Assembly (NCBI GenBank): GCA_964017185.1
Contig: OZ024871.1
Span: 11,028,214-11,092,213, forward strand
Source: Rugalucina vietnamica
Taxonomy: Eukaryota > Mollusca > Bivalvia > Lucinida > Lucinidae
Direction of reading: 5' to 3'
DNA: 64,000 bases
The notes below the pieces were generated by a model. The model was given only the letters and a program-made list of their open reading frames with translations. It searched no databases and had not been told where the DNA came from. Below, one piece after another: positions 1-64,000 of the stretch; within the stretch, counting starts at the first letter, position 1, and every line of letters starts with the position of its first letter. Position numbers and translations under genes: made by a program.

Positions 1-975
1 AATAACACTATAATTAATTTTGCAGAAAGTCATAAGCATCTAGGCATGACACTGACATACAATGGTAAATGGCATACTCATATAGAAACCATATTAAGTT
101 CAGCATATAAAATGTTAGGTGTAATGAGAAAGCTCAAGTACACGTTTAGTCGACAGGCCTTAAACCAAATGTATATATCCTATGTACGACCTTTACTTGA
201 GTATTCCTCAATTGTTTGGGATGGCTGCTCAGATCAAGATAAAAATGCACTGGAAAGATTCCAAAATGAAGCTGCTCGAATTGTTACAGGCCTTACCAGG
301 TCTACGTCAATCATAAATTTGTATAATGAATGCGGCTGGGATTCTCTTGCCAAAAGAAGATTGTTCCAAAAAACTTGTTTCATGTATAAATGCCAACACA
401 ACCTAGTTCCCGATTACATATCTGATATTATCCCACCACTAGTGGCAGAAGTTACTAATTATCCTTTACGTAATCGTCATAATCTTGCAAATGTATATAC
501 CCGCACTGAGGTCTCAGGAAAATCATGCATACCTTCCGCTGTGTCAGAGTGGAATAATCTTAGCAACGAAATTAGGACGGCGGATTCATATATTTCCTTC
601 AGAAATGCTGTTAAAAAAGATATATTTTGTGACACCCATATCCCTACCTATTTCATTAAAGGACAAAGGCACCTCTCTGTCTTGCACGCAAGAATTCGTA
701 ACAATTGTAGTGACCTTAATAACGATCTTGTTCAAAATCACTTAAGAAATGATCCCTATTGTAGCTGTGGAAATGACATAGAAAATGCTCATCATTATTT
801 TTTTGAATGTGTATATTACAATCAATTAAGAATAGAAATGTTTAATAAAACTCGAGCGTATCACCCATTAAGCTTACACACTCTCTTATTTGGCAAATCT
901 ACCTTATCTGACGTTGATAATCATCTTCTTTTTCAGGCTGTCCAACAATTCATCAAAGACACCAGACGATTTTGA
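1..975 (+). CDS. LINE reverse transcriptase, C-terminal part
   Basis: The frame is open from the first base, so this is the C-terminal ~324 residues of a longer protein and the ATG at 46 is only internal. It begins in the RT thumb region (KHLGMTLTYNG) and continues with the LINE hallmark SYVRPLLEYSSIVWDG, then a region matching post-RT domains of CR1/Jockey/I-type elements. Near the end is a CCHC-like cluster, YCSCGNDIENAHHYFFEC. In this family the protein reverse-transcribes its own mRNA at the chromosomal nick. No stop or frameshift interrupts the visible part, so the copy looks fairly young. The clade is not certain from this fragment. Confidence 0.85.
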   Translation, partial: NNTIINFAESHKHLGMTLTYNGKWHTHIETILSSAYKMLGVMRKLKYTFSRQALNQMYISYVRPLLEYSSIVWDGCSDQDKNALERFQNEAARIVTGLTRSTSIINLYNECGWDSLAKRRLFQKTCFMYKCQHNLVPDYISDIIPPLVAEVTNYPLRNRHNLANVYTRTEVSGKSCIPSAVSEWNNLSNEIRTADSYISFRNAVKKDIFCDTHIPTYFIKGQRHLSVLHARIRNNCSDLNNDLVQNHLRNDPYCSCGNDIENAHHYFFECVYYNQLRIEMFNKTRAYHPLSLHTLLFGKSTLSDVDNHLLFQAVQQFIKDTRRF

Positions 976-1038
976 GATTCTAAAGTCACTCATATCCCAT
1001 ACACTGATTTTACTTATCCGTAATGATGACTGGCACTG

Positions 1039-1040
<2 letters not shown>

Positions 1041-1127
<87 letters not shown>
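1041..1127. repeat. (CT)n microsatellite
   Basis: About 87 bases of almost pure CT with one TTT interruption, inside the 3' untranslated part of LINE-A. It opens Ser/Leu-repeat reading frames that are not genes. Confidence 0.97.
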
Positions 1128-1287
1128 ATGTATTCATTATTTGAAATTAGTCATATGATGTTAGTTGTTAATTTTAGCCATGTTTGTCATTGTAAATTTA
1201 TTTTGTAGGGGGCGGGCTGTAACTAATGTTGTCAGAACTTGGAGCCCAACCCCTTTGTCTTTGAGATGACAATAAAATATGTTTAAA

Positions 1288-2829
1288 CTAGCCATAATTA
1301 AGTGATCTCAAAACAAAATACCCTAACTGTTTCCAGAATACTTTAAAGAAGTCCGCAGAAAACCCACTTAGGCCTGGGCTTTTATCATTTTTCATGTGTA
1401 ATAAAGTGTCAGATATTTCTGCACAACTTAAAAGGCCTTCAAGCTTTTCTGATTCAGTTTCTGATAATTTAGGTATGGTGCTATTTTCAAAGTAATTGTC
1501 TATTTCTATATTGTCAGAGTTATCTTGTTTTTTAGTATATAAATTCTTATAAAATAATTCAGTTTCCTTTAGTATTTCATTTTGATCTGTTAATATTGTA
1601 CCGTCTTCTTTTTCTACTTTATTCATTGTTTTAGAGATATAATTATGTTGTTCCAATCCACAAAAGTACTTGGTAGGTTTTTCTCCCTTGCCAATATGTT
1701 TAGCTCTTGCTCGTATGACATGACCTTTTAATTTTTGTTGTCTTATATCATTTAATTGCAGTCTCAAGCTTTCTAAATTTTCGAGGTTATTTTCATCTAA
1801 ATTATTTTCCAAGGAAGTAATTCTTTCAATTAATTCGTTTTCCCTTTTATTTTGTTCTTTATGTTTATAGCTTGAATATGAAATAGAAATGCCACGTAAT
1901 TCCATGAGTAGAACCTCTAAAAATAATTGATCATTGATAGTGAATTGAATTTCTGAATCTGGGATATTGGCTATAGTTTCAAAGTTATAAACAGGTACAG
2001 CATATTGTTTCTTAGTTTCTATAACATGTTTATTAATAAGTTGTAAATAATCTTTATCTGTAAGTAAGGAGTTGTTGTGTTTCCAATATGACTTTCCACA
2101 TTTAAAACTGTTAAAACTTAACACTAGTGTGACTAAAGAGTGATCTGATCGATATCCCATCTCAATTTTGCTTTTTTTCACATATTGCATAATATTTTCA
2201 GAAATCAGAAAATAGTCAAGTCTTGCTTGTTTCAGTGGGTTTTTCTTCCGCCATGTATACCGTTTTAAAATTGGATAGTTTTCTCTGAAAGGATCAATCA
2301 TGTTATTTGTACTTTTGTCATTTCAATTATTTTTTTCTCTAGCTTTAGGGTTATTAATATGCTTATAATTATAGCTATCAAGTGTTGGATCTAGAATACA
2401 GTTATAGTCTCCACAAATAATAAATTTATCATTGTTAATTCTATCAATGATATCAGCAATATTTTGAAAAAAGATTGGACTATCCTGATTTGGACCATAC
2501 AGGTTTACTAGTGTCAATCTTTGACCGTGAATTGTAATATCTAATATTATATAATTTCCACCCTCATCAATAATCTTTTTATGTATTTCGAATTCAACAT
2601 CTTTGCCGATCAAAATTGCTACACCTCTAGCATTAGACTTAAAATTACTTAATACAAATTTTTTCCCCATTGGTCCTTCAATTTCTCTACATCATCTTCA
2701 GTAAAGTGAGTATCCTGTAAACAATAAATTTGGTGCCGTTTGTCTTTTAAGAATTCAAACACATCAATCCTCTTGTTTAACCCTTGCAGGCCTTGAGTGT
2801 TAAATGAAAGTAGACACAGATCAGACATT
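1288..2829 (-). pseudogene. Tx1/L1-like LINE ORF2: endonuclease and start of RT, broken
   Basis: Read from 2829 leftwards, an ATG opens an APE-type endonuclease (LCLLSFNTQGLQG). At about 2670 the frame shifts by one base. It then continues with LVNLYGPNQDS, the metal-site motif ICGDYNCILD, an in-frame TGA at 2323-2325, and the active-site YRSDHSLVTL. A coiled-coil linker follows, then the RT N-terminus with KSPGLSGFSADFF. The sequence ends in LRSLNYG at 1288, before the catalytic palm motifs. Family knowledge: ORF2 of L1/Tx1 elements nicks DNA and copies its RNA. This copy is dead (one frameshift, one stop, 3' end missing). Loss of the 3' end is unusual for LINEs and fits interruption by LINE-A or a rearrangement. 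Confidence 0.85.
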
Positions 2830-3108
2830 TCTATTGTACTGATGTATGGTTAAATTCATAATGCTATACTGGGCAGGACTAATGATGGAAAGTGGGGTTG
2901 CCAGGTTTATTTTAAACAACAAAAAGCATACAAAAAACAAGTATAAACAAAACATCACAAAAAAGAACATGGCAGCAAAACAAATGCAGATTGAATTTGG
3001 CTTAATATGTATATATACAATGAGTATCTCAGACAGCATTATGCTATATATTTATATAACAACAAGCATGTTTCCTAAAAACTGAGATATTTCAACATTT
3101 TCAACCAT
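2830..3108. other. AT-rich spacer, nothing recognised
   Basis: This may include the 5' leader of the Tx1-like LINE on the minus strand. No coding or repeat signature was identified. Confidence 0.4.
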
Positions 3109-4045
3109 TAATCATTAATATTCAGTCCTACTGCCCATTTCCTGCAAGACTGTCACTTATATGACTTTTTAAAAGGTTTTCTCTATTCATATGCATTGGC
3201 GACCTATGTTGACCTTGATGTAAAATAGGTCAAGGTCATCACAGGGTCATGATTTATATATACATTGTAGTACTTGAGCCATTGATACTTCATGCCAAGT
3301 TTCATTGAAATCGGTCCACCGGTTGTAGAGAAGAAGATTTCTTTTAAGGGTTTTTACCATATATGAGCATGGCGGCCATCTTGGTCATGTGACCTGGATT
3401 ATTTATATATACATTGGTAACGCCTTCCTATTGATGCTTCACATAAAATTTGGCTTTGAATGGCCAAGCGGTTTCAGAGAAGATGTTTGAATATTATAGA
3501 GATATACATGTATATTGCCCCGCGGTGGGGGCACATGAGCCCCTGCGGTCCATTTTTTTTTTCAGAATCATTAATATTTAGTCCTACTGCCCATTTCCTG
3601 CAAGACATTCACTTCAAATGACATTTTAAAAGTTTTCCCCATTCAAATGCATTGGCGACCTATGTTGACCTTGCCGTAAAATATGTCAAAGTCATCACAG
3701 GGTCATGATTTATATACACATTGTAATGCATGGGCCATCGATGCTTCATGCCAAGTTTCTTTGAAATCTGTCCACCGGTTCTGGAGAAGATTTTTGAAGG
3801 GTTTTTACCATATATGGGCATGGCGGCTATCTTGGTCATGTGACCTGGATTTCTTATATACACATTGGTTCCCCCTTCCTATAGATGCTTCATATAAAAT
3901 TTGGCTTTGATTGGCCAAGCGGTTTCAGAGAAGAAGATCTTTGAAAATGGTGGACGACGGACGAACGACGGACGCCGACGACGGACGAACGCCGGAGCAT
4001 GGGTATACTATAAGCTCACCTGTGAGCCTTCGGCTCAGGTGAGCT
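3109..4045 (+). repeat. Rep-A copy 1: two tandem ~450-bp units with hairpin terminus
   Basis: Two diverged units start near 3109 and 3558. Each carries, in order, the phrases CCTACTGCCCATTTCCTGCA, GGTCAAGGTCATCACAGGGT, CATGGCGGCCATCTTGGTCA and TTTGGCCAAGCGGTTTCAGA (or close variants). The array ends in a GACGGACGAACG-rich stretch and a perfect-looking hairpin at 4013-4045 (AGCTCACC..., stem of about 14 bp). Related arrays lie at 25161-27135 (reverse orientation) and 55910-56735. Open frames across it are not conserved as genes. I read it as a non-autonomous dispersed repeat with internal tandem structure. Confidence 0.8.
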
Positions 4046-4119
4046 AAAAAAAAACCTCTTGAATAAATCGGAAATGAAAACTTCGCAAAATATAAGTCAC
4101 GAGAAAATATCCGGAGTCA

Positions 4120-4830
4120 CAGAAGATGGGCTGCTTGAGTCTCCAGACAAAGCAGCAGCAGTTTATAAACTACTGACTGTCTGATCACTTACGTATTAAC
4201 CGCTCAGAAGGTCTGAGCCTGTCTAGGTAAACTGGATCAAGTCAAACCATCCATATATACATGTATATGCCTTTTTGGTTTAATATGGTGGCTATTTTTC
4301 AAGCACATTTTGATTTGTTTTGTTTGAATTGATGCTTTACGTGTCAGTCAACAGCAATGGTCATGACACTCAAAAGGTAAAAGCTAAATATAACCACCCA
4401 AGCAAACCAATAAGGCTGATATGTCTAGACGGTTTTACTAAACCACTTTTCCTGGGCAGGCTCAGACTTGAGCGGTTAACTTAGTAATCAGATGACCGGT
4501 CAACAGTTTAGAAGCTTTGCCTGCAGGCACAAACAGCCCATCTATTTCTGCTTGGCCCCAATGGGCAGAGGCCCACATAATGTCGTGACATCCTAATGTT
4601 GGGTAGGTCCCATTAAATGGAGGCAACGTCCCGATTTGACCATACATTAACCACACCGGATTCCATCCAGGTACTGTCAAGTCCACTATTTTCCATATGA
4701 ACAGTGTGATCATCTATTGCTTTGAAGACATTCATGACAATATGAAGTCCACCAACCATTGTGATTAACTTTCCATTCAGGCATTCACGGTAATCGTCAT
4801 GCTGTCTTTATATTGATGTTTTACGTCCCA
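4120..4830. repeat. Rep-B composite 1 (element nested in reverse inside itself)
   Basis: Rep-B is a ~330-bp SINE-like repeat; the clearest copy is 38390-38720. Here its left half runs forward (about 4120-4315), then a reverse right half (4320-4375) and reverse left half (4390-4580), then the forward right half (4580-4660, GGAGGCAACGTCCCGA). This is what insertion of one Rep-B in opposite orientation into another would give. Confidence 0.65.
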
Positions 4831-5300
4831 ATCTACAGCTTTGGCCATGTCGGGACGTCCACTCAATTTAATGGCACTTTTGACTTTTGAGATCCACGCT
4901 ACAGCACATGTATCGTGTGAAAATTTTCTTTCCCATCTAGAGTGGTATAATTTATAGATATACCATCGGTAGTGGAACTGGTAAACCTATAGTGTTGGTC
5001 GGGTTGGAATATGGGGAGAAATAGATGGGCTGCTTGTGTCTCCAGGCAATGCTCAATCATCCGACTGACCATCTTTTCTAATTAACCGCTAAGGTCAAAG
5101 CTTACCAAAGAGAAGATGGTTTATAACATTCTTTATAATGGACAAAAGCACGGAAAACCATCTTCTCTTCGTGAGAAAATGGAGTGTGTTGATTGGGTAA
5201 CAACATACAGCGAAGCGTTATCGATTTAGCGAATATCTACAGGGAGGCAAAGAACATTTGTTGAAGGTAGTAGCTAAATCGACCAGGCTTCCAATCAAGG
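4831..5300. repeat. Rep-B fragments and spacer
   Basis: A Rep-B left-half fragment lies at about 4997-5110 (ATAGATGGGCTGCTTGTG, ATTAACCGCTAAGGTC). Around it are short scraps, including an inverted pair AACCATCTTCTCTT / AGAGAAGATGGTT near 5110-5170. No coding signal. Confidence 0.5.
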
Positions 5301-5965
5301 TTGGCCGGGTGGTAATATGGACCCATTGAAGCCGTGAAAAACAAAACAATAATAGATGGGCTGCTTGTACCTCCAGGCAAAGCTTATGGCATGCCGACAG
5401 ATCATCTGATATTACTGATTAACCAACCGCTAAGGTCTGAGCCTGCCCAGGAAAAGTGGTTCAAATCAAACTATCCATACATATATGACTTAATTGTTTA
5501 CTTGGGTGGTTAAAGCGCATGTTGGATGAATTGTTTTTCGTATTAATGCTTAAAGTCCCAGTCAACAGCTATGGCTAAATCGGGACTTTGCCTCAATTTT
5601 ATGGCACTTTTACCAAAAAAATATTAAGATGTAATGACATCCAAAAAGTGCTTCATCCCCGGCTTCATCCAACTAAGCCACAAAGACACACATATAGATG
5701 GTTTGACTTGAACCACTTTTCCTGGGCAGGCTCAGACTTGAGTGGATTACCGAATCAAATGGTCAGTCAGTAGCGTATAAGTTTTGCCTGGAGGCACAAG
5801 CAGCTCATCTATTTCTTTAAGCCCAAATGGGCCTCACCCGACATCCTAAGGTTGGGTAAAAGTCCTTCTAAGTGGAGGCAACGTTCCGACATGACCACAC
5901 CTGTACATGTAGCCGTTGACCGGGACGTAAAACATTAATCGAACAAACAAAGTGGCTTCCAATCA
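5300..5965. repeat. Rep-B composite 2, same nested layout as composite 1
   Basis: Forward left half 5300-5530, reverse right half 5540-5610, reverse left half 5695-5830, forward right half 5840-5960 ending in an AACAAACAAA tail. The order matches composite 1, and the internal junction falls at about the same place in the consensus (after GCACATTTTGGATG). Confidence 0.65.
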
Positions 5966-7372
5966 CCGCTTTGCCACGTACCGTGCGAAGTTGATTTCCA
6001 GCAATCCAACGAGTGGAATGTTTTTTTTAAGTTTTGTAGCGGTGTGTTTATATTTGGGAGCCACAGTTACATGTAAGAATAAGATTCAATTAATTTTTTA
6101 TATCATGCTGAGAAACTGAAAAAAAGCGATGACCAGGAATTGTTGCATTCAAAACTAAGTCACACTAATGTCACTAATTCTATAATAAATTTATGAGTTT
6201 CTTGTAGGCCTAAGCATTTTTTTTTTTTTTTTTTTTTTTTTTTTGTCTGAGTCAGGACTACTTTCTTCACCACGGCTTGACATTGCCTATCCCTGATCAC
6301 TCTTCATTTTCTGATTCATTCCTTTTCAGACAGCTACATGTATGTGACCAGGATACTGGTTAACAGAAGGCAAACAATCCATGAGGGAAAGGGGGGGGGT
6401 GGGCATCCATAGATATAAGACTTGAGTGGTTATATTTGAAGCACCTTTTGGATGTCATCATTGTAATGACGTTATAATTTCAGTTAAGGTAAAAGTCATA
6501 ATTTCAATTAAGGTAGAAGTCACTTGTGGATTATTTGCAGAATAAATTAATAAATTTTGAATCTTAAAATGGAGGCAACGTCCCGACATGACAGAAACTG
6601 TTGACTTGGACTTAAATCATCAATTTAAACATAAACATCTTTTGCAGATATAGTTTGAATAGAATTTAATGTGAAGACTTCCTTTTCCTTTCGGGTTTTG
6701 CTTATTCTCTGCTATACGTCTAGATATGTAGGCCTATAGTGTTATCAGCAGCTGGATCAGCAATGGTGCCTGATTGTTCATTCAATATGTACAATTCACG
6801 TGGTCATACACTTTTTAGTAGCTGAGCTGTTAGCCATAGATTTTCTTAGGGTTTCTTACGAGCGTTTACAATATTTTTTTTTTTAAAATCCAACGCTTCT
6901 TTGTCTCACTCTGTCAGTTTTTCAAGAGCCCTTCACCTAAGTTTCTGAGTGTCACAACGATCCTTATAATTGTCCCAGATTCGACTAATAATCTCAAATC
7001 GCCGGACCAGGCCATTGTTTGGTCAGTAGTCGACCCCACTTGTGTGGTAAACAGCTTAATGATTGTTACCCCAAAACACCAAATTAATACCAAACAATCC
7101 TCTTGAACCAAATATAGAAACGTTTGCTCTCCAAATCAGGAATCCGTATTTCAAATATATTTAGTCTAGGTAGTTTCGAATTAATTAGCAACTTTTTGAG
7201 TCATATGTTTACAGAAAAAGTAAAACAAATACATATAACAAAAACGTCTAGACAAAGAAAATGTGTTAATGTAAGAATGCCGGACAAAGAACCAAAAATC
7301 AATCGCACCCCCCCCCCCCAAATCCACTGAAAAGGTTTGAACACTTTATGACAAAGATCATACTGTATACAA
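5966..7372. other. Intergenic, with poly-T and a Rep-B fragment
   Basis: Contains a T-run at about 6220-6244, short G and C homopolymers near 6392 and 7310, and a disrupted Rep-B right half at about 6418-6640 (AAATGGAGGCAACGTCCCGA). No gene is recognised; the open frames are short and unconvincing. Confidence 0.5.
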
Positions 7373-7450
7373 AGCCTGGGTGCCAAGCTGAAGTGTGGCT
7401 TCTTCATACCGAAATTCAAGATGGCGTCCAAAATGGCTGCCAAAAATGGA
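7373..7450 (+). repeat. Rep-G, inverted partner of 11190-11265
   Basis: The stretch from GCCTGGGTGCCAAG to AAAATGGCTGCCAAAA is about 80% identical to the reverse complement of 11190-11265. Both carry AAGATGGCG/CATGGCCGCC-type motifs. Confidence 0.55.
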
Positions 7451-7639
7451 TTTTTGTTTAAATTTCATCTAACAGGGGCATTACAGGGCCTAAATTTAAC
7501 TTTAATGCAGTTTGTCTTGTTTTCCGACTCAAAAGTAAGAGGAACAAAGCAATTATTGCTTAAAATAGCAATAACTATAACTTTATTGTGTTGCAAAAAT
7601 TGCAAAGTATTGCACTTACAACTTCTAGAACATCTTTTC

Positions 7640-7965
7640 ACGGTGGTCGGGTGGGAATATGGCTCCCTGCCCATTGGGGACCCAAAGAAATCCAGGCAAA
7701 ACCAGGCTGTACGCTATTGATTGACCATCTCCGTACTGGTTAAACGCTCGGGCCTGCCCAGAAAAAAGCGGTTCAAGTCAAGCCATCCGTACATAATAGC
7801 ACTTTTGGCTTAGTTGGGCGGTTATATTTGAAACACATTTTGGATGTCATGGCACCCTCATTTTGGGTACAGTGTCCCATGTAACGGAGATAGCGTCCCG
7901 ATATGACCATAGTTGTTGACTGGGACGTTGAGCATCAATTCACAGACATACACATCTTGTTATTT
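7640..7965 (+). repeat. Rep-B, near full length
   Basis: Starts GGTCGGGTGGGAATATGG and proceeds through CTGCCCAGAAAAAAGCGGTT and TTGGCTTAGTTGGGCGGTTA to GTTGACTGGGACGTTGAGCA, in the same order as 38390-38720. The TGGCTTAGTTGG phrase resembles a pol III A box, but no B box is correctly placed, so a tRNA origin is unproven. Confidence 0.7.
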
Positions 7966-9104
7966 CTAATTAGGCAGTTGCAGTTGGAGCAGGTGAATGT
8001 AGAAGTAATGTTGGCAGAAATATCTCGTTTTAATGGCGTCAACCTACCCAATTGAAGAAGAAAGTGCTGGCTCTGCTGTCAAGAGCTTTTCTCCATATGC
8101 ACACGTATGTTTGGTAATTAGCCCTTTTCGTATGCCATATGAGACTGTCCTGTGCGTGTGTGGGTTTGTAACACAAAAGCGTATACATTCATAAATCCAC
8201 ACCACTATATGAGTTTGACGAATACGTGAGGGGTATGAAATAATTGACAGTTTCTTGTATACAGTGGTCACTGGTAACGTTATCTTCTAGTTTTTAAGGT
8301 TCTCTAGGTTTCCTATTTCCTTTCGCATGTACACCACACGTGAAATGCCTTTACCACAGAGACAACTAGTCGAATCACAGCTTGTAAGAAGATATAACTA
8401 GGCAGTGGTGTTTATAGCGACGCAACAGCGTCGCTCTAATGGTAGAAGGGTGGTAAAATGTTCTGTTGTATATTCTGTTCTAGATACATTGATAGAACAA
8501 AATCTTTCGTCATATCAACCGGAACCGGAATTCGGCGTTAGCGACTAGCAACAACTATTCACGTTGAAACATTCGTTCGACTGCGGCTTCCGTAAATGGA
8601 CGAATTCAACAAAGATGCTTAGTCAAGAATATATGTCTTTTTTGTTCCCGGTAGATCATGACAACATGACGTCACAGCTTTTTAAGTATGACGTCACATG
8701 GTTGCGTTCAGTTAACTGCACAGTACACGACCGTCGTCGCACCGAGCGGTGAAGGTTGAAACAAAACAATTTCCCTTATTTCGGAATGGTATATCCTAAA
8801 ACTACAAATATCGAACAATGTTGTACGTAAATCATTGTAAATTATGCAAACCGAAAAACCGAAGAATTTTATGGCTCATTCCCTTGTGTGTCCCTGATCA
8901 TCTGGGTGAGGTCCTCCCCAGGGCGGGGACGGTCTTAACTGCCTGCTGTCTGAAATAAAAGATACTTTTCCCAGTTACTAATATTCCTGCCCTCTGTTCC
9001 CTAAATCCCCAAAAGTTTATGCTTGCTCCCCAGATCCCTGTAAATAAATGGGCCTTCTCCCCAGATCCTCAAAACACCTAGCAGGGCCCCAGGGTGTAAA
9101 ACAT
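7966..9104. other. Intergenic, with Rep-C and a CRE pair
   Basis: Holds Rep-C at 8437-8537, which is the inverted counterpart of 30516-30616, just after a small perfect hairpin GCGACGCAACAGCGTCGC at 8417-8434. Two TGACGTCA boxes lie at 8667-8674 and 8689-8696. No coding region is supported. Confidence 0.5.
8667..8696. promoter_or_regulatory. Two perfect CRE palindromes (TGACGTCA)
   Basis: Two exact TGACGTCA octamers, starts 22 bp apart (about two helical turns), in DNA with no recognised gene nearby. The octamer is the consensus CREB/ATF site. Function here is inference only. Confidence 0.35.
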
Positions 9105-9109
9105 ATCAG

Positions 9110-9610
9110 GTGCGACACCGCTCAAAATTTATCACTCCGCCGTGCGACACCGCTCAAAATTTATCACTCCGCCGTACCCCACGAAAATAGTGCATTTGAA
9201 AATTTTGCCTAGGTGAGTTTGACACTGTATTACGAGCACATTTATTTGTGTCTGTTTTATATTTAGTATGCACTGCAAAGTATCACTAGTGTACGACATT
9301 TGGGTGTACAAAACACGATCTTAAAAGAGACTATTTCTCGTCGGAAGCTTCTGTCTGTAAACTACCCCCTCCTCAAATCTGCACCATTCTAGAGGGTAAA
9401 ACCCAACCCTAGGGTGGTTGCAAAACGGAATACCGGAAAAACTCAACGGTCAACCCCCCTTTGAACTAGGCTCGTTGGGTATATGTATGGCTGAGCTATA
9501 AGGCGAGGGGAGTCCTTTTGGTCATAAAATGTTTGGTAACAGCTGGGATTGTCACAAAGTGCGACAATTTGCATTGTGGCCTATGGACAATTTTCGACTG
9601 GTGTCACCCC
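9110..9610. repeat. Left direct (LTR-like) repeat
   Basis: 501 bp. It differs from the right copy by a single C/T substitution near its end and by an extra 32-bp tandem duplication at its beginning (the TGCGACACCGCTC... phrase at 9111 is repeated at 9143). Confidence 0.85.
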
Positions 9611-10504
9611 TTAGAAGCTGAATGTCAAAATTTTTACTTTTGGTATAGTCAGTCGTTGCTTAGTGGAATTCTCATCGGATCTGGCTCAAACTTTGATTAT
9701 GACAAAAATTTCAAACTTTTATCAATTTTTGTAAAATTTTACAAAAATTTGAATTTTTGAAAAATTGAAAAAGTTAAAATCCATTAAAATTCGATTAAAA
9801 ATGTGATTTTAGGCCAGATGTAGACTTAAAACTGGTCTAAGTCATGTTATAATGTTGAATTACGCTGTTTGTAAGTGTTTTGTACAATTTTGGACGCGGA
9901 TAGTCATCATTTTGATAAGTTTGGACTGTAAATTGGGTTATTCAGAGGGTCATTTCGGTCCCATTTTCTAGTGCTATTGCTGTCACTCAGCACTTAAAAG
10001 ACATTGGGACATGAGCAACAACCGTGGTAAACCTTTGTACTTACCTTGGGCAAGGTCACAGTGAATGTCAAAGGTCAAGGTCACCCAGGGTCAAAGGCCA
10101 AGGCCACAAAAATTAACGAAAAGAGCATTTTTGCTCAATTTCTAGGTTGTAAATTTCTTCTTGTGTAGCTGTTTTGGTTCAAGGTCACAGTTCAGAGGTC
10201 AAAGGTCAAGGTCATTTGAAGGTCAAATGTGGTACATAAATATCTTAACATTAAATGTATAGCAGTTTAATGCTTAGGTTTGGTTGTTTTGAACGCTTGT
10301 TGGGCAATATGTCTGACCACCATATTTGCAATTTTGGTCAAAATAGCATGTTTTTGCATGGGGGGTACCTAGAATTGAAAGACCCCATGCATCCTCATTT
10401 TGTGTTCTTTCTCAACAAAATACTTATTAAGCATCTTATATTTTGGGGAAGAGTGTATCGCAAAGAAATTTTCTTGTTCGCGATAAAAACAAATTTTCCT
10501 CAAG
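9611..10504. other. Interior of the LTR-like element, rich in AGGTCA half-sites
   Basis: Non-coding. Between about 10045 and 10235 lie many AGGTCA/GGTCA repeats, among them AGGTCAAAGGTCA (a perfect DR1) and several TCAAGGTCA extended half-sites. These match the recognition sequences of nuclear receptors such as HNF4/RXR (DR1) and ERR/SF-1 (TCAAGGTCA). Such sites are also common in other repeats of this window. Confidence 0.6.
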
Positions 10505-10973
10505 GTGCGACACCGCTCAAAATTTATCACTCCGCCGTACCCCACGAAAATAGTGCATTTGAAAATTTTGCCTAGGTGAGTTTGACACTGTATTACGAGC
10601 ACATTTATTTGTGTCTGTTTTATATTTAGTATGCACTGCAAAGTATCACTAGTGTACGACATTTGGGTGTACAAAACACGATCTTAAAAGAGACTATTTC
10701 TCGTCGGAAGCTTCTGTCTGTAAACTACCCCCTCCTCAAATCTGCACCATTCTAGAGGGTAAAACCCAACCCTAGGGTGGTTGCAAAACGGAATACCGGA
10801 AAAACTCAACGGTCAACCCCCCTTTGAACTAGGCTCGTTGGGTATATGTATGGCTGAGCTATAAGGCGAGGGGAGTCCTTTTGGTCATAAAATGTTTGGT
10901 AACAGCTGGGATTGTCACAAAGTGCGACAATTTGCATTGTGGCCTATGGACAATTTTTGACTGGTGTCACCCC
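10505..10973. repeat. Right direct (LTR-like) repeat
   Basis: 469 bp, collinear with the left copy and identical except for one base; it lacks the 32-bp duplication. Near identity implies recent insertion or gene conversion. Confidence 0.85.
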
Positions 10974-11057
10974 ATCAGCTTTTAAAATTATTGGCGCAAT
11001 AGGATCCAGTATCAGATCAGAGCCTCGCTTCAAAGGTGATGCTTTATTTCATATTAT

Positions 11058-11265
11058 ATACATGTATATGAAACACCCTTTGGATGTCAGGGCGTTCTTA
11101 TTTTGGGTAAAAGTCCCATTAATTGGAGGCAACGTCCCGACATGACCACAACAGTTGACTGAAAGTTAAGCATCAATTCAAACAAACTAACATTTTGGCG
11201 GCCATGTTGGACGTCATCTTGAATTTCGGCATGAAGAATCCACTTTAAGACTTGGAACCCAGGCC
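11058..11265 (+). repeat. Rep-B right half followed by Rep-G
   Basis: 11058-11190 matches the right half of Rep-B (GGAGGCAACGTCCCGACATG, ending in CAAACAAAC). 11190-11265 is the reverse complement of 7373-7450. Confidence 0.6.
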
Positions 11266-12752
11266 AAAACTTATGCCCAGTATTTAAGCTATCTGATAAA
11301 ACCAACAAACCTTTGTGGGAGAGGTGGAACGAAATCTAGTTTTTTTTTCTAGCTTGATTTTGTGAACTGGTTTCTGGGATATGATTTTATTTGGACACAG
11401 TCCTCGCCCTTAGTCGGCTGTGATTGATAATGTTTGTTTTAACGTAAGCTTTGCATTTCGCTTATGTGGCGTGAATACTAGTTATCTCTAAAATGTGATC
11501 GTCAGATTTATTTAAGACATTCTTTGTCTTGTCCGTATATCACGGCGTCCAGGTAACTAGATAGATTTTTAGGTTAATGCAGACGTCACAGAAAAAGTAC
11601 AATCAGAACAACACACACCAATGAAACACTAAATATTAGCGTACTATGTAATATAGATCACCCACAATAATGAAGAACACTTCCGACATGACCATATCTG
11701 TTGACTGGGACGTTAAGCAACAAAACAAGAGCTATATAAGGAGATGGCGCAAGTAATAAGTTGGCAAACATGCGAATCTACCACAGTTGATGGCTACTAT
11801 CTACTCTTTTTCCTTTTACTCAGCGACAACCAAATAGCATTAAGGTATTATTTCTATGAGCAAATGCATACTGAAAATGAAACTACCACAAAACACCACC
11901 CATGCGAAAACGTATCCATACCGGTGATAAAATTTACTATTATTAACTTGTCCGATTGTTACACCAAAAATGTTTTTCTTCCATGACTATATTGTCCTCG
12001 TCCACAAAATGACTGATATAGACGTCGAACACAGGGCTACCATTTCATTAAGCATACAAGTGTAGATTGGTTAGATAGTTTTTTTTTCAAAGGGGAGTGT
12101 AGGTTAGCATATCTCGCCTCAGTAGTTTTGTATATACAATCAGTGCATCATGTTAACCAAGAAAGGCAGATAGCCTGAGATAGGTCTTCTTATTTTGAAC
12201 GATATAGGATACACACCAGCTGAAGACCTATTGGGTGATACGAGTTTGTATTTTTGACAACATCAAGGCATGGTGTCTAAAGACCAGTCGCGTACTTTGG
12301 GAGATAAAACTATAACACTATTATGGATTCGATCCATGTTTGGTTTAAAAGGCATATTAAGTAATATTAAACGAATCGTATGAAATTAAAATTACCTTTT
12401 TATTGAAATTGATTAAATTAATCCCCACATCAATGACAAGAACACCTGGGATGATCACTAAACATGGGATTAAAGGCATTTAGTAATCGAGGTTGAATCA
12501 CAAATGACACATGCGTGTAATTCCTAATTTATCATGGGGATATAAATATGTAATATTTATTTAATTAAATATCGGGTCCATCTGTTTGAAAAAGAAAATC
12601 TATTTAAGTCCTTTTTAGTAAGTCTACATCCTTTTTGGATTTGATTATCACATCTCTTTCTACACAGTTTGTTATTTACTCCCCAAATAGAAAGCTTGCT
12701 CAGGAAAAGTGGTTAAAGTCAAAATATCCATACATATTAAACGTTTTAAAGA
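11266..12752. other. Intergenic, small Rep-B scraps only
   Basis: Rep-B fragments lie at about 11668-11735 (GTTGACTGGGACGTTAAGCA) and 12692-12738 (CAGGAAAAGTGGTTAAAGTC). Otherwise AT-rich DNA with no recognisable gene or RNA. Confidence 0.5.
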
Positions 12753-12864
12753 TTCTTCAGCGCTATCATGCTCATTTTCTACGGCACTTTAAATCACATC
12801 ACTGCCACTGCCTTCACCTTCAACCTCATTGTCGCTCCTTTTCAAATTTCTCCTTTTGCCCATT
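12753..12864 (-). pseudogene. gag 5' fragment
   Basis: Begins at the ATG complementary to 12862-12864 (MGKRRNLKR) and matches the first ~37 residues of the gag at 53296, with an internal disruption. It stops abruptly at 12753, where Rep-B-related DNA begins. Confidence 0.7.
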
Positions 12865-14861
12865 TTTATTCCCTGAAATTATAGTTTCCAAGTCTTACCT
12901 CTTTGCAAGCAAGCAAATCTGAGCCTTAAATCATTAAAAAAATAACTGTATCGTTCAACCTTAAGTTTGGGGTTCGTATCACTAGATCTGTACATTACCA
13001 GCGTCCTTAAGGTACCTCTGTATCTTGCTTCTCATCTTTCTGTAACTGTACCATAGACTGTATCTGTACTATACCATCGCTGCAACACTGTATTGACAGA
13101 TCCCACTTTTCTGACACCATAAAATGCAAGATCACAGGGGTCAAGGTCACTGGACTAGGTCACCAGACCTTCACCGCTATAAACCAGGCAGACAGTAGGG
13201 GGTTACGGGAGTGAGTTATAGACGGGTGCTTGCTTTCGTGTAATTGACCAGTACTTCCGACTTTTCTGTTCATTGCTTTTTCCTGATCATTGCTTTCCTG
13301 ATCATCGCTTACTTTTAACATATACATCACGATGGACCGAGCATGGGCTGAACGATACAGTTTTACTTGTGATATATGATTGACATGACCATTAACTGGG
13401 CTGACATGACCTTTGATTAATTGAATGGAGAGACCTTTGAGGGAGAAGGGATAATGAAGGCAGTTTCTACTTTAAAAAATGTATTCTTTTATTTATAAAA
13501 ACTTAATGCTCAAATTCACCTATAAAGTGTTATATATATATGATTCTTTCCCCTCTTAAGCTGCGCCATAGTCCATAGAATAGCTCCCCTCGCGTCGCGC
13601 CTAGATTCGCATAACCATAGATAGCTCTGTTTGCTTCTGGATCAAGGTCAATTCAGGTCGTGGCGAGGTCAAGGTCATATGAGACAATCCAGCTCTTCTA
13701 TGAAGCATAACTTCATAATACGAAGAGATGAACAGCCTCATTCTAGTACATTATGTATTTAATGTGATTCTTAAGTATGATCAATATTACTTAAACATTC
13801 TTGAAAGTATGTAATTATTACTTTAAAAAACATTTATAATTCTGTGTTCTGAGCACAGCATTACTTAAGCATAAACCTTACAGAATTTGATTTGCTTGGT
13901 TACAAGAGCATGGAATGGCTGTATTTAATATTTCAAAACTGAGACCATAAATATTCAGGGGCATCGTATTAGCATAACTAACACGTTGATAAGGGAGTAC
14001 TAGCATACCTAGCACATTTTAAGGGAGTACTAGTATAAACTAGCACATTATAAGGGAGTACTAGCATAAACTAGCACATTATGAGGGAGCACTAGCATAA
14101 ACTAGCACATATCTAGGAAGTTCTAGCATAACCAGAACTTAAACATTACAACAGAAATGTAACCAAGCCTATATATTGAATGCTTAATTGCCAATTAACT
14201 ATTAAACTTTAGCTTTAAATGTATAAACAATCTCTTTAAAATTCATTTAAGAAAAGCCTTAATTAAAAATCATGGTAATTATCCATATTTAAACAGTAAT
14301 AATTTTTAAACTCGAAACAAAACAAGAAAGGATAGCATTATCTTTAGTCCTCTCAGGCTCTTTTTGGTTGTCACTGTATACACATAGAGGTCACGATTCG
14401 GGTCGATGTCTATAAATAGCTCCGGGTGATCTCCAAATACGTAGGGAAGCCCTCACGTGGTAACTGTCATCTATTCATAGTACTGTATTCATACGCGGTA
14501 TCGCCCAAGGTCAGCTAAGGGTCATTGCACCATCACAGTATTGGAAGAGCCTGAAAGTTTCTTAGCTCTGCAGTAGCCTAGAATAAAAATATAGTCCTAA
14601 ACCACGAAATCTAGTTACACTATTTCAATTCGAAAGCTGACTTTTGCGAGAGTGTGTCTGCTCCAGGGGATGCGGTCGTTTATATATGGGGGGGGGGAGG
14701 CGCTGTACGAACCTGTTGGATTTCTGTGGGCCATGTGACCAGTGTTTTCCTCGCTCTTGTACGATTCTGTAGGATTTATGCAAATTCAGCATGGCTAATT
14801 TGAATATAACAACATTGTGACAAAATGGGAAAGGTGAGATTCTCCTCTCGACTACTTCACC
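12865..14861 (-). other. Untranslated leader between LTR and gag
   Basis: About 2 kb, unusually long for a Gypsy-type leader, without coding capacity. It is about 95% identical to 53297-55343. It contains AGGTCA half-sites near 13134-13160 and 13640-13680 and a 30-bp tandem repeat at 13988-14120. On the minus strand the base after the LTR is GGTGAAGTAG; no canonical TGG-type primer-binding site is visible. Confidence 0.7.
13988..14120. repeat. ~30-bp tandem repeat in the retrotransposon leader
   Basis: Four to five units of AAGGGAGTACTAGCATAAAC-TAGCACATT. The corresponding place in the second element (54421-54485) has only two to three units, so unit number varies between copies. Confidence 0.85.
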
Positions 14862-15609
14862 TGTAACAATATATTAATGGAATCGCGATTCGAATCACCT
14901 GCAAATAAGGGAAACTATTTATTAGAAAGATTTTCAGAGTTTAAATGTCCGTTCAGAGACATAAATCTGTAGTCCTTCTCGTCTTATCGGCACCATAGTG
15001 GAACAGCCAAATTTCGGATTACTTCGGTTCTGGCCATTTCTGTAATTGTAAAACACGAAAATGGAGAACTCCCGCCACACGTCAAAAGTTTGTCATCTTT
15101 CTGCAGCCTGCAAACATAGTTAGCTAACAAATTGGATACAATTTAGCGAGAAAGGATGCTTTTTAACTTTCGCTAGGGGTAATTCAAAATTAACTTGTCG
15201 CTATGTCTAGTTATACAACTCGTCTGTCAAACGTCATAAGTTTTCGTGGACCCACATGTGAACTGTCAACGAACTGTCAGTTTTCTCGGCACTCGAGCAA
15301 TCTTACTGTCTCTGTAAGGATTACCATCATACGCATCAATCACCATTGTTGCTACCAGTCAATCATCATCATCCTGATCATTTACCATCATCCACATCAA
15401 TCATTATTGGGGCATGTAATACAGCACATGAGGGTGGGTGGGGAATAAATGGTATTGTATATCTCACTGACTAAGACAATAAAAGCATGATGCATGACCA
15501 CAACTCCATATCAGAATAATTAGATAACTGGACAGAGGCTACGACTGTGCAATGCATAACGGGTGTACTTTGGGCTCTTTTTATATGAAAAATAGGTGCT
15601 ACCCCTACA
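14862..15609 (-). repeat. LTR shared by the tandem elements
   Basis: 748 bp with TGTA...TACA ends. On the minus strand it starts TGTAGGGGTAGCACC directly after the purine tract CAGGGGGTAGT, as expected for polypurine tract and LTR, and ends ATTGTTACA before the leader. Boundaries come from comparison with 19366-20833. A CAT/ATC-rich stretch lies at about 15326-15410. Confidence 0.8.
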
Positions 15610-15742
15610 ACTACCCCCTGTTTAAATGTTTAGTGATCCCTCACAAACATTTAAATTCCAAGCCAATCAGGCGTCGTTTTACTAGAGCCCTGCAAATTTC
15701 ACTATCTTTATTTTCTTTTATCTTTATCTCCCCCCCCCCAGT

Positions 15743-16498
15743 CTATCTCCTTTCCCTGCTTCTACTTCTCTCCCTCCTCCTTTCTCGTGGCTCCTCCCTC
15801 CTCCTTCTGTCCCGGTCTTCTCCCTCTTTTTTCTCTTGTCCTTCCTTCTGCAGTCTATCCAGTCTCTCCTCCATCTTCTTAATTACCCCTTCCTGTAGGC
15901 TGTTCAATTCCTTCAGTTGTTCCATGTACTGGAACATGCTGTCTATACACTGTACCATGTCTCCTTTTAACGTATCAACTTTGCCTTCAAGCCTGTCCAA
16001 TGGCATAGGGTCTGTTTGTGTGAACCTGTGCACTAGAGTTTTTCTTACTTCTTCGAGTACAACCCTCTTAGGTCTTAGATCCATGCTCTCCTCTCCTAGC
16101 AATTGGGGTCTTAGATCCTCAACAATGTCCTCATCCTTTCCTGTTCCCGTGACGCTAACCCTTGTCCAGTGTCTCTAGAGTCCTCCCTCGAAAGTTTCAC
16201 TATATCTCAATAAACCTCGGAGTAGCAGAATTTATGATCTCCAGTCCGTCAAGCCCCATTCTACCTTCTCCAGATGTGCAGGTGATTCCACATGCCTCTC
16301 CAATTTCTTTTTATCCCCAGTCTTGAAATCACAAGTAACACAGACATATGGTATGTCGCTATCAACAACGTGCTGGCTATAGAAATGGACTTCCGCCCGG
16401 CTCTTGTTTTCAACGTATCGACATGGAATGCACCGGTAAGCTCTCCCTCTGGATAAGATGTATTGAAGCTGACATGTAGCCATACTGAATTGATACAT
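15743..16498 (-). pseudogene. ORF3: zinc-finger/coiled-coil/RS-tail protein, frameshifted
   Basis: Starts at the ATG complementary to 16496-16498. N-terminal part has two C2H2-like fingers: C23-x2-C26...H38-x4-H43 and C53-x2-C56-x12-H69-x5-H75, all ligands present. After about residue 85 the frame is lost at around 16232. The C-terminal part resumes at 16102-15743 with a predicted coiled coil (KVDTLKGDMVQ, YMEQLKELNSLQEG) and a tail rich in Arg, Glu and Ser (RERRRERSRSRERR). It follows the integrase end and precedes the LTR, the position of env in some Gypsy relatives, but has no signal peptide or membrane segment. Role unknown; nucleic-acid binding is inferred. Confidence 0.7.
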
Positions 16499-16530
16499 TA
16501 TCACCTGCTAAGTTTCTGTCGATCTTTTTC

Positions 16531-16562
16531 TTGACCTTGACCTTTGACCCTTGACCTTGACT
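16531..16562 (-). promoter_or_regulatory. AGGTCA half-site cluster between pol and ORF3
   Basis: On the minus strand this reads as four AGGTCA/GGGTCA-type half-sites in 32 bp (TCAAGGTCA, AGGGTCA, AAAGGTCA, TCAAGGTCA), some 33 bp upstream of the ORF3 ATG. The same cluster is preserved at 46258-46289 in the second element. Candidate internal promoter element for ORF3; unproven. Confidence 0.4.
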
Positions 16563-16635
16563 CTAATTACCCCTTATAAATTCTCGCGTTGCTCTGTCCA
16601 TCCATTTTTTGGCCTCTTCTGTCCAACATATCTCT

Positions 16636-17028
16636 TCAGTTTGTCGTGATGCACCACACGATTATCTCCCTTTTCCAAGCACCCAAGCCAATTAAGTATG
16701 TCACATCACTGAGTCTCTTGAGCACCACACATAGTACATATTTCGGCTGCAACTTTGGACTGATTCTTAACACCCGGTTTTCATGTAGATACCAAGCGCA
16801 TTCCCCTTGTTCATAGCGCAAGTGTTCAAGCTTAGTGTCATACGCATACTTGTGTCGCTTCGCCGCGTTTCCTAAGTGTTCGCGCGCAATGTCATGTGCC
16901 GCCTGCATCCTATCTCTCAACCAGCTGACATACTCACCATATGAGTTTATAGACTGATCTTCACGATCACATGCTTGTCCACTTCTGAGTTCTGCTGGAA
17001 TTCTTACCTCACGCCCCAGCATTAACAT
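16636..17028 (-). pseudogene. Integrase C-terminal region
   Basis: Begins with LMLGREVRIPAEL, the stretch after the integrase catalytic core in Gypsy-type elements, and continues through RHKYAYDTKLEHLRYEQG and a chromodomain-less tail with KYVLCVVLKRLSDVTYLIG. It is uninterrupted at KYAYD, the site where the second element carries a 1034-bp insertion, so it gives the empty-site sequence. The last residues are frameshifted relative to that copy. Confidence 0.8.
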
Positions 17029-17029
17029 A

Positions 17030-17383
17030 TTAGGAGTAAATCCTGTCGACGCACTTGGAGTTATGAGATCGTGTTTCTACAGCTCTAACATCTTCTCTGA
17101 CATCAGTGTTTTCCTGGACTTCAGTGTGAGTTGTCTCCCTTTCACCATACTCACCATTCTGTAAATCACAGCTCAACTCTACTTTACTATTGCCCGTTCG
17201 AAGTCTTACCAAACTCTGAGGGTCTTCTCCACATGCACGGGTTGCAACCTCTTCACACATTGGACCATATTCTACTTCTTCATCTGACTCTACAAAACTA
17301 AGACTATCAACAAGCGGATTACTAGCCGTGACTTTGAGTTCACCCCTCGACTCATTACTTTGTCCATTATTAATTGGGCCCAT
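17030..17383 (-). pseudogene. RNase H-integrase linker fused across a deletion
   Basis: Acidic linker (SFVESDEEVEYGP...VRAVETRSH) that in the second element leads into the zinc-binding and catalytic parts of integrase. Here it jumps at about 17066 to a frameshifted version of the sequence just before LMLGREVRIP and ends. About 1 kb coding for the HHCC and D,D,E domains is missing, so no integrase can be made. Confidence 0.75.
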
Positions 17384-17419
17384 GGACTTCGTAATACATG
17401 TCCCCTGCTTAACACTGTG

Positions 17420-18642
17420 TTAATTCTCACCCTCTTCCAATGCTTGGTAACTCACTTCCTTGCTCATTCCTGAACTTCCGAACAGTAGAGTACTCTTCAT
17501 ATCTATAGCTTTCTTTTCACACTTCTTACAAGGCCAGCATTTCAGCGGCTCTAAAGTATCTACTTCATTACACTGACAGTCCCAAGGACTAACATAACGA
17601 GACATTCCATCTGCATTACAATGCCCACCGGATTTTCGATAACTCACCGTAAAGTCATATGCGGACAGAATTTCTAAGTACCGGGCCAACCTACCTCTAG
17701 GTTCTTTGAAACTGAACAAGAATGTCAATGCTTTGTGGTCTGTTCTTACCGTAAACTTCCTTCGTAGTAGGTACTGCCTAAAGTACTCAACAAAGTACCG
17801 TATACTGAGTAATTCTTTGTCTGTCACACAGTAGTTTCTGTCTGCTTTATTCAGCATCTTACTACCATAAGCTATCACCTTATCTTCACCATTTTGGATC
17901 TGGCTGGGCACCCCTCCCAAGGCATAGTCACTTGCGTCACAGTCTAGGATATAGTCTCCAATATCTAAGGGATAGGCCATTATTGGCGGACTTACCAGTG
18001 CTTCTTTCAGCTTCGCCAAAGCTTCCTCACATCCTTCTTAGTAAGATCAATTATCGGCCTCATAATGTCTGAATATCCCTTAATGTGGCGCCTGTAATAA
18101 CTTCCCATACCTACGAGTGCACGAGCTTGAGTCGCATTCTTTGGAGCAGCAAACTGCATGATCTTAGCAATATTATCAGGGCTCGGCAGCACGCCATCGG
18201 ACGAGACAACATGACCAAGGAAATGCACCCGATCACAGAACAGAAAGCATTTGGAGCTACGTAATTTCAAACCAGCCTGCTCAAACCTACTTAGAACCAT
18301 GTCTAGTCTGTCTGCATGTTCTTGAAAGGTGTCAGCAAAGACAATTATGTCATCAAGATAGACCAGGCAGCTTATCCAATTTAGCCCATGTACAATACTT
18401 TGAACGCAGCGCTGAAAAGTTGCACTCGAGTTTTTCATTCCCATCGGCATAGTACAATGCTCATACAAACCATACTTAGTGATGAATGCAGTCTTGGGGA
18501 TATCTTCCTCTTTCACTGGGATTTGGTGGTATGAACTTGTAACATCAAGTGTACTAAACAACTTTGCACCTGCAACAGCATCAAGGCAATTCCTGGTTCT
18601 GGGAATAGGAAAATTGTCCAAATACGTAGGGGAAGCCCTCAC
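17420..18642 (-). pseudogene. Reverse transcriptase and RNase H remnant
   Basis: RT palm in one frame (18620-18007: LDVTSSYHQIPV, catalytic LVYLDDIIVF intact, FLGHVVSSDGV), then a small deletion and frame change near 18015 and RNase H in the next frame (DYILDCDASDYALGG, VRTDHKALTFL, SGGHCNADGMSR). A Cys-rich tail follows (WPCKKCEKK). The N-terminal RT fingers, protease and gag are missing: at about 18619 the RT joins directly to leader DNA. The first residues of the open frame (18642-18620) are leader, not RT. Confidence 0.85.
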
Positions 18643-19365
18643 GTGGTAACTGTCATCTATTCATAGTACTGTATTCATACGCGGTGTCGCCCAAGGTCAG
18701 CTAAGGGTCATTGCACCATTACAGTATTTGAAGAGCCTGAAAGTTTCTTAGCTCTGCAGTAGCCTAGAATAAAAATATAGTCCTTAACTACGAAATCTAG
18801 TTACACTATTTCAATTCGAAAGCTGACTTTTGCGAGAGTGTGTCTGCTCCAGGGGATGCGGTCGTTTATAAATGGGGGGGGGGGGGGGGGGACGCTGTAC
18901 GAACCTGTTGGATTTCTGTGGGCCATGTGACCAGTGTTTTCCTCGCTCTTGTACGATTCTGTAGGATTTATGCAAATTATTTTATTATTATTATTATTTG
19001 AATGTATTATCCCCCAACCACTAGGAGCACCTCGGTTTTCACCGAGTAACGTCGAGATAACCACAATGACAGAACTACACTGCCCACCACCAACCATCAC
19101 CTTAACATATTTACTGTAGTTCCATCACTGAAGTTATCTTTTTCATCTTTTGGGGAGAAGAGAAGCCAGTGCTAGCCTTATGAATGCTGAGCGCCAAGCA
19201 AGGTAGCCACTGGTACCATTTTTAACGTCTTTGGTATGACGCGGCCCGGGTTTGAACCCGCGACCTCCCTGGTCGCTCTAACCATTACGCTATCGTGACT
19301 AATTTAAATATAACAACATTGTGACAAAATGGGAAAGGTGAGATTCTCCTCTCGCCTACTTCAAC
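18619..19365 (-). other. Leader segment joined to RT by internal deletion
   Basis: Matches 54806-55343. The junction shares TCCA with both parent sequences, consistent with a microhomology-mediated loss of about 4.4 kb. A tRNA-SINE interrupts it at 18977-19296, and a G-run lies at 18873-18891. Confidence 0.75.
18977..19296 (-). mobile_element. tRNA-derived SINE
   Basis: On the minus strand the head carries a pol III A-box-like TAGCGTAATGG (complement of 19282-19292) and a B box GGTTCAAACCC (complement of 19248-19258). The body has TACCAAAGACGTTAAAAATG and the 3' tail is an (AAT)n run at about 18977-18996. The insertion is absent from the matching leader at 14774-14800 and 55258-55290. From memory the body resembles widespread bivalve SINEs with a conserved central domain; this was not checked. 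Confidence 0.75.
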
Positions 19366-19501
19366 TGTAACAATATATGAATGGAATCGCGATTCGAATC
19401 ACCTGCAAATAAGGGAAACTATTTATTAGTAAGATTTTCAGAGTTTAAATGTCCGTTCAGAGACATAACTCGATCGTCCTTCTCGTCTTATTGGCAACTA
19501 C

Positions 19502-20196
19502 ACTACATTTATACCGCCTCAGAATGTTGGCAATTGAAACTTTTAAAATTGTATATGGTATATCTCCATCATATCTGAAAGATTTTATATGTTTAAAGCA
19601 AACTTCATATAATTTTAGGTATACCAATCTATTGGAAGTACCAAGACCGAAGAGCACCAAGTACGGCACTAACAGCTTCAGATTTCAGGCGGCGAAGCTT
19701 TGGAACTCCCTGCCTGAAGAAGCTAGGAAAATTACAGATTTCAACTCCTTCAGAGCATTTATAAGAGGATGGAGTGGTACACAATGTAGGTGTGCCCTAT
19801 GCCGGTAAGGCGTTTATGTTTTATGCATGACCAGTATTTTGCTCCTACTTATCCACTCCCAATATACTCCTTGGGCTTTTTTCGTTTTCGCTCCAGATTT
19901 TTCGCACTGTGTGGGTTTCGGCCTAAGGGATACCTTTGGGGGTGATGAGCAGGGTTATATTTGTTCAGATTATCCATATTTTTGAAATTTTACTTTATTG
20001 CATGTGTTATATTTCTCAGTTTGTATATTGTTGTACATTTTTATGTTTAGCATGCCAAAGTTTCTGTGTTATAATTACTGTGATATTTTATATATGTTGG
20101 TCGGAAGAAAAAGCTCCTGGGAGCTTGTGTTATTTTGTTGTAAAACAAATCCGACGGTAAATAAATATTACTTGACTTGACTTGACTTGACTTGAC
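19502..20196 (+). mobile_element. 5'-truncated LINE with (TTGAC)n tail
   Basis: Inserted in the LTR with an 11-bp target duplication TTGGCAACTAC (19491-19501 and 20197-20207). It ends in tandem CTTGA units at about 20172-20196, a tail type seen in CR1/L2-like LINEs. Only the last part of the coding region and the 3' region are present. Confidence 0.85.
19503..19808 (+). pseudogene. LINE RT C-terminal fragment
   Basis: About 101 residues: LRMLAIETFKIVYG, then the common LINE C-terminus FRFQAAKLWNSLPEEARK and WSGTQCRCALCR before a stop at 19806-19808. No promoter or start; it is a dead fragment created by incomplete reverse transcription. Confidence 0.85.
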
Positions 20197-20833
20197 TTGG
20201 CAACTACGCCACCATATTGGAACAGCCAAATTTCGGATAACTTCGGTCCTGGTCATTTCTGTCATTGTAAAACACGAAAATGGAGAACTCCCGCCACACG
20301 TCAAAAGTTTGTCATCTTTCTGCAGCCTGCAAACATAGTTAGCTAACAAATTGGATACAATTTAGCGAGAAAAGGATACTTTTCAACTTTCGCTAGAGGT
20401 AATTCCACATTAACTTGTCGCTTTATCTAGTTATACAACTCGTCTGTCAAACGTCATAAGTTTTCGTGGGCCCACATGTGAACTGTCAACAAACTGTCAG
20501 TTTTATCGTCACTTGAGCAATCTTACTGTCTCTGTAAGGATTACCATCATACGCATCAATCACCATTGTTGCTACCAGTCAATCATCATCATCCTGATCA
20601 CTCACCATCATCCACATCAATAATTTTTGGGGCTTGTAATACAGCACATGCGGGCGGGTGGGTGGGGAACAAATGGTATTGTATATCTCACTGACTAAGA
20701 CAATAAAAGCATGATGCATGACCACAAGTCCATATCAGAATAATTAGATAACTGGACCGAGGCTACGACTGTGCAATGCATAACGGGTGTACTTTGGGCT
20801 TTAGTTATATGAAATATAGGTGCTACCCCTACA

Positions 20834-21515
20834 ATATTTTATACAAAGAATGAATCATACACAATTAAAACTCTGTTACTGTCCTTTCTTCCAATGCCCT
20901 AAGAGTTAAGTTGTTAATTATAAATAAAGTCATGAATATTTTCAAATGACATATTGTCCTTATAATTTAAAAGAGAAACCTATGGGAATTCAAGAAATAA
21001 AGGAAAAGAAATTACATTAAATAACATATTTTGACTCAAAAATTAAATACTAAATAAAGGACTCAAGAAATAAAATACAAAAATAAAATACTGTTTAATT
21101 CTACTAACCAATAACCATTAATTATGCAAATTAACTCATTAAGAATAATTACATTCAGTACAGCTTATTTAAATTAAACTGAACTGGCTTTGCAATGAAT
21201 ATATCAAAGCCAATTGCCCAGCATATACATTTACATGGCTGCTGTCATTACGAGAGTTGTTCACAACTGTAAGATTTATTGGTCTTCTTGACAGCTACAT
21301 GAACACATTTTTGCGCATGAAAGACCTGAACGGTAGCATTTCCCGTACATTGTAACTTTATACAACCACACTTTTGTAACTCCTGACAGTATTCGGCAAT
21401 ACCAGACGGTGTTATCCATTTAGGAACCCATATGTTGTTCTGCTTTGTCCAGAGATGAGAACTGTTGTTCAGGCAACTGTTTAAAAGTGCAAAATAACAA
21501 TTATTCCATAGGACT
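20834..21515. other. AT-rich intergenic, nothing recognised
   Basis: No coding, RNA or repeat signature seen apart from short A/T runs. Confidence 0.5.
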
Positions 21516-21519
21516 TCAT

Positions 21520-22135
21520 GTTGTCAAATCTAAAGGGTCACTGACGAGGCTTAAATAGCCAAAGCCATGTTTTGGTCCACCCCCTTGTCTCATTAATATG
21601 TTCACTACTCTTGAAGGATCATAGTTTTAATTGTACTGCAGCTGGTGTTATATCATATGGCGGCCCCAAATGTTCATCCCCTGACATTAAACTGCGTTTA
21701 AATAGCCAAAACCATGTTTTGGTCCACCCCCTTGTCTCATTAATATGTTCATTACTCTTGAAGGATCATAGTTGTAATTGTTACTATTACTTCAGCTGGT
21801 GTTGTGTCATGGCGACATCTATATTTTAGATTATATTTCTCTGGTCTTTTGAGATCAGCGAGGACATTCTGAGAAATCAAGAAAATTATTATTGGTTTAG
21901 ATACATTTTCTAACCAACATTTAATAAATTTGGCCCTATTTAGATAATTCTAGTCTTTGTACCTACTACTCAGTGAATTGGTGCAAAAGTACAATTATTA
22001 CTTAATAATAATTATTTCATGTTGTCAAATCTAATGGGTCTTTGACGAGGCTTAAGTAGCCGAACCCATGGTTTGGTCCATCCCCTTTCTCATTAATATG
22101 TTCACTACTCTTAAAGGATCTCGGTTTAATTTTTA
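21520..22135 (+). repeat. Rep-D, three partial tandem copies
   Basis: The phrase GGTCCACCCCCTTGTCTCAT with CATTAATATGTTCACTACTC recurs near 21570, 21720 and 22075, and GTTGTCAAATCTAA near 21522 and 22022. A further copy lies at 57851-58190. No coding potential. Confidence 0.75.
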
Positions 22136-25100
22136 CCTGTTGATTTCTATATTGCAAACAATTGTATCTTTTTGACACTATTATCCGTGCACTGGTTTGT
22201 GCAAGTATAATGTTTTTAGGGTTTTTTTTATCACATCTAAGGAAGTTGTTTGGAGGTCTGCTGTTAACAGTTGCCTTTCCACGAACTCATGATCCTAGTT
22301 TCTGTCAGGACTCGCCCTTCAAACTATCCTGGCGATAAGTATAAAAACAATATCTCTGGAGTGTTTCTGGGCATAGGGCAAAGGATTCAATATTAGGTAC
22401 AATTAGGTATAATCATCAAAGGTTTTGCTGCTCCGGGGGACTCCGCGTTAATCAGGGCTGTCACATCAATAATCAGTGTCTGCATTTGGCTGTTCATCAG
22501 TTGTTTTTGTTCCTTGCACAAGGGTGCCAAGAAGCTGTCCCTGACTTTGTTCTGGAGTACAACATGCCATTTTGTGAAATGACAGAGGACAGTTTTGATT
22601 TTCATATCGTAAAAATTCCTAAAATTTGGCATAAGATCAATAGCCTCGAAAATAGTCTACAGCCATCTTTCAAACAGTCAAGATTGATTGGTCAGGTTAA
22701 ACTTTCCTGTTGAAAAGAGGAAGCTTGTTCTTTATGACGGGGTCATTAAACGGGGGCTTCTGGTTGCTTGCTATGTCTTTCACAAACTTTTCATATTGAG
22801 TGTCGGGATGTCTGTGTTTCCTATCATTTGTGTAGATACCATGCGATAGAGAGCATGTTCGAACTGGACATAACTTCGGAAATCACATATTGCTTTGCTC
22901 ATGTTTAATAATTAAAGAATAATGGTTTCCATATTATTCTATCATATGCAGCGTATTGTGGGCATTTTTGCAAGAAATAATTCACTGTTTGGAGGTCAGT
23001 TGTAAAGAAGATCAAATCACGAGCGCGGATCTATTTCGTTTCTAACACACAATAAACATAACAAAGGTCGCTGAAACTGTCGATAACTCTCAGCTTTCCA
23101 CCAATGCAATGCAGATTTCCCGCAAAATATTTGACTGTAATGTAGATATTTGCATACATTCATTACGTTTGTTATGCATTAAAACGACATTACATCATCT
23201 ATTGGTGCTTGATTAGATAGGATAGATGACCTCACAAATGATATCGAAATGGCGCAAAGTAACGCCACGCTTATTCTTCCAGTGAAGTGTTGCACAATAT
23301 AACGGTTTTATAAACACTTGCTATATAGGCAAGGTGTGTTAAAATTAGCAATGTGGTATTGCTTTTGTCTATATTTAGACCACTTCGCGACAATAAAGTT
23401 ATCGAAGTGTTCTTAGCGACGAGAAAAGGGTTATTGAACGTTTTTTACATTTATAGAATCAAGAATGTATGCTGGATATGATATGATATTTTGAATGTAA
23501 CTTAAAAGCGAGGGGCACCACATATTTTCCGAACTTAGGTCCAGTCCGAACTGTAACATTTAACTGTCGTCACCGTCTTGTACACAAATGATGGCTTACA
23601 CAGAGTTTGCTTCTCGATAGTGATATTGCTTATGACCAATAGACATTAATATATGTACTATTATAGCTAAATGTTTAACGAAACCAGTAGACGTACAGTC
23701 CAAAATTCTGTTAAAAAGTCGAAACTGAATAGATGCATCATTTTCTTACAATTCATGAATATTAATGAAAATTCCTATGCTCACATGGTTACCTGATGAA
23801 AACAATTATAAAGTTGAACAAAAGGCTTAATCTGGCTTAGGCATCAGTTGTGACATTTAAAACTGACAAAACGTGAAATTGTCAATTTTCAACTTTTTTT
23901 TGCTACTGATTTTGGCTAAAATGGAGAAATTCATTAATATTCATGAAGATTGAAATTAGCTTTTTTTTTTGCATTTTTGAACTTTATACAAAAGGACAAT
24001 GCCGTAGCTGTAATTTGGAATCATAATTGTTGTTTTATGATCATCAGAATGTGAGTTATGATCAATCATCTACACCAACCCTCTTAAATATGTCGGCCAT
24101 TTTGTTTTTGGCGGCCATCTTGAAAATGGCCGAATTCGAAGTGGCCAGGGATCATTTTAGAATCTGCATCATTTGAAGAACATATGGTGTAAATTTCATG
24201 CTTGTATCATCAACTGAAGTATTCCCTCAAATTTGCTCACTAAGCAGCTCCGCTACAGAACCGAACAACTAAATGAATGCTGTGAACCACTGCAGAAGCT
24301 GAGGCCCGTAAAACCGGTTTAAGCCCCACATTCCAGTAATTCTATATTAATGATCGTTCCAATGCGATACTTCTGTTGCGGTTCTTGTTGGTTTATGCCG
24401 TGGTGATGAAATTTTGTGCTTTTCAGCCATTTTTGGCTTCCGTCTGAGATAAAGATATCTTTATCTCAGCTTCCGTGTACAAGAAAAAGTTACCATAACT
24501 TTTTAACATGGCGTACAGTGAAAAGTTCGTCCTTTCAAATATCTACAAATATCTGATAGAAATGAGTTGAGCGTGGATCTGACAAAATGTGATTTTTGTG
24601 CGATTGAAATCCAATTTCAATTTTCAACAATTTCAATTTTCAACATTTTGCATGTTCTTGCACGGAGTTAAAGTCAATCTGCTTTTGAAATTTAGAATAG
24701 TCATAGCCCAGCACGAAATAAACGTATCACTACATATGTCTTGCTTTGTTATATACTGAAAGGAAATAAAAACTTAAGTCTCGTCTTTTGGAAGTTCCTT
24801 CGTTTAACCGATAAAAACACTTTGTTTCTTGCTATGAATTTTCTATAGAGTAACGTGTCTGCTGCAAAATTGGTGCGTCAAAAATGAAGAAATTTGCTTA
24901 GGGGACTGTCTACGGTCAGTTTGTTCATGCAATGGTCGAAATCAGAGTGTTTAAGTTTATTCATCAAATCTAAGCATTTGGAGTATGATGCATCAAAGAA
25001 CCATAAATCTGTATGATTTGTCTCAGTCCACACTGCACTAGAAAAAAGCTGTCCACAGATAACGTCATGCGTTGAAAAATCACACTAAAGATTCCTTCGG

Positions 25101-25160
25101 CGTTTTGAAACTGACGTCATTAACGTAGCCCATTTGTTTTGCTTCTTTTACGTTTGTTTT
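22136..25160. other. 3 kb intergenic region without recognisable gene
   Basis: Contains a 26-bp perfect palindrome at 24444-24469 and a GGCGGCCATCTTGAAAATGG motif cluster at about 24110-24130. No open frame shows protein-family features. It could include regulatory DNA. Confidence 0.45.
24444..24469. promoter_or_regulatory. Perfect 26-bp palindrome with opposed GATA motifs
   Basis: The left arm is CTGAGATAAAGAT and the right arm its exact reverse complement, so AGATAA and TTATCT face each other. It is flanked by a direct repeat of GCTTCCGT/CTTCCGT. Could be a GATA-factor site or a small foldback remnant. Confidence 0.4.
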
Positions 25161-27135
25161 AGCTCACCTGAGCCGTTAGGCTCACAAGGTGAGCTTATAG
25201 GATGGCCATGATCCGGCGTCCGTCGTCCGTCCGTCGTCGTCCGTCCGTCGTCCAACATTTTCAAAGATCTTCTTCTCTGAAAGCGTTTGGCCAATCAAAG
25301 CCAAATTTTATATGAAGCATCTATGGGAAGGGGGAACCAATGTGTTTATAAATAATCCAGGTCACATGACCAAGATGGCCGCCACGACCATATATGGTAA
25401 AAACCGTTCAAAATGCTTCTTCTCCGGAACCACTGGACTGATTTCAACGAAATTTGGCATGAAGCATTGGGGACGAGAGTACTACAATGTATCTATAAAT
25501 TATGACCTTTGGATGACCTTGACCTATTTTACGGCAAGGTCAACATAGGTCGCCCATGCATTTGAATGGATTTGAAAGGCAAAACTTGCAGGGAATGGGC
25601 AAATGGACTGAAGGTAGGTAATTCTGAAAAAAAAATTGGACCCCAGGGGTTGGTCTGCCCCCACCCCGGGGCAATATACATGTATATTACAAAAATATTC
25701 AAAGATCTTCTCTGAAACCGCTTGGCCAATCAAAGCCAAATTTAATATGAAGCATCTGTGGGAAGGGCGAACCAATGTGTTTATAAATAATCAAGGTCAC
25801 ATGACCAAGATGGCCGCCATGCTCATATTTGGTAAAAACCCTTCAAAATTCTTCTTCTCCTTACCCATTGGACCGATTTCAGCGAAACTTGGCGTGTGAC
25901 ATTGGGGACTTGAGTACTACAATGTATTTATAAATTATGACCTTTGGATGACCTTGACCTATTTTACGGCAAGGTCAACATAGGTCGCCCATGCATTTGA
26001 ATGGGGAAAATTGTTAAAATGTCATTTGAAAGGCAAAACTTGCAGGAAATGGGCAAATGGACTGAAGGTAGGTAATACTGAAAAAAAAATTGGACCCCAG
26101 GGATTGGTCTGCCCCCACCCGGGGCAAAATACATGTATATTACAAAAATATTCAAAGATCTTCTTCTCTGATACCAATTGGCCAATAAAGCCAAATTTTA
26201 TAAGAAACATCTATGGGAAGGGGGGACCAATGTGTTTATAAATAATCCAGGTCACATGATCAAGATGGCCGCCATGCCCATATATGGTAAAAGCCCTTTA
26301 AAATTCTTCTACTGAACCAATGTGGACCAATTTCAACGAAACTTGGCATGAAGCATCGGGGACTGAAGTACTTCAATGTATTTATAAATTATGACCTTTG
26401 GATGACCTTGACCTATTTTACGGCAAGGTCAACATAGGTCACCAATGCATTGGAATGGGGAAAACTTTTAAAATGTCATTTAAAGTGAAAGTGTTGCAGG
26501 AAATGGGCAGTAGGACTGAATATTAATGATTCTGAAAAAAATTGGATCCCAGGGGCTCATTTACCCCAACCCCGGGGAATTATACATGTATATCACCATA
26601 ATATGCAAACATCTTCTCCTCTGAAACCGCTTAGCCAATCAAAGCCAAATTACATGTGAAGCATCTATAGAATTGGGGAATCAATGAGTGTATAAATAAT
26701 CAAGGTCACATGACCAAGATGGCCGCCAGGCCCATATATGGTATAAACCCTTCAAAAATCTCTGGAACCGGTGGACCGATTTCGAAGAAACTTGGTGTGA
26801 AGCATCTATGGCTTAAGTACTACAATGTATATATAAATCATGACCCTGTGATGACCTATATAAAGCATGACCCTGTGATGACCTTGACCCAGTTATGGCA
26901 AGGTCAATATGGGTTGGCCATGCATTTAAATGGGGAAAACTGTTAAAATGTCATTTGAAGGGAAAAGCCAGCAAAAAATTGGCAGATGGATAGAATATTG
27001 ATTATTCTGAAAAAAAAAATCCCCAGGGGCTTCATCTGCCACTGCACTGGGGTTAAATACCATAATATTCAAACATGTTTTTTGGTTTATGCAGCAGATC
27101 TCAGGTGAGCGTTTACAGGACCATTGGTCCTCTTG
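25161..27135 (-). repeat. Rep-A copy 2: four tandem ~450-bp units
   Basis: Starts with the hairpin AGCTCACCTGAGCC...GGTGAGCT (25161-25195) and a CGTCCGTCGTCCG stretch. Units then start near 25265, 25703, 26157 and 26609, and the array ends near 27135 (CAGGACCATTGGTCCTCTTG). It is in reverse orientation to copy 1. Each unit carries TCAAGGTCA, TCACATGACC and AAGATGGCCGCC motifs. The frames encoding MTLTYFTARST-like peptides recur because the DNA repeats, not because of protein conservation. Confidence 0.85.
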
Positions 27136-27343
27136 TTTTCAGAATTATTCTTGGATTTGGTTTTAAAACTGGTGATACGGTATCGAGTTTTGTATTGCAA
27201 GCAGTTTTTCATAAACGTAAACGTCCACTCAGCTGTGTGTGACTTGATGCTGACGTTCTAAATAAAGGCGATTCATGCTTTCCGATGAAAAGAAAAGAAT
27301 TCAAATAATCATTTAATTAATGGGTAAATCATTTGTTATCTAA
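27136..27343. other. Short spacer
   Basis: AT-rich DNA between Rep-A and the CpG-rich MITE; ends with TAA, the target duplication at 27341-27343. Confidence 0.4.
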
Positions 27344-28026
27344 AACAGCAGTCACACATTAGCGTATAAGTGAAACGCGCGCCGGGCGTGTTAAAAAAAT
27401 ACAAATTTCCACATACGCCAGACGCACGTCGGAGACACGTCCAAGGCGCGTTAAGCGCGCGCTGGGTACGCTTGGTGTACGTCCGACGCGCGTCGCTAAA
27501 AGTCGGCGCTCGTTTCGTGCGCGTTTGGGCTAAATAAAATTTTAAACATGCTTAAAAATTTTCTAGAAGTTGGGCGTGTGTCGGGCGTGTGACCTGCACG
27601 CTACAAGTACGTTCCACGCGCGTTACAGGCGCGTTGAATACGTTTCGAACACGCCCAGCACGCGCCGAGTACACGTTTCAAGCACGTCGTATACGCTACG
27701 TGCGCGTTTCGATTTTAACCGGATGCTGGTTTGGGCGAGTGTGGAACGCGCCTGTAACGTGTGCCAAGCGTGCTTGGAGCGCGCATGAAACGCATACAGC
27801 GCGTCTGTAGCGCGTTCGTAGCGTGTCTGGGACGTACGACAAACGTACTACAAAACGTTGAGATTTTTTATACGTCCGGCACACGCCTCAGTCACGCGCT
27901 AATGTGTGACTGCAAAAGCGAGTTAAAGGAACAAATTAATTTTATATGTCCAAAATCTTCAGCGTGTTGAGATTTTTCATACGCCCGGCGCGCGTTTGGG
28001 TTATACGCTACTGTGTGACTGCTGTT
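27344..28026. mobile_element. CpG-rich MITE, PIF/Harbinger-like, 683 bp
   Basis: Inverted termini of roughly 45-50 bp: AACAGCAGTCACACATTAGC on the left, matching the reverse complement of the right end with few mismatches, flanked by TAA on both sides (27341-27343, 28027-28029). The interior is crowded with short GCGCG/ACGTG/GGGCGTG words, very unlike its AT-rich surroundings. A second copy of the right subterminal sequence lies at 27857-27916. No transposase is encoded. Assignment to PIF/Harbinger rests on the 3-bp TAA duplication. Confidence 0.7.
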
Positions 28027-28029
28027 TAA

Positions 28030-29090
28030 TGAAATGTCTGTATGCAAAAATTGGGACCTCGTTTCCCGACGTTGACGTGACGCTCTCAATAAAAAGATAA
28101 ACAGTTAAAACACCGGAAACAGATTTAGAATCTCAATGTCGATAAGACAAATGCTTCTTTTGAGTTACCATAAACATGAACTTTAATCATTCATGGTGAA
28201 AATATTTTCCCAGCGTTAGAAAATGTCGAAAATGCACTTGCATGTTTGACGTTAAAACTAAACGTTACGTTTTTCAGGATAAAATCTCAAATTATCAATG
28301 TTTTGAGGGTATTCTAAAACCTTTGATCAAAAACGCTTATGGTCAGCATCTTACGTCAGCGAAACCGGCTCTAATCATGGTCTTGCATGCGATTTGGGGT
28401 GAAAACGTCTGAATGACGTAACTCTATTTCGTTTGACGAAATGCAGTTTTTAAAATGCAAAATGTGAAGCAAAAATTTCACACTGTCACAATCAGAATAT
28501 ACCAACTGGTTATATTTTAAATTGATTTAAAATAAGTAAACAATAAATAATGATAAAAGCTTAAGTTTCTTATTCCTCTCAGTATATTAGTAGCTATATT
28601 TTGTTTTAAGTTAACCACAAACAAGACACAATGTATTAATGACTGGATATTTTGCCTGCAGTTAGAAGCATATCTGATACCGACACGTCTAAGTGATCAT
28701 GCTTGAAGGGACACCAGTCTATATTTTCTAATAAGTTGCCGAGAATAGTCTCACTGATAATCCGATTACTTAGATGGATACATCAAAGAAGACTCAAATG
28801 AAATGTAGAAAAAGAATAAAAATCACAAGTAAAATCACTACTGAGACACAGGGCGATTGATATTATAATCTAATGGTCGTGCTTGTACAGGTCCATGGTT
28901 CTGCTACATATCCATATTAAAATAGGTTGGGTCATTCGTATGTCCTGTAAAAAATTAAAGTTTTAATTCCTATCAAACTAGGAAGTAGTGTAGCTCTCCT
29001 AAAAGTTAAGTAAGTTTGCATACAACGTGTACACAGAACTTATTGGTATTCTGAATCTCAGTATGTACTACATATGTTCTATAGATCAAC
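28030..29090. other. Intergenic, 3' flank of the GPCR gene
   Basis: AT-rich; probably includes the receptor 3' untranslated region at its right end on the minus strand. No separate gene recognised. Confidence 0.45.
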
Positions 29091-29091
29091 G

Positions 29092-31536
29092 TTATTTTCT
29101 TTGTAGCTCATCTATACGTTGAGTGAGCCGTGTACTTAAGTTGATTTGCTTTGACATCAGCTGCGTCGTCGATACAGACTGACGTAAACGCGAGTCACGC
29201 CAACAAATGGTGAGTATGGATCGGTAAGCGTCAGCGAATCGTTTTTGGGTGCTGAGGTAGATAATCCAGTTCACAGAGGGATGAAGATGCGCAAACGTCG
29301 TTATGATTACGTGAGCCTCGTGTGAGAACGTGTCATTAACGTCGATGACCATGATTAAGGCATATGGAGCCCAGAATGCCACAAAGGCGGCGTAGACCAG
29401 AAACAGTGTCTTAGCAACGCCGAGTTGCATGTTTGGTGCTTGAGCAGCTTGTTGAAAGATGGTTTTCCTTTGGTTCTGGTGCTTGGAAAATGGCATTATT
29501 TTCCTGTGATTCCTGACGTAGCGATATAACATTAGGTAGCAGAAACCTGTAACCAGGCATGGGATCCAAACCAGTGTCACAGAGAAAATTACTGTGTATT
29601 GATACGTCGCCATCCTGTCCCAGATACATTGAAGGCTCTTCCTGTCAAAATTGTGATCACCTATCCCTGCCTGATTTAGAAGTACCAGAGTTGTTCCTAT
29701 GCAGTAGATGATCGCACAGATTACAACACATTTCGTTTTTGAAAATACCTTTTTGTAATACTTATTATGGCAGACGAAGATGTAACGATACACACTCATT
29801 GTGGCGATGGTCATCAGTGACGTCACACAGGAAATGGTACAAATACTGCCGATGATCTGGCAAAGTTTTGGAACGCTGTCGAAAAAATCATGGCCTTCCA
29901 GTTTTGCTGAAAATATAAAACGAATGGTAGGGCATAATGAATGTTACTATTCCCGTTTCACGTATATAATATGAAATAAGGCCCTACCTTGTTCGCGACG
30001 CTCTACTCCCATTGCACAGATAATTTTAAAATAAGCTATATATATGACAGCTTCCTCAACCTTGGGGCATTTCCAGGGGCTTAGGGGATCTAGGGAGAAG
30101 GACCATTTATTTCCAGGGATCTGGGCAGAAGGTAGTTGCGAACCCTCACTACGCTATGATTACACAAATGTTTCATATCGCTTCGTTGCGAGCCCAGTTG
30201 TCATTCTTTTAATTCACAATAGTTAACTAAATCCTTCCTATATGTTCGAAGGTTTACGGAAAAATGATTTCCGACCATTTCCATATATGGAAAATTAACT
30301 GAACAATTCGTATAATGCAGCGCGCGTTGAAACGTCACGATGACGTAAAACTATATGGAAAATTGATCAATCAGTATAATGCAGAACGTGCTGAATCGTC
30401 AAACTAACAATTGAAAATGGCTGACATTGACGTCATTTGTAAAAATGCGTGCGGATCAGTGGTACTGACCAATGAATTACATTACATTGCCTAACGAATT
30501 ATGCAAATAAACCAGGCGAATTCCGGTTCCGGTTGACGAAATATATTTTTCTATCTATGTATAGCAGGGCAGTATAGAACAGAACATTTTAACGCCTTCT
30601 ACCATAAGAGGGAGGCTATAAAATAATTGTAGTCATTTACGGTTTGGTTTCGTCAACCGATAAACTTTCTGAACTTAATTCGTTATGCATTTGCTATAAA
30701 TTATAGGCATTTAGACACAATACTCGCTTTTAAAGAATATACCTATTTCTTTGAAAAAAAAAAAAAAATAAATAAAAAATAAAAAAAAAAATAAAAAACA
30801 TATGGAGTTTAAAATAGCAGACCGTTAATATAAAGGAGGAAAGACAAGGTTTCCAGCGTTGCATCACAAATGAATTTATGGTGCCTTCGTAATGCCGCTC
30901 GCCTTGTAAATCAGGCCAGATTAAGATCCAAGGACTCCTGACTTTCGGAGGGGACGTTAAACCGAAGTATGACATAAGCTGGGACGTAAAATAGCAATGC
31001 AACCAACGAACCAATTATATAATTGGACTTTGAATTTAATTTGGCTTCAGATATACTGAGAAAGATCTGTGAAAAGATCTTAGTATATCTAATTGTCATA
31101 AATCAGCAATAAAATTAATCAATGGAAATCAACATTGTTTATTTGACATCAAGTGATAAGGAATTTAACCAAAACTAGCTTGATGAAGCATGGAGGTCCG
31201 TATACTTGCATCTGACGCCAAGACAAGTGATTGTGACACAGTATGGTACTTACCCAAAATGCTCATAGGATCCGCAACAGCCGTAACATACAGATCAGAA
31301 AACGCCAAGTTCACGACGAATGCTTTCTCTACGTGGCGGATTTTCCGATTAAACGCCACGGCAAGTATTGTTAGAATGTTACCGAATGTTCCTCCTAGGG
31401 TCACAATAGCAAGAACAACTATGGAGGGTATAGCAATCCATGGTTTTAGCTGAAGAAATTTGTACTTTCCAAACGTTTCGTGTCCGTATGTTATATTGTC
31501 GTATTCGGGTCCACCTGAACTTACAGTTTCGTTCAT
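29092..31536 (-). CDS. Melatonin-receptor-like class A GPCR, two exons
   Basis: Join of 31536-31254 and 29906-29092, 365 residues. The ATG at 31536 is the first after an in-frame TAG at 31587-31585. The donor GTAAGT (31253-31248) and acceptor TTTTCAG (ending at 29907) give a 1347-bp phase-1 intron just after TM2. N-glycosylation sites NET and NIT precede TM1 (about 33-61, GN at 52-53). TM2 has NLAFSD (D81); TM3 starts at C110 and ends in YRY (134-136) instead of DRY; ECL2 has QCIWDR; TM6 has FWAPYA; TM7 has NWIIY (307-311) instead of NPxxY. FVCHNKYYKKVFS after TM3 is close to the ICHSLKY-type stretch of melatonin receptors, whose own motifs are NRY and NAxxY. Ligand unknown. A paralogue exon lies at 58627-59486. 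A Tre1/moody-like assignment is the alternative. Confidence 0.85.
29907..31253 (-). other. GPCR intron with repeat debris
   Basis: Holds Rep-C at 30516-30616 (inverted relative to 8437-8537), an A-rich stretch at about 30755-30800, and a fragment with GGAGGGGACGTTAAACCG (30836-30985) that resembles a SINE 3' part. Consensus splice sites are intact. Confidence 0.7.
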
Positions 31537-34049
31537 ATTTAGTCGATGACACAAAGCAGTACAAAACAAAGAAAATCGCTCTTCCTAAGATGTTACAATT
31601 ATTGAATTGGTAGATTAAAAGACAAAATTGTATACGAGCCGCAGCTTAACAACACCAATAAATTGCGAGTTAAGGACAGTCATTCCCATCGCTAAAATAT
31701 TGATAGTAGTCATGTTTGCAAGGCATTTAGCCTACCTTAGGAAAATGTTACAAGCATAATCTGCATGTCACCTGAAAGAAGAGAATATGTTCTTTCTACT
31801 GATATATGTATGTGTTGAGAATATTTTATAGCCTTTTGTTGACTCAATGAGACAATTTTAATTGTCTTTTTGCAGTTTATTTGCATCTTCTTTTTAAGTT
31901 TTTGAGTTAGAGGTACCTTTTTCTGTGACAGCCATCAGTTAATAGAGATCTACAATAATGTATCAGGGATTTTCGAAATAATGCCTCAAAGCAGAAATAC
32001 AGCACATTTTGTCATGCAGTTCATAATTAATTGGTCATCCCTAACAAAATCCTTGATAGATCAAGAACCGTTCAAAATCAGGAAAATCTGTGATACATTT
32101 ATCTTTGTCATACTTCAAACCACCCACCCACCAAATATTATGTAGATCTGTCCATAAATAAAAGAATTATACCACTTTGAAATCGAAGTTCTTTTGAAAA
32201 TCCAATTGTCAGATAAACCTTAAAACTGTTTGATGATACAAAATGTCTATAATCCTCTTGAATAGGTAGATTCTAGAACATGGCATCTACACACATCCAA
32301 TCAGCACTCTGGAAGACTTTGCTACACACCTTTTGGGCTGGTCTGCTTTATCATAGTAGGCCAAAATTATGAAAATATTGTTTATTTTAACCAATAGCCT
32401 GATTTCAAGTCACGAATACATTTCACGGTCATTAGTTAATGACCTGCCCTAAGTAGTGGAACATTCTCCAGGAAATCTTCAAAAGGGAGGCATAATCTGC
32501 TATCCCTTAATGATGGATGTGGAAAACCAACTGTTACAGGAAATGAATGGATTGGGGCAAGTTTATTGCCTTTTTACTGTCTTCAGTATGTCTGATGTTA
32601 GCCTTTGCCTTGGGAAAACCTATGTACATCCAAGCCCGAGAGGTTGGATGCAAACCATGGCTTTGAGTTTCATAGTTTACATTATTACACTGTTTACATT
32701 GAAATTTGAAATTCATCAACTACATGTAGTAAGATTATACTAGATATACAGTAAAGAGAAAAAAAGAAAGAAAAGAAAAAAAAATTCTGATCGAGCTTAT
32801 GCAACCAATTTGAGAAAAAGATAAGTTAAGATAATACATGGACTAATCTTCAGGGTTTCGGACCAGGTCCGACACAAACCGGCCTATACAGCTACATGAC
32901 ATGGTTAGAAGCTTGAAGTTTTGGATCTATGAAGAAGAGGAATTGTAGTATCAGTGAAGCAAAAACAAAGATGCTGATCAGCTGTGCAGTTACTGCACAG
33001 ATGATCTCTGCCTTTGTTGTCGTATATATATAGTCAAAAATCCAGTTTTCTCATGACGCAGCTCAAATATAATATCATGAGCAATGAATGATGCTGTGTA
33101 AAAAGAACAATGCCCCACTGTAAGAATTACATGTGTCTAGGCCATTTAACGGGTACACAAACTAACCAGTTTCTAATAATAGGGATGTTTAAATGTGTAA
33201 AACAAAGTCCTGAACTTTGCAGCAGAAACACAGCTAATCTTTTCTTTATTTTATTATTATTTTTTTTTTTTTTTCATTTTATTTTTTTATGTATTGTGCA
33301 AGAACTAACACAGGTTTTCTCAAGACAAGACAGTTCTTGACTGTCTAAGTTGATTAATAGCCTACTGGCTCTTCAGCCTCCTGGTACAGAAAAATCTTTA
33401 TAGTGTGTGAAATCAATTGGCCATTGGCAATCAGTGGTAAATTGATAGAACAAACTTATCCACATTTTACAGTTACTTTGGAAATTTTATCAAATTCTAG
33501 CATTTCTGACAAAGATATGATTTTAATTTTTGCACATGATGTAGAATATACTTAATGTATTTATAAACTATCAGTTTTGAAAAAAGAGCAAAAAAAAAGT
33601 GTCAGTGACGTCTGACTGTCCTTAAGCGAAACCTTAGAATCGTGGTTAGCATGTAAGTAATGCTGGATCCTGAAGGCATAATTATTGCAATCAAATAATT
33701 TATTGCCTTTGAGAATAGTGTGGTTTATTTTCATTATAATAGAATTTGATATGACGAAAGCACAGGTTGTGCTTATAAAAGGTTGTAAAAGGGTGGGTGT
33801 GCAAAACAAGCACCGTTACCTAAGAGGTGTGTCAGTATAAGAAATACCTTGGTATGCGTCGAGGAAAAAAATCAAAATGCGTTTGAAAAATATTTTGACA
33901 GAATATAAATCAAAGTTTGACTTTGTATTAAAATAAACGTAGCATATATACTCGGTAGCATTTTCTGTTTGATTAAACTTACGAACGGTCTGAAATATCA
34001 AAAGGCAGAAACTAAACTCACCAATATCAGTCATCGCAAGCCGTAAAAT
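31537..34049. other. Upstream region of the first GPCR
   Basis: No second gene is supported. It contains Rep-F at 32860-33115 and a T-rich run near 33260-33275. The proximal part presumably holds the receptor promoter, but no clear TATA/Inr arrangement can be assigned by eye. Confidence 0.4.
32860..33115 (+). repeat. Rep-F copy 1
   Basis: Matches 37720-37985 and 63105-63370 at moderate identity: GACCAGGTCCGACACAAACC, then GTGAAGCAAAAACAAAGATG, CTGATCAGCTGTGCAGTTA and TGTGCCCCA-like words in the same order. No coding potential is conserved. Confidence 0.6.
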
Positions 34050-34360
34050 GACCATCAATGTGAATGGACAAAAACTGAAAGTTATTGATATATCCACCTA
34101 CCATGGAAGCAGTGCACCTTGATGATGAGATCTGCCAGAACTGCAAAAGGCAGTGTGGCATTTGGAATACTCTAGTTGTCCGGAAGCAAAATGGAATCAA
34201 ACTTGGCACCAAGCTGAAGTCTACAAGGCTTGTGGTACTGCAACCCTCTAATATGCATGTGACAGCTGGACAGCATACCAGCGTCATGCAAAGATACTTA
34301 ATTATTATTTTTTTTTATAAAGAAAATTCAGTGGTATTGAAGTGGTCGTTCGTCTCTCAC
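34050..34360 (+). pseudogene. LINE RT fragment, forward strand
   Basis: Encodes degenerate pieces (VNGQKLKV, DDEICQNCKRQCGIW, KQNGIKLGTKLK, YQRHAK) homologous to the LINE at 35430-36930, followed by a truncated version of that LINE's 3' end (GGTCGTTCGTCTCTCAC). It sits on the opposite strand to that LINE, the two being tail to tail around the MITE. Confidence 0.7.
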
Positions 34361-34363
34361 TAA

Positions 34364-35426
34364 TGCAGCTTTCACACTTACCACGATTCGACCACCAATC
34401 GGGACCATCGTATCCAATCGTATCAGATCGCATCACATCTTGATATCAATCGTGATAATCGGGCTAATCGTGGAAACATTTTTGGCTGCCAAAAATTTTG
34501 CCACGATTACCACGATTGGCGGGACTATCGTGACCATCGCATCAGATCGTATGACATCGTAACAAATCGCAACAAATCGTATCTCATCTTGTTCCTAAAT
34601 CGCGGTGATCGGGATCGACCAAAACACCGCGATCTGTTGAGATGAGTTGCGATCCCCTACGATTTGTTACGGGTTACGATTCGAGAAAAAATGCCTGGCC
34701 CGATAAACTACGAGGCGATGCGAATGACTTCCGATAGGATACGATCAGATACGAGTAAATGCGATGAGACACGACAAGCCACGCTTTTGCCACGGATGCT
34801 TACGATCTGTTACGAATTATCAATACATTAAATACATCGGGCAAGATAACTTTTATTCCTTAATCAACAACAGAGAAGTAAATATCAATGTGGTCCTTTT
34901 CAGTATTAATTCGTAGTCTGAAGGATGACCGGAGATGGCAGCAGAGACAGGGATGGAAAGGGGAAGGATAATGCACATGTCGCATTCTCGTCATTCTCTG
35001 CTCCTCCATCTTCAATGTTGTTTCGTCTTCAGAGATTAAAAACGTAATGAGGTATATGTTTGTTTTCGAAGTAAATATACCAATCGCGGTCTCATCGTGA
35101 CACCGGCAATCGTGGCCACAATCACCAAAAATCAAGCCAACTATCGTAAACTATCGCAACATATCGTATCAGTTCTTGAGACTCGTACCAGGACGCATCT
35201 AAGCGTATCAGTTCGTATCAAATCGCGGTCAAGTATCGTGATAATCGTGTCAGATCGTGTCACCAGATTTTGACCGATCGCCACCCTATCGTATCATATC
35301 GCAACAGATCGTATCCAAACGCAACGACTCGTATCAGAACGTCAAATTTTGGCAAAATGTCCCGATTAGCTGCGATTTGTCAATCGTGGTATTCGTAATA
35401 GATCGTGCTCTAGTGTGAAAGCCGCA
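34364..35426. mobile_element. ATCG-rich MITE, PIF/Harbinger-like, 1063 bp
   Basis: Ends TGCAGCTTTCACACT and AGTGTGAAAGCCGCA are inverted repeats, flanked on both sides by TAA (34361-34363, 35427-35429). Beyond the first 15 bp, similarity between arms continues patchily (TACCACGATT, AATCGGGAC). Both arms are packed with short words such as ATCGTATCAGATCGCA. An unexplained middle part (about 34850-35100) has a frame of 91 codons with no ATG at its start and no family resemblance. No transposase is recognisable. Confidence 0.7.
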
Positions 35427-35429
35427 TAA

Positions 35430-36930
35430 TGAGAAAGACCATCATTATTTCTTAAATAGGTTCGTTTGTGTTTGTGAGTTCTTTGATGGCTGACTAGGCC
35501 AATTCTAGCTCTAAACTCGCGGTTGCAAGTAGAGCAAGTCAGTGTCATGGGATCAGCTGGTGGCCCATTTGCAATTGGTATTGGCTTTGCGTTCTCTGCG
35601 TTTTCTTTCAACTTCACAGATTCTCTTTTTTTCATAGAGCGCTGCTGCTTTGTTGATGAGACCTCGCCACTTTGATCACTCCTGTGCAGTCTGTTCAATT
35701 GGTATGTCGAAATCCTTCAGAGAGGCTTTGAGGGTGTCTTTGTAGCGTTTCTTCTGGCCACCTTGAGAGCGCTTTCTCTCTTGTAGTTCTCCATAGAAGA
35801 CTCTTATAACATGGCCAGTCCACCTTAGCTGTGCTAGCTTTAAGACAGTATGCATGCTTTGCATCCCTGCTTTCTTCAGGACCTCCGTGTCTGTAATCTT
35901 GTCTTGCCACTGGATTTTTAACAGCTTTCTCAAACAGCTTAAGTGGAAATGGTTAAGTCTCTTTGCATGACGCTGGTATACTGTCCAGGTCTCACATGCA
36001 TACAAGAGGGTTGGCAGTACCACAGCCTTGTAGACTTTCAGCTTGGCGTCAAGCTTGATTCCATTTCGCTCCCAGACATTTGCACGGAGTCTTCCAAATG
36101 CCACACTGGCTTTTGCAATTCTGGCAGTGACCTCATCTGCTCTGGAAAGAGTGCTTCCCAGGTAGGTGATAACAACAACAACTTTCAGTTTTTGTCCATT
36201 CACAGTGACGGTTGGTTCATTGTACGGTTTTCCTGGTCTTGTTGGTGTACTACCCCTGTTTTTTGTGCTGATTGTAAGATCATAGTTATCACATGACTGT
36301 GAGACTTGATCCATGGCTCTTTGCATTTTTGCCTCTGAGCTGGCATTCTTTGCATAGAGGAGCTCATCTAGCACATCAGTCTGCACCTTAGTTTTGGCTT
36401 GCAACCTTCTAAGGTTGAATATATTACCATCAAAACGCTACCTGATTGGAAAACCAGTGTCACTGTCCTGAAAAGCAACCATGAGCATGGCAGAAAACAT
36501 CATGTTGAACAGTGTTGGTGCCAAAACACAGCCCTGTTTGACCCCATTCGTTACCTCAAAGGGTTCAGAGAACTCTCCATCATTTTGAACACGTGATTGC
36601 ATGTTATCATGAAATTGTCACACTTTTGCTATGAATCTGGATGGACAGGCAAACTTGGCCATAATTTTCCAGAGTCCATCACGACTAACTGTGTCAAAAA
36701 GCTTTGGTGAGGTCGACAAACGTCATGTATAAATCTACAATCTGTTCTTCGCATTTCTCCTGTCTATTGTGCCTCTATATTTTCTGAGTCCACATTGACT
36801 TTCTGGGATAAGTCCCTTCTGATCAAGATGAACATTCATGCGGTTCAACAGAATTTTGGCATTTGAAGTAGGCAGCAATGCAAAGCATGTATACAGTCTT
36901 AAAGATGGACTGTCCATGTTATAAGAATAT
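35430..36930 (-). pseudogene. LINE RT remnant with C-terminal zinc finger
   Basis: From 36930 leftwards: RT finger piece (LLNRMNVHLDQKGLIPESQ), a palm piece with a frameshift (DLYMTFVDLTKAF), then LLYAKNASSEAKM, where the family normally has YADD between LLYA and KN. Next are the thumb and connection region (LPTLLYACETWTVYQRHAKR, WTGHVIRV, GGQKKRYKDTLKASLKDFD) and, after a frame change at about 35690, a C2H2 finger CSTCNREFRARIGLVSHQR with two His at the end. Several frames and the missing catalytic pair make it non-functional. An almost identical copy lies at 60814-62315. Confidence 0.85.
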
Positions 36931-38079
36931 TTGATGAGCTACTTCCAAAGAAAATCTTCTACAGAGATTTAGAGGACAGAGGCGCTCTCAATGCGGCCAA
37001 AATAAATAAAAACGTTCCACACTCAAAGCCCCGCTAAAGACTTCCAACACACCAATAAGGTCGTGGGCATAGGCTGCACAGGATCGATCAGAGCAACAAA
37101 GGAGCGGCTTAGTATATGATGACTTGTGTGTAAAATTTAAAGAAAATCCATGCTTTAGTCCATTTGTAAGAACACCTCCATGACCAAACATTTATTTTAC
37201 ATTGGCACCGGCTTGAAAGGCTTTTTTTGCGTAAGTAAGTTTTGTTTGTTATCAAAGTTATTCGGGTGAGTGATTTTTCTTTATTGTAACAAATGTAATC
37301 ACGTATTCTCATGGAGGCGGCGGTCTTCGGAATTTTCGTCCTTGTAAGACACAGATAGGTCTGCTCTTTTTCAAAACTAAATCAATGATTCATTGTATTG
37401 TAAAATAATACTGAAGGAATTGTATCAAATAATAATGAGCCAAAGACTGTGTTGAGGTGTCGGTCGAAGTAAATGCGTCTCTTTTCAATCGCGCTATTTC
37501 ACACGTATTTTCTCTTAACGAGGCTAAGTATTGTCTTAGAATCACATGTAAAATCAAAACGAAAACAGAAATAACAGCAAATTTACAGATTACTTCTAGA
37601 AACTGGTATTTTATTGGAAATTTAGACGTGTTTCATGGAATCTGAGACAGTGTCCTCTCATTATGGTCATTGCGGTGTATTGATTTGAGCCGCGACGCGA
37701 GTAAACCAGTCATCATGTTTTACGACCAGGTTTGGTACAAATCGGTCTACATACAATCTAAGAAGGAAGACAGAAGCTTGAAATTTCGAAGAAAAGGAAG
37801 AGAGGGATTGTAATATCCGTGAAGCAAAAACAAATGCACTGATCAGCTGTGCAATGTTTACACAGCTTATCTGCGTCTTTGCTTTCAAATATGGGGAAAT
37901 CTGATAGTTTTTTTTTCTCCATTATGGTCATTATCATAGTTAGGGTGTATTTATTATGAATACAATAAGCTGTGCCCCATAGAGAGGAATAATTTCTGCT
38001 CGTTTTACGATTAGATCAGGTATGTAAGGCACGCTGTGCAGCCGCAAAAGATAGCCAGATACTTTAAGATTTCGGATTT

Positions 38080-38082
<3 letters not shown>
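36931..38082. other. Non-coding part of the duplicated segment, with Rep-F
   Basis: Rep-F copy 2 occupies about 37720-37985. Short open frames here (for example 37667-37888, minus) are identical in both duplicates simply because the DNA is, and show no protein-family features. Confidence 0.5.

Positions 38083-38162
<80 letters not shown>
38083..38162. repeat. Compound (CT)n(GT)n microsatellite
   Basis: About 42 bases of CT followed by 38 of GT. The duplicate at 63468-63538 has a shorter CT part, showing the two copies are not read-for-read identical. Confidence 0.95.
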
Positions 38163-38164
<2 letters not shown>

Positions 38165-38389
38165 TCGCAGCTTGTTCTTAATATTCCAGCATGTGAAAAC
38201 ATGATATTTTATACAGCGACCTCATTTTACAATGCCAGAGCATAAAGATTCAAATGTAAATGAATCCTCTTTCGTTCGTTGACTTTTTGCACTTTGAGCC
38301 GGGTTCGTCCATACCAGAAACTTTTATCCGCATCAAACTGATCGGATTAACTTGATCCGAATTCGCATGTTCGCACTAAACAAAATGGT

Positions 38390-38720
38390 CGGGTGGGAAT
38401 ATGGGCCCCGCCCAATGGGACCTAGGATAAATAGATGGACTGCCTGTACCTCCAGCTACTGACTGATCATCTGATTACTGGTTAATCGCTCATGGCTGAG
38501 CCTGCCCAGGAAAAGTGGTTTAGTCAAACCATCCATACATATAAGCCTTATTGGCTTAGTTGAGTGGTTATATTTATGAAGCACATTTTGAGTGTCATGA
38601 CATCCTAATGTTGGGTAAAAGTCCCATAAAATGGAGGCAACGTCCCGACATGACCATTGCTGTTGACTGGGACGTAAAGCATCAATGCAAACAAACAAGC
38701 AAACAAACAAACAAACAAAT
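38390..38720 (+). repeat. Rep-B, clearest full-length copy
   Basis: Runs from GGTCGGGTGGGAATATGG to GTTGACTGGGACGTAAAGCA and ends in an (AAAC)n tail (38690-38719). The A-rich repeated tail and the lack of coding capacity suggest a SINE; the pol III boxes are not convincing. Confidence 0.75.
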
Positions 38721-38759
38721 CCGATACAGGTTAATCAGGACCAATAAGTTGTTTTATCA

Positions 38760-38852
38760 CACCTGAGCCTGTAGGCTCACAAGGTGAGCTTATAGTATAG
38801 GCATCCTCTGGCGTCTGCCAGTCGTCCATAATTCTCAAAGATCTTCTAAACG
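38760..38852. repeat. Rep-A terminal fragment
   Basis: Hairpin end CACCTGAGCCTGTAGGCTCA...GGTGAGCT, then a short piece ending TCTCAAAGATCTTCTAAA. The last 29 bp recur at 39687-39715. Confidence 0.65.
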
Positions 38853-38854
38853 TA

Positions 38855-39143
38855 AGATTTTTAGAATTTATATGTCCGCTTAAAGGCATGAAGTTATCTT
38901 CCTTTTCGTCTTATCGGCAACTTCGCCGCCTTAGTGGAACAGCCAAATTTCGGATATTCTCGGTCCTGGCCATCGCAGTCGTTCTAAACAAGGAAATGGC
39001 AGAAACTCCCGCGTTGTGTCAAAAGTTTGTCATCTTTCTACAGCCTGCAAGCATAGTTAGCCTACAAATTGGATACAATTTAGCAAGAAAGGATGCTTTT
39101 CAACTTTCGCTAGAGGTAATTCCACATTTACTTGTCGCTATGT
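38855..39143 (-). repeat. Diverged fragment of the Gypsy-type LTR
   Basis: Collinear with 14925-15210 of the LTR: GGAACAGCCAAATTTCGGAT, TCAAAAGTTTGTCATCTTTC, CAGCCTGCAAGCATAGTTAG. About 80% identity by eye, older than the LTR pair at 14.9 and 19.4 kb. It makes a spurious 145-codon open frame. Confidence 0.75.
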
Positions 39144-39470
39144 CCACGGTGGGTAGCCTTAACGGAATCTACGGGATCAAACCGCCTTTTCCGGCGCCTA
39201 CGGGATCAGCAACGGAGCCTACGGGAATTCTGTTAATGAAGTTGGCCATAAATGCTACTTCAGCGGAAGATTGCTTTGAGAAAAAAAGGAAAGTTATTGT
39301 ATATTTTAGTTCACGGGATCCGTAACATATCAGGCATATTACTTTTGTACAGAAAACTGCAGTTTAAGACATTGAACCTGTTTATATAAGCGATACTTTT
39401 TCCACCCTGCATGTCTACAGGCTAAAAGAAAGGGTTTTCTACGGCCTTAGTGTATTATTGAAACAAGAAG
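39144..39470. other. Spacer with repeated CCTACGGGATC words
   Basis: Three TACGGGA(T/A)-type words between 39165 and 39230; similar words recur at 44115-44175. Nothing coding. Confidence 0.4.
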
Positions 39471-39647
39471 GTACAAGTAGGCAAAGATCAGGAAAAGGCG
39501 CAATCAGAAAAAGATTCCCACTCCAAAAACCGAGGTGGGAAAAAACCAAACTAACAATCAGGTACTTATACCATGAAACATATCGTAAGCCGAATGAGCA
39601 GCTATTTTCCCAATAGGTGGCCACTCAGTTACCTTAACTTAACTAAA
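39471..39647 (-). repeat. Rep-E, inverted partner of 57571-57747
   Basis: 177 bp, nearly identical to the reverse complement of 57571-57747 (GTACAAGTAGGCAAAGATCA at one end, TTACCTTAACTTAACTAAA at the other). Confidence 0.8.
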
Positions 39648-41035
39648 AATATGAAAACATACATAAGGCGCCAACAGCACAAAAAATCGTCCATAATTCT
39701 CAAAGATCTTCTAAAGATCTCTTTCTAGTTATTCTTGAGTTAATACCTTTATAGGCCTATACTTAAAACCAGTTTTAAAATGGACTATTCCGAAGTGGGT
39801 GTGCTCACATTTGAATTATTGCAAAAAAGTGTATTTATTGAATTTTGACGAGTTTCAAAAGCTGATGTTTTGATATTATGTGGTCTCTGTAAAAATTAAA
39901 AGGTACTCATTTGTCTATACAGTGAGTTTTTGCTTTTCGAAAGTTGGTTAAGAAGTACCTGAATCACCCTTGGACTACCAACTTCGAAATACGTCATAAG
40001 TCAGGAAGCAGTTCCATTAATTTAATAATGGCGTCCTTTCATGAAGCAGTTTCATTCATGGATTTATATTTAGTGATCATATTTCAGGAGTTATTCATGC
40101 GGTATCCTAATAATCATTGTATTAGGATGAAACGTATTCTATTTTCAAAGCATTGCAACATAGAATATAGTGTCAAAGCAACTAGTTTTATGATTTTGGT
40201 TGACATTAAATCAATATGGGCTGGTCCATGTGAGACCGTTACAACATTGCCTTCAATCGAAACGGGGTGTAAAGAAAAGAATGAACATGATTCACTGCTT
40301 TCTGTTTCATAACTGTGTATAATAAATTTTACACGGAAGGTCCAAATTGGTCATTTTGAAATTATAATGAACAAAATCTAGTACTTAGAATGTAGAAATT
40401 GAATGATTAATTGTTTTATTCACTTGACATACCTGTAAAACGTGTTATTCACTATAATAGACTAATCCAAACTTCCAGCACACTTACTACCAATTATCAA
40501 TGAAGGGTTGTTCCATTTGCTGCACAGGGGTGTAAACAAATGCTTCCGCATGCTTCCGTTGCTTTCTATTTTATAACTCATGTTCGTTAATCTCCAATCA
40601 CGAGTAAATGTCTTTTCAAAGACAACTTGTGAAAAAATCTAGCATTTAGTATGTAGAACTATATGTAATTTATATTGTTTTCTTGTAAGTCAATAGAATG
40701 GGCAAATCCAATATTCCAAAAATAGATTGTCTTCCTAGCAATTTGGGTAAAATACATCACCAAGTATGGTGTACTGGAAGGGTCAAAATGACCGAAGTGG
40801 TAAACCGAACTGTCCATGCCTATTTCGAAATAGACATGCACCCGCAAATATAGGGGTGCACCCACATATTTAAAGGTTCACCCCTATTTTAAGATAGAGG
40901 TTAACCCCTAGAATGCCGGTACACCGTCATAGATTGTGATTTTGTCTGGTAGTCCGTTTGATTGTGACTGCTTGGTGGCACTGTTGAGTGTGACTCTTCC
41001 AGGTAGTCGTGTCTGTATTGTTGTGCGTTGGTATA
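39648..41035. other. Intergenic, nothing recognised
   Basis: AT-rich. A short palindrome-like stretch with CCTATTTCGAAATAGACATG and repeated CACCCCTAT words lies at 40820-40910. No gene seen. Confidence 0.45.
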
Positions 41036-41940
41036 ATAAATATATTATGTATGTATCATATTAAATACTATGTTATGTTCAGTTACATGCACTGTGTATG
41101 TGACATGTTATTTCACATGTGTGGCGTTATGTTATGTTGCATATATAATGTTAGGTTACATATGTAATATTATGTTACATCTGTACGTTATGCCATTTTG
41201 ACCCTTCCAGAACACCATAACTAAGATTTTGAGTGCGTCGTCTTAAATAGGGTAAAATACATCAATTAGTATGAGTCACTTCGTCCTAAGGTTAAGATTT
41301 CTGAATAAAAAAAAGTTGAATTAAATAAATAATAGTGAATAAATCATGAATCGCCAAACGTTGACCGAAATATGCGGCATCGCCCATGGATCCGCAAATG
41401 GGGTCTTTTTAGCTATAATTAAATAAATATTACATCTTCATTGACCATAAGGTCGTAAGAAAAAGACGAGCTTCTTGACGCCTAAACACGTATATTGCGG
41501 GCATTTTGTTGTTGTAATTCAGAAATGGTGACCCAGTCCCGACATAAGCATAGCTGTTGCGTTTGGTATCAAATCAAATAAATGCACAAGTGTGTATTAC
41601 TGTACTCCATATAGCTACGTTCATACAGTTACATGTGAGTGACAAAATAAACAGACATGCACTGAACAAACAAAAAGCTCTTAACACTTTTTAACGGTTG
41701 CCTTACTCCGTGTTTGAGAACTGGTGCGACAGTTGATAGAGGCCAAATCCAAAATAACAAATCACGTCCAGTTTCGAATGATGTCTTTAAAGTCATTGAT
41801 TGTTGAAAATGTTAGAACGCATGAAAATTAAAGTTGACCGCTATTAACCGCTGACCTACATGCGTCATGGTACTAATAGGGTTATATCTCGGCGCTGTAG
41901 CTTATGTCACTTTAATTTGAATGCGTCGACGATGTCTCCG

Positions 41941-41984
<44 letters not shown>

Positions 41985-43800
41985 TACCCAAGAGTTTATG
42001 GTTACCTTTATGACAACAATGAAACAACTCTACAGTCCGTGTTGCATGCGTTTCTGTCGTCCTGACGATTAACTTGCCCACTACTATTTATTGCTCTCAA
42101 CCTGACATTAATGTGGAATTGGCACTGTAAATTCAGAAACTTCATTTTCGATGTGCAGACTGGGCATTTAGATATTCACATAACCAACTCGTAAACTTAT
42201 AATTCATATAGTACAGTTTAGCCTTATTTCTGTGATGAGCATTTACGACAGATCAATGATCATTTTTTTTGAATTATTAACCAACAGTTATACGTACAAA
42301 GAGATAATACATGCTACTATTGAACCATTCTGAGTCTATTCAACATAAACTTATTGAAAATGAAGGGTAAACACACTGTCACAGAAAAAATACAATGTAT
42401 AAAACACACACTTAAACTGCTGACAACGTTAACGCTCTCCCTTGTAGTCATTTTGATTGTGACTTAACATTATGTATGTATCATATTAAATGCTATGTTA
42501 TGTTCAGTTACATGCACTGTGTTCTGTGGCATGTTATTTCACATATGTGGCGTTATGTTGTGTTGCATATATTATGTTACATATGTAATTTTATGTTACA
42601 TCTGTAACGTTATGGTACATGCGTTATATAAGATGCATTATGTTATGTGTTTTGCTACAAACATAACGCTATGTTGCATAACGGGTGCTGATTCATTCAT
42701 GTTGTTACATATGTTGCGTTTTGATACATTATGTTACATACATTACATAACTTATGTCACACACGTTATGTCACATACGTTACTTCCGTTTATAATGTAT
42801 TCAATACTGGGATTTATCAAGATATCATAGATTTGACTATAACAACACTGTCTGTTTTGTGTGTATCTTTGATAAGCTACGCTATTTCAGAATGTATGAA
42901 AATTCTTAAGATGCAACGACACCACATATGTGAATGAGAGCATGAGAGAGTACATATATATAAGTGAAACATGTATTGTTTTAATATTGAATTAATTGTT
43001 TACACCATTATGCCATAAATAGCTAGCTATGTTAATTTATTTTGGGGAGGGCTATCTAATGTTTATTTTTGCAAAATTATGTTTACTTCTAAAGATATTA
43101 CACGCACAAATATGTTACATACATTGCGTTATGTTACATATTTTACACTATGTAACATATGATAAACTTTGTTACATGCTATGTTATATATGTTTTGTAA
43201 TGTTGCATATGTTACATATGTTACGTTATATATGTTACGTATGTAACATAGGTAACATACGTACATATGTAACATAAGTTGCATGATATTTACATTGATT
43301 AACTATGCGCAATGTCGAGAATATATCATGCGATTCGTCGACAACGATAAAAATAACTAGTATAGATAATGAAAATAAATTGTAAAAATCGTGAGGTCAT
43401 TTCAAAATCAATGGAAACCTGATATTAAAGACGTCTTTTCTTCAAACACTTCAGAAAGTATGTTTACTCTTTAAATCTTACACGCACAAATATGTTACAT
43501 ACACTGCGTTATGTTACAACTTTTACAGTATGTAACATATGATTTACTTTGTAACATGCTATGTTACATATGTTTTGTAATGTTGCATATATTACATATA
43601 ATACGTTATTTGTTACGTTTGTAATGTACGTAACATACGTACATATATATATTACATATGTTGCATGGCGTGCATATTATGTTATGTAGTACAATGTTAT
43701 ATATGTTGTATTATGTCACATACGTTACATTATGTTTCATATGTTTTGTTACAAATGTTACATTGCTACAACATGTCGAGATTATGTCGAGAGTATATCG
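41036..43800. repeat. TTACATATGTTACGT low-complexity region
   Basis: Dispersed blocks (41043-41210, 42470-42790, 43100-43290, 43480-43780) built from alternating words like TGTTACATATGTTACGTTAT. 41043-41195 and 42470-42615 are about 90% identical; 43070-43300 and 43455-43680 are about 80% identical. Between them is ordinary AT-rich DNA and the T-run at 41942-41983. Reading frames rich in Cys, Tyr and Met here are composition artefacts. Confidence 0.75.
41942..41983. repeat. Poly-T run (42 nt)
   Basis: Uninterrupted T. It could be the poly-A tail of a retroposed sequence on the minus strand, but no source body is recognised. Confidence 0.9.
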
Positions 43801-44248
43801 AGAAGCATGGCGGCTTCGAGTACAATCCACTTCTTCAAACGTAAATGCATGAAAAGGCATGTTTGATCGGCCACTCAATATTAGCATTAACTAAAATGAA
43901 ACAAGGCCGTATATAACATGTAGCACATGTTATAGTTTTTCTTGTTTAAACATCAATTTTTATTGCTTTTACCGATCGAAGACGGGAAGATCGATCAGAA
44001 CGTAGACTGTTATTATATATTCTGCTTAAATTATGGTAAATACTACATGCTTGTCCTTTATTTGACGCATATAGCACAAATTAATGATCGTTCAACAGGG
44101 TTCGAGGTGGAACGGATCCTACGGGATCCAGAAGAAACAGGTGTTTTTTTATGGCACCGGCTTTTACGGGATCGTTTGGCACCGAATCCTGATGGAAGAA
44201 AATACCATTATTACCAAGTGCACTGGAATATGGCGACAAAACGGTCAA

Positions 44249-44289
<41 letters not shown>

Positions 44290-44816
44290 GATTTCTGTAT
44301 AATAAACATTATGTGGACTTCTTAGAACCACCACAACGTGTACCAACAACATAGGTTTTTGAGCAAAAATATAACAGAATTCCCGACAAAGTGGTGTTTA
44401 CCCGGGTATTCATTATAGGCTGGCGGTTATGGTGCCCATATGCCAATATTTTAGTTACAATATAGTAATATATAAGCCTATTCTTTCGGGGTCCGCAAAA
44501 GAAAAACGTCCCCTAGGCTGCGGTGCCAGATTCCCCTAGATGTCGTTCCTTCTTTGATTACATTTTTGGTCAAATTCTTTTATTGTGACAACAAACTAGT
44601 GTGTCAATAGATAACAAATCGAACTAGGAATCATTCTATTCAAAATGAAGGCGAACTTACTTGGAAGCGTGAATATAAAAGCCCAGCATAATGCATTTTA
44701 TGCGCGATTCGTCATTTTACAACAAGACCGCTGCAAATAAAATTGTCACGCGCGCAAAAGTACCATTTTGCACTAAATTACAATGCCGATCAAAATTTTA
44801 TGTGATTTTTTAAAAG
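43801..44816. other. Intergenic with a poly-T run
   Basis: T-run at 44252-44288. A fragment GTACCAACAACATAGG...GAGCAAAAATA at 44340-44373 resembles one arm of the hairpin at 59731-59827. No gene seen. Confidence 0.5.
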
Positions 44817-45036
44817 TCATCATCATCATTTATATTTGGGGCTCCTGGCACAAGTGGGTGGGTGGGGAATAAATGGTATTGGATATCTCATTGACCTAAC
44901 CATATAAGCATGAATCATGACCATATCTTCATATCGGAATAATCAGGCAACTGTACCAGAGGCTACGGCTGTGTGGGTATATAACGGATTTTGTTCGGGC
45001 TTCAGATTTATACGAAATATAGGTGCTACCCCTACA
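44817..45036 (-). repeat. Partial 3' LTR, diverged subfamily
   Basis: Matches only the first ~220 bp (minus strand) of the 748-bp LTR, starting TGTAGGGGTAGCACC after the purine tract AGGGGGTAGT; identity about 75-80%. The outer end cannot be located. Confidence 0.7.
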
Positions 45037-45191
45037 ACTACCCCCTGTTTAAATGTTTAGTGGTCCCTCACAAACATTTAAATTCCTAGACATGACAATC
45101 AGGCGGACCGGTAAAGGCATCACTCTCTAAGAAATTTCACTATCTTTATTCAATTGACTTCATCGCTCTACATTTATTACTCTTCCATTGT

Positions 45192-45745
45192 CTATTGCCT
45201 CTCTCTACTCCTGCTTCTCTCCCTCCTCCTTTCACGTGGCTCCTCCCTCCTCCTCCTGTCCCGATCTTCTCCTCCTCTCTTATCGTCCCTCTGAAGTTTG
45301 TCTAGTCTCTCTTCTACCTTATTTATAACCACTTCCTGTAACCCGTTCAATTCCTTTAATTGTTCCATATAGGTGAACATGTGAGTGATGCAGTTGGTCA
45401 TGTCATCATTCAAGCTTTCGATTTTTTCCTCAATTCTATCAAAAGACATGGGTATTGTTTGTGTTCCCCTATATCTTCTCTGGCACCTTCAATTCCACTC
45501 TCTTCGGGGTTAGAATCATCTCCTCACCCTGCCCAAGCAGCTGAGGCCTCGGATCCTCCAGCACGTCTCCATCCTGTAACCCCTCCGTCCTACTCACACC
45601 TATTCAATGGCGGGCCGAATAATCCCTCGACATTCGCACTATGTCCCGCCCCACCTCAATGTAACGTGGCGTCTGTGAATTTATAACTTCCAAGCCATCC
45701 AGACTCGTTCCCAATTTCTCCAAGTGTCCCGGAGACTCCAAATGC
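45192..45745 (-). pseudogene. ORF3 second segment, from a diverged subfamily
   Basis: Starts in the second zinc-finger region with HLESPGHLEKLGTSLDGLEV, repeats the middle of ORF3 (TPRYIEVGRDIVRMSRD, EDPRPQLLGQGEE) with a stop, and after a frame change continues at 45449 with the coiled coil (IESLNDDMTNC, YMEQLKELNGLQEV) and the Arg/Ser/Glu tail (RERRRERSRSRERQ). It is about 70-75% similar to the equivalent part of the other ORF3 copies and duplicates the section already present at 45750-46000. Confidence 0.7.
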
Positions 45746-45749
45746 GTGT

Positions 45750-46226
45750 CGAGTTTTTTCTTACTCCTTCGAGTACAACCCTCTTAGGTGTTAGATCCAT
45801 GCTCTCCTCTCCTAGCAATTGTGGCCTAAGATCTTCAACAATGTCCTCATCCTTTCCTGCTCCCGTGACGCTAACCCTTGTCCAGTGCCTCGCTGAGTCC
45901 TCCCTCGAAAGTTTCACTATGTCCTTCCCTATCTCAATAAACCTCGGAGTAGCAGAATTTATGATCTCCAGTCCATCAAGCCCTGATTCTACCTTCTCCA
46001 GATCTGCAGGTGATTCCACATGCCTCTCCAATTTCTTTTTATCCCCAGTCTTGAAATCACAAGTGACACAGACATATGGTATGTCGCTATCAACAACATG
46101 CTGGCTGTAGAAATGGACTTCCGTCCGGCTCTTGTTTTCTACGTATCCACATGGAATGCACCGGTAAGCTCTCCCTCTGGATAAGATGTATTGAAGCTGA
46201 CCTGTAGCCATACTGAAATGATACAT
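45750..46226 (-). pseudogene. ORF3 first segment: two C2H2-like fingers
   Basis: Starts at the ATG complementary to 46224-46226. Ligands C23, C26, H38, H43 and C53, C56, H69 are present; the last ligand is Asp75 here but His in the other copy. A linker follows (SATPRFIEIGKDIVKLSRED, EDLRPQLLGEESMDL). At about 45757 the frame passes into the junction with the diverged segment and ends as nonsense at 45681. It is about 95% identical to 16.08-16.50 kb. The conserved paired fingers argue for RNA or DNA binding; this is inference. Confidence 0.75.
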
Positions 46227-46257
46227 TGTCACCTACTAAGTTTTTGTCGATTTTTTC

Positions 46258-46289
46258 TTGACCTTGACCTTTGACCCTTGACCTTGACT
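46258..46289 (-). promoter_or_regulatory. AGGTCA half-site cluster upstream of ORF3
   Basis: Same four half-sites and spacing as 16531-16562, located between the pol stop codon (46290) and the ORF3 ATG. Confidence 0.4.
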
Positions 46290-46563
46290 CTAATTACCCC
46301 TTATACATTCTCTCGTTGCTCTGTCCATCCATTTTGGGCTATTCTGTCCAACATATCTCTTCAATTTGTCGTGATGCACCACACGATTATCTCCCTTTTC
46401 CAAGCCAATTAAGTATGTCACATCACTGAGTCTCTTGAGCACCACACATAGTACATATTTCGGCTGCAACTTTGGACTGATTCTCAACACCCGCTTTTCA
46501 TGTAGATACCAAGCGCATTCCCCTTGTTCATAGCGCAAGTGTTCAAGCTTAGTGTCATATGCA
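46290..46563 (-). pseudogene. Integrase C-terminal tail, separated by the MITE
   Basis: AYDTKLEHLRYEQGECAWYL through RVVHHDKLKRYVGQN to the pol stop codon at 46290-46292. An open frame continues into the MITE to 46754 by chance, adding a foreign N-terminus. Confidence 0.85.
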
Positions 46564-46565
46564 TA

Positions 46566-47599
46566 CGAGGGTTGGGATTTAAGTTCGTAGACTTTGGCTA
46601 CTAATTGAATATTGCAGCATTTATCCGATATTTGATGCATTATTATAAAGAAACAACGTCTCCTTGTTTCGTGTTTACAATATTTTACAAGACACTTTGC
46701 GCAGTGCTCATAAAATGGTATCCATAGCAACCTAGGTTTCGCTACCCGGGGCACGTCGAATTTTTAACAATTCTGAAGTTTTGTGGCGTTGAAGAACACA
46801 CCAATGATTATCATATTGTAAACCAAAACTTGAGCTAAATCAGTTTAAGGCATTGCAGTATCATGTCGTTATCTCAGTTTAAATTTTTGAGCGATATATC
46901 GACCACTTGCTTTGTTATTGGAGAAAATGTATGGCCAGTTGCGCTGCTTGGACAAGAAAAATGGCGTTAATAGACAACGTCGAAACAACAGCATTGATCA
47001 AATCTTATGTTTGATTAGCCAAAATACCGAAGGAAACATTCAAAATCATAGGAATATGTTGTACAGTTGTGGAAAAGATCGTGCAGTGGTATTTTAAAAT
47101 GGTATGTGAGATTTCAGATGGAGGTACTTGAATTTTAACGCTGAGAAATGCACTCGTCTACAATAAGTCTTCAAATGCTACGGCCAACACTTTTGATTTA
47201 AAACACTGATATGCATGATACGCATAGAAAGTTATGTATAAGAACTATATCTGATGATCGCAGTATTTCCACAATAATAATTCCGAAATCCCTGAAGGAA
47301 ATCTTGCAAATAAGTAAAGGCATGGCTTGTTGTTTGGTTACAAACAAGGTGTTTTAATGCTGACACTTATTGAAATTTGACGTAGTTTTGACGTCAGAAT
47401 TTCCACGACGTGCCCCAGGTGATGAAAGGTCATCGTGTTTAATTAATTGTTGTGCGAATACCGTTTTGAGTAGAACAACGCTTTATACATTATATGATAG
47501 GTAAAAGAATGTATTTTCAGATTATAGCATTTTAATTTCTGTGTGACAGACATTTGATCTTTTACAAAGCAAGTCTACGAACTTAAATCCCAACCCACG
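46566..47599. mobile_element. Tc1/mariner-like MITE, 1034 bp
   Basis: Inverted termini CG(A/T)GGGTTGGGATTTAAG... of about 30 bp, flanked by TA on both sides (46564-46565, 47600-47601). The uninterrupted integrase at 16.84 kb shows the pre-insertion sequence GCATACTTG, confirming a TA target duplication. A second inverted pair (GGGGCACGTCG at 46748, CGACGTGCCCC at 47406) lies inside. No transposase or DDE/D motif is encoded; the longest internal frame is 61 codons. Confidence 0.85.
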
Positions 47600-47601
47600 T
47601 A

Positions 47602-48977
47602 CTTGTGTCGCTTCGCCGCGTTTCCTAAGTGTTCGCGCGCAATGTCATGTGCCGCCTGCATCCTATCTCTCAACCAGCTGACATACTCACCATATGAGTT
47701 TATAGACTGATCTTCACTATCACATGCTTGTCCACTTCTGAGTTCTGCTGGAATTCTTACCTCACGCCCCAACATTAACATATTAGGTGTAAATCATGTT
47801 GACGCACTTGGAGTTGCCCTAAATGCGGCTGTCAAACATCCGAGGTTCAAATCCCAGTCCTCCTGTTCACCCTTTAGATAGGCTTTAATGATACGTACCA
47901 ATGTCTTGTTGAATTTCTCTACCTGACCATTACCTTTTGGGTTTCTCACAGATGTACGAGTCTTCCTCACTTCCATCAGTTTACATAGTTCCTGAAATAT
48001 CTGACTTTCATAGTTAGACCTAAGATCACTGTGAATAGAAAGTGGTGCACCATACCTTGCTATTACCTCATTCAAAATCACGTTAGCTGTCGTCACGGCT
48101 GACTGGTCGGCTACCGCAAATATTTCTACCCACTTACTGAAATTTTCTGTAACAACAAGAATAAATCTGTTGTTCCTAGGTGTGATTGGGAGTGGACCTA
48201 CAAAGTCAGTTGAAGTTGTAGCACAGCACCTACCCCTAGGCTACCTAACGGTGCCTTCGGCTTCTTTTGGGGAATCTTGTCAGCAGCACATATATTACAC
48301 GCCAGCACCCAGTTATTTACCTCATCTCTCATCTCAAACCAGTAGTATTTCTGTTTTACTCTTTCATATGTCTTCCGACAGCCAAAATGACCACCCATTG
48401 TAGCATCATGGACTTCATTCAAGACCTCCTTCCTGAGATTTCTGGGAATACGTAGCTGAAAATACTTACTAAGGCCATTTTTCTGAACATATTCTTTCAC
48501 AATCAACCCATTGTCTAGGCTAAGTGAATTCCAGATAACCCAATAATGCCGTGTGGCTGGGCTTTTTGTCACAACATCAGTACTTGAGGGTCGCTTACGT
48601 CCCTTCAACAGATTTTCATACACAAATGAAATGTCTGGATCCTCTTTCTGCATGCTAGCCAAGTTTTCATCTATATAATTACTCAAAATTACCTTTCTTG
48701 GTAGAACAGCTGGGGTCTCAGGATCTCGCCTTGTTTCACCCCCTGTAGCCTGACCTTCATGTGTCTCTTCTTTCTTACCATGAGATCGTGTTTCTACAGC
48801 TCTAACATCTTCTCTGACATCAGTGTTTTCCCGGACTTCAGTGTGAGTTGTCTCCCTTTCACCATACTCACCATTCTGTAAATCACAGCTCAACTCTACT
48901 TTACTATTGCCCGTTCGAAGTCTTACCAAACTCTGAGGGTCTTCTCCACATACACGGGTTGCAACCTCTTCACACAT
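47602..48977 (-). pseudogene. Integrase: linker, zinc-binding domain and catalytic core
   Basis: Read from 48977: acidic linker, then an HHCC zinc-binding module (VHDATMGGHFGCRKTY...CNICAADK, ending about 48255). A frameshift near 48225 follows, then the core with STDFVGPLPIT (first Asp), LSIHSDLRSNYES (second Asp) and GNGQVEKFNKTL (Glu), so all three catalytic acids are present. Another frame change before LMLGREVRIP (47781) leads to the C-terminal region, broken by the MITE. Integrase joins the cDNA to the chromosome. The same region is deleted in element 1. Confidence 0.85.
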
Positions 48978-49079
48978 TGGACCATATTCTACTTCTTCAT
49001 CTCACTCTACAAAACTAAGACTATCAACAAGCGGATTACTAGCCGTGATTTTGAGTTCACCCCTCGACTCATTACTTTG

Positions 49080-50649
49080 TCAATTATTAATTGGGCCCAT
49101 GGACTTCGTAATACATGTCACCTGCTTAACACTGTGTTGATTCTCACCCTCTTCCAATGCTTGGTAACTCACTTCGTTGCTCATTCCTGAACTTCCCAAC
49201 AGTAGAGTACTCTTCATATCTATAGCTTTCTTTTCACACTTCTTACAAGGCCAGCATTTCAGCGGCTCTAAAGTATCTACTTCATTACACTGACAGTCCC
49301 AAGGACTAACACAACGACACATTCCATCTGCATTACAATGCCCACCGGATGTTCGATAACTCACCGTAAAGTCATATGCGGACAGAATTTCTAAGTACCG
49401 GGCTAACCTACCTCTAGGTTCTTTGAAACTGAACAAGAATGTCAACGCTTTGTGGTCTGTTCTTACCGTAAACTTCCTTCCTAGTAGGTACTGCCTAAAG
49501 TACTCAACAAAGTACCGTATACTGAGTAATTCTTTGTCTGTCACACAGTAGTTTCTCTCTGCTTTATTCAGCATCTTACTACCATAAGCTATCACCTTTT
49601 CTTCACCATTTTGGATCTGGCTGAGCACCCCTCCCAAGGCATAGTCACTTGCGTCACAGTCTAGGATATAGTCTCCAATGTCTAAGGGATAGGCCATTAT
49701 TGACGGACTTAACAGTGCTTCTTTCAGCTTCGCCAAGGCTTCCTCACATGCCTCTGTCCATTTGAACTCTTTACCCTTCTTGGTAAGATCAATTATCGGC
49801 CGCATCATGTCTGAATATCCCTTAATGTGGCGCCTGTAATAACTTCCCATACCTACGAGTGCACGAGCTTGAGTCGCATTCTTTGGAGCAGCAAACTGCA
49901 TGATCTTAGCAATATTATCAGGGCTCGGCAGCACACCATCGGACGAGACAACATGACCAAGGAAATGTGCCCGATCACAGAACAGAAAACATTTGGAGCT
50001 ACGTAATTTCAAACCAGCCTGCTCCAACCTACTTAGAACCATGTCTAATCGGTCTGCATGTTCTTGAAAGGTGTCAGCAAAGACAATTATGTCATCAAGA
50101 TAGACCAGGAAGCTTATCCAATTTAGCCCATGTACAATACTTTGAACGCAGCGCTGAAAAGTTGCACTCGAGTTTGTCATTCCCATCGGCATAGTACAAT
50201 GCTCATACAAACCATACTTTGTGATGAATGCAGTCTTGGGGATATCTTCCTCTTTCACTGGGATTTGGTGGTATGAACTTGTAACATCTAGTGTACTAAA
50301 CAACTTTGCACCTGCAACAGCATCAAGGCAATCCCTGGTTCTGGGAATAGGAAAATTGTCCATGTTTGTTACTTTGTTTACAGCCCTGTAGTCAATACAT
50401 GGTCTTACCTTGCCATCTTTCTTTCTCACCAAACAAATTGGACTGCTCCAGCAACTATGTGATAATGCCCTGTTTCTCCATAGTTTCAATTACCTTGCGT
50501 TCTTCATCAGCGAAAGCCAGCGGTACGCACCTAGGTGGACAACGGACAGGTTTCGCATCTCCAGTGTCAATTTCATGGACGCCATATTCAGGTGAGTCTC
50601 TGCCTAAATCATACTCATCACGTGAAAATGCATTCTGATGCCTTACCAA
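49080..50649 (-). pseudogene. Reverse transcriptase and RNase H
   Basis: RT starts near 50649 (GVHEIDTGDAKPVRCPPR, RKVIETMEKQGII), shifts frame at about 50460, then runs uninterrupted for about 460 codons: SPICLVRKKDGKVRPCIDYR, LDVTSSYHQIPV, FLVYLDDIIVF (catalytic YLDD), FLGHVVSSDGV. RNase H follows with DYILDCDASDYALGG and VRTDHKALTFLFSF, then SGGHCNADGM and a Cys-rich spacer WPCKKCEKK. The YLDD and RNase H acidic residues are intact; only the one frameshift separates fingers from palm. The long uninterrupted stretch suggests moderate age. Confidence 0.9.
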
Positions 50650-50727
50650 CAGATCTTCTATGATGGCGGCTTCCTCACTGGACCGGCCTTGACAAGCCTT
50701 ACTGCATAATTCTTCTAAATGTGAAGG

Positions 50728-51508
50728 CTACTTACTCTTAGAAGTATCGACCGCCGCGTGGGGTACAGAATTTTCCGTGTCTTGGCTCATAAGCTGAATA
50801 CGCCTCACCGCACTGTGGTTCTCAGACTGTGACGGATCTTCGGACTGAACCAATATACTCACATCTTCATACTGTTCTGCCGTACCAATAACACTGTCCT
50901 GATATACCGAAACTGGGTCACTAGAGGGATTTAACACTCTCACCTTCTGTGTCGGACTGGAATTAATGTCGACAATAGTACTTGCCATTACTAGCGGATA
51001 CCTTTCTGAAAACCCTTCACAAGGCTCTACTATCACATCTCTGTTGCTTGCACAATCATCCTCAGGAATTTTTTCTACAAAAACATCTACTACCTGCTCA
51101 CAGTATCCGGGGACAGTAAAATGATCATTGCAGAATTTCTATATCCACGCCCCGCAATCTAAAAATCCATTTACTCAAGATCAAATCCCCAGGGCCCATT
51201 TCATCCTCCTGCATTATATCTGCACCAAGCACTCCCTCATCCCCAACATCAGCTACTATAATTTCTTTTGATAACTAGAGATTACCCATTTTCAAGTTGA
51301 AAATTGCTTTACCATGCTCTTTAAGAGTTGTGCCCCCTGCACAAGTAATATTATGGGCAGAAGGTACAAGTCTAGGTCGGCACTCAGGCGAAATCTTGTC
51401 AAAAATCTTTTTGCTAAGTATAGTCTGAGATGCATCTGTATCAACTGTAAAATACAACGGAACCCCTTCTACTGTTGCATCTATGTAAGCTCCCACACTA
51501 CTTGGCAA
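50728..51508 (-). pseudogene. Aspartic protease and protease-RT linker
   Basis: The retropepsin region is at 51508-51275 (VPLYFTVDTDASQTIL, ITCAGGTTLKEHG). The active-site triplet expected as D-T/S-G reads DTD. The downstream part is in pieces (stops and frame changes 51275-51036), then a linker frame 51036-50728 (MIVEPCEGFSERYPLVMAST). Retropepsin cleaves the polyprotein; with the Gly replaced and frames broken, it is inactive here. Confidence 0.75.
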
Positions 51509-51600
51509 ACTGTGTCTAAATTTCTTCTCTATACAACTACTGTTTTGGCCTATGTTTTTATAAACAAGGGTCGTCTCACGGCCATCAGAACCGACCCTTT

Positions 51601-53296
51601 CTAGTTTAAAGGTTGAGAACTGTTTGAACCCATTCCCTGATATGCTTGAGTGTTACCGTTATTGCGAGAGTAAAATGACCCACCCCTGTAATAAGCCCCT
51701 TGGTCTCTCTGTCCACGTAAACTGTTGAAGTGCCCATACTTCCTACCTTGTTGCTTCTGAGGACATTCTCGAGCAAAATGACCTGCTTCAGAACAATGAT
51801 AGCACGCAATGTCTGGTCTCACATAGCTCTGCTGTGGAGCAGCACTCGCACTATTACCTTTCTGTTGTATTTGTCTCTCTAAGCTGACTATTTTATCTTG
51901 CAAAGCCTTCAATGTCCAGGTCACTATCTGAGGACTGCTTCTGCCCCTGCGTGTTCTTTTCAGCTTGTTTACCTGACTCAGCTTTAACATAACTCTCCAT
52001 TTGACCAACAACGGCCTTGCGTGCTCTCCCACCCCTCTTACATTTTACCTTTTTATCTACCTGAATGGCTCCATCGCTCTCATCATCACTATCCTCATAC
52101 TCAGTCTGATCAAACCTGACTGCACGTGCATGTTTTCTACCCCGCCGGTCACCATTGCCATCTCCCATCAAAGGACGATGCCTAGTCTCCTGAAAATCTA
52201 CTACCTGGTAAACAGCCTCATCAATGTCTCTGGGCTTCTTGATGTACTCTACCTGAAAACGAGCCTTTTCATCATACAAACCATCGAGAAACCTCCTAAG
52301 AAGGTCTTCACGCCTCGTCTCTTCATCTCTATTTGCATGTGCCTTATCATACAACCGTTTTAATTCTGCAGCATACTCCTCAACAGATTCATTAGCTTTC
52401 TGACAGCGATGACTGAATTGGGCTCCGTATGTTTTCTTTGTAACCACAACTCTGAACCTACTATTTAATTCAGACACCAGGTGAGCATAATCTCCCCTTA
52501 CTTCACGTCTAAGTTGACCAAATACAAACTCACCAGCCGCTCCCTGCAATCTGGGTAATATCTCATCAAGCCGATCTTCGTCAGTCCAGTTTCTCCTATC
52601 TGCCACTTCTGTAAACCTGTTAAACCATACATTCCAAGGTTCCTTACCTGTGAATGTGGGTAACTTCGTTATCTCCCTTTGTTGCACAGGATCAGTGATT
52701 CTCTGCTGCCTCTGAAGTGGATAATCATCTCCGTCTTCATCAGTATCTGAAAATCCTGACCTACTATACACTGATCTTCTAGGATTAGGTACCGACCTAC
52801 GACCCCGTTCTATTCTATTTGACCTATTTTGCGCTGTAATTACCCGTTCCGCAGCCTGCCTTCTCTGAACCTGTTCTAGAACATTGTTCAAGTTTTGATT
52901 TATAGCCCTATTTGATTCTTTAATTGTATTTACCAAGGCGGTAGTCATCACCTTCATTGCCCTAGTGACCTCATTATTCTCTCCTGTCCTCGGCCTCGCC
53001 CCATCACCCTCAGCATGCCCTTCAGTATCTGTCTCTATACCTACATTTTGCTGCATAATGACAGGATCCTCATCTCTATCACCGAGTACCTGAAAAGGCG
53101 GCGCAGGTTGCACAGGTCCCAAAGGTTGCTCAAAATTAACATTTTCTCTACGCGTATTAGCCCCCTCCCTGACCCCCATATCAGATTCTTCAGCGCTATC
53201 ATGCTCATTTTCTACGGCACTTAAAGTCACATCACTGCCACTGCCTTCACCTTCAACCTCATTGTCTCTCCTTTTCAAATTTCTCCTTTTGCCCAT
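51601..53296 (-). pseudogene. Gag polyprotein
   Basis: ATG at 53296 (MGKRRNLKRRDNEVEG), an acidic, charged N-terminus, then a capsid-like region with the retrotransposon-gag signature EPWNVWFNRFTEVADRRNWT and YAAELKRLYDKAHANRDEE (about residues 215-350). At about 51893-52000 the frame shifts, and the nucleocapsid part continues in a second frame with a CCHC knuckle CYHCSEAGHFAREC and a Gly/Tyr/Arg-rich tail to 51601. The 140-base overlap of the two frames may reflect a mutation or programmed frameshifting; the copy in element 1 is too short to decide. Confidence 0.85.
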
Positions 53297-55343
53297 ATTT
53301 ATTCCCTGAAATTATAGTTTTCAAGTCTTATCTCTTTGCAAGCAAATCTGAGCCTTAATTCGTTAAAAAAATAACTGTATCGTTCAACCTTAAGTTTGGG
53401 GTTCGTACATTACCAGCGTCCTTAAGGTACCTCTGTATCTTGCTTCTCATCTTTCTGTAACTGTACCATAACCATGACCATAGACTGTATCTGTACTACA
53501 CCATCGCTGCAACAGTGTATTGACAGATCCCACTTCTCTGACACCATAAAATGCAAGGTCACAGGGGTCAAGGTCACTGGACTAGGTCACCAGACCTTCA
53601 CCGCTATAAACCAGGCAGACAGTAGGGGGTTACGGGAGTGAGTTATAGACGGGTGCTTGCTATCGTGTAATTGACCAGTAACTTCCGACTTTTCTGTTCA
53701 TTGCTTTTTCCTGATCATTGCTTTCCTGATCATATACATCACGATGGACCGAGCATGGGCTGAACGATACAGTTTCACTTGTGATATGATTGACAAGACA
53801 TTTAATTTGATCAACATGACCATTAACTGGGCTGACATGACCCTTGATTAATTGAATGGAGAGACTTTTGAGGAAGAAGGGATAATGAAGGCAGTTTCTA
53901 CTTAAAAAATGTATCCTTTTATTTATAAACACTTAATGCTCAAATTCCACCCATAAAGGGTTATATATATATGATTCTTTCCCCTCTTAAGCTGCGCCAT
54001 AGTCCATAGAATAGCTCCCCTCGCGTCGCGCCTGGATTCGCTTAACCATAGATAGCTCTGTCTACTTCTGGGTCAAGGTCAATTCAGGTCGTGGTAAGGT
54101 CAAGGTCATATGAGACAACCCAGCTCTTCTTTGAAGCATGACTTCATAATACGAAGAGATGAACAGCCTCATTCTCGTACATTATGTATTTAATGTGATT
54201 CTTAAGTATGACCAATATTACTTAAACATTTATGAAAGTATGTAATTATTACTTTAAATGGCATTTATAATTCTACGTGTTCTGAGCACAGCATTACTTA
54301 TGCATAAACCTTACAGAACTTGATTTGCTTGGTTACAAGAGCATGGAATGGCTGTATTTAATATTTCAAAACTGAGACCATAAATATTCAGGGGCATCGT
54401 ATTAGCATAACTAACACGTTGATAAGGGAGCACTAGCATAACTAGCACATTTTAAGGGAGTACTAGCATAAACTAGTACATATCTAGGAAGTTCTAGCAT
54501 AACCAGAACTTAAACATTACAACAGAAATGTAACCAAGCCTATATATTGAATGCTTAATTGCCAATTAACTATTAAACTTTAGCTTTAAATGTATAAACA
54601 ATCACTTTAAAATTCATTTAAGAAAAGCCTTAATTAAAAATCGTGGTAATTATTCATATTTAAATAGTAATAAACTTTAAACTCGAAACAAAACAAGAAA
54701 GGATAGCATTATCTTTAGTCCTCTCAGGCTCTTTTGGGTTGTCACTGTATACACATAGAGGTCACGATTCAGGTCGATGTCTATAAATAGCTCCAGGTGA
54801 TCTCCAAATACGTAGGGGAAGCCCTCACGTGGTAACTGTCATCTATTCATAGTACTGTATTCATACGCGGTGTCGCCCAAGGTCAGCTAAGGGTCATTGC
54901 ACCATCACAGTATTGGAAGAGCCTGAAAGTCTAAGATCAAAAACAAGAAAACATTTCAAATTAACAAGAACAAGATAAATCAAACCCTGAACTTCGCAGA
55001 ATAACAACTGTAACCACACATCAACAGCCATCCATACTTCTTAGCTCTGCGGTTGCCTAGAATGAAAATATAGTCCTAAACCACGAAATCTAGTTACACT
55101 ATTTCAATTCGAAAGCTGGCTATTGCGAGAGTGTGTCTGCTCCAGGGGATGCGGTCGTTTATATATGGGGGGGGGGCGCTGTACGAACCTGTTGGATTTC
55201 TGTGGGTCATCATCAGTGTGACTGGTGTTTTCTCTCTCTTGTACGATTCTGTAGGATTTATGCAAATTCAGCGTGGCTAATTTAAATATAACAGCATTGT
55301 GACAAAATGAGAAAGGTGAGATTCTCCTCTCGCCTACTTCACC
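53297..55343 (-). other. Long untranslated leader of element 2
   Basis: Collinear with 12865-14861. Differences include a ~110-bp insertion at about 54931-55040 (AAACAAGAAAACATTTC...) and fewer 30-bp tandem units (54421-54485). AGGTCA half-sites occur near 53565 and 54070. Confidence 0.75.
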
Positions 55344-55905
55344 TCGTTTTTGCCAGCTCTTGGGAGTGTTTTTCCGGTATAATTTTCCCCCACTAAATTA
55401 AGACATGTATATTGATATCTATTTCTGCTTTTTTTCAGATGACAACCAGTACAAGAGACTATCTTAAATCTTTTTGTGTCCATTATGATAATTATGTGTA
55501 AATATTTTGGGAAAAAGAAAAAAAAAAAAAAAAAAAACTCACAAGAAAAAGCAAAGTATCAAAAACAAGATTGACACGGCTGTAATCCAATATGGACGTC
55601 ATAAACAGCTTATATGTAAATGTTGTGAAATTATTTGACCAACTCTGTCTAACATGTTAGTGGTTAAAATCGTAATATTTCATGTTGCTATATTATTGTA
55701 TACCAAACAAAACTTTAATTATTGTAGATTATTGTGACATAATTTTTTAATAATGTATGTGCTACTGAAACACAATTATTAAAGGTTGAAATGGTATCCG
55801 ATATTCTGGATCACCCTGTATGTAATATTAGTTGTTTAAGCTTAATAAAAAAAAATCCCCACGAAATTTGTTCTTATTATTATAACGCAGCTGTATACAC
55901 GCACA
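55344..55905. other. AT-rich intergenic, A-run
   Basis: An interrupted A-run lies at about 55512-55537. No LTR, gene or known repeat recognised. Confidence 0.5.
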
Positions 55906-55909
55906 TTTT

Positions 55910-56830
55910 CCACATTCGAATGCATGGGCGACATATTTTGACATTACCGTTAAAATTGTAAAGGTCATCAAAGGACCATTCTTTATAAACACATTGTAGT
56001 ACTCTTGTCCCCGATGCTACATACCAAGTGTCGTTGAAATCGGTCTAGCGATTCCGGAGATTAGATTTTTGAAGGGATTTTACCATATATGGGCATGGCA
56101 GCCACCTTGGTCATGTGACCTGGATTATTTATAAACACATTGCCCCCCTCCCCCATATACATGTAGATGCTTTCTAAAAATCGGCTTTGATTGGCCAAGC
56201 GGTTTCAGAGAAGATCTTTGAATGATTATGGTAATACACATGTATTTTGCCCCGGGGTAGGGGCAGACCATCCCATGGGTCCAGTTTTTCAAGATTCATA
56301 AATCTTTATATTAGTCTGTTTGCCAATTTCCTGCAAGATATTCCCTTCGAACGGCATTTAAACAATCCCCCTTCCATTCACATGAATGGGCGACCTATGT
56401 TGACATTGCCGTAAATCACATGGTCAGGATTTATAGACACATTGTCGTACTCCAGTTCCTGTTGTTATATGTCAAGGGTCGTTGAAACTGGTCTAGTGGT
56501 CCCTATCCAAAGATGCTTTTACCATATTTGAGCATGGCGACCATCTTGGTCATGTTACATGAATTATTCAAAACATTGGTTCCACCTTCCTATAGATGTT
56601 TCATGTCAAATTTGGCTTGATTGGCCAAGGGATTTTAGAGAAAAATATCTTTGAAAATGGTGGAAGACGAACGCCAGGTGCTTGCCTATCGTTTAAGCTC
56701 ACCTGTGAGCCTTTGGCTCAGATGAGATAAAATTACCTTTTTATTGCATTGAATAATGTGAACGACGACTACGGACGCCGGAGCCTTGCTATTATACGCA
56801 TTAATAAGTTCGGCTGAGGTGAGATAAAGT
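55910..56830 (+). repeat. Rep-A copy 3: two units plus hairpin terminus
   Basis: Units start near 55910 and 56330 and carry GGCATGGCAGCCACCTTGGT and GATTGGCCAAGCGGTTTCAG words. The hairpin AGCTCACCTGTGAGCC...CAGATGAGAT is at 56696-56727. A second, partial terminus (GACTACGGACGCCGGAGCC, GGCTGAGGTGAGAT) follows at 56765-56825. Confidence 0.8.
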
Positions 56831-57120
56831 CAATTTAGTTTGATAAATATAGTTGTAACTTTCACATACATTAGAAGGAATTATCAGATTGTAATTTTGA
56901 ACTAAGGTGACCAATTTCTTTTTAACCTTTGGGGTTGTGGTTTAGCCTAAATCAGTGTTTTATCATGCAATTTGATTGATTTGTAGCTTCTTTAGGCTGA
57001 AGAATGCTTGTAAAGCCTTTGAAGAACTTACAGTAAATACTCTTGTCTTTGATTGAAGGAAAGTTTGGAGAGTGCTGAAAATTGTAGCCATGGGAATAGA
57101 TGGAATTATCAAATGAGAAC
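56831..57120. other. Spacer, nothing recognised
   Basis: AT-rich, no features. Confidence 0.4.
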
Positions 57121-57330
57121 CAATCTGGAGATGCTCAGCATACCATAGGAAATCCTCTGTCTGCCTGCCCGTGCAATCAGGAAAAGTGGTCTAGTCAAAC
57201 CATCCATACAAATAATTTTATTGTTTACCTGGGTGGTTATACATGTATTTAAAGCATATTTCGCATGTCATGACATCAAAGTGTTTGGTGAGGCAACATT
57301 CCGACATGACCATAGCTGTACAATAAAACT
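57121..57330 (+). repeat. Rep-B, degraded
   Basis: Contains GGAAAAGTGGTCTAGTCAAACCATCC-type left half and GGCAACATTCCGACATGACC right half, with a deletion between. Confidence 0.6.
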
Positions 57331-57570
57331 ATTTTGCAGGTTTTATTATGATCGAGGATCAGACAGCTTCAGACAGTGCATCAATAGTATTTCCTACAAA
57401 TATATACACATACGACAACAATGACGTTTCAGGCGTTAAAATAGACAATATTTTCATTAAGAAAGGCCCATTCGAAATTCTATTTAGCTTGATATAATTG
57501 TAATTACTTTTCATCAGTCAATTACTAATATGATTACATTTTATTTTCACGCATTTTACTGTTAGAAGTT

Positions 57571-57747
57571 TTTAGTTAAGTTAAGGTAACTGAGTGGCCA
57601 CCTACTGGGAAAATAGCTGCTCATTCGGCTTACGAAATGTTTTCATGGTATAAGTACCTGATTGTTAGTTTGGTTTTCCCCACCTTGGTTTTTGGAGTGG
57701 GAGTCTTTTTCTGATTGCGCCTTTTCCTGATCTTTGCCTACTTGTAC
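57571..57747 (+). repeat. Rep-E, inverted partner of 39471-39647
   Basis: 177 bp, nearly identical in reverse complement to the copy 18 kb upstream. Confidence 0.8.
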
Positions 57748-57850
57748 TTTTTCATTCACTTTGTTTTCAAGTTCATTATTTACTTTAAAAAAAACTATAG
57801 CTCTCACACGCAACTGGCCCATCCGCATGCTCACTGCTTAAGAATTACTT

Positions 57851-58190
57851 GCTTTTACTCCAGCTGGTATTGTGTCTTTTGTCATCCATAGAGCAGATTT
57901 GTTTTCGTGTTGGTCATTTAAGACAAGCGAGGATATTCTGAGAAAACGTAAATGATATGTTATATGTTTATCGGCCTAGATTCGTTTAATGTATTGGTTT
58001 CGTTTTAAATAATACAAGTCTTTGTATGGACTATCCTGTTGAAAGTTGCACTATCATAGTTAATTCACTTCGGCTCCATGTTGCCAAATCTAAAGGGTCA
58101 CTGATGAGGCCTTCATAGCCGAAACCGCGGTATGGTCCATCCTTATTCTCATTTATATGTTCACTGTTCTTACATGAAGTTCTTATTTTT
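57851..58190 (+). repeat. Rep-D copy near the second GPCR
   Basis: Matches 21520-22135: CCAGCTGGTATTGTGTC, GCGAGGATATTCTGAGAAA, then CCAAATCTAAAGGGTCACTG and TATGTTCACTGTTCTTA. Confidence 0.65.
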
Positions 58191-58626
58191 ATTCAAAAGA
58201 TAATTATTGATCAGACTTCTTAATCCAAACACAAGACAGACTTCTTATTCCAAATACAAGAACGCAGTGATATATACAAAACGCACTTCAGTACAAGAAA
58301 AAAGGTAAGTTAATAACTTTGTATAAACGAACAAACAAAAACTGTCATGGCAAAGATAGTCACGAGACACTGAACGAAATTTCAAATCGCATGCTTTCAA
58401 ATTAACGTAAGCATATTGTATAAGATTCTCATAATTTCAAATATTCTGACTTTATTTATGATTTAGATATGAAAAAAGAAAACTAAGGTGATGTCTTGGG
58501 TTGTCGTTTCTTTGCCAGTTTGTGTCTAGTTCAACTGAATCAATTCCTATTCTTAATATCCTTATTTATTAAAAGTCACGGTGACAACAAGCATAGCATT
58601 ATTTGCTTTAGTCAGTTTTGTTCACA
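58191..58626. other. 3' flank of the second GPCR
   Basis: AT-rich; probably receptor 3' untranslated sequence in part. An imperfect direct repeat CAGACTTCTTA(T)TCCAAACACAAG lies at 58213-58262. Confidence 0.45.
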
Positions 58627-59486
58627 TTAATCCTGAGATCCTGCATTCGAACCATTGCTAGTTGAAGGTATTTCACCAAATATCTTCTTAACAACGCGAG
58701 GCGAACCTTTAATCTCACGAAAAGACATTTTCTGCGACTGGCTAGCCGTTGATTCAGACTCTTTCAAACACGCGTCTCGCAAGCATCTCATCAGTATCGA
58801 TCGATAAGCTTTGGCGAACCTTTTCTGGGTGCCGAGGTAGATCAACCAGTTGAACGAGGGGTGTAGGTGAGCGAACGCCGTTATAATAACGTGAGCCTCG
58901 TGCGGGAACGTGTCGTTGGCGTCGATGACCATGATTAAGGCATATGGTGTCCAGCACGTTACAAAGACGGCGTAGACCAGGAACAGCGTCTTGGCGACGT
59001 CAAGCTGCATGTTGCCGTGTGCAGAGGGTGGCTCGTTGGCACCAGTCCCTGGGGTCTTCGCTCGGTAGCTCGCCATTATCTGACTTTGTCTTCTGACGAA
59101 GAGAAAGATTCTAAGGTAGCAGAACCCAATCACGAGACAGGGAATCCAAACTAGTGTGACGGAGAAAACAACCGTGTACGGGTAGGTGGCCATGCGATCC
59201 CAGATACATTCCAGACTCTTTCTATCAAAACTGTGGTCGCCGATTCCAGCCTGGTTAAGCACTACTAGAGTAATGCCGATGCAATATATCGCGCAGCATA
59301 ATCCAACGCATTTCTTCGTGGAAAAGATTTTGCTGTAGTGCCTGTTGTGACAGACGAAGATGTAACGGTAGAGGCTCATCATGGCGATGGTCATCAGTGA
59401 CGTCACACAGGAAATGGTACAAATGCTAGCGATGATCTGGCACAACTTCGGAGTGCGGTCAAAGAAATGCTCCCCCTCCAGTTTTG
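58627..59486 (-). CDS. Second melatonin-receptor-like GPCR, exon 2 only
   Basis: Acceptor TATCTTTCAG ends at 59487 and the exon begins in phase 1 with the same CAAAACTGGA as the first receptor, then runs ~285 residues to a stop at 58627-58629. TM3-TM7 are present: KLCQIIASICTISCV, SLYRYIFVCHNRHYSKIFS (YRY), QAGIGDHSFDRKSLECIWDR, FVTCWTPYALIMVID and HPSFNWLIYLGTQKRF (NWxxY). About 75% of residues match the other receptor by eye; the C-tail is longer (KMSFREIKGSPRVVKKIFGE). The frame has no lesions, so selection has probably kept it. No TM1-TM2 exon is visible between here and the window end, so exon 1 lies beyond 64000 or is missing. Probably expressed at the membrane; ligand unknown. Confidence 0.82.
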
Positions 59487-60152
59487 CTGAAAGATAAAAC
59501 ATAATGAGTTAAAGTACTTGAACAAATTATAAGGGATGAAAATAAGACCCTTTAAGAGTAGTAAACACATTAATGAGATAGGAGATGGGCCGTAAGGATA
59601 CGTCTTTCAGTTACACACAACAGTTTCATGTGATTTTCGATTGGAGCATTTCCAAAACTCGCCCATGTAATATACAGAGATTTTTCAAGTCGTTAAAGTT
59701 GAAACATTTCTTATAAAAAATAATGATATGTTTCTTATTTTTGCTCAAAACATAGACTGTGGGTATACGTTAGAACCGCTTCGCTAACGAGTACCAACAA
59801 TCTATGTTTTGGAGCAAAAATAAGAAAAATAGGTATACCCCTGCATGATACCCCAGTTTTGCTAAACAAAAGTGGGTTTTGAGGAGGTATATCTTTCATG
59901 GATATGTTTTCCTGATGGAGATGATCATTTTTTAATGTTAATAGTTGACAAGAATATAGCTTTGATAATGACTACACACTTAAACCAGGCGAGACGCATT
60001 CTGAATTGAGTTGCGGTGATGTATAATGCTAAAATGCTCCCATTTAAATCCCAAACAGGAACATTTTGAAAGCCCTTATCAATTTCAGTCAAAAACATTT
60101 TCTTCGAATTTTGGGGTAGAGAAACCTCGCTTTTTGACAAAATAAATAATCA

Positions 60153-60191
<39 letters not shown>

Positions 60192-60232
60192 TTTATTTTA
60201 TCTCTTGGATTTCAACTTTAAGACGCAAAGAA
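59487..60232. other. Upstream/intron region with hairpin and poly-T
   Basis: A long hairpin at 59731-59827 and a T-run at 60155-60186, 47 bp before the start of the duplicated segment. No exon resembling TM1-TM2 is seen. Confidence 0.55.
59731..59827. repeat. Imperfect palindrome, ~27-bp stem
   Basis: TTTCTTATTTTTGCTCAAAA at the left pairs with the right arm TTTTGGAGCAAAAATAAGAA with one bulge. An inner GTTAG...CTAAC pair lies in the loop. One arm recurs at 44340-44373, so it belongs to a dispersed family. Confidence 0.6.
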
Positions 60233-60813
60233 ACTTTTATTCCTTAATCAACAACAGAGAAGTAAATATCAATGTGGTCCTTTTCAGTATTAATTCGTAG
60301 TCTGAAGGATGACCGGAGATGGCAGCAGAGACAGGGATGGAAAGGGGAAGGATAATGCACATGTCGCATTCTCGTCATTCTCTGCTCCTCCATCTTCAAT
60401 GTTGTTTCGTCTTCAGAGATTAAAAACGTAATGAGGTATATGTTTGTTTTCGAAGTAAATATACCAATCGCGGTCTCATCGTGACACCGGCAATCGTGGC
60501 CACAATCACCAAAAATCAAGCCAACTATCGTAAACTATCGCAACATATCGTATCAGTTCTTGAGACTCGTACCAGGACGCATCTAAGCGTATCAGTTCGT
60601 ATCAAATCGCGGTCAAGTATCGTGATAATCGTGTCAGATCGTGTCACCAGATTTTGACCGATCGCCACCCTATCGTATCATATCGCAACAGATCGTATCC
60701 AAACGCAACGACTCGTGTCAGAACGTCAAATTTTGGCAAAATGTCCCGATTAGCTGCGATTTGTCAATCGTGGTATTCGTAATAGATCGTGCTCTAGTGT
60801 GAAAGCCGCATAA

Positions 60814-62315
60814 TGAGAAAGACCATCATTATTTCTTAAATAGGTTCGTTTGTGTTTGTGAGTTCTTTGATGGCTGACTAGGCCAATTCTAGCTCTAAAC
60901 TCGCGGTTGCAAGTAGAGCAAGTCAGTGTCATGGGATCAGCTGGTGGCCCATTTGCAATTGGTATTGGCTTTGCGTTCTCTGCGTTTTCTTTCAACTTCA
61001 CAGATTCTCTTTTTTTCATAGAGCGCTGCTGCTTTGTTGATGAGACCTCGCCACTTTGATCACTCCTGTGCAGTCTGTTCAATTGGTATGTCGAAATCCT
61101 TCAGAGAGGCTTTGAGGGTGTCTTTGTAGCGTTTCTTCTGGCCACCTTGAGAGCGCTTTCTCTCTTGTAGTTCTCCAGAGAAGACTCTTATAACATGGCC
61201 AGTCCACCTTAGCTGTGCTAGCTTTAAGACAGTATGCATGCTTTGCATCCCTGCTTTCTTCAGGACCTCCGTGTCTGTAATCTTGTCTTGCCACTGGATT
61301 TTTAACAGCTTTCTCAAACAGCTTAAGTGGAAATGGTTAAGTCTCTTTGCATGACGCTGGTATACTGTCCAGGTCTCACATGCATACAAGAGGGTTGGCA
61401 GTACCACAGCCTTGTAGACTTTCAGCTTGGCGTCAAGCTTGATTCCATTTCGCTCCCAGACATTTGCACGGAGTCTTCCAAATGCCACACTGGCTTTTGC
61501 AATTCTGGCAGTGACCTCATCTGCTCTGGAAAGAGTGCTTCCCAGGTAGGTGATAACAACAACAACTTTCAGTTTTTGTCCATTCACAGTGACGGTTGGT
61601 TCATTGTACGGTTTTCCTGGTTCTTGTTGGTGTACTACCCCTGTTTTTTGTGCTGATTGTAAGATCATAGTTATCACATGACTGTGAGACTTGATCCATG
61701 GCTCTTTGCATTTTTGCCTCTGAGCTGGCATTCTTTGCATAGAGGAGCTCATCTAGCACATCAGTCTGCACCTTAGTTTTGGCTTGCAACCTTCTAAGGT
61801 TGAATATATTACCATCAAAACGCTACCTGATTGGAAAACCAGTGTCACTGTCCTGAAAAGCAACCATGAGCATGGCAGAAAACATCATGTTGAACAGTGT
61901 TGGTGCCAAAACACAGCCCTGTTTGACCCCATTCGTTACCTCAAAGGGTTCAGAGAACTCTCCATCATTTTGAACACGTGATTGCATGTTATCATGAAAT
62001 TGTCACACTTTTGCTATGAATCTGGATGGACAGGCAAACTTGGCCATAATTTTCCAGAGTCCATCACGACTAACTGTGTCAAAAAGCTTTGGTGAGGTCG
62101 ACAAACGTCATGTATAAATCTACAATCTGTTCTTCGCATTTCTCCTGTCTATTGTGCCTCTATATTTTCTGAGTCCACATTGACTTTCTGGGATAAGTCC
62201 CTTCTGATCAAGATGAACATTCATGCGGTTCAACAGAATTTTGGCATTTGAAGTAGGCAGCAATGCAAAGCATGTATACAGTCTTAAAGATGGACTGTCC
62301 ATGTTATAAGAATAT
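60814..62315 (-). pseudogene. LINE RT remnant with zinc finger, duplicate copy
   Basis: Same content and lesions as 35430-36930, including LLYAKNASSEAKM lacking the YADD acids. One extra T near 61620 adds a further frameshift, so the RT frame here is 61752-61060 instead of one continuous frame to the LQAKTKVQTD part. Confidence 0.85.
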
Positions 62316-63463
62316 TTGATGAGCTACTTCCAAAGAAAATCTTCTACAGAGATTTAGAGGACAGAGGCGCTCTCAATGCGGCCAAAATAAATAAAAACGT
62401 TCCACACTCAAAGCCCCGCTAAAGACTTCCAACACACCAATAAGGTCGTGGGCATAGGCTGCACAGGATCGATCAGAGCAACAAAGGAGCGGCTTAGTAT
62501 ATGATGACTTGTGTGTAAAATTTAAAGAAAATCCATGCTTTAGTCCATTTGTAAGAACACCTCCATGACCAAACATTTATTTTACATTGGCACCGGCTTG
62601 AAAGGCTTTTTTGCGTAAGTAAGTTTTGTTTGTTATCAAAGTTATTCGGGTGAGTGATTTTTCTTTATTGTAACAAATGTAATCACGTATTCTCATGGAG
62701 GCGGCGGTCTTCGGAATTTTCGTCCTTGTAAGACACAGATAGGTCTGCTCTTTTTCAAAACTAAATCAATGATTCATTGTATTGTAAAATAATACTGAAG
62801 GAATTGTATCAAATAATAATGAGCCAAAGACTGTGTTGAGGTGTCGGTCGAAGTAAATGCGTCTCTTTTCAATCGCGCTATTTCACACGTATTTTCTCTT
62901 AAAGAGGCTAAGTATTGTCTTAGAATCACATGTAAAATCAAAACGAAAACAGAAATAACAGCAAATTTACAGATTACTTCTAGAAACTGGTATTTTATTG
63001 GAAATTTAGACGTGTTTCATGGAATCTGAGACAGTGTCCTCTCATTATGGTCATTGCGGTGTATTGATTTGAGCCGCGACGCGAGTAAACCAGTCATCAT
63101 GTTTTACGACCAGGTTTGGTACAAATCGGTCTACATACAATCTAAGAAGGAGGACAGAAATTTGAAATTTCGAAGAAAAGGAAGAGAGGGATTGTAATAT
63201 CCGTGAAGCAAAAACAAATGCACTGATCAGCTGTGCAATGTTTACACAGCTTATCTGCGTCTTTGCTTTCAAATATGGGGAAATCTGATAGTTTTTTTTT
63301 CTCCATTATGGTCATTATCATAGTTAGGGTGTATTTATTATGAATACAATAAGCTGTGCCCCATAGAGAGGAATAATTTCTGCTCGTTTTACGATTAGAT
63401 CAGGTATGTAAGGCACGCTGTGCAGCCGCAAAAGATAGCCAGATACTTTAAGATTTCGGATTT

Positions 63464-63467
<4 letters not shown>

Positions 63468-63538
<71 letters not shown>
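63468..63538. repeat. (CT)n(GT)n microsatellite, duplicate copy
   Basis: Shorter CT tract than at 38083-38162. Confidence 0.95.
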
Positions 63539-63540
<2 letters not shown>

Positions 63541-63756
63541 TCGCAGCTTGTTCTTAATATTGCAGCATGTGAAAACATGATATTTTATACAGCGACCTCA
63601 TTTTACAATGCCAGAGCATAAAGATTCAAATGTAAATGAATCCTCTTTCGTTCGTTGACTTTTTGCACTTTGAGCCGGGTTCGTCCATACCAGAAACTTT
63701 TATCCGCATCAAACTGATCGGATTAACTTGATCCGAATTCGCATGTTCGCACTAAA

Positions 63757-64000
63757 CAAAATGGTCGGGTGGGAATATGGGCCCCCGCCCATTGGGACCT
63801 AGGATAAATAGATGGACTGCCTGTACCTCCAGCTACTGACTGATCATCTGATTACTGGTTAATCGCTCATGGCTGAGCCTGCCCAGGAAAAGTGGTTTAG
63901 TCAAACCATCCATACATATAAGCCTTATTGGCTTAGTTGAGTGGTTATATTTATGAAGCACATTTTGAGTGTCATGACATCCTAATGTTGGGTAAAAGTC
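63757..64000 (+). repeat. Rep-B, cut by window end
   Basis: Duplicate of 38390-38616, with CCCCCGCCCATTGGG where the other copy reads CCCCGCCCAATGGG. Confidence 0.75.

Follow-up and report, generated by a model that had tools for sequence, protein, structure and literature searches.

Accessory open reading frames of LTR retrotransposons are often viewed as sporadic captures. Among the described cases closest to the gene considered here, Cer1 is a Ty3/Gypsy element of C. elegans whose spliced accessory protein, CERV, is needed for the full-length RNA to escape splicing; the verified exon-5 acceptor of CERV is TTTCAG, and CERV is said to have no obvious homology outside nematodes, in the sections of the paper drawn on here (PMC10309623). 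The third ORFs of bdelloid rotifer LTR elements are typically expressed from spliced messages, according to the relevant sections of their description (PMC5408684). A zinc-finger ORF3 in a Gypsy element, or a class pattern like the one described below, was absent from the titles and abstract openings that we searched, a survey with subscription papers and Repbase outside its scope.

The locus analysed here is a stretch of 64,000 nt from Rugalucina vietnamica (OZ024871.1), which we call the window and in which all positions are numbered. It contains two decayed Ty3/Gypsy copies, both on the minus strand and each with a third ORF (ORF3) 3' of integrase (Table 1). Domain search finds gag with CCHC, reverse transcriptase, RNase H and integrase in that order in a window element, the arrangement by which Ty3/Gypsy elements are recognised. 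Copy 2, which spans about 20.8-15.4 kb of the window, is flanked by LTR repeats that are 94-96% identical; the 5' part of copy 1 gave no match to its own 3' LTR, and the integrase of this copy is interrupted by about 1 kb (47600-46566) that is missing from copy 2. The third gene that the sequence-only reading had placed between integrase and 3' LTR is present in both elements, although frame changes have broken it in both copies and it is intact in neither.

Table 1. Positions of features of the two Ty3/Gypsy copies in the window.
Feature	Position	Strand	Remarks
gag (PF03732) and CCHC nucleocapsid (PF00098), copy 1	51604..53296	-	two frames, Pfam
Reverse transcriptase and RNase H, copy 1	49083..50489	-	PF00078 E 4.3e-34, PF17917 E 4.5e-34
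Integrase zinc-binding domain PF17921, copy 1	48201..48899	-	E 2.4e-21
Open frame with integrase end (Integrase_p58_C, PF22938), then ORF3, copy 1	46293..46763	-	E 4.4e-07
AGGTCA-type direct repeats, pol-ORF3 interval, copy 1	46250..46294	-	
Candidate 3' splice site TTTCAG (46218-46213) and likely initiator ATG (46211-46209), copy 1	46209..46218	-	
ORF3 of copy 1, broken	45195..46211	-	stop codon 45194-45192
Finger part of copy 1 ORF3	46211-45684	-	open frame 46232-45684
Chimera junction, copy 1 ORF3	45755..45767	-	13-base overlap of L011-type and L018-type matches
Duplicated, frame-shifted middle of copy 1 ORF3	45783-45607 and 45603-45472	-	different frame from fingers
Coiled-coil and Arg-rich piece of copy 1 ORF3	45488-45195	-	back in finger frame
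3' LTR start of copy 1, TGTAGGGGTAGCACC...	44848..45036	-	extent is the match to copy 2 LTR
ORF3 of copy 2, broken	15746..16483	-	fingers within 16507-16235, coil and tail 16174-15746

The window has several other features. Directly behind the 3' LTR of copy 2 come the leader and the beginning of gag of a further element (15609-12750, minus strand), so that two elements seem to share one LTR. The segments 34843-38623 and 60228-64000 form a direct duplication with 99.5% identity at a distance of 25.4 kb, and a second copy of the copy 1 ORF3 lies 20.9 kb downstream with 99% identity; since the two offsets differ, there may have been more than one recent local duplication. Repeated sequence in several diverged units occurs at 3110-4053, 25153-27040 and 55905-56673. 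Seven-helix receptor-like ORFs at 29092-29826, 31165-31569 and 58627-59502 (minus strand), two of them related with 75% DNA identity, are probably host receptor paralogues.

All eight zinc ligands of ORF3, two Cys and two His per finger, are invariant in 19 of 19 aligned relatives, and the profile of these relatives matches the paired fingers of Aiolos/Ikaros (E 5.9e-6), which bears out the two C2H2 fingers read earlier from the sequence. Taken singly, the window proteins match zf-H2C2_5 with E 0.0056 (copy 1) and 0.0019 (copy 2), the window ORF3 pieces and the relative L015 falling below the Pfam gathering score; families of the U1/JAZ type are tentatively matched by a few proteins (zf-met in 3/19, best E 0.012; jaz in 1/19, best E 0.038). 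An (I/L)xxQLL motif recurs as well, with QLL present in 15/19 ORF3s and in a mean of 0.3 and a maximum of 3 after residue shuffling. In the AlphaFold2 model of L015 the fingers have a pLDDT of about 90, residues 118-161 are disordered, and residues 166-252 form a single helix, in agreement with the coiled coil proposed before. The C-terminal part is basic, with an Arg-rich tail in the window copies. That ORF3 is not env-like also holds, as no membrane segment is found in the 19 relatives (maximum Kyte-Doolittle mean over 19 residues 0.26-1.42).

Structural alignments of finger 2, with Z of 2.5-4.2, include chains of pre-60S, TUT1-U6, TUT7-pre-let-7, U11 snRNP and spliceosome complexes; all Z values in this second look at Foldseek candidates are below 8, which according to the tool may indicate a common arrangement only. 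The same list holds 11 rows of DNA-binding Kaiso with rmsd above 8, and the sequence profile favours DNA-binding fingers (Ikaros, CTCF). A search of a viral fold library gave no match at E <= 0.001. Further motifs are limited to particular families: the LC8 core [T/V/I]Q[T/V][D/E], as defined in PMC3078936, in 7/19 ORF3s, RS repeats in 6/19 and KEN in 8/19. In 6 of 6 proteins of the near and g2 families the LC8 core occupies one and the same position, where the disordered stretch gives way to the coil; the sequence is that of these two families only and the disorder and helix are those of the L015 model only. KEN stands in the C-terminal part of L044, L049, L051, L052, L054, L055, L056 and L057, in several with KS(V/L) next, and might be a cell-cycle degron. 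Upstream of one ORF3, L049:4061-7870 is an open frame of 1270 aa with repeated GFVGPTVGRLTCRGGKNPVRS-like units.

In the genome (1.09 Gb in 47 contigs), the mitochondrial COX1 uses AGR for Ser and AAA for Lys, a code that indicates an invertebrate. A search of this genome with the window ORF3 protein gave 88 matches. Twenty distant ones were checked, and tblastn finds an upstream integrase on the same strand in 18 of the 20, L056 having gag and L049 neither. Counting from the integrase side, ORF3 lies 3' of 75 of the 79 listed loci that are 44% or more identical to the reference L015 and of 0 of 26 less similar ones, the 44% line having been placed at the observed gap and divergent ORF3s near distant integrases being liable to escape the count. 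By identity to L015, an ORF3 is found 0-4.5 kb downstream of integrase in 20/20 (90-100%), 6/6 (60-89%), 49/53 (44-59%) and 0/26 (30-43%). These figures rest on 150 integrase rows scored of 2253 candidates, 109 of which entered the count, and on 109 ORF3 rows merged from lists of 88 and 69 with most second fragments and repeats omitted; the other 41 listed integrase rows (32-41% identity) have no ORF3 row within 8 kb. ORF3 is thus not restricted to a few defective copies.

The groupings {L044, L051, L052, L055}, {near family plus L034} and {L041, L042} appear in both the integrase tree and the ORF3 tree, the latter having no branch that reaches the tool's star threshold, and over 112 family pairs integrase and ORF3 differences are correlated (r = 0.67, mean ratio 1.58). 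At the family level, therefore, ORF3 has been inherited with its own element. The fingers, together with QLL in 15/19, are common to proteins that are 20-26% identical to the reference, which argues against a recent capture of ORF3. This third gene is old, belongs to one Ty3/Gypsy lineage and marks that lineage in this genome. Scans of a viral contig collection with the window ORF3, the window reverse transcriptase and two alignments, and of a prokaryotic contig collection with one of these alignments, confirmed no relatives there.

Between diverged ORF3s, GY94 omega is 0.00-0.05 in the near family and g2, 0.08 for L052/L054 and 0.19 for L049/L053, and omega = 1 is rejected in 9 of 9 such pairs (LRT 155-771). 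NG86 gives 0.00-0.16 for class E and 0.30 for L032/L038. Among recent copies NG86 omega is 0.61-1.23 for L039-L045 and 0.75 for L047/L048, with intervals that include 1, and 0.54 (0.35-0.76) for L043/L044; that omega is indistinguishable from 1 for the most recent copies in two families is what decay following insertion would give, and it does not speak for constraint. The sequence-only reading had suggested that ORF3 was kept by selection as part of the element, to be abandoned if dN/dS were near 1 in all copies or if only a few defective copies carried the gene. With the dN/dS check now run across ORF3, and with omega far from 1 between diverged copies and the gene at 75/79 loci, the claim survives both tests.

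Deep ORF3 coding classes sit on near-identical backbones. Between the five classes of the near family (37 pairs), pol is 97.5% identical and the 3' flank 96.7%, compared with 69.7% (65.2-81.8%) for ORF3; within a class (8 pairs) the values are 97.2% for pol, 97.7% for ORF3 and 96.2% for the 3' flank, L021, with its non-homologous 5' flank, and the chimera L010 being omitted from both sets. Ten near-family copies have integrases 94.5-99.4% identical and 3' flanks plus LTRs 91.7-99.4% identical regardless of whether their ORF3s agree. In this family divergence sets in just past the shared TTTCAGTATGGC and ends around the stop codon, with extra indels in the 150 bases behind the stop codon in the L012, L013 and L011 classes; the last 150 bases before the ORF3 ATG are 91-94% identical for several copies, somewhat below the rest of pol. 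ORF3 dS is at least 3.8 or not estimable in six near-family pairs, 1.7 for L052/L054 and 1.1 for L049/L053, and integrase dS is 0.03-0.07 in six pairs. For eight pairs with close backbones the ratio of ORF3 to integrase differences is 12.2, as against 1.58 across families. About 6 kb upstream of ORF3s from two different classes the gag regions have 98.0% identity, and gag was not seen as a second variable region in L059, L060 and the window (96.4-98.0% identity).

Similar islands occur in other families. L032 and L034 of g2 have pol at 98-99%, ORF3 at 62-77% and 3' flank at 97-100%; between L052/L063 and L054/L061/L062, pol is mostly 95-99% identical and ORF3 67-83%, the edges of this island being graded over several hundred bases; and L049 and L053 have 3' flanks at 89-96% and ORF3 at 71-84%, their upstream parts not being homologous. 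The 5' flanks of L036 and L038 are likewise not homologous to those of their partners, and L043/L044 and L047/L048 have no island. An ORF3 at 82% identity to L052, beside others at 75-76%, suggests that the L052 family perhaps has three classes, a comparison of ORF3 only. Class counts in the four families are at least 5, 3, 3 and 2.

Flank SNPs and class E occur in all four gametes at 26/36 and 28/42 informative sites (11 copies, with the chimera included and L021 omitted); the numbers of such SNPs are 15 and 25 for class A, 9 and 6 for D, and 3 and 5 for B. The presence of four of the five near classes on two or more chromosomes makes an assembly artefact less likely, and copies of the L018-L022 class are scattered over C2, C8, C12, C2 and C3. 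Between near classes the fingers and the QLL motif vary least, so that no specificity-determining region stands out, and the coil and tail are 61-81% identical. Finger contact positions as the varying part are unsupported. Hypermutation of ORF3 is rejected because copies of the same class differ in ORF3 (97.7%) no more than in their flanks (97.2 and 96.2%). Selection for nucleotide dissimilarity beyond saturation is rejected as well, since at positions with the same residue synonymous codons match at least as often as they do after shuffling (for L015 and L018, 66 observed and 65.2 expected).

Copy 1 of the window joins two of these types. In the genome search, 45755-46226 matches L011-type ORF3 at 98% and 45192-45767 matches L018-type ORF3 at 93-95%. 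The overlap of the two matches means that the unit from the end of finger 2 to past the QLL motif is present twice, the duplicated unit (45762-45487) having 61% protein identity to the upstream one; from its sequence, we read this duplication as the trace that a template switch with microhomology would be expected to leave. Because copy 1 is a chimera of two ORF3 types, its identity to copy 2 is 93-98% in pol and the initial part of ORF3 and 77% over the ORF3 tail and LTR start. The divergence of about 25% in the 3' part that had been noted earlier is therefore real, and the division into two subfamilies rests partly on the chimera. Neither the chimerism of copy 1 nor the exchange of ORF3 classes among near-identical elements had been noticed.

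In 12 of 15 representatives the ORF3 ATG has a YAG with a pyrimidine tract no more than 14 nt away, compared with 181 of 2405 other ATGs (7.5%), under a criterion chosen after the sequences had been seen and with representatives that are related to each other, three of which fail. Because a sequence resembling a 3' splice site precedes the ATG, ORF3 may be made from a spliced subgenomic mRNA. AGGTCA-like repeats also precede ORF3 in other near and g2 copies. In copy 1 these repeats (46228-46300) can pair with TGACCT repeats in the 5' leader (about 53540-53635, minus strand), with a duplex energy of -56.1; 60 randomised leaders give -39.0 +/- 3.0 (lowest -48.3), gag gives -34.1 and pol -40.5. 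They could be either a long-range RNA contact or nuclear-receptor-type sites.

As our leading though tentative reading, we suggest that ORF3 acts in the nucleus as an adaptor for the element's RNA, in the manner of CERV in Cer1. The nucleic-acid-binding adaptor proposed earlier fits the ORF3 data, and the fingers, a helix fit for oligomerising and the charged tail appear suited to a CERV-like role. Translation of ORF3 from a spliced subgenomic mRNA would make gag-pol an intron, in which case nuclear exit of the full-length RNA would depend on its avoiding splicing. Oligomeric nuclear ORF3 would bind unspliced element RNA through its fingers and basic tail, and bound ORF3 would help this RNA to avoid splicing, to be exported or to be packaged, as CERV does for Cer1; the LC8-type motif beside the coil may stabilise the dimer in two families. 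Template switching between co-packaged RNAs could then move ORF3 cassettes, and selection for difference, by allele-specific recognition of own RNA or protein, could keep several classes alive. Since the compared regions outside ORF3 are all shared, the differing feature would most simply be the protein or a target in its own coding sequence.

Other functions have been weighed against the adaptor. ORF3 might instead be a targeting factor that binds DNA or chromatin, its fingers tethering the integration complex and its classes being target preferences, or niches. The profile match to DNA-binding Ikaros/CTCF fingers and the basic tail would suit such a factor, which also needs no cis partner elsewhere in the shared backbone, but copies of one class are spread over chromosomes, the fingers and QLL motif are the least variable parts between classes, and most structural alignments of finger 2 are to chains of RNP complexes, so that we think targeting unlikely. 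A role in countering host silencing, perhaps through tying up LC8 or RNA-processing factors of a small-RNA pathway, is improbable: the LC8 core beside the coil in the near and g2 families and the RS and charged tail are compatible with it, but the LC8 motif is limited to 7/19 and the strong purifying selection is not the signature of an arms race. That ORF3 is a captured host fragment or non-functional passenger, as the broken state of both window copies might suggest, is hardly credible in view of its ligands (19/19), its omega of 0.00-0.19, the shared tree groups and the 75/79 listed loci.

For the classes, we infer exchange by template switching and long-term maintenance. In its fullest form, a reading that we consider possible but doubtful, ORF3 would be a specificity locus with multiple alleles held in balance, comparable to a gene for mating type or incompatibility, in which the backbone is repeatedly homogenised by template switching and several very old classes are kept apart by negative frequency-dependent selection in at least four families of one genome, a balancing selection that is read from this single genome. 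Recognition of own RNA or interference with own type would either way preserve rare classes. The main alternative for the deep classes, rather unlikely in our estimate, is neutral introgression from sister families: mosaics would arise by rare switches from diverged relatives, divergence would then block further exchange within ORF3, and nothing would keep the classes apart. Window copy 1 shows such a switch, many flank SNPs occur in all four gametes with class (26/36 and 28/42 for class E), and a decayed integrase fragment with 79% identity beside the L023 ORF3 could be an older backbone. However, apart from this fragment and one of 55 residues at 82%, the other listed near-type integrases are 92-100% identical, so that intermediate sister backbones are scarce among the 150 of 2253 candidates scored, and saturated dS with at least 5, 3, 3 and 2 classes in four families would be hard to keep without selection. 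Quite unlikely, in turn, is the proposal that ORF3 limits or excludes elements of its own type, as a copy-number control through co-assembly of coiled coils from which rare types gain; the long helix of the L015 model is compatible with a coiled coil, frequency dependence would preserve classes and the backbone is freely shared, but the coil and tail of near classes are still 61-81% identical.

We return to the adaptor and the balanced locus in comparing ORF3 with known systems. In the present case a single accessory gene, which is not an envelope, is the mark of a whole lineage, and among the compared parts (gag region, integrase, reverse transcriptase in one family, 3' flank and LTR) ORF3 alone is old and deeply diverged, the rest being recent. 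Active maintenance of the classes would mean that selfish elements possess a counterpart of balanced polymorphism or of incompatibility types, testable by population sequencing. In retroviral envelope recombination (PMC10536682) a 3' gene is similarly exchanged on a shared backbone; the gene exchanged here codes for zinc fingers, lacks a membrane segment and is saturated at synonymous sites. MDG1 sORF2 is likewise accessory to Gypsy elements that lack env, and in some Lepidoptera it lies 3' of pol, but in the portion of PMC11952523 cited here it is a short membrane fusogen, unlike ORF3, which lacks a membrane segment. Bdelloid rotifer LTR elements likewise carry a third ORF of several non-envelope kinds; the kinds named in the available text of PMC5408684 are env-like, GDSL, DEDDy, CC and TM, with 'zinc finger' occurring 0 times in that text, and they are family-specific, DEDDy having been gained at least twice, whereas one kind of ORF3 runs throughout a deep lineage here. 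CERV resembles ORF3 in being an additional protein, with a candidate zinc finger, in a Gypsy element that lacks env, in a comparison of how the proteins work only; according to the sections of PMC10309623 used here, CERV is nuclear, is made from a spliced mRNA, has a leucine zipper and a basic signal, and is highly divergent between species. It differs in its C4-type loop, G-protein-like domain, N-terminus common with Gag and five exons (PMC10309623, same sections), where ORF3 has two C2H2 fingers, the QLL motif, a charged tail and one open frame. Alongside CERV, ORF3 offers another candidate answer to how Gypsy elements without env deal with unspliced RNA.
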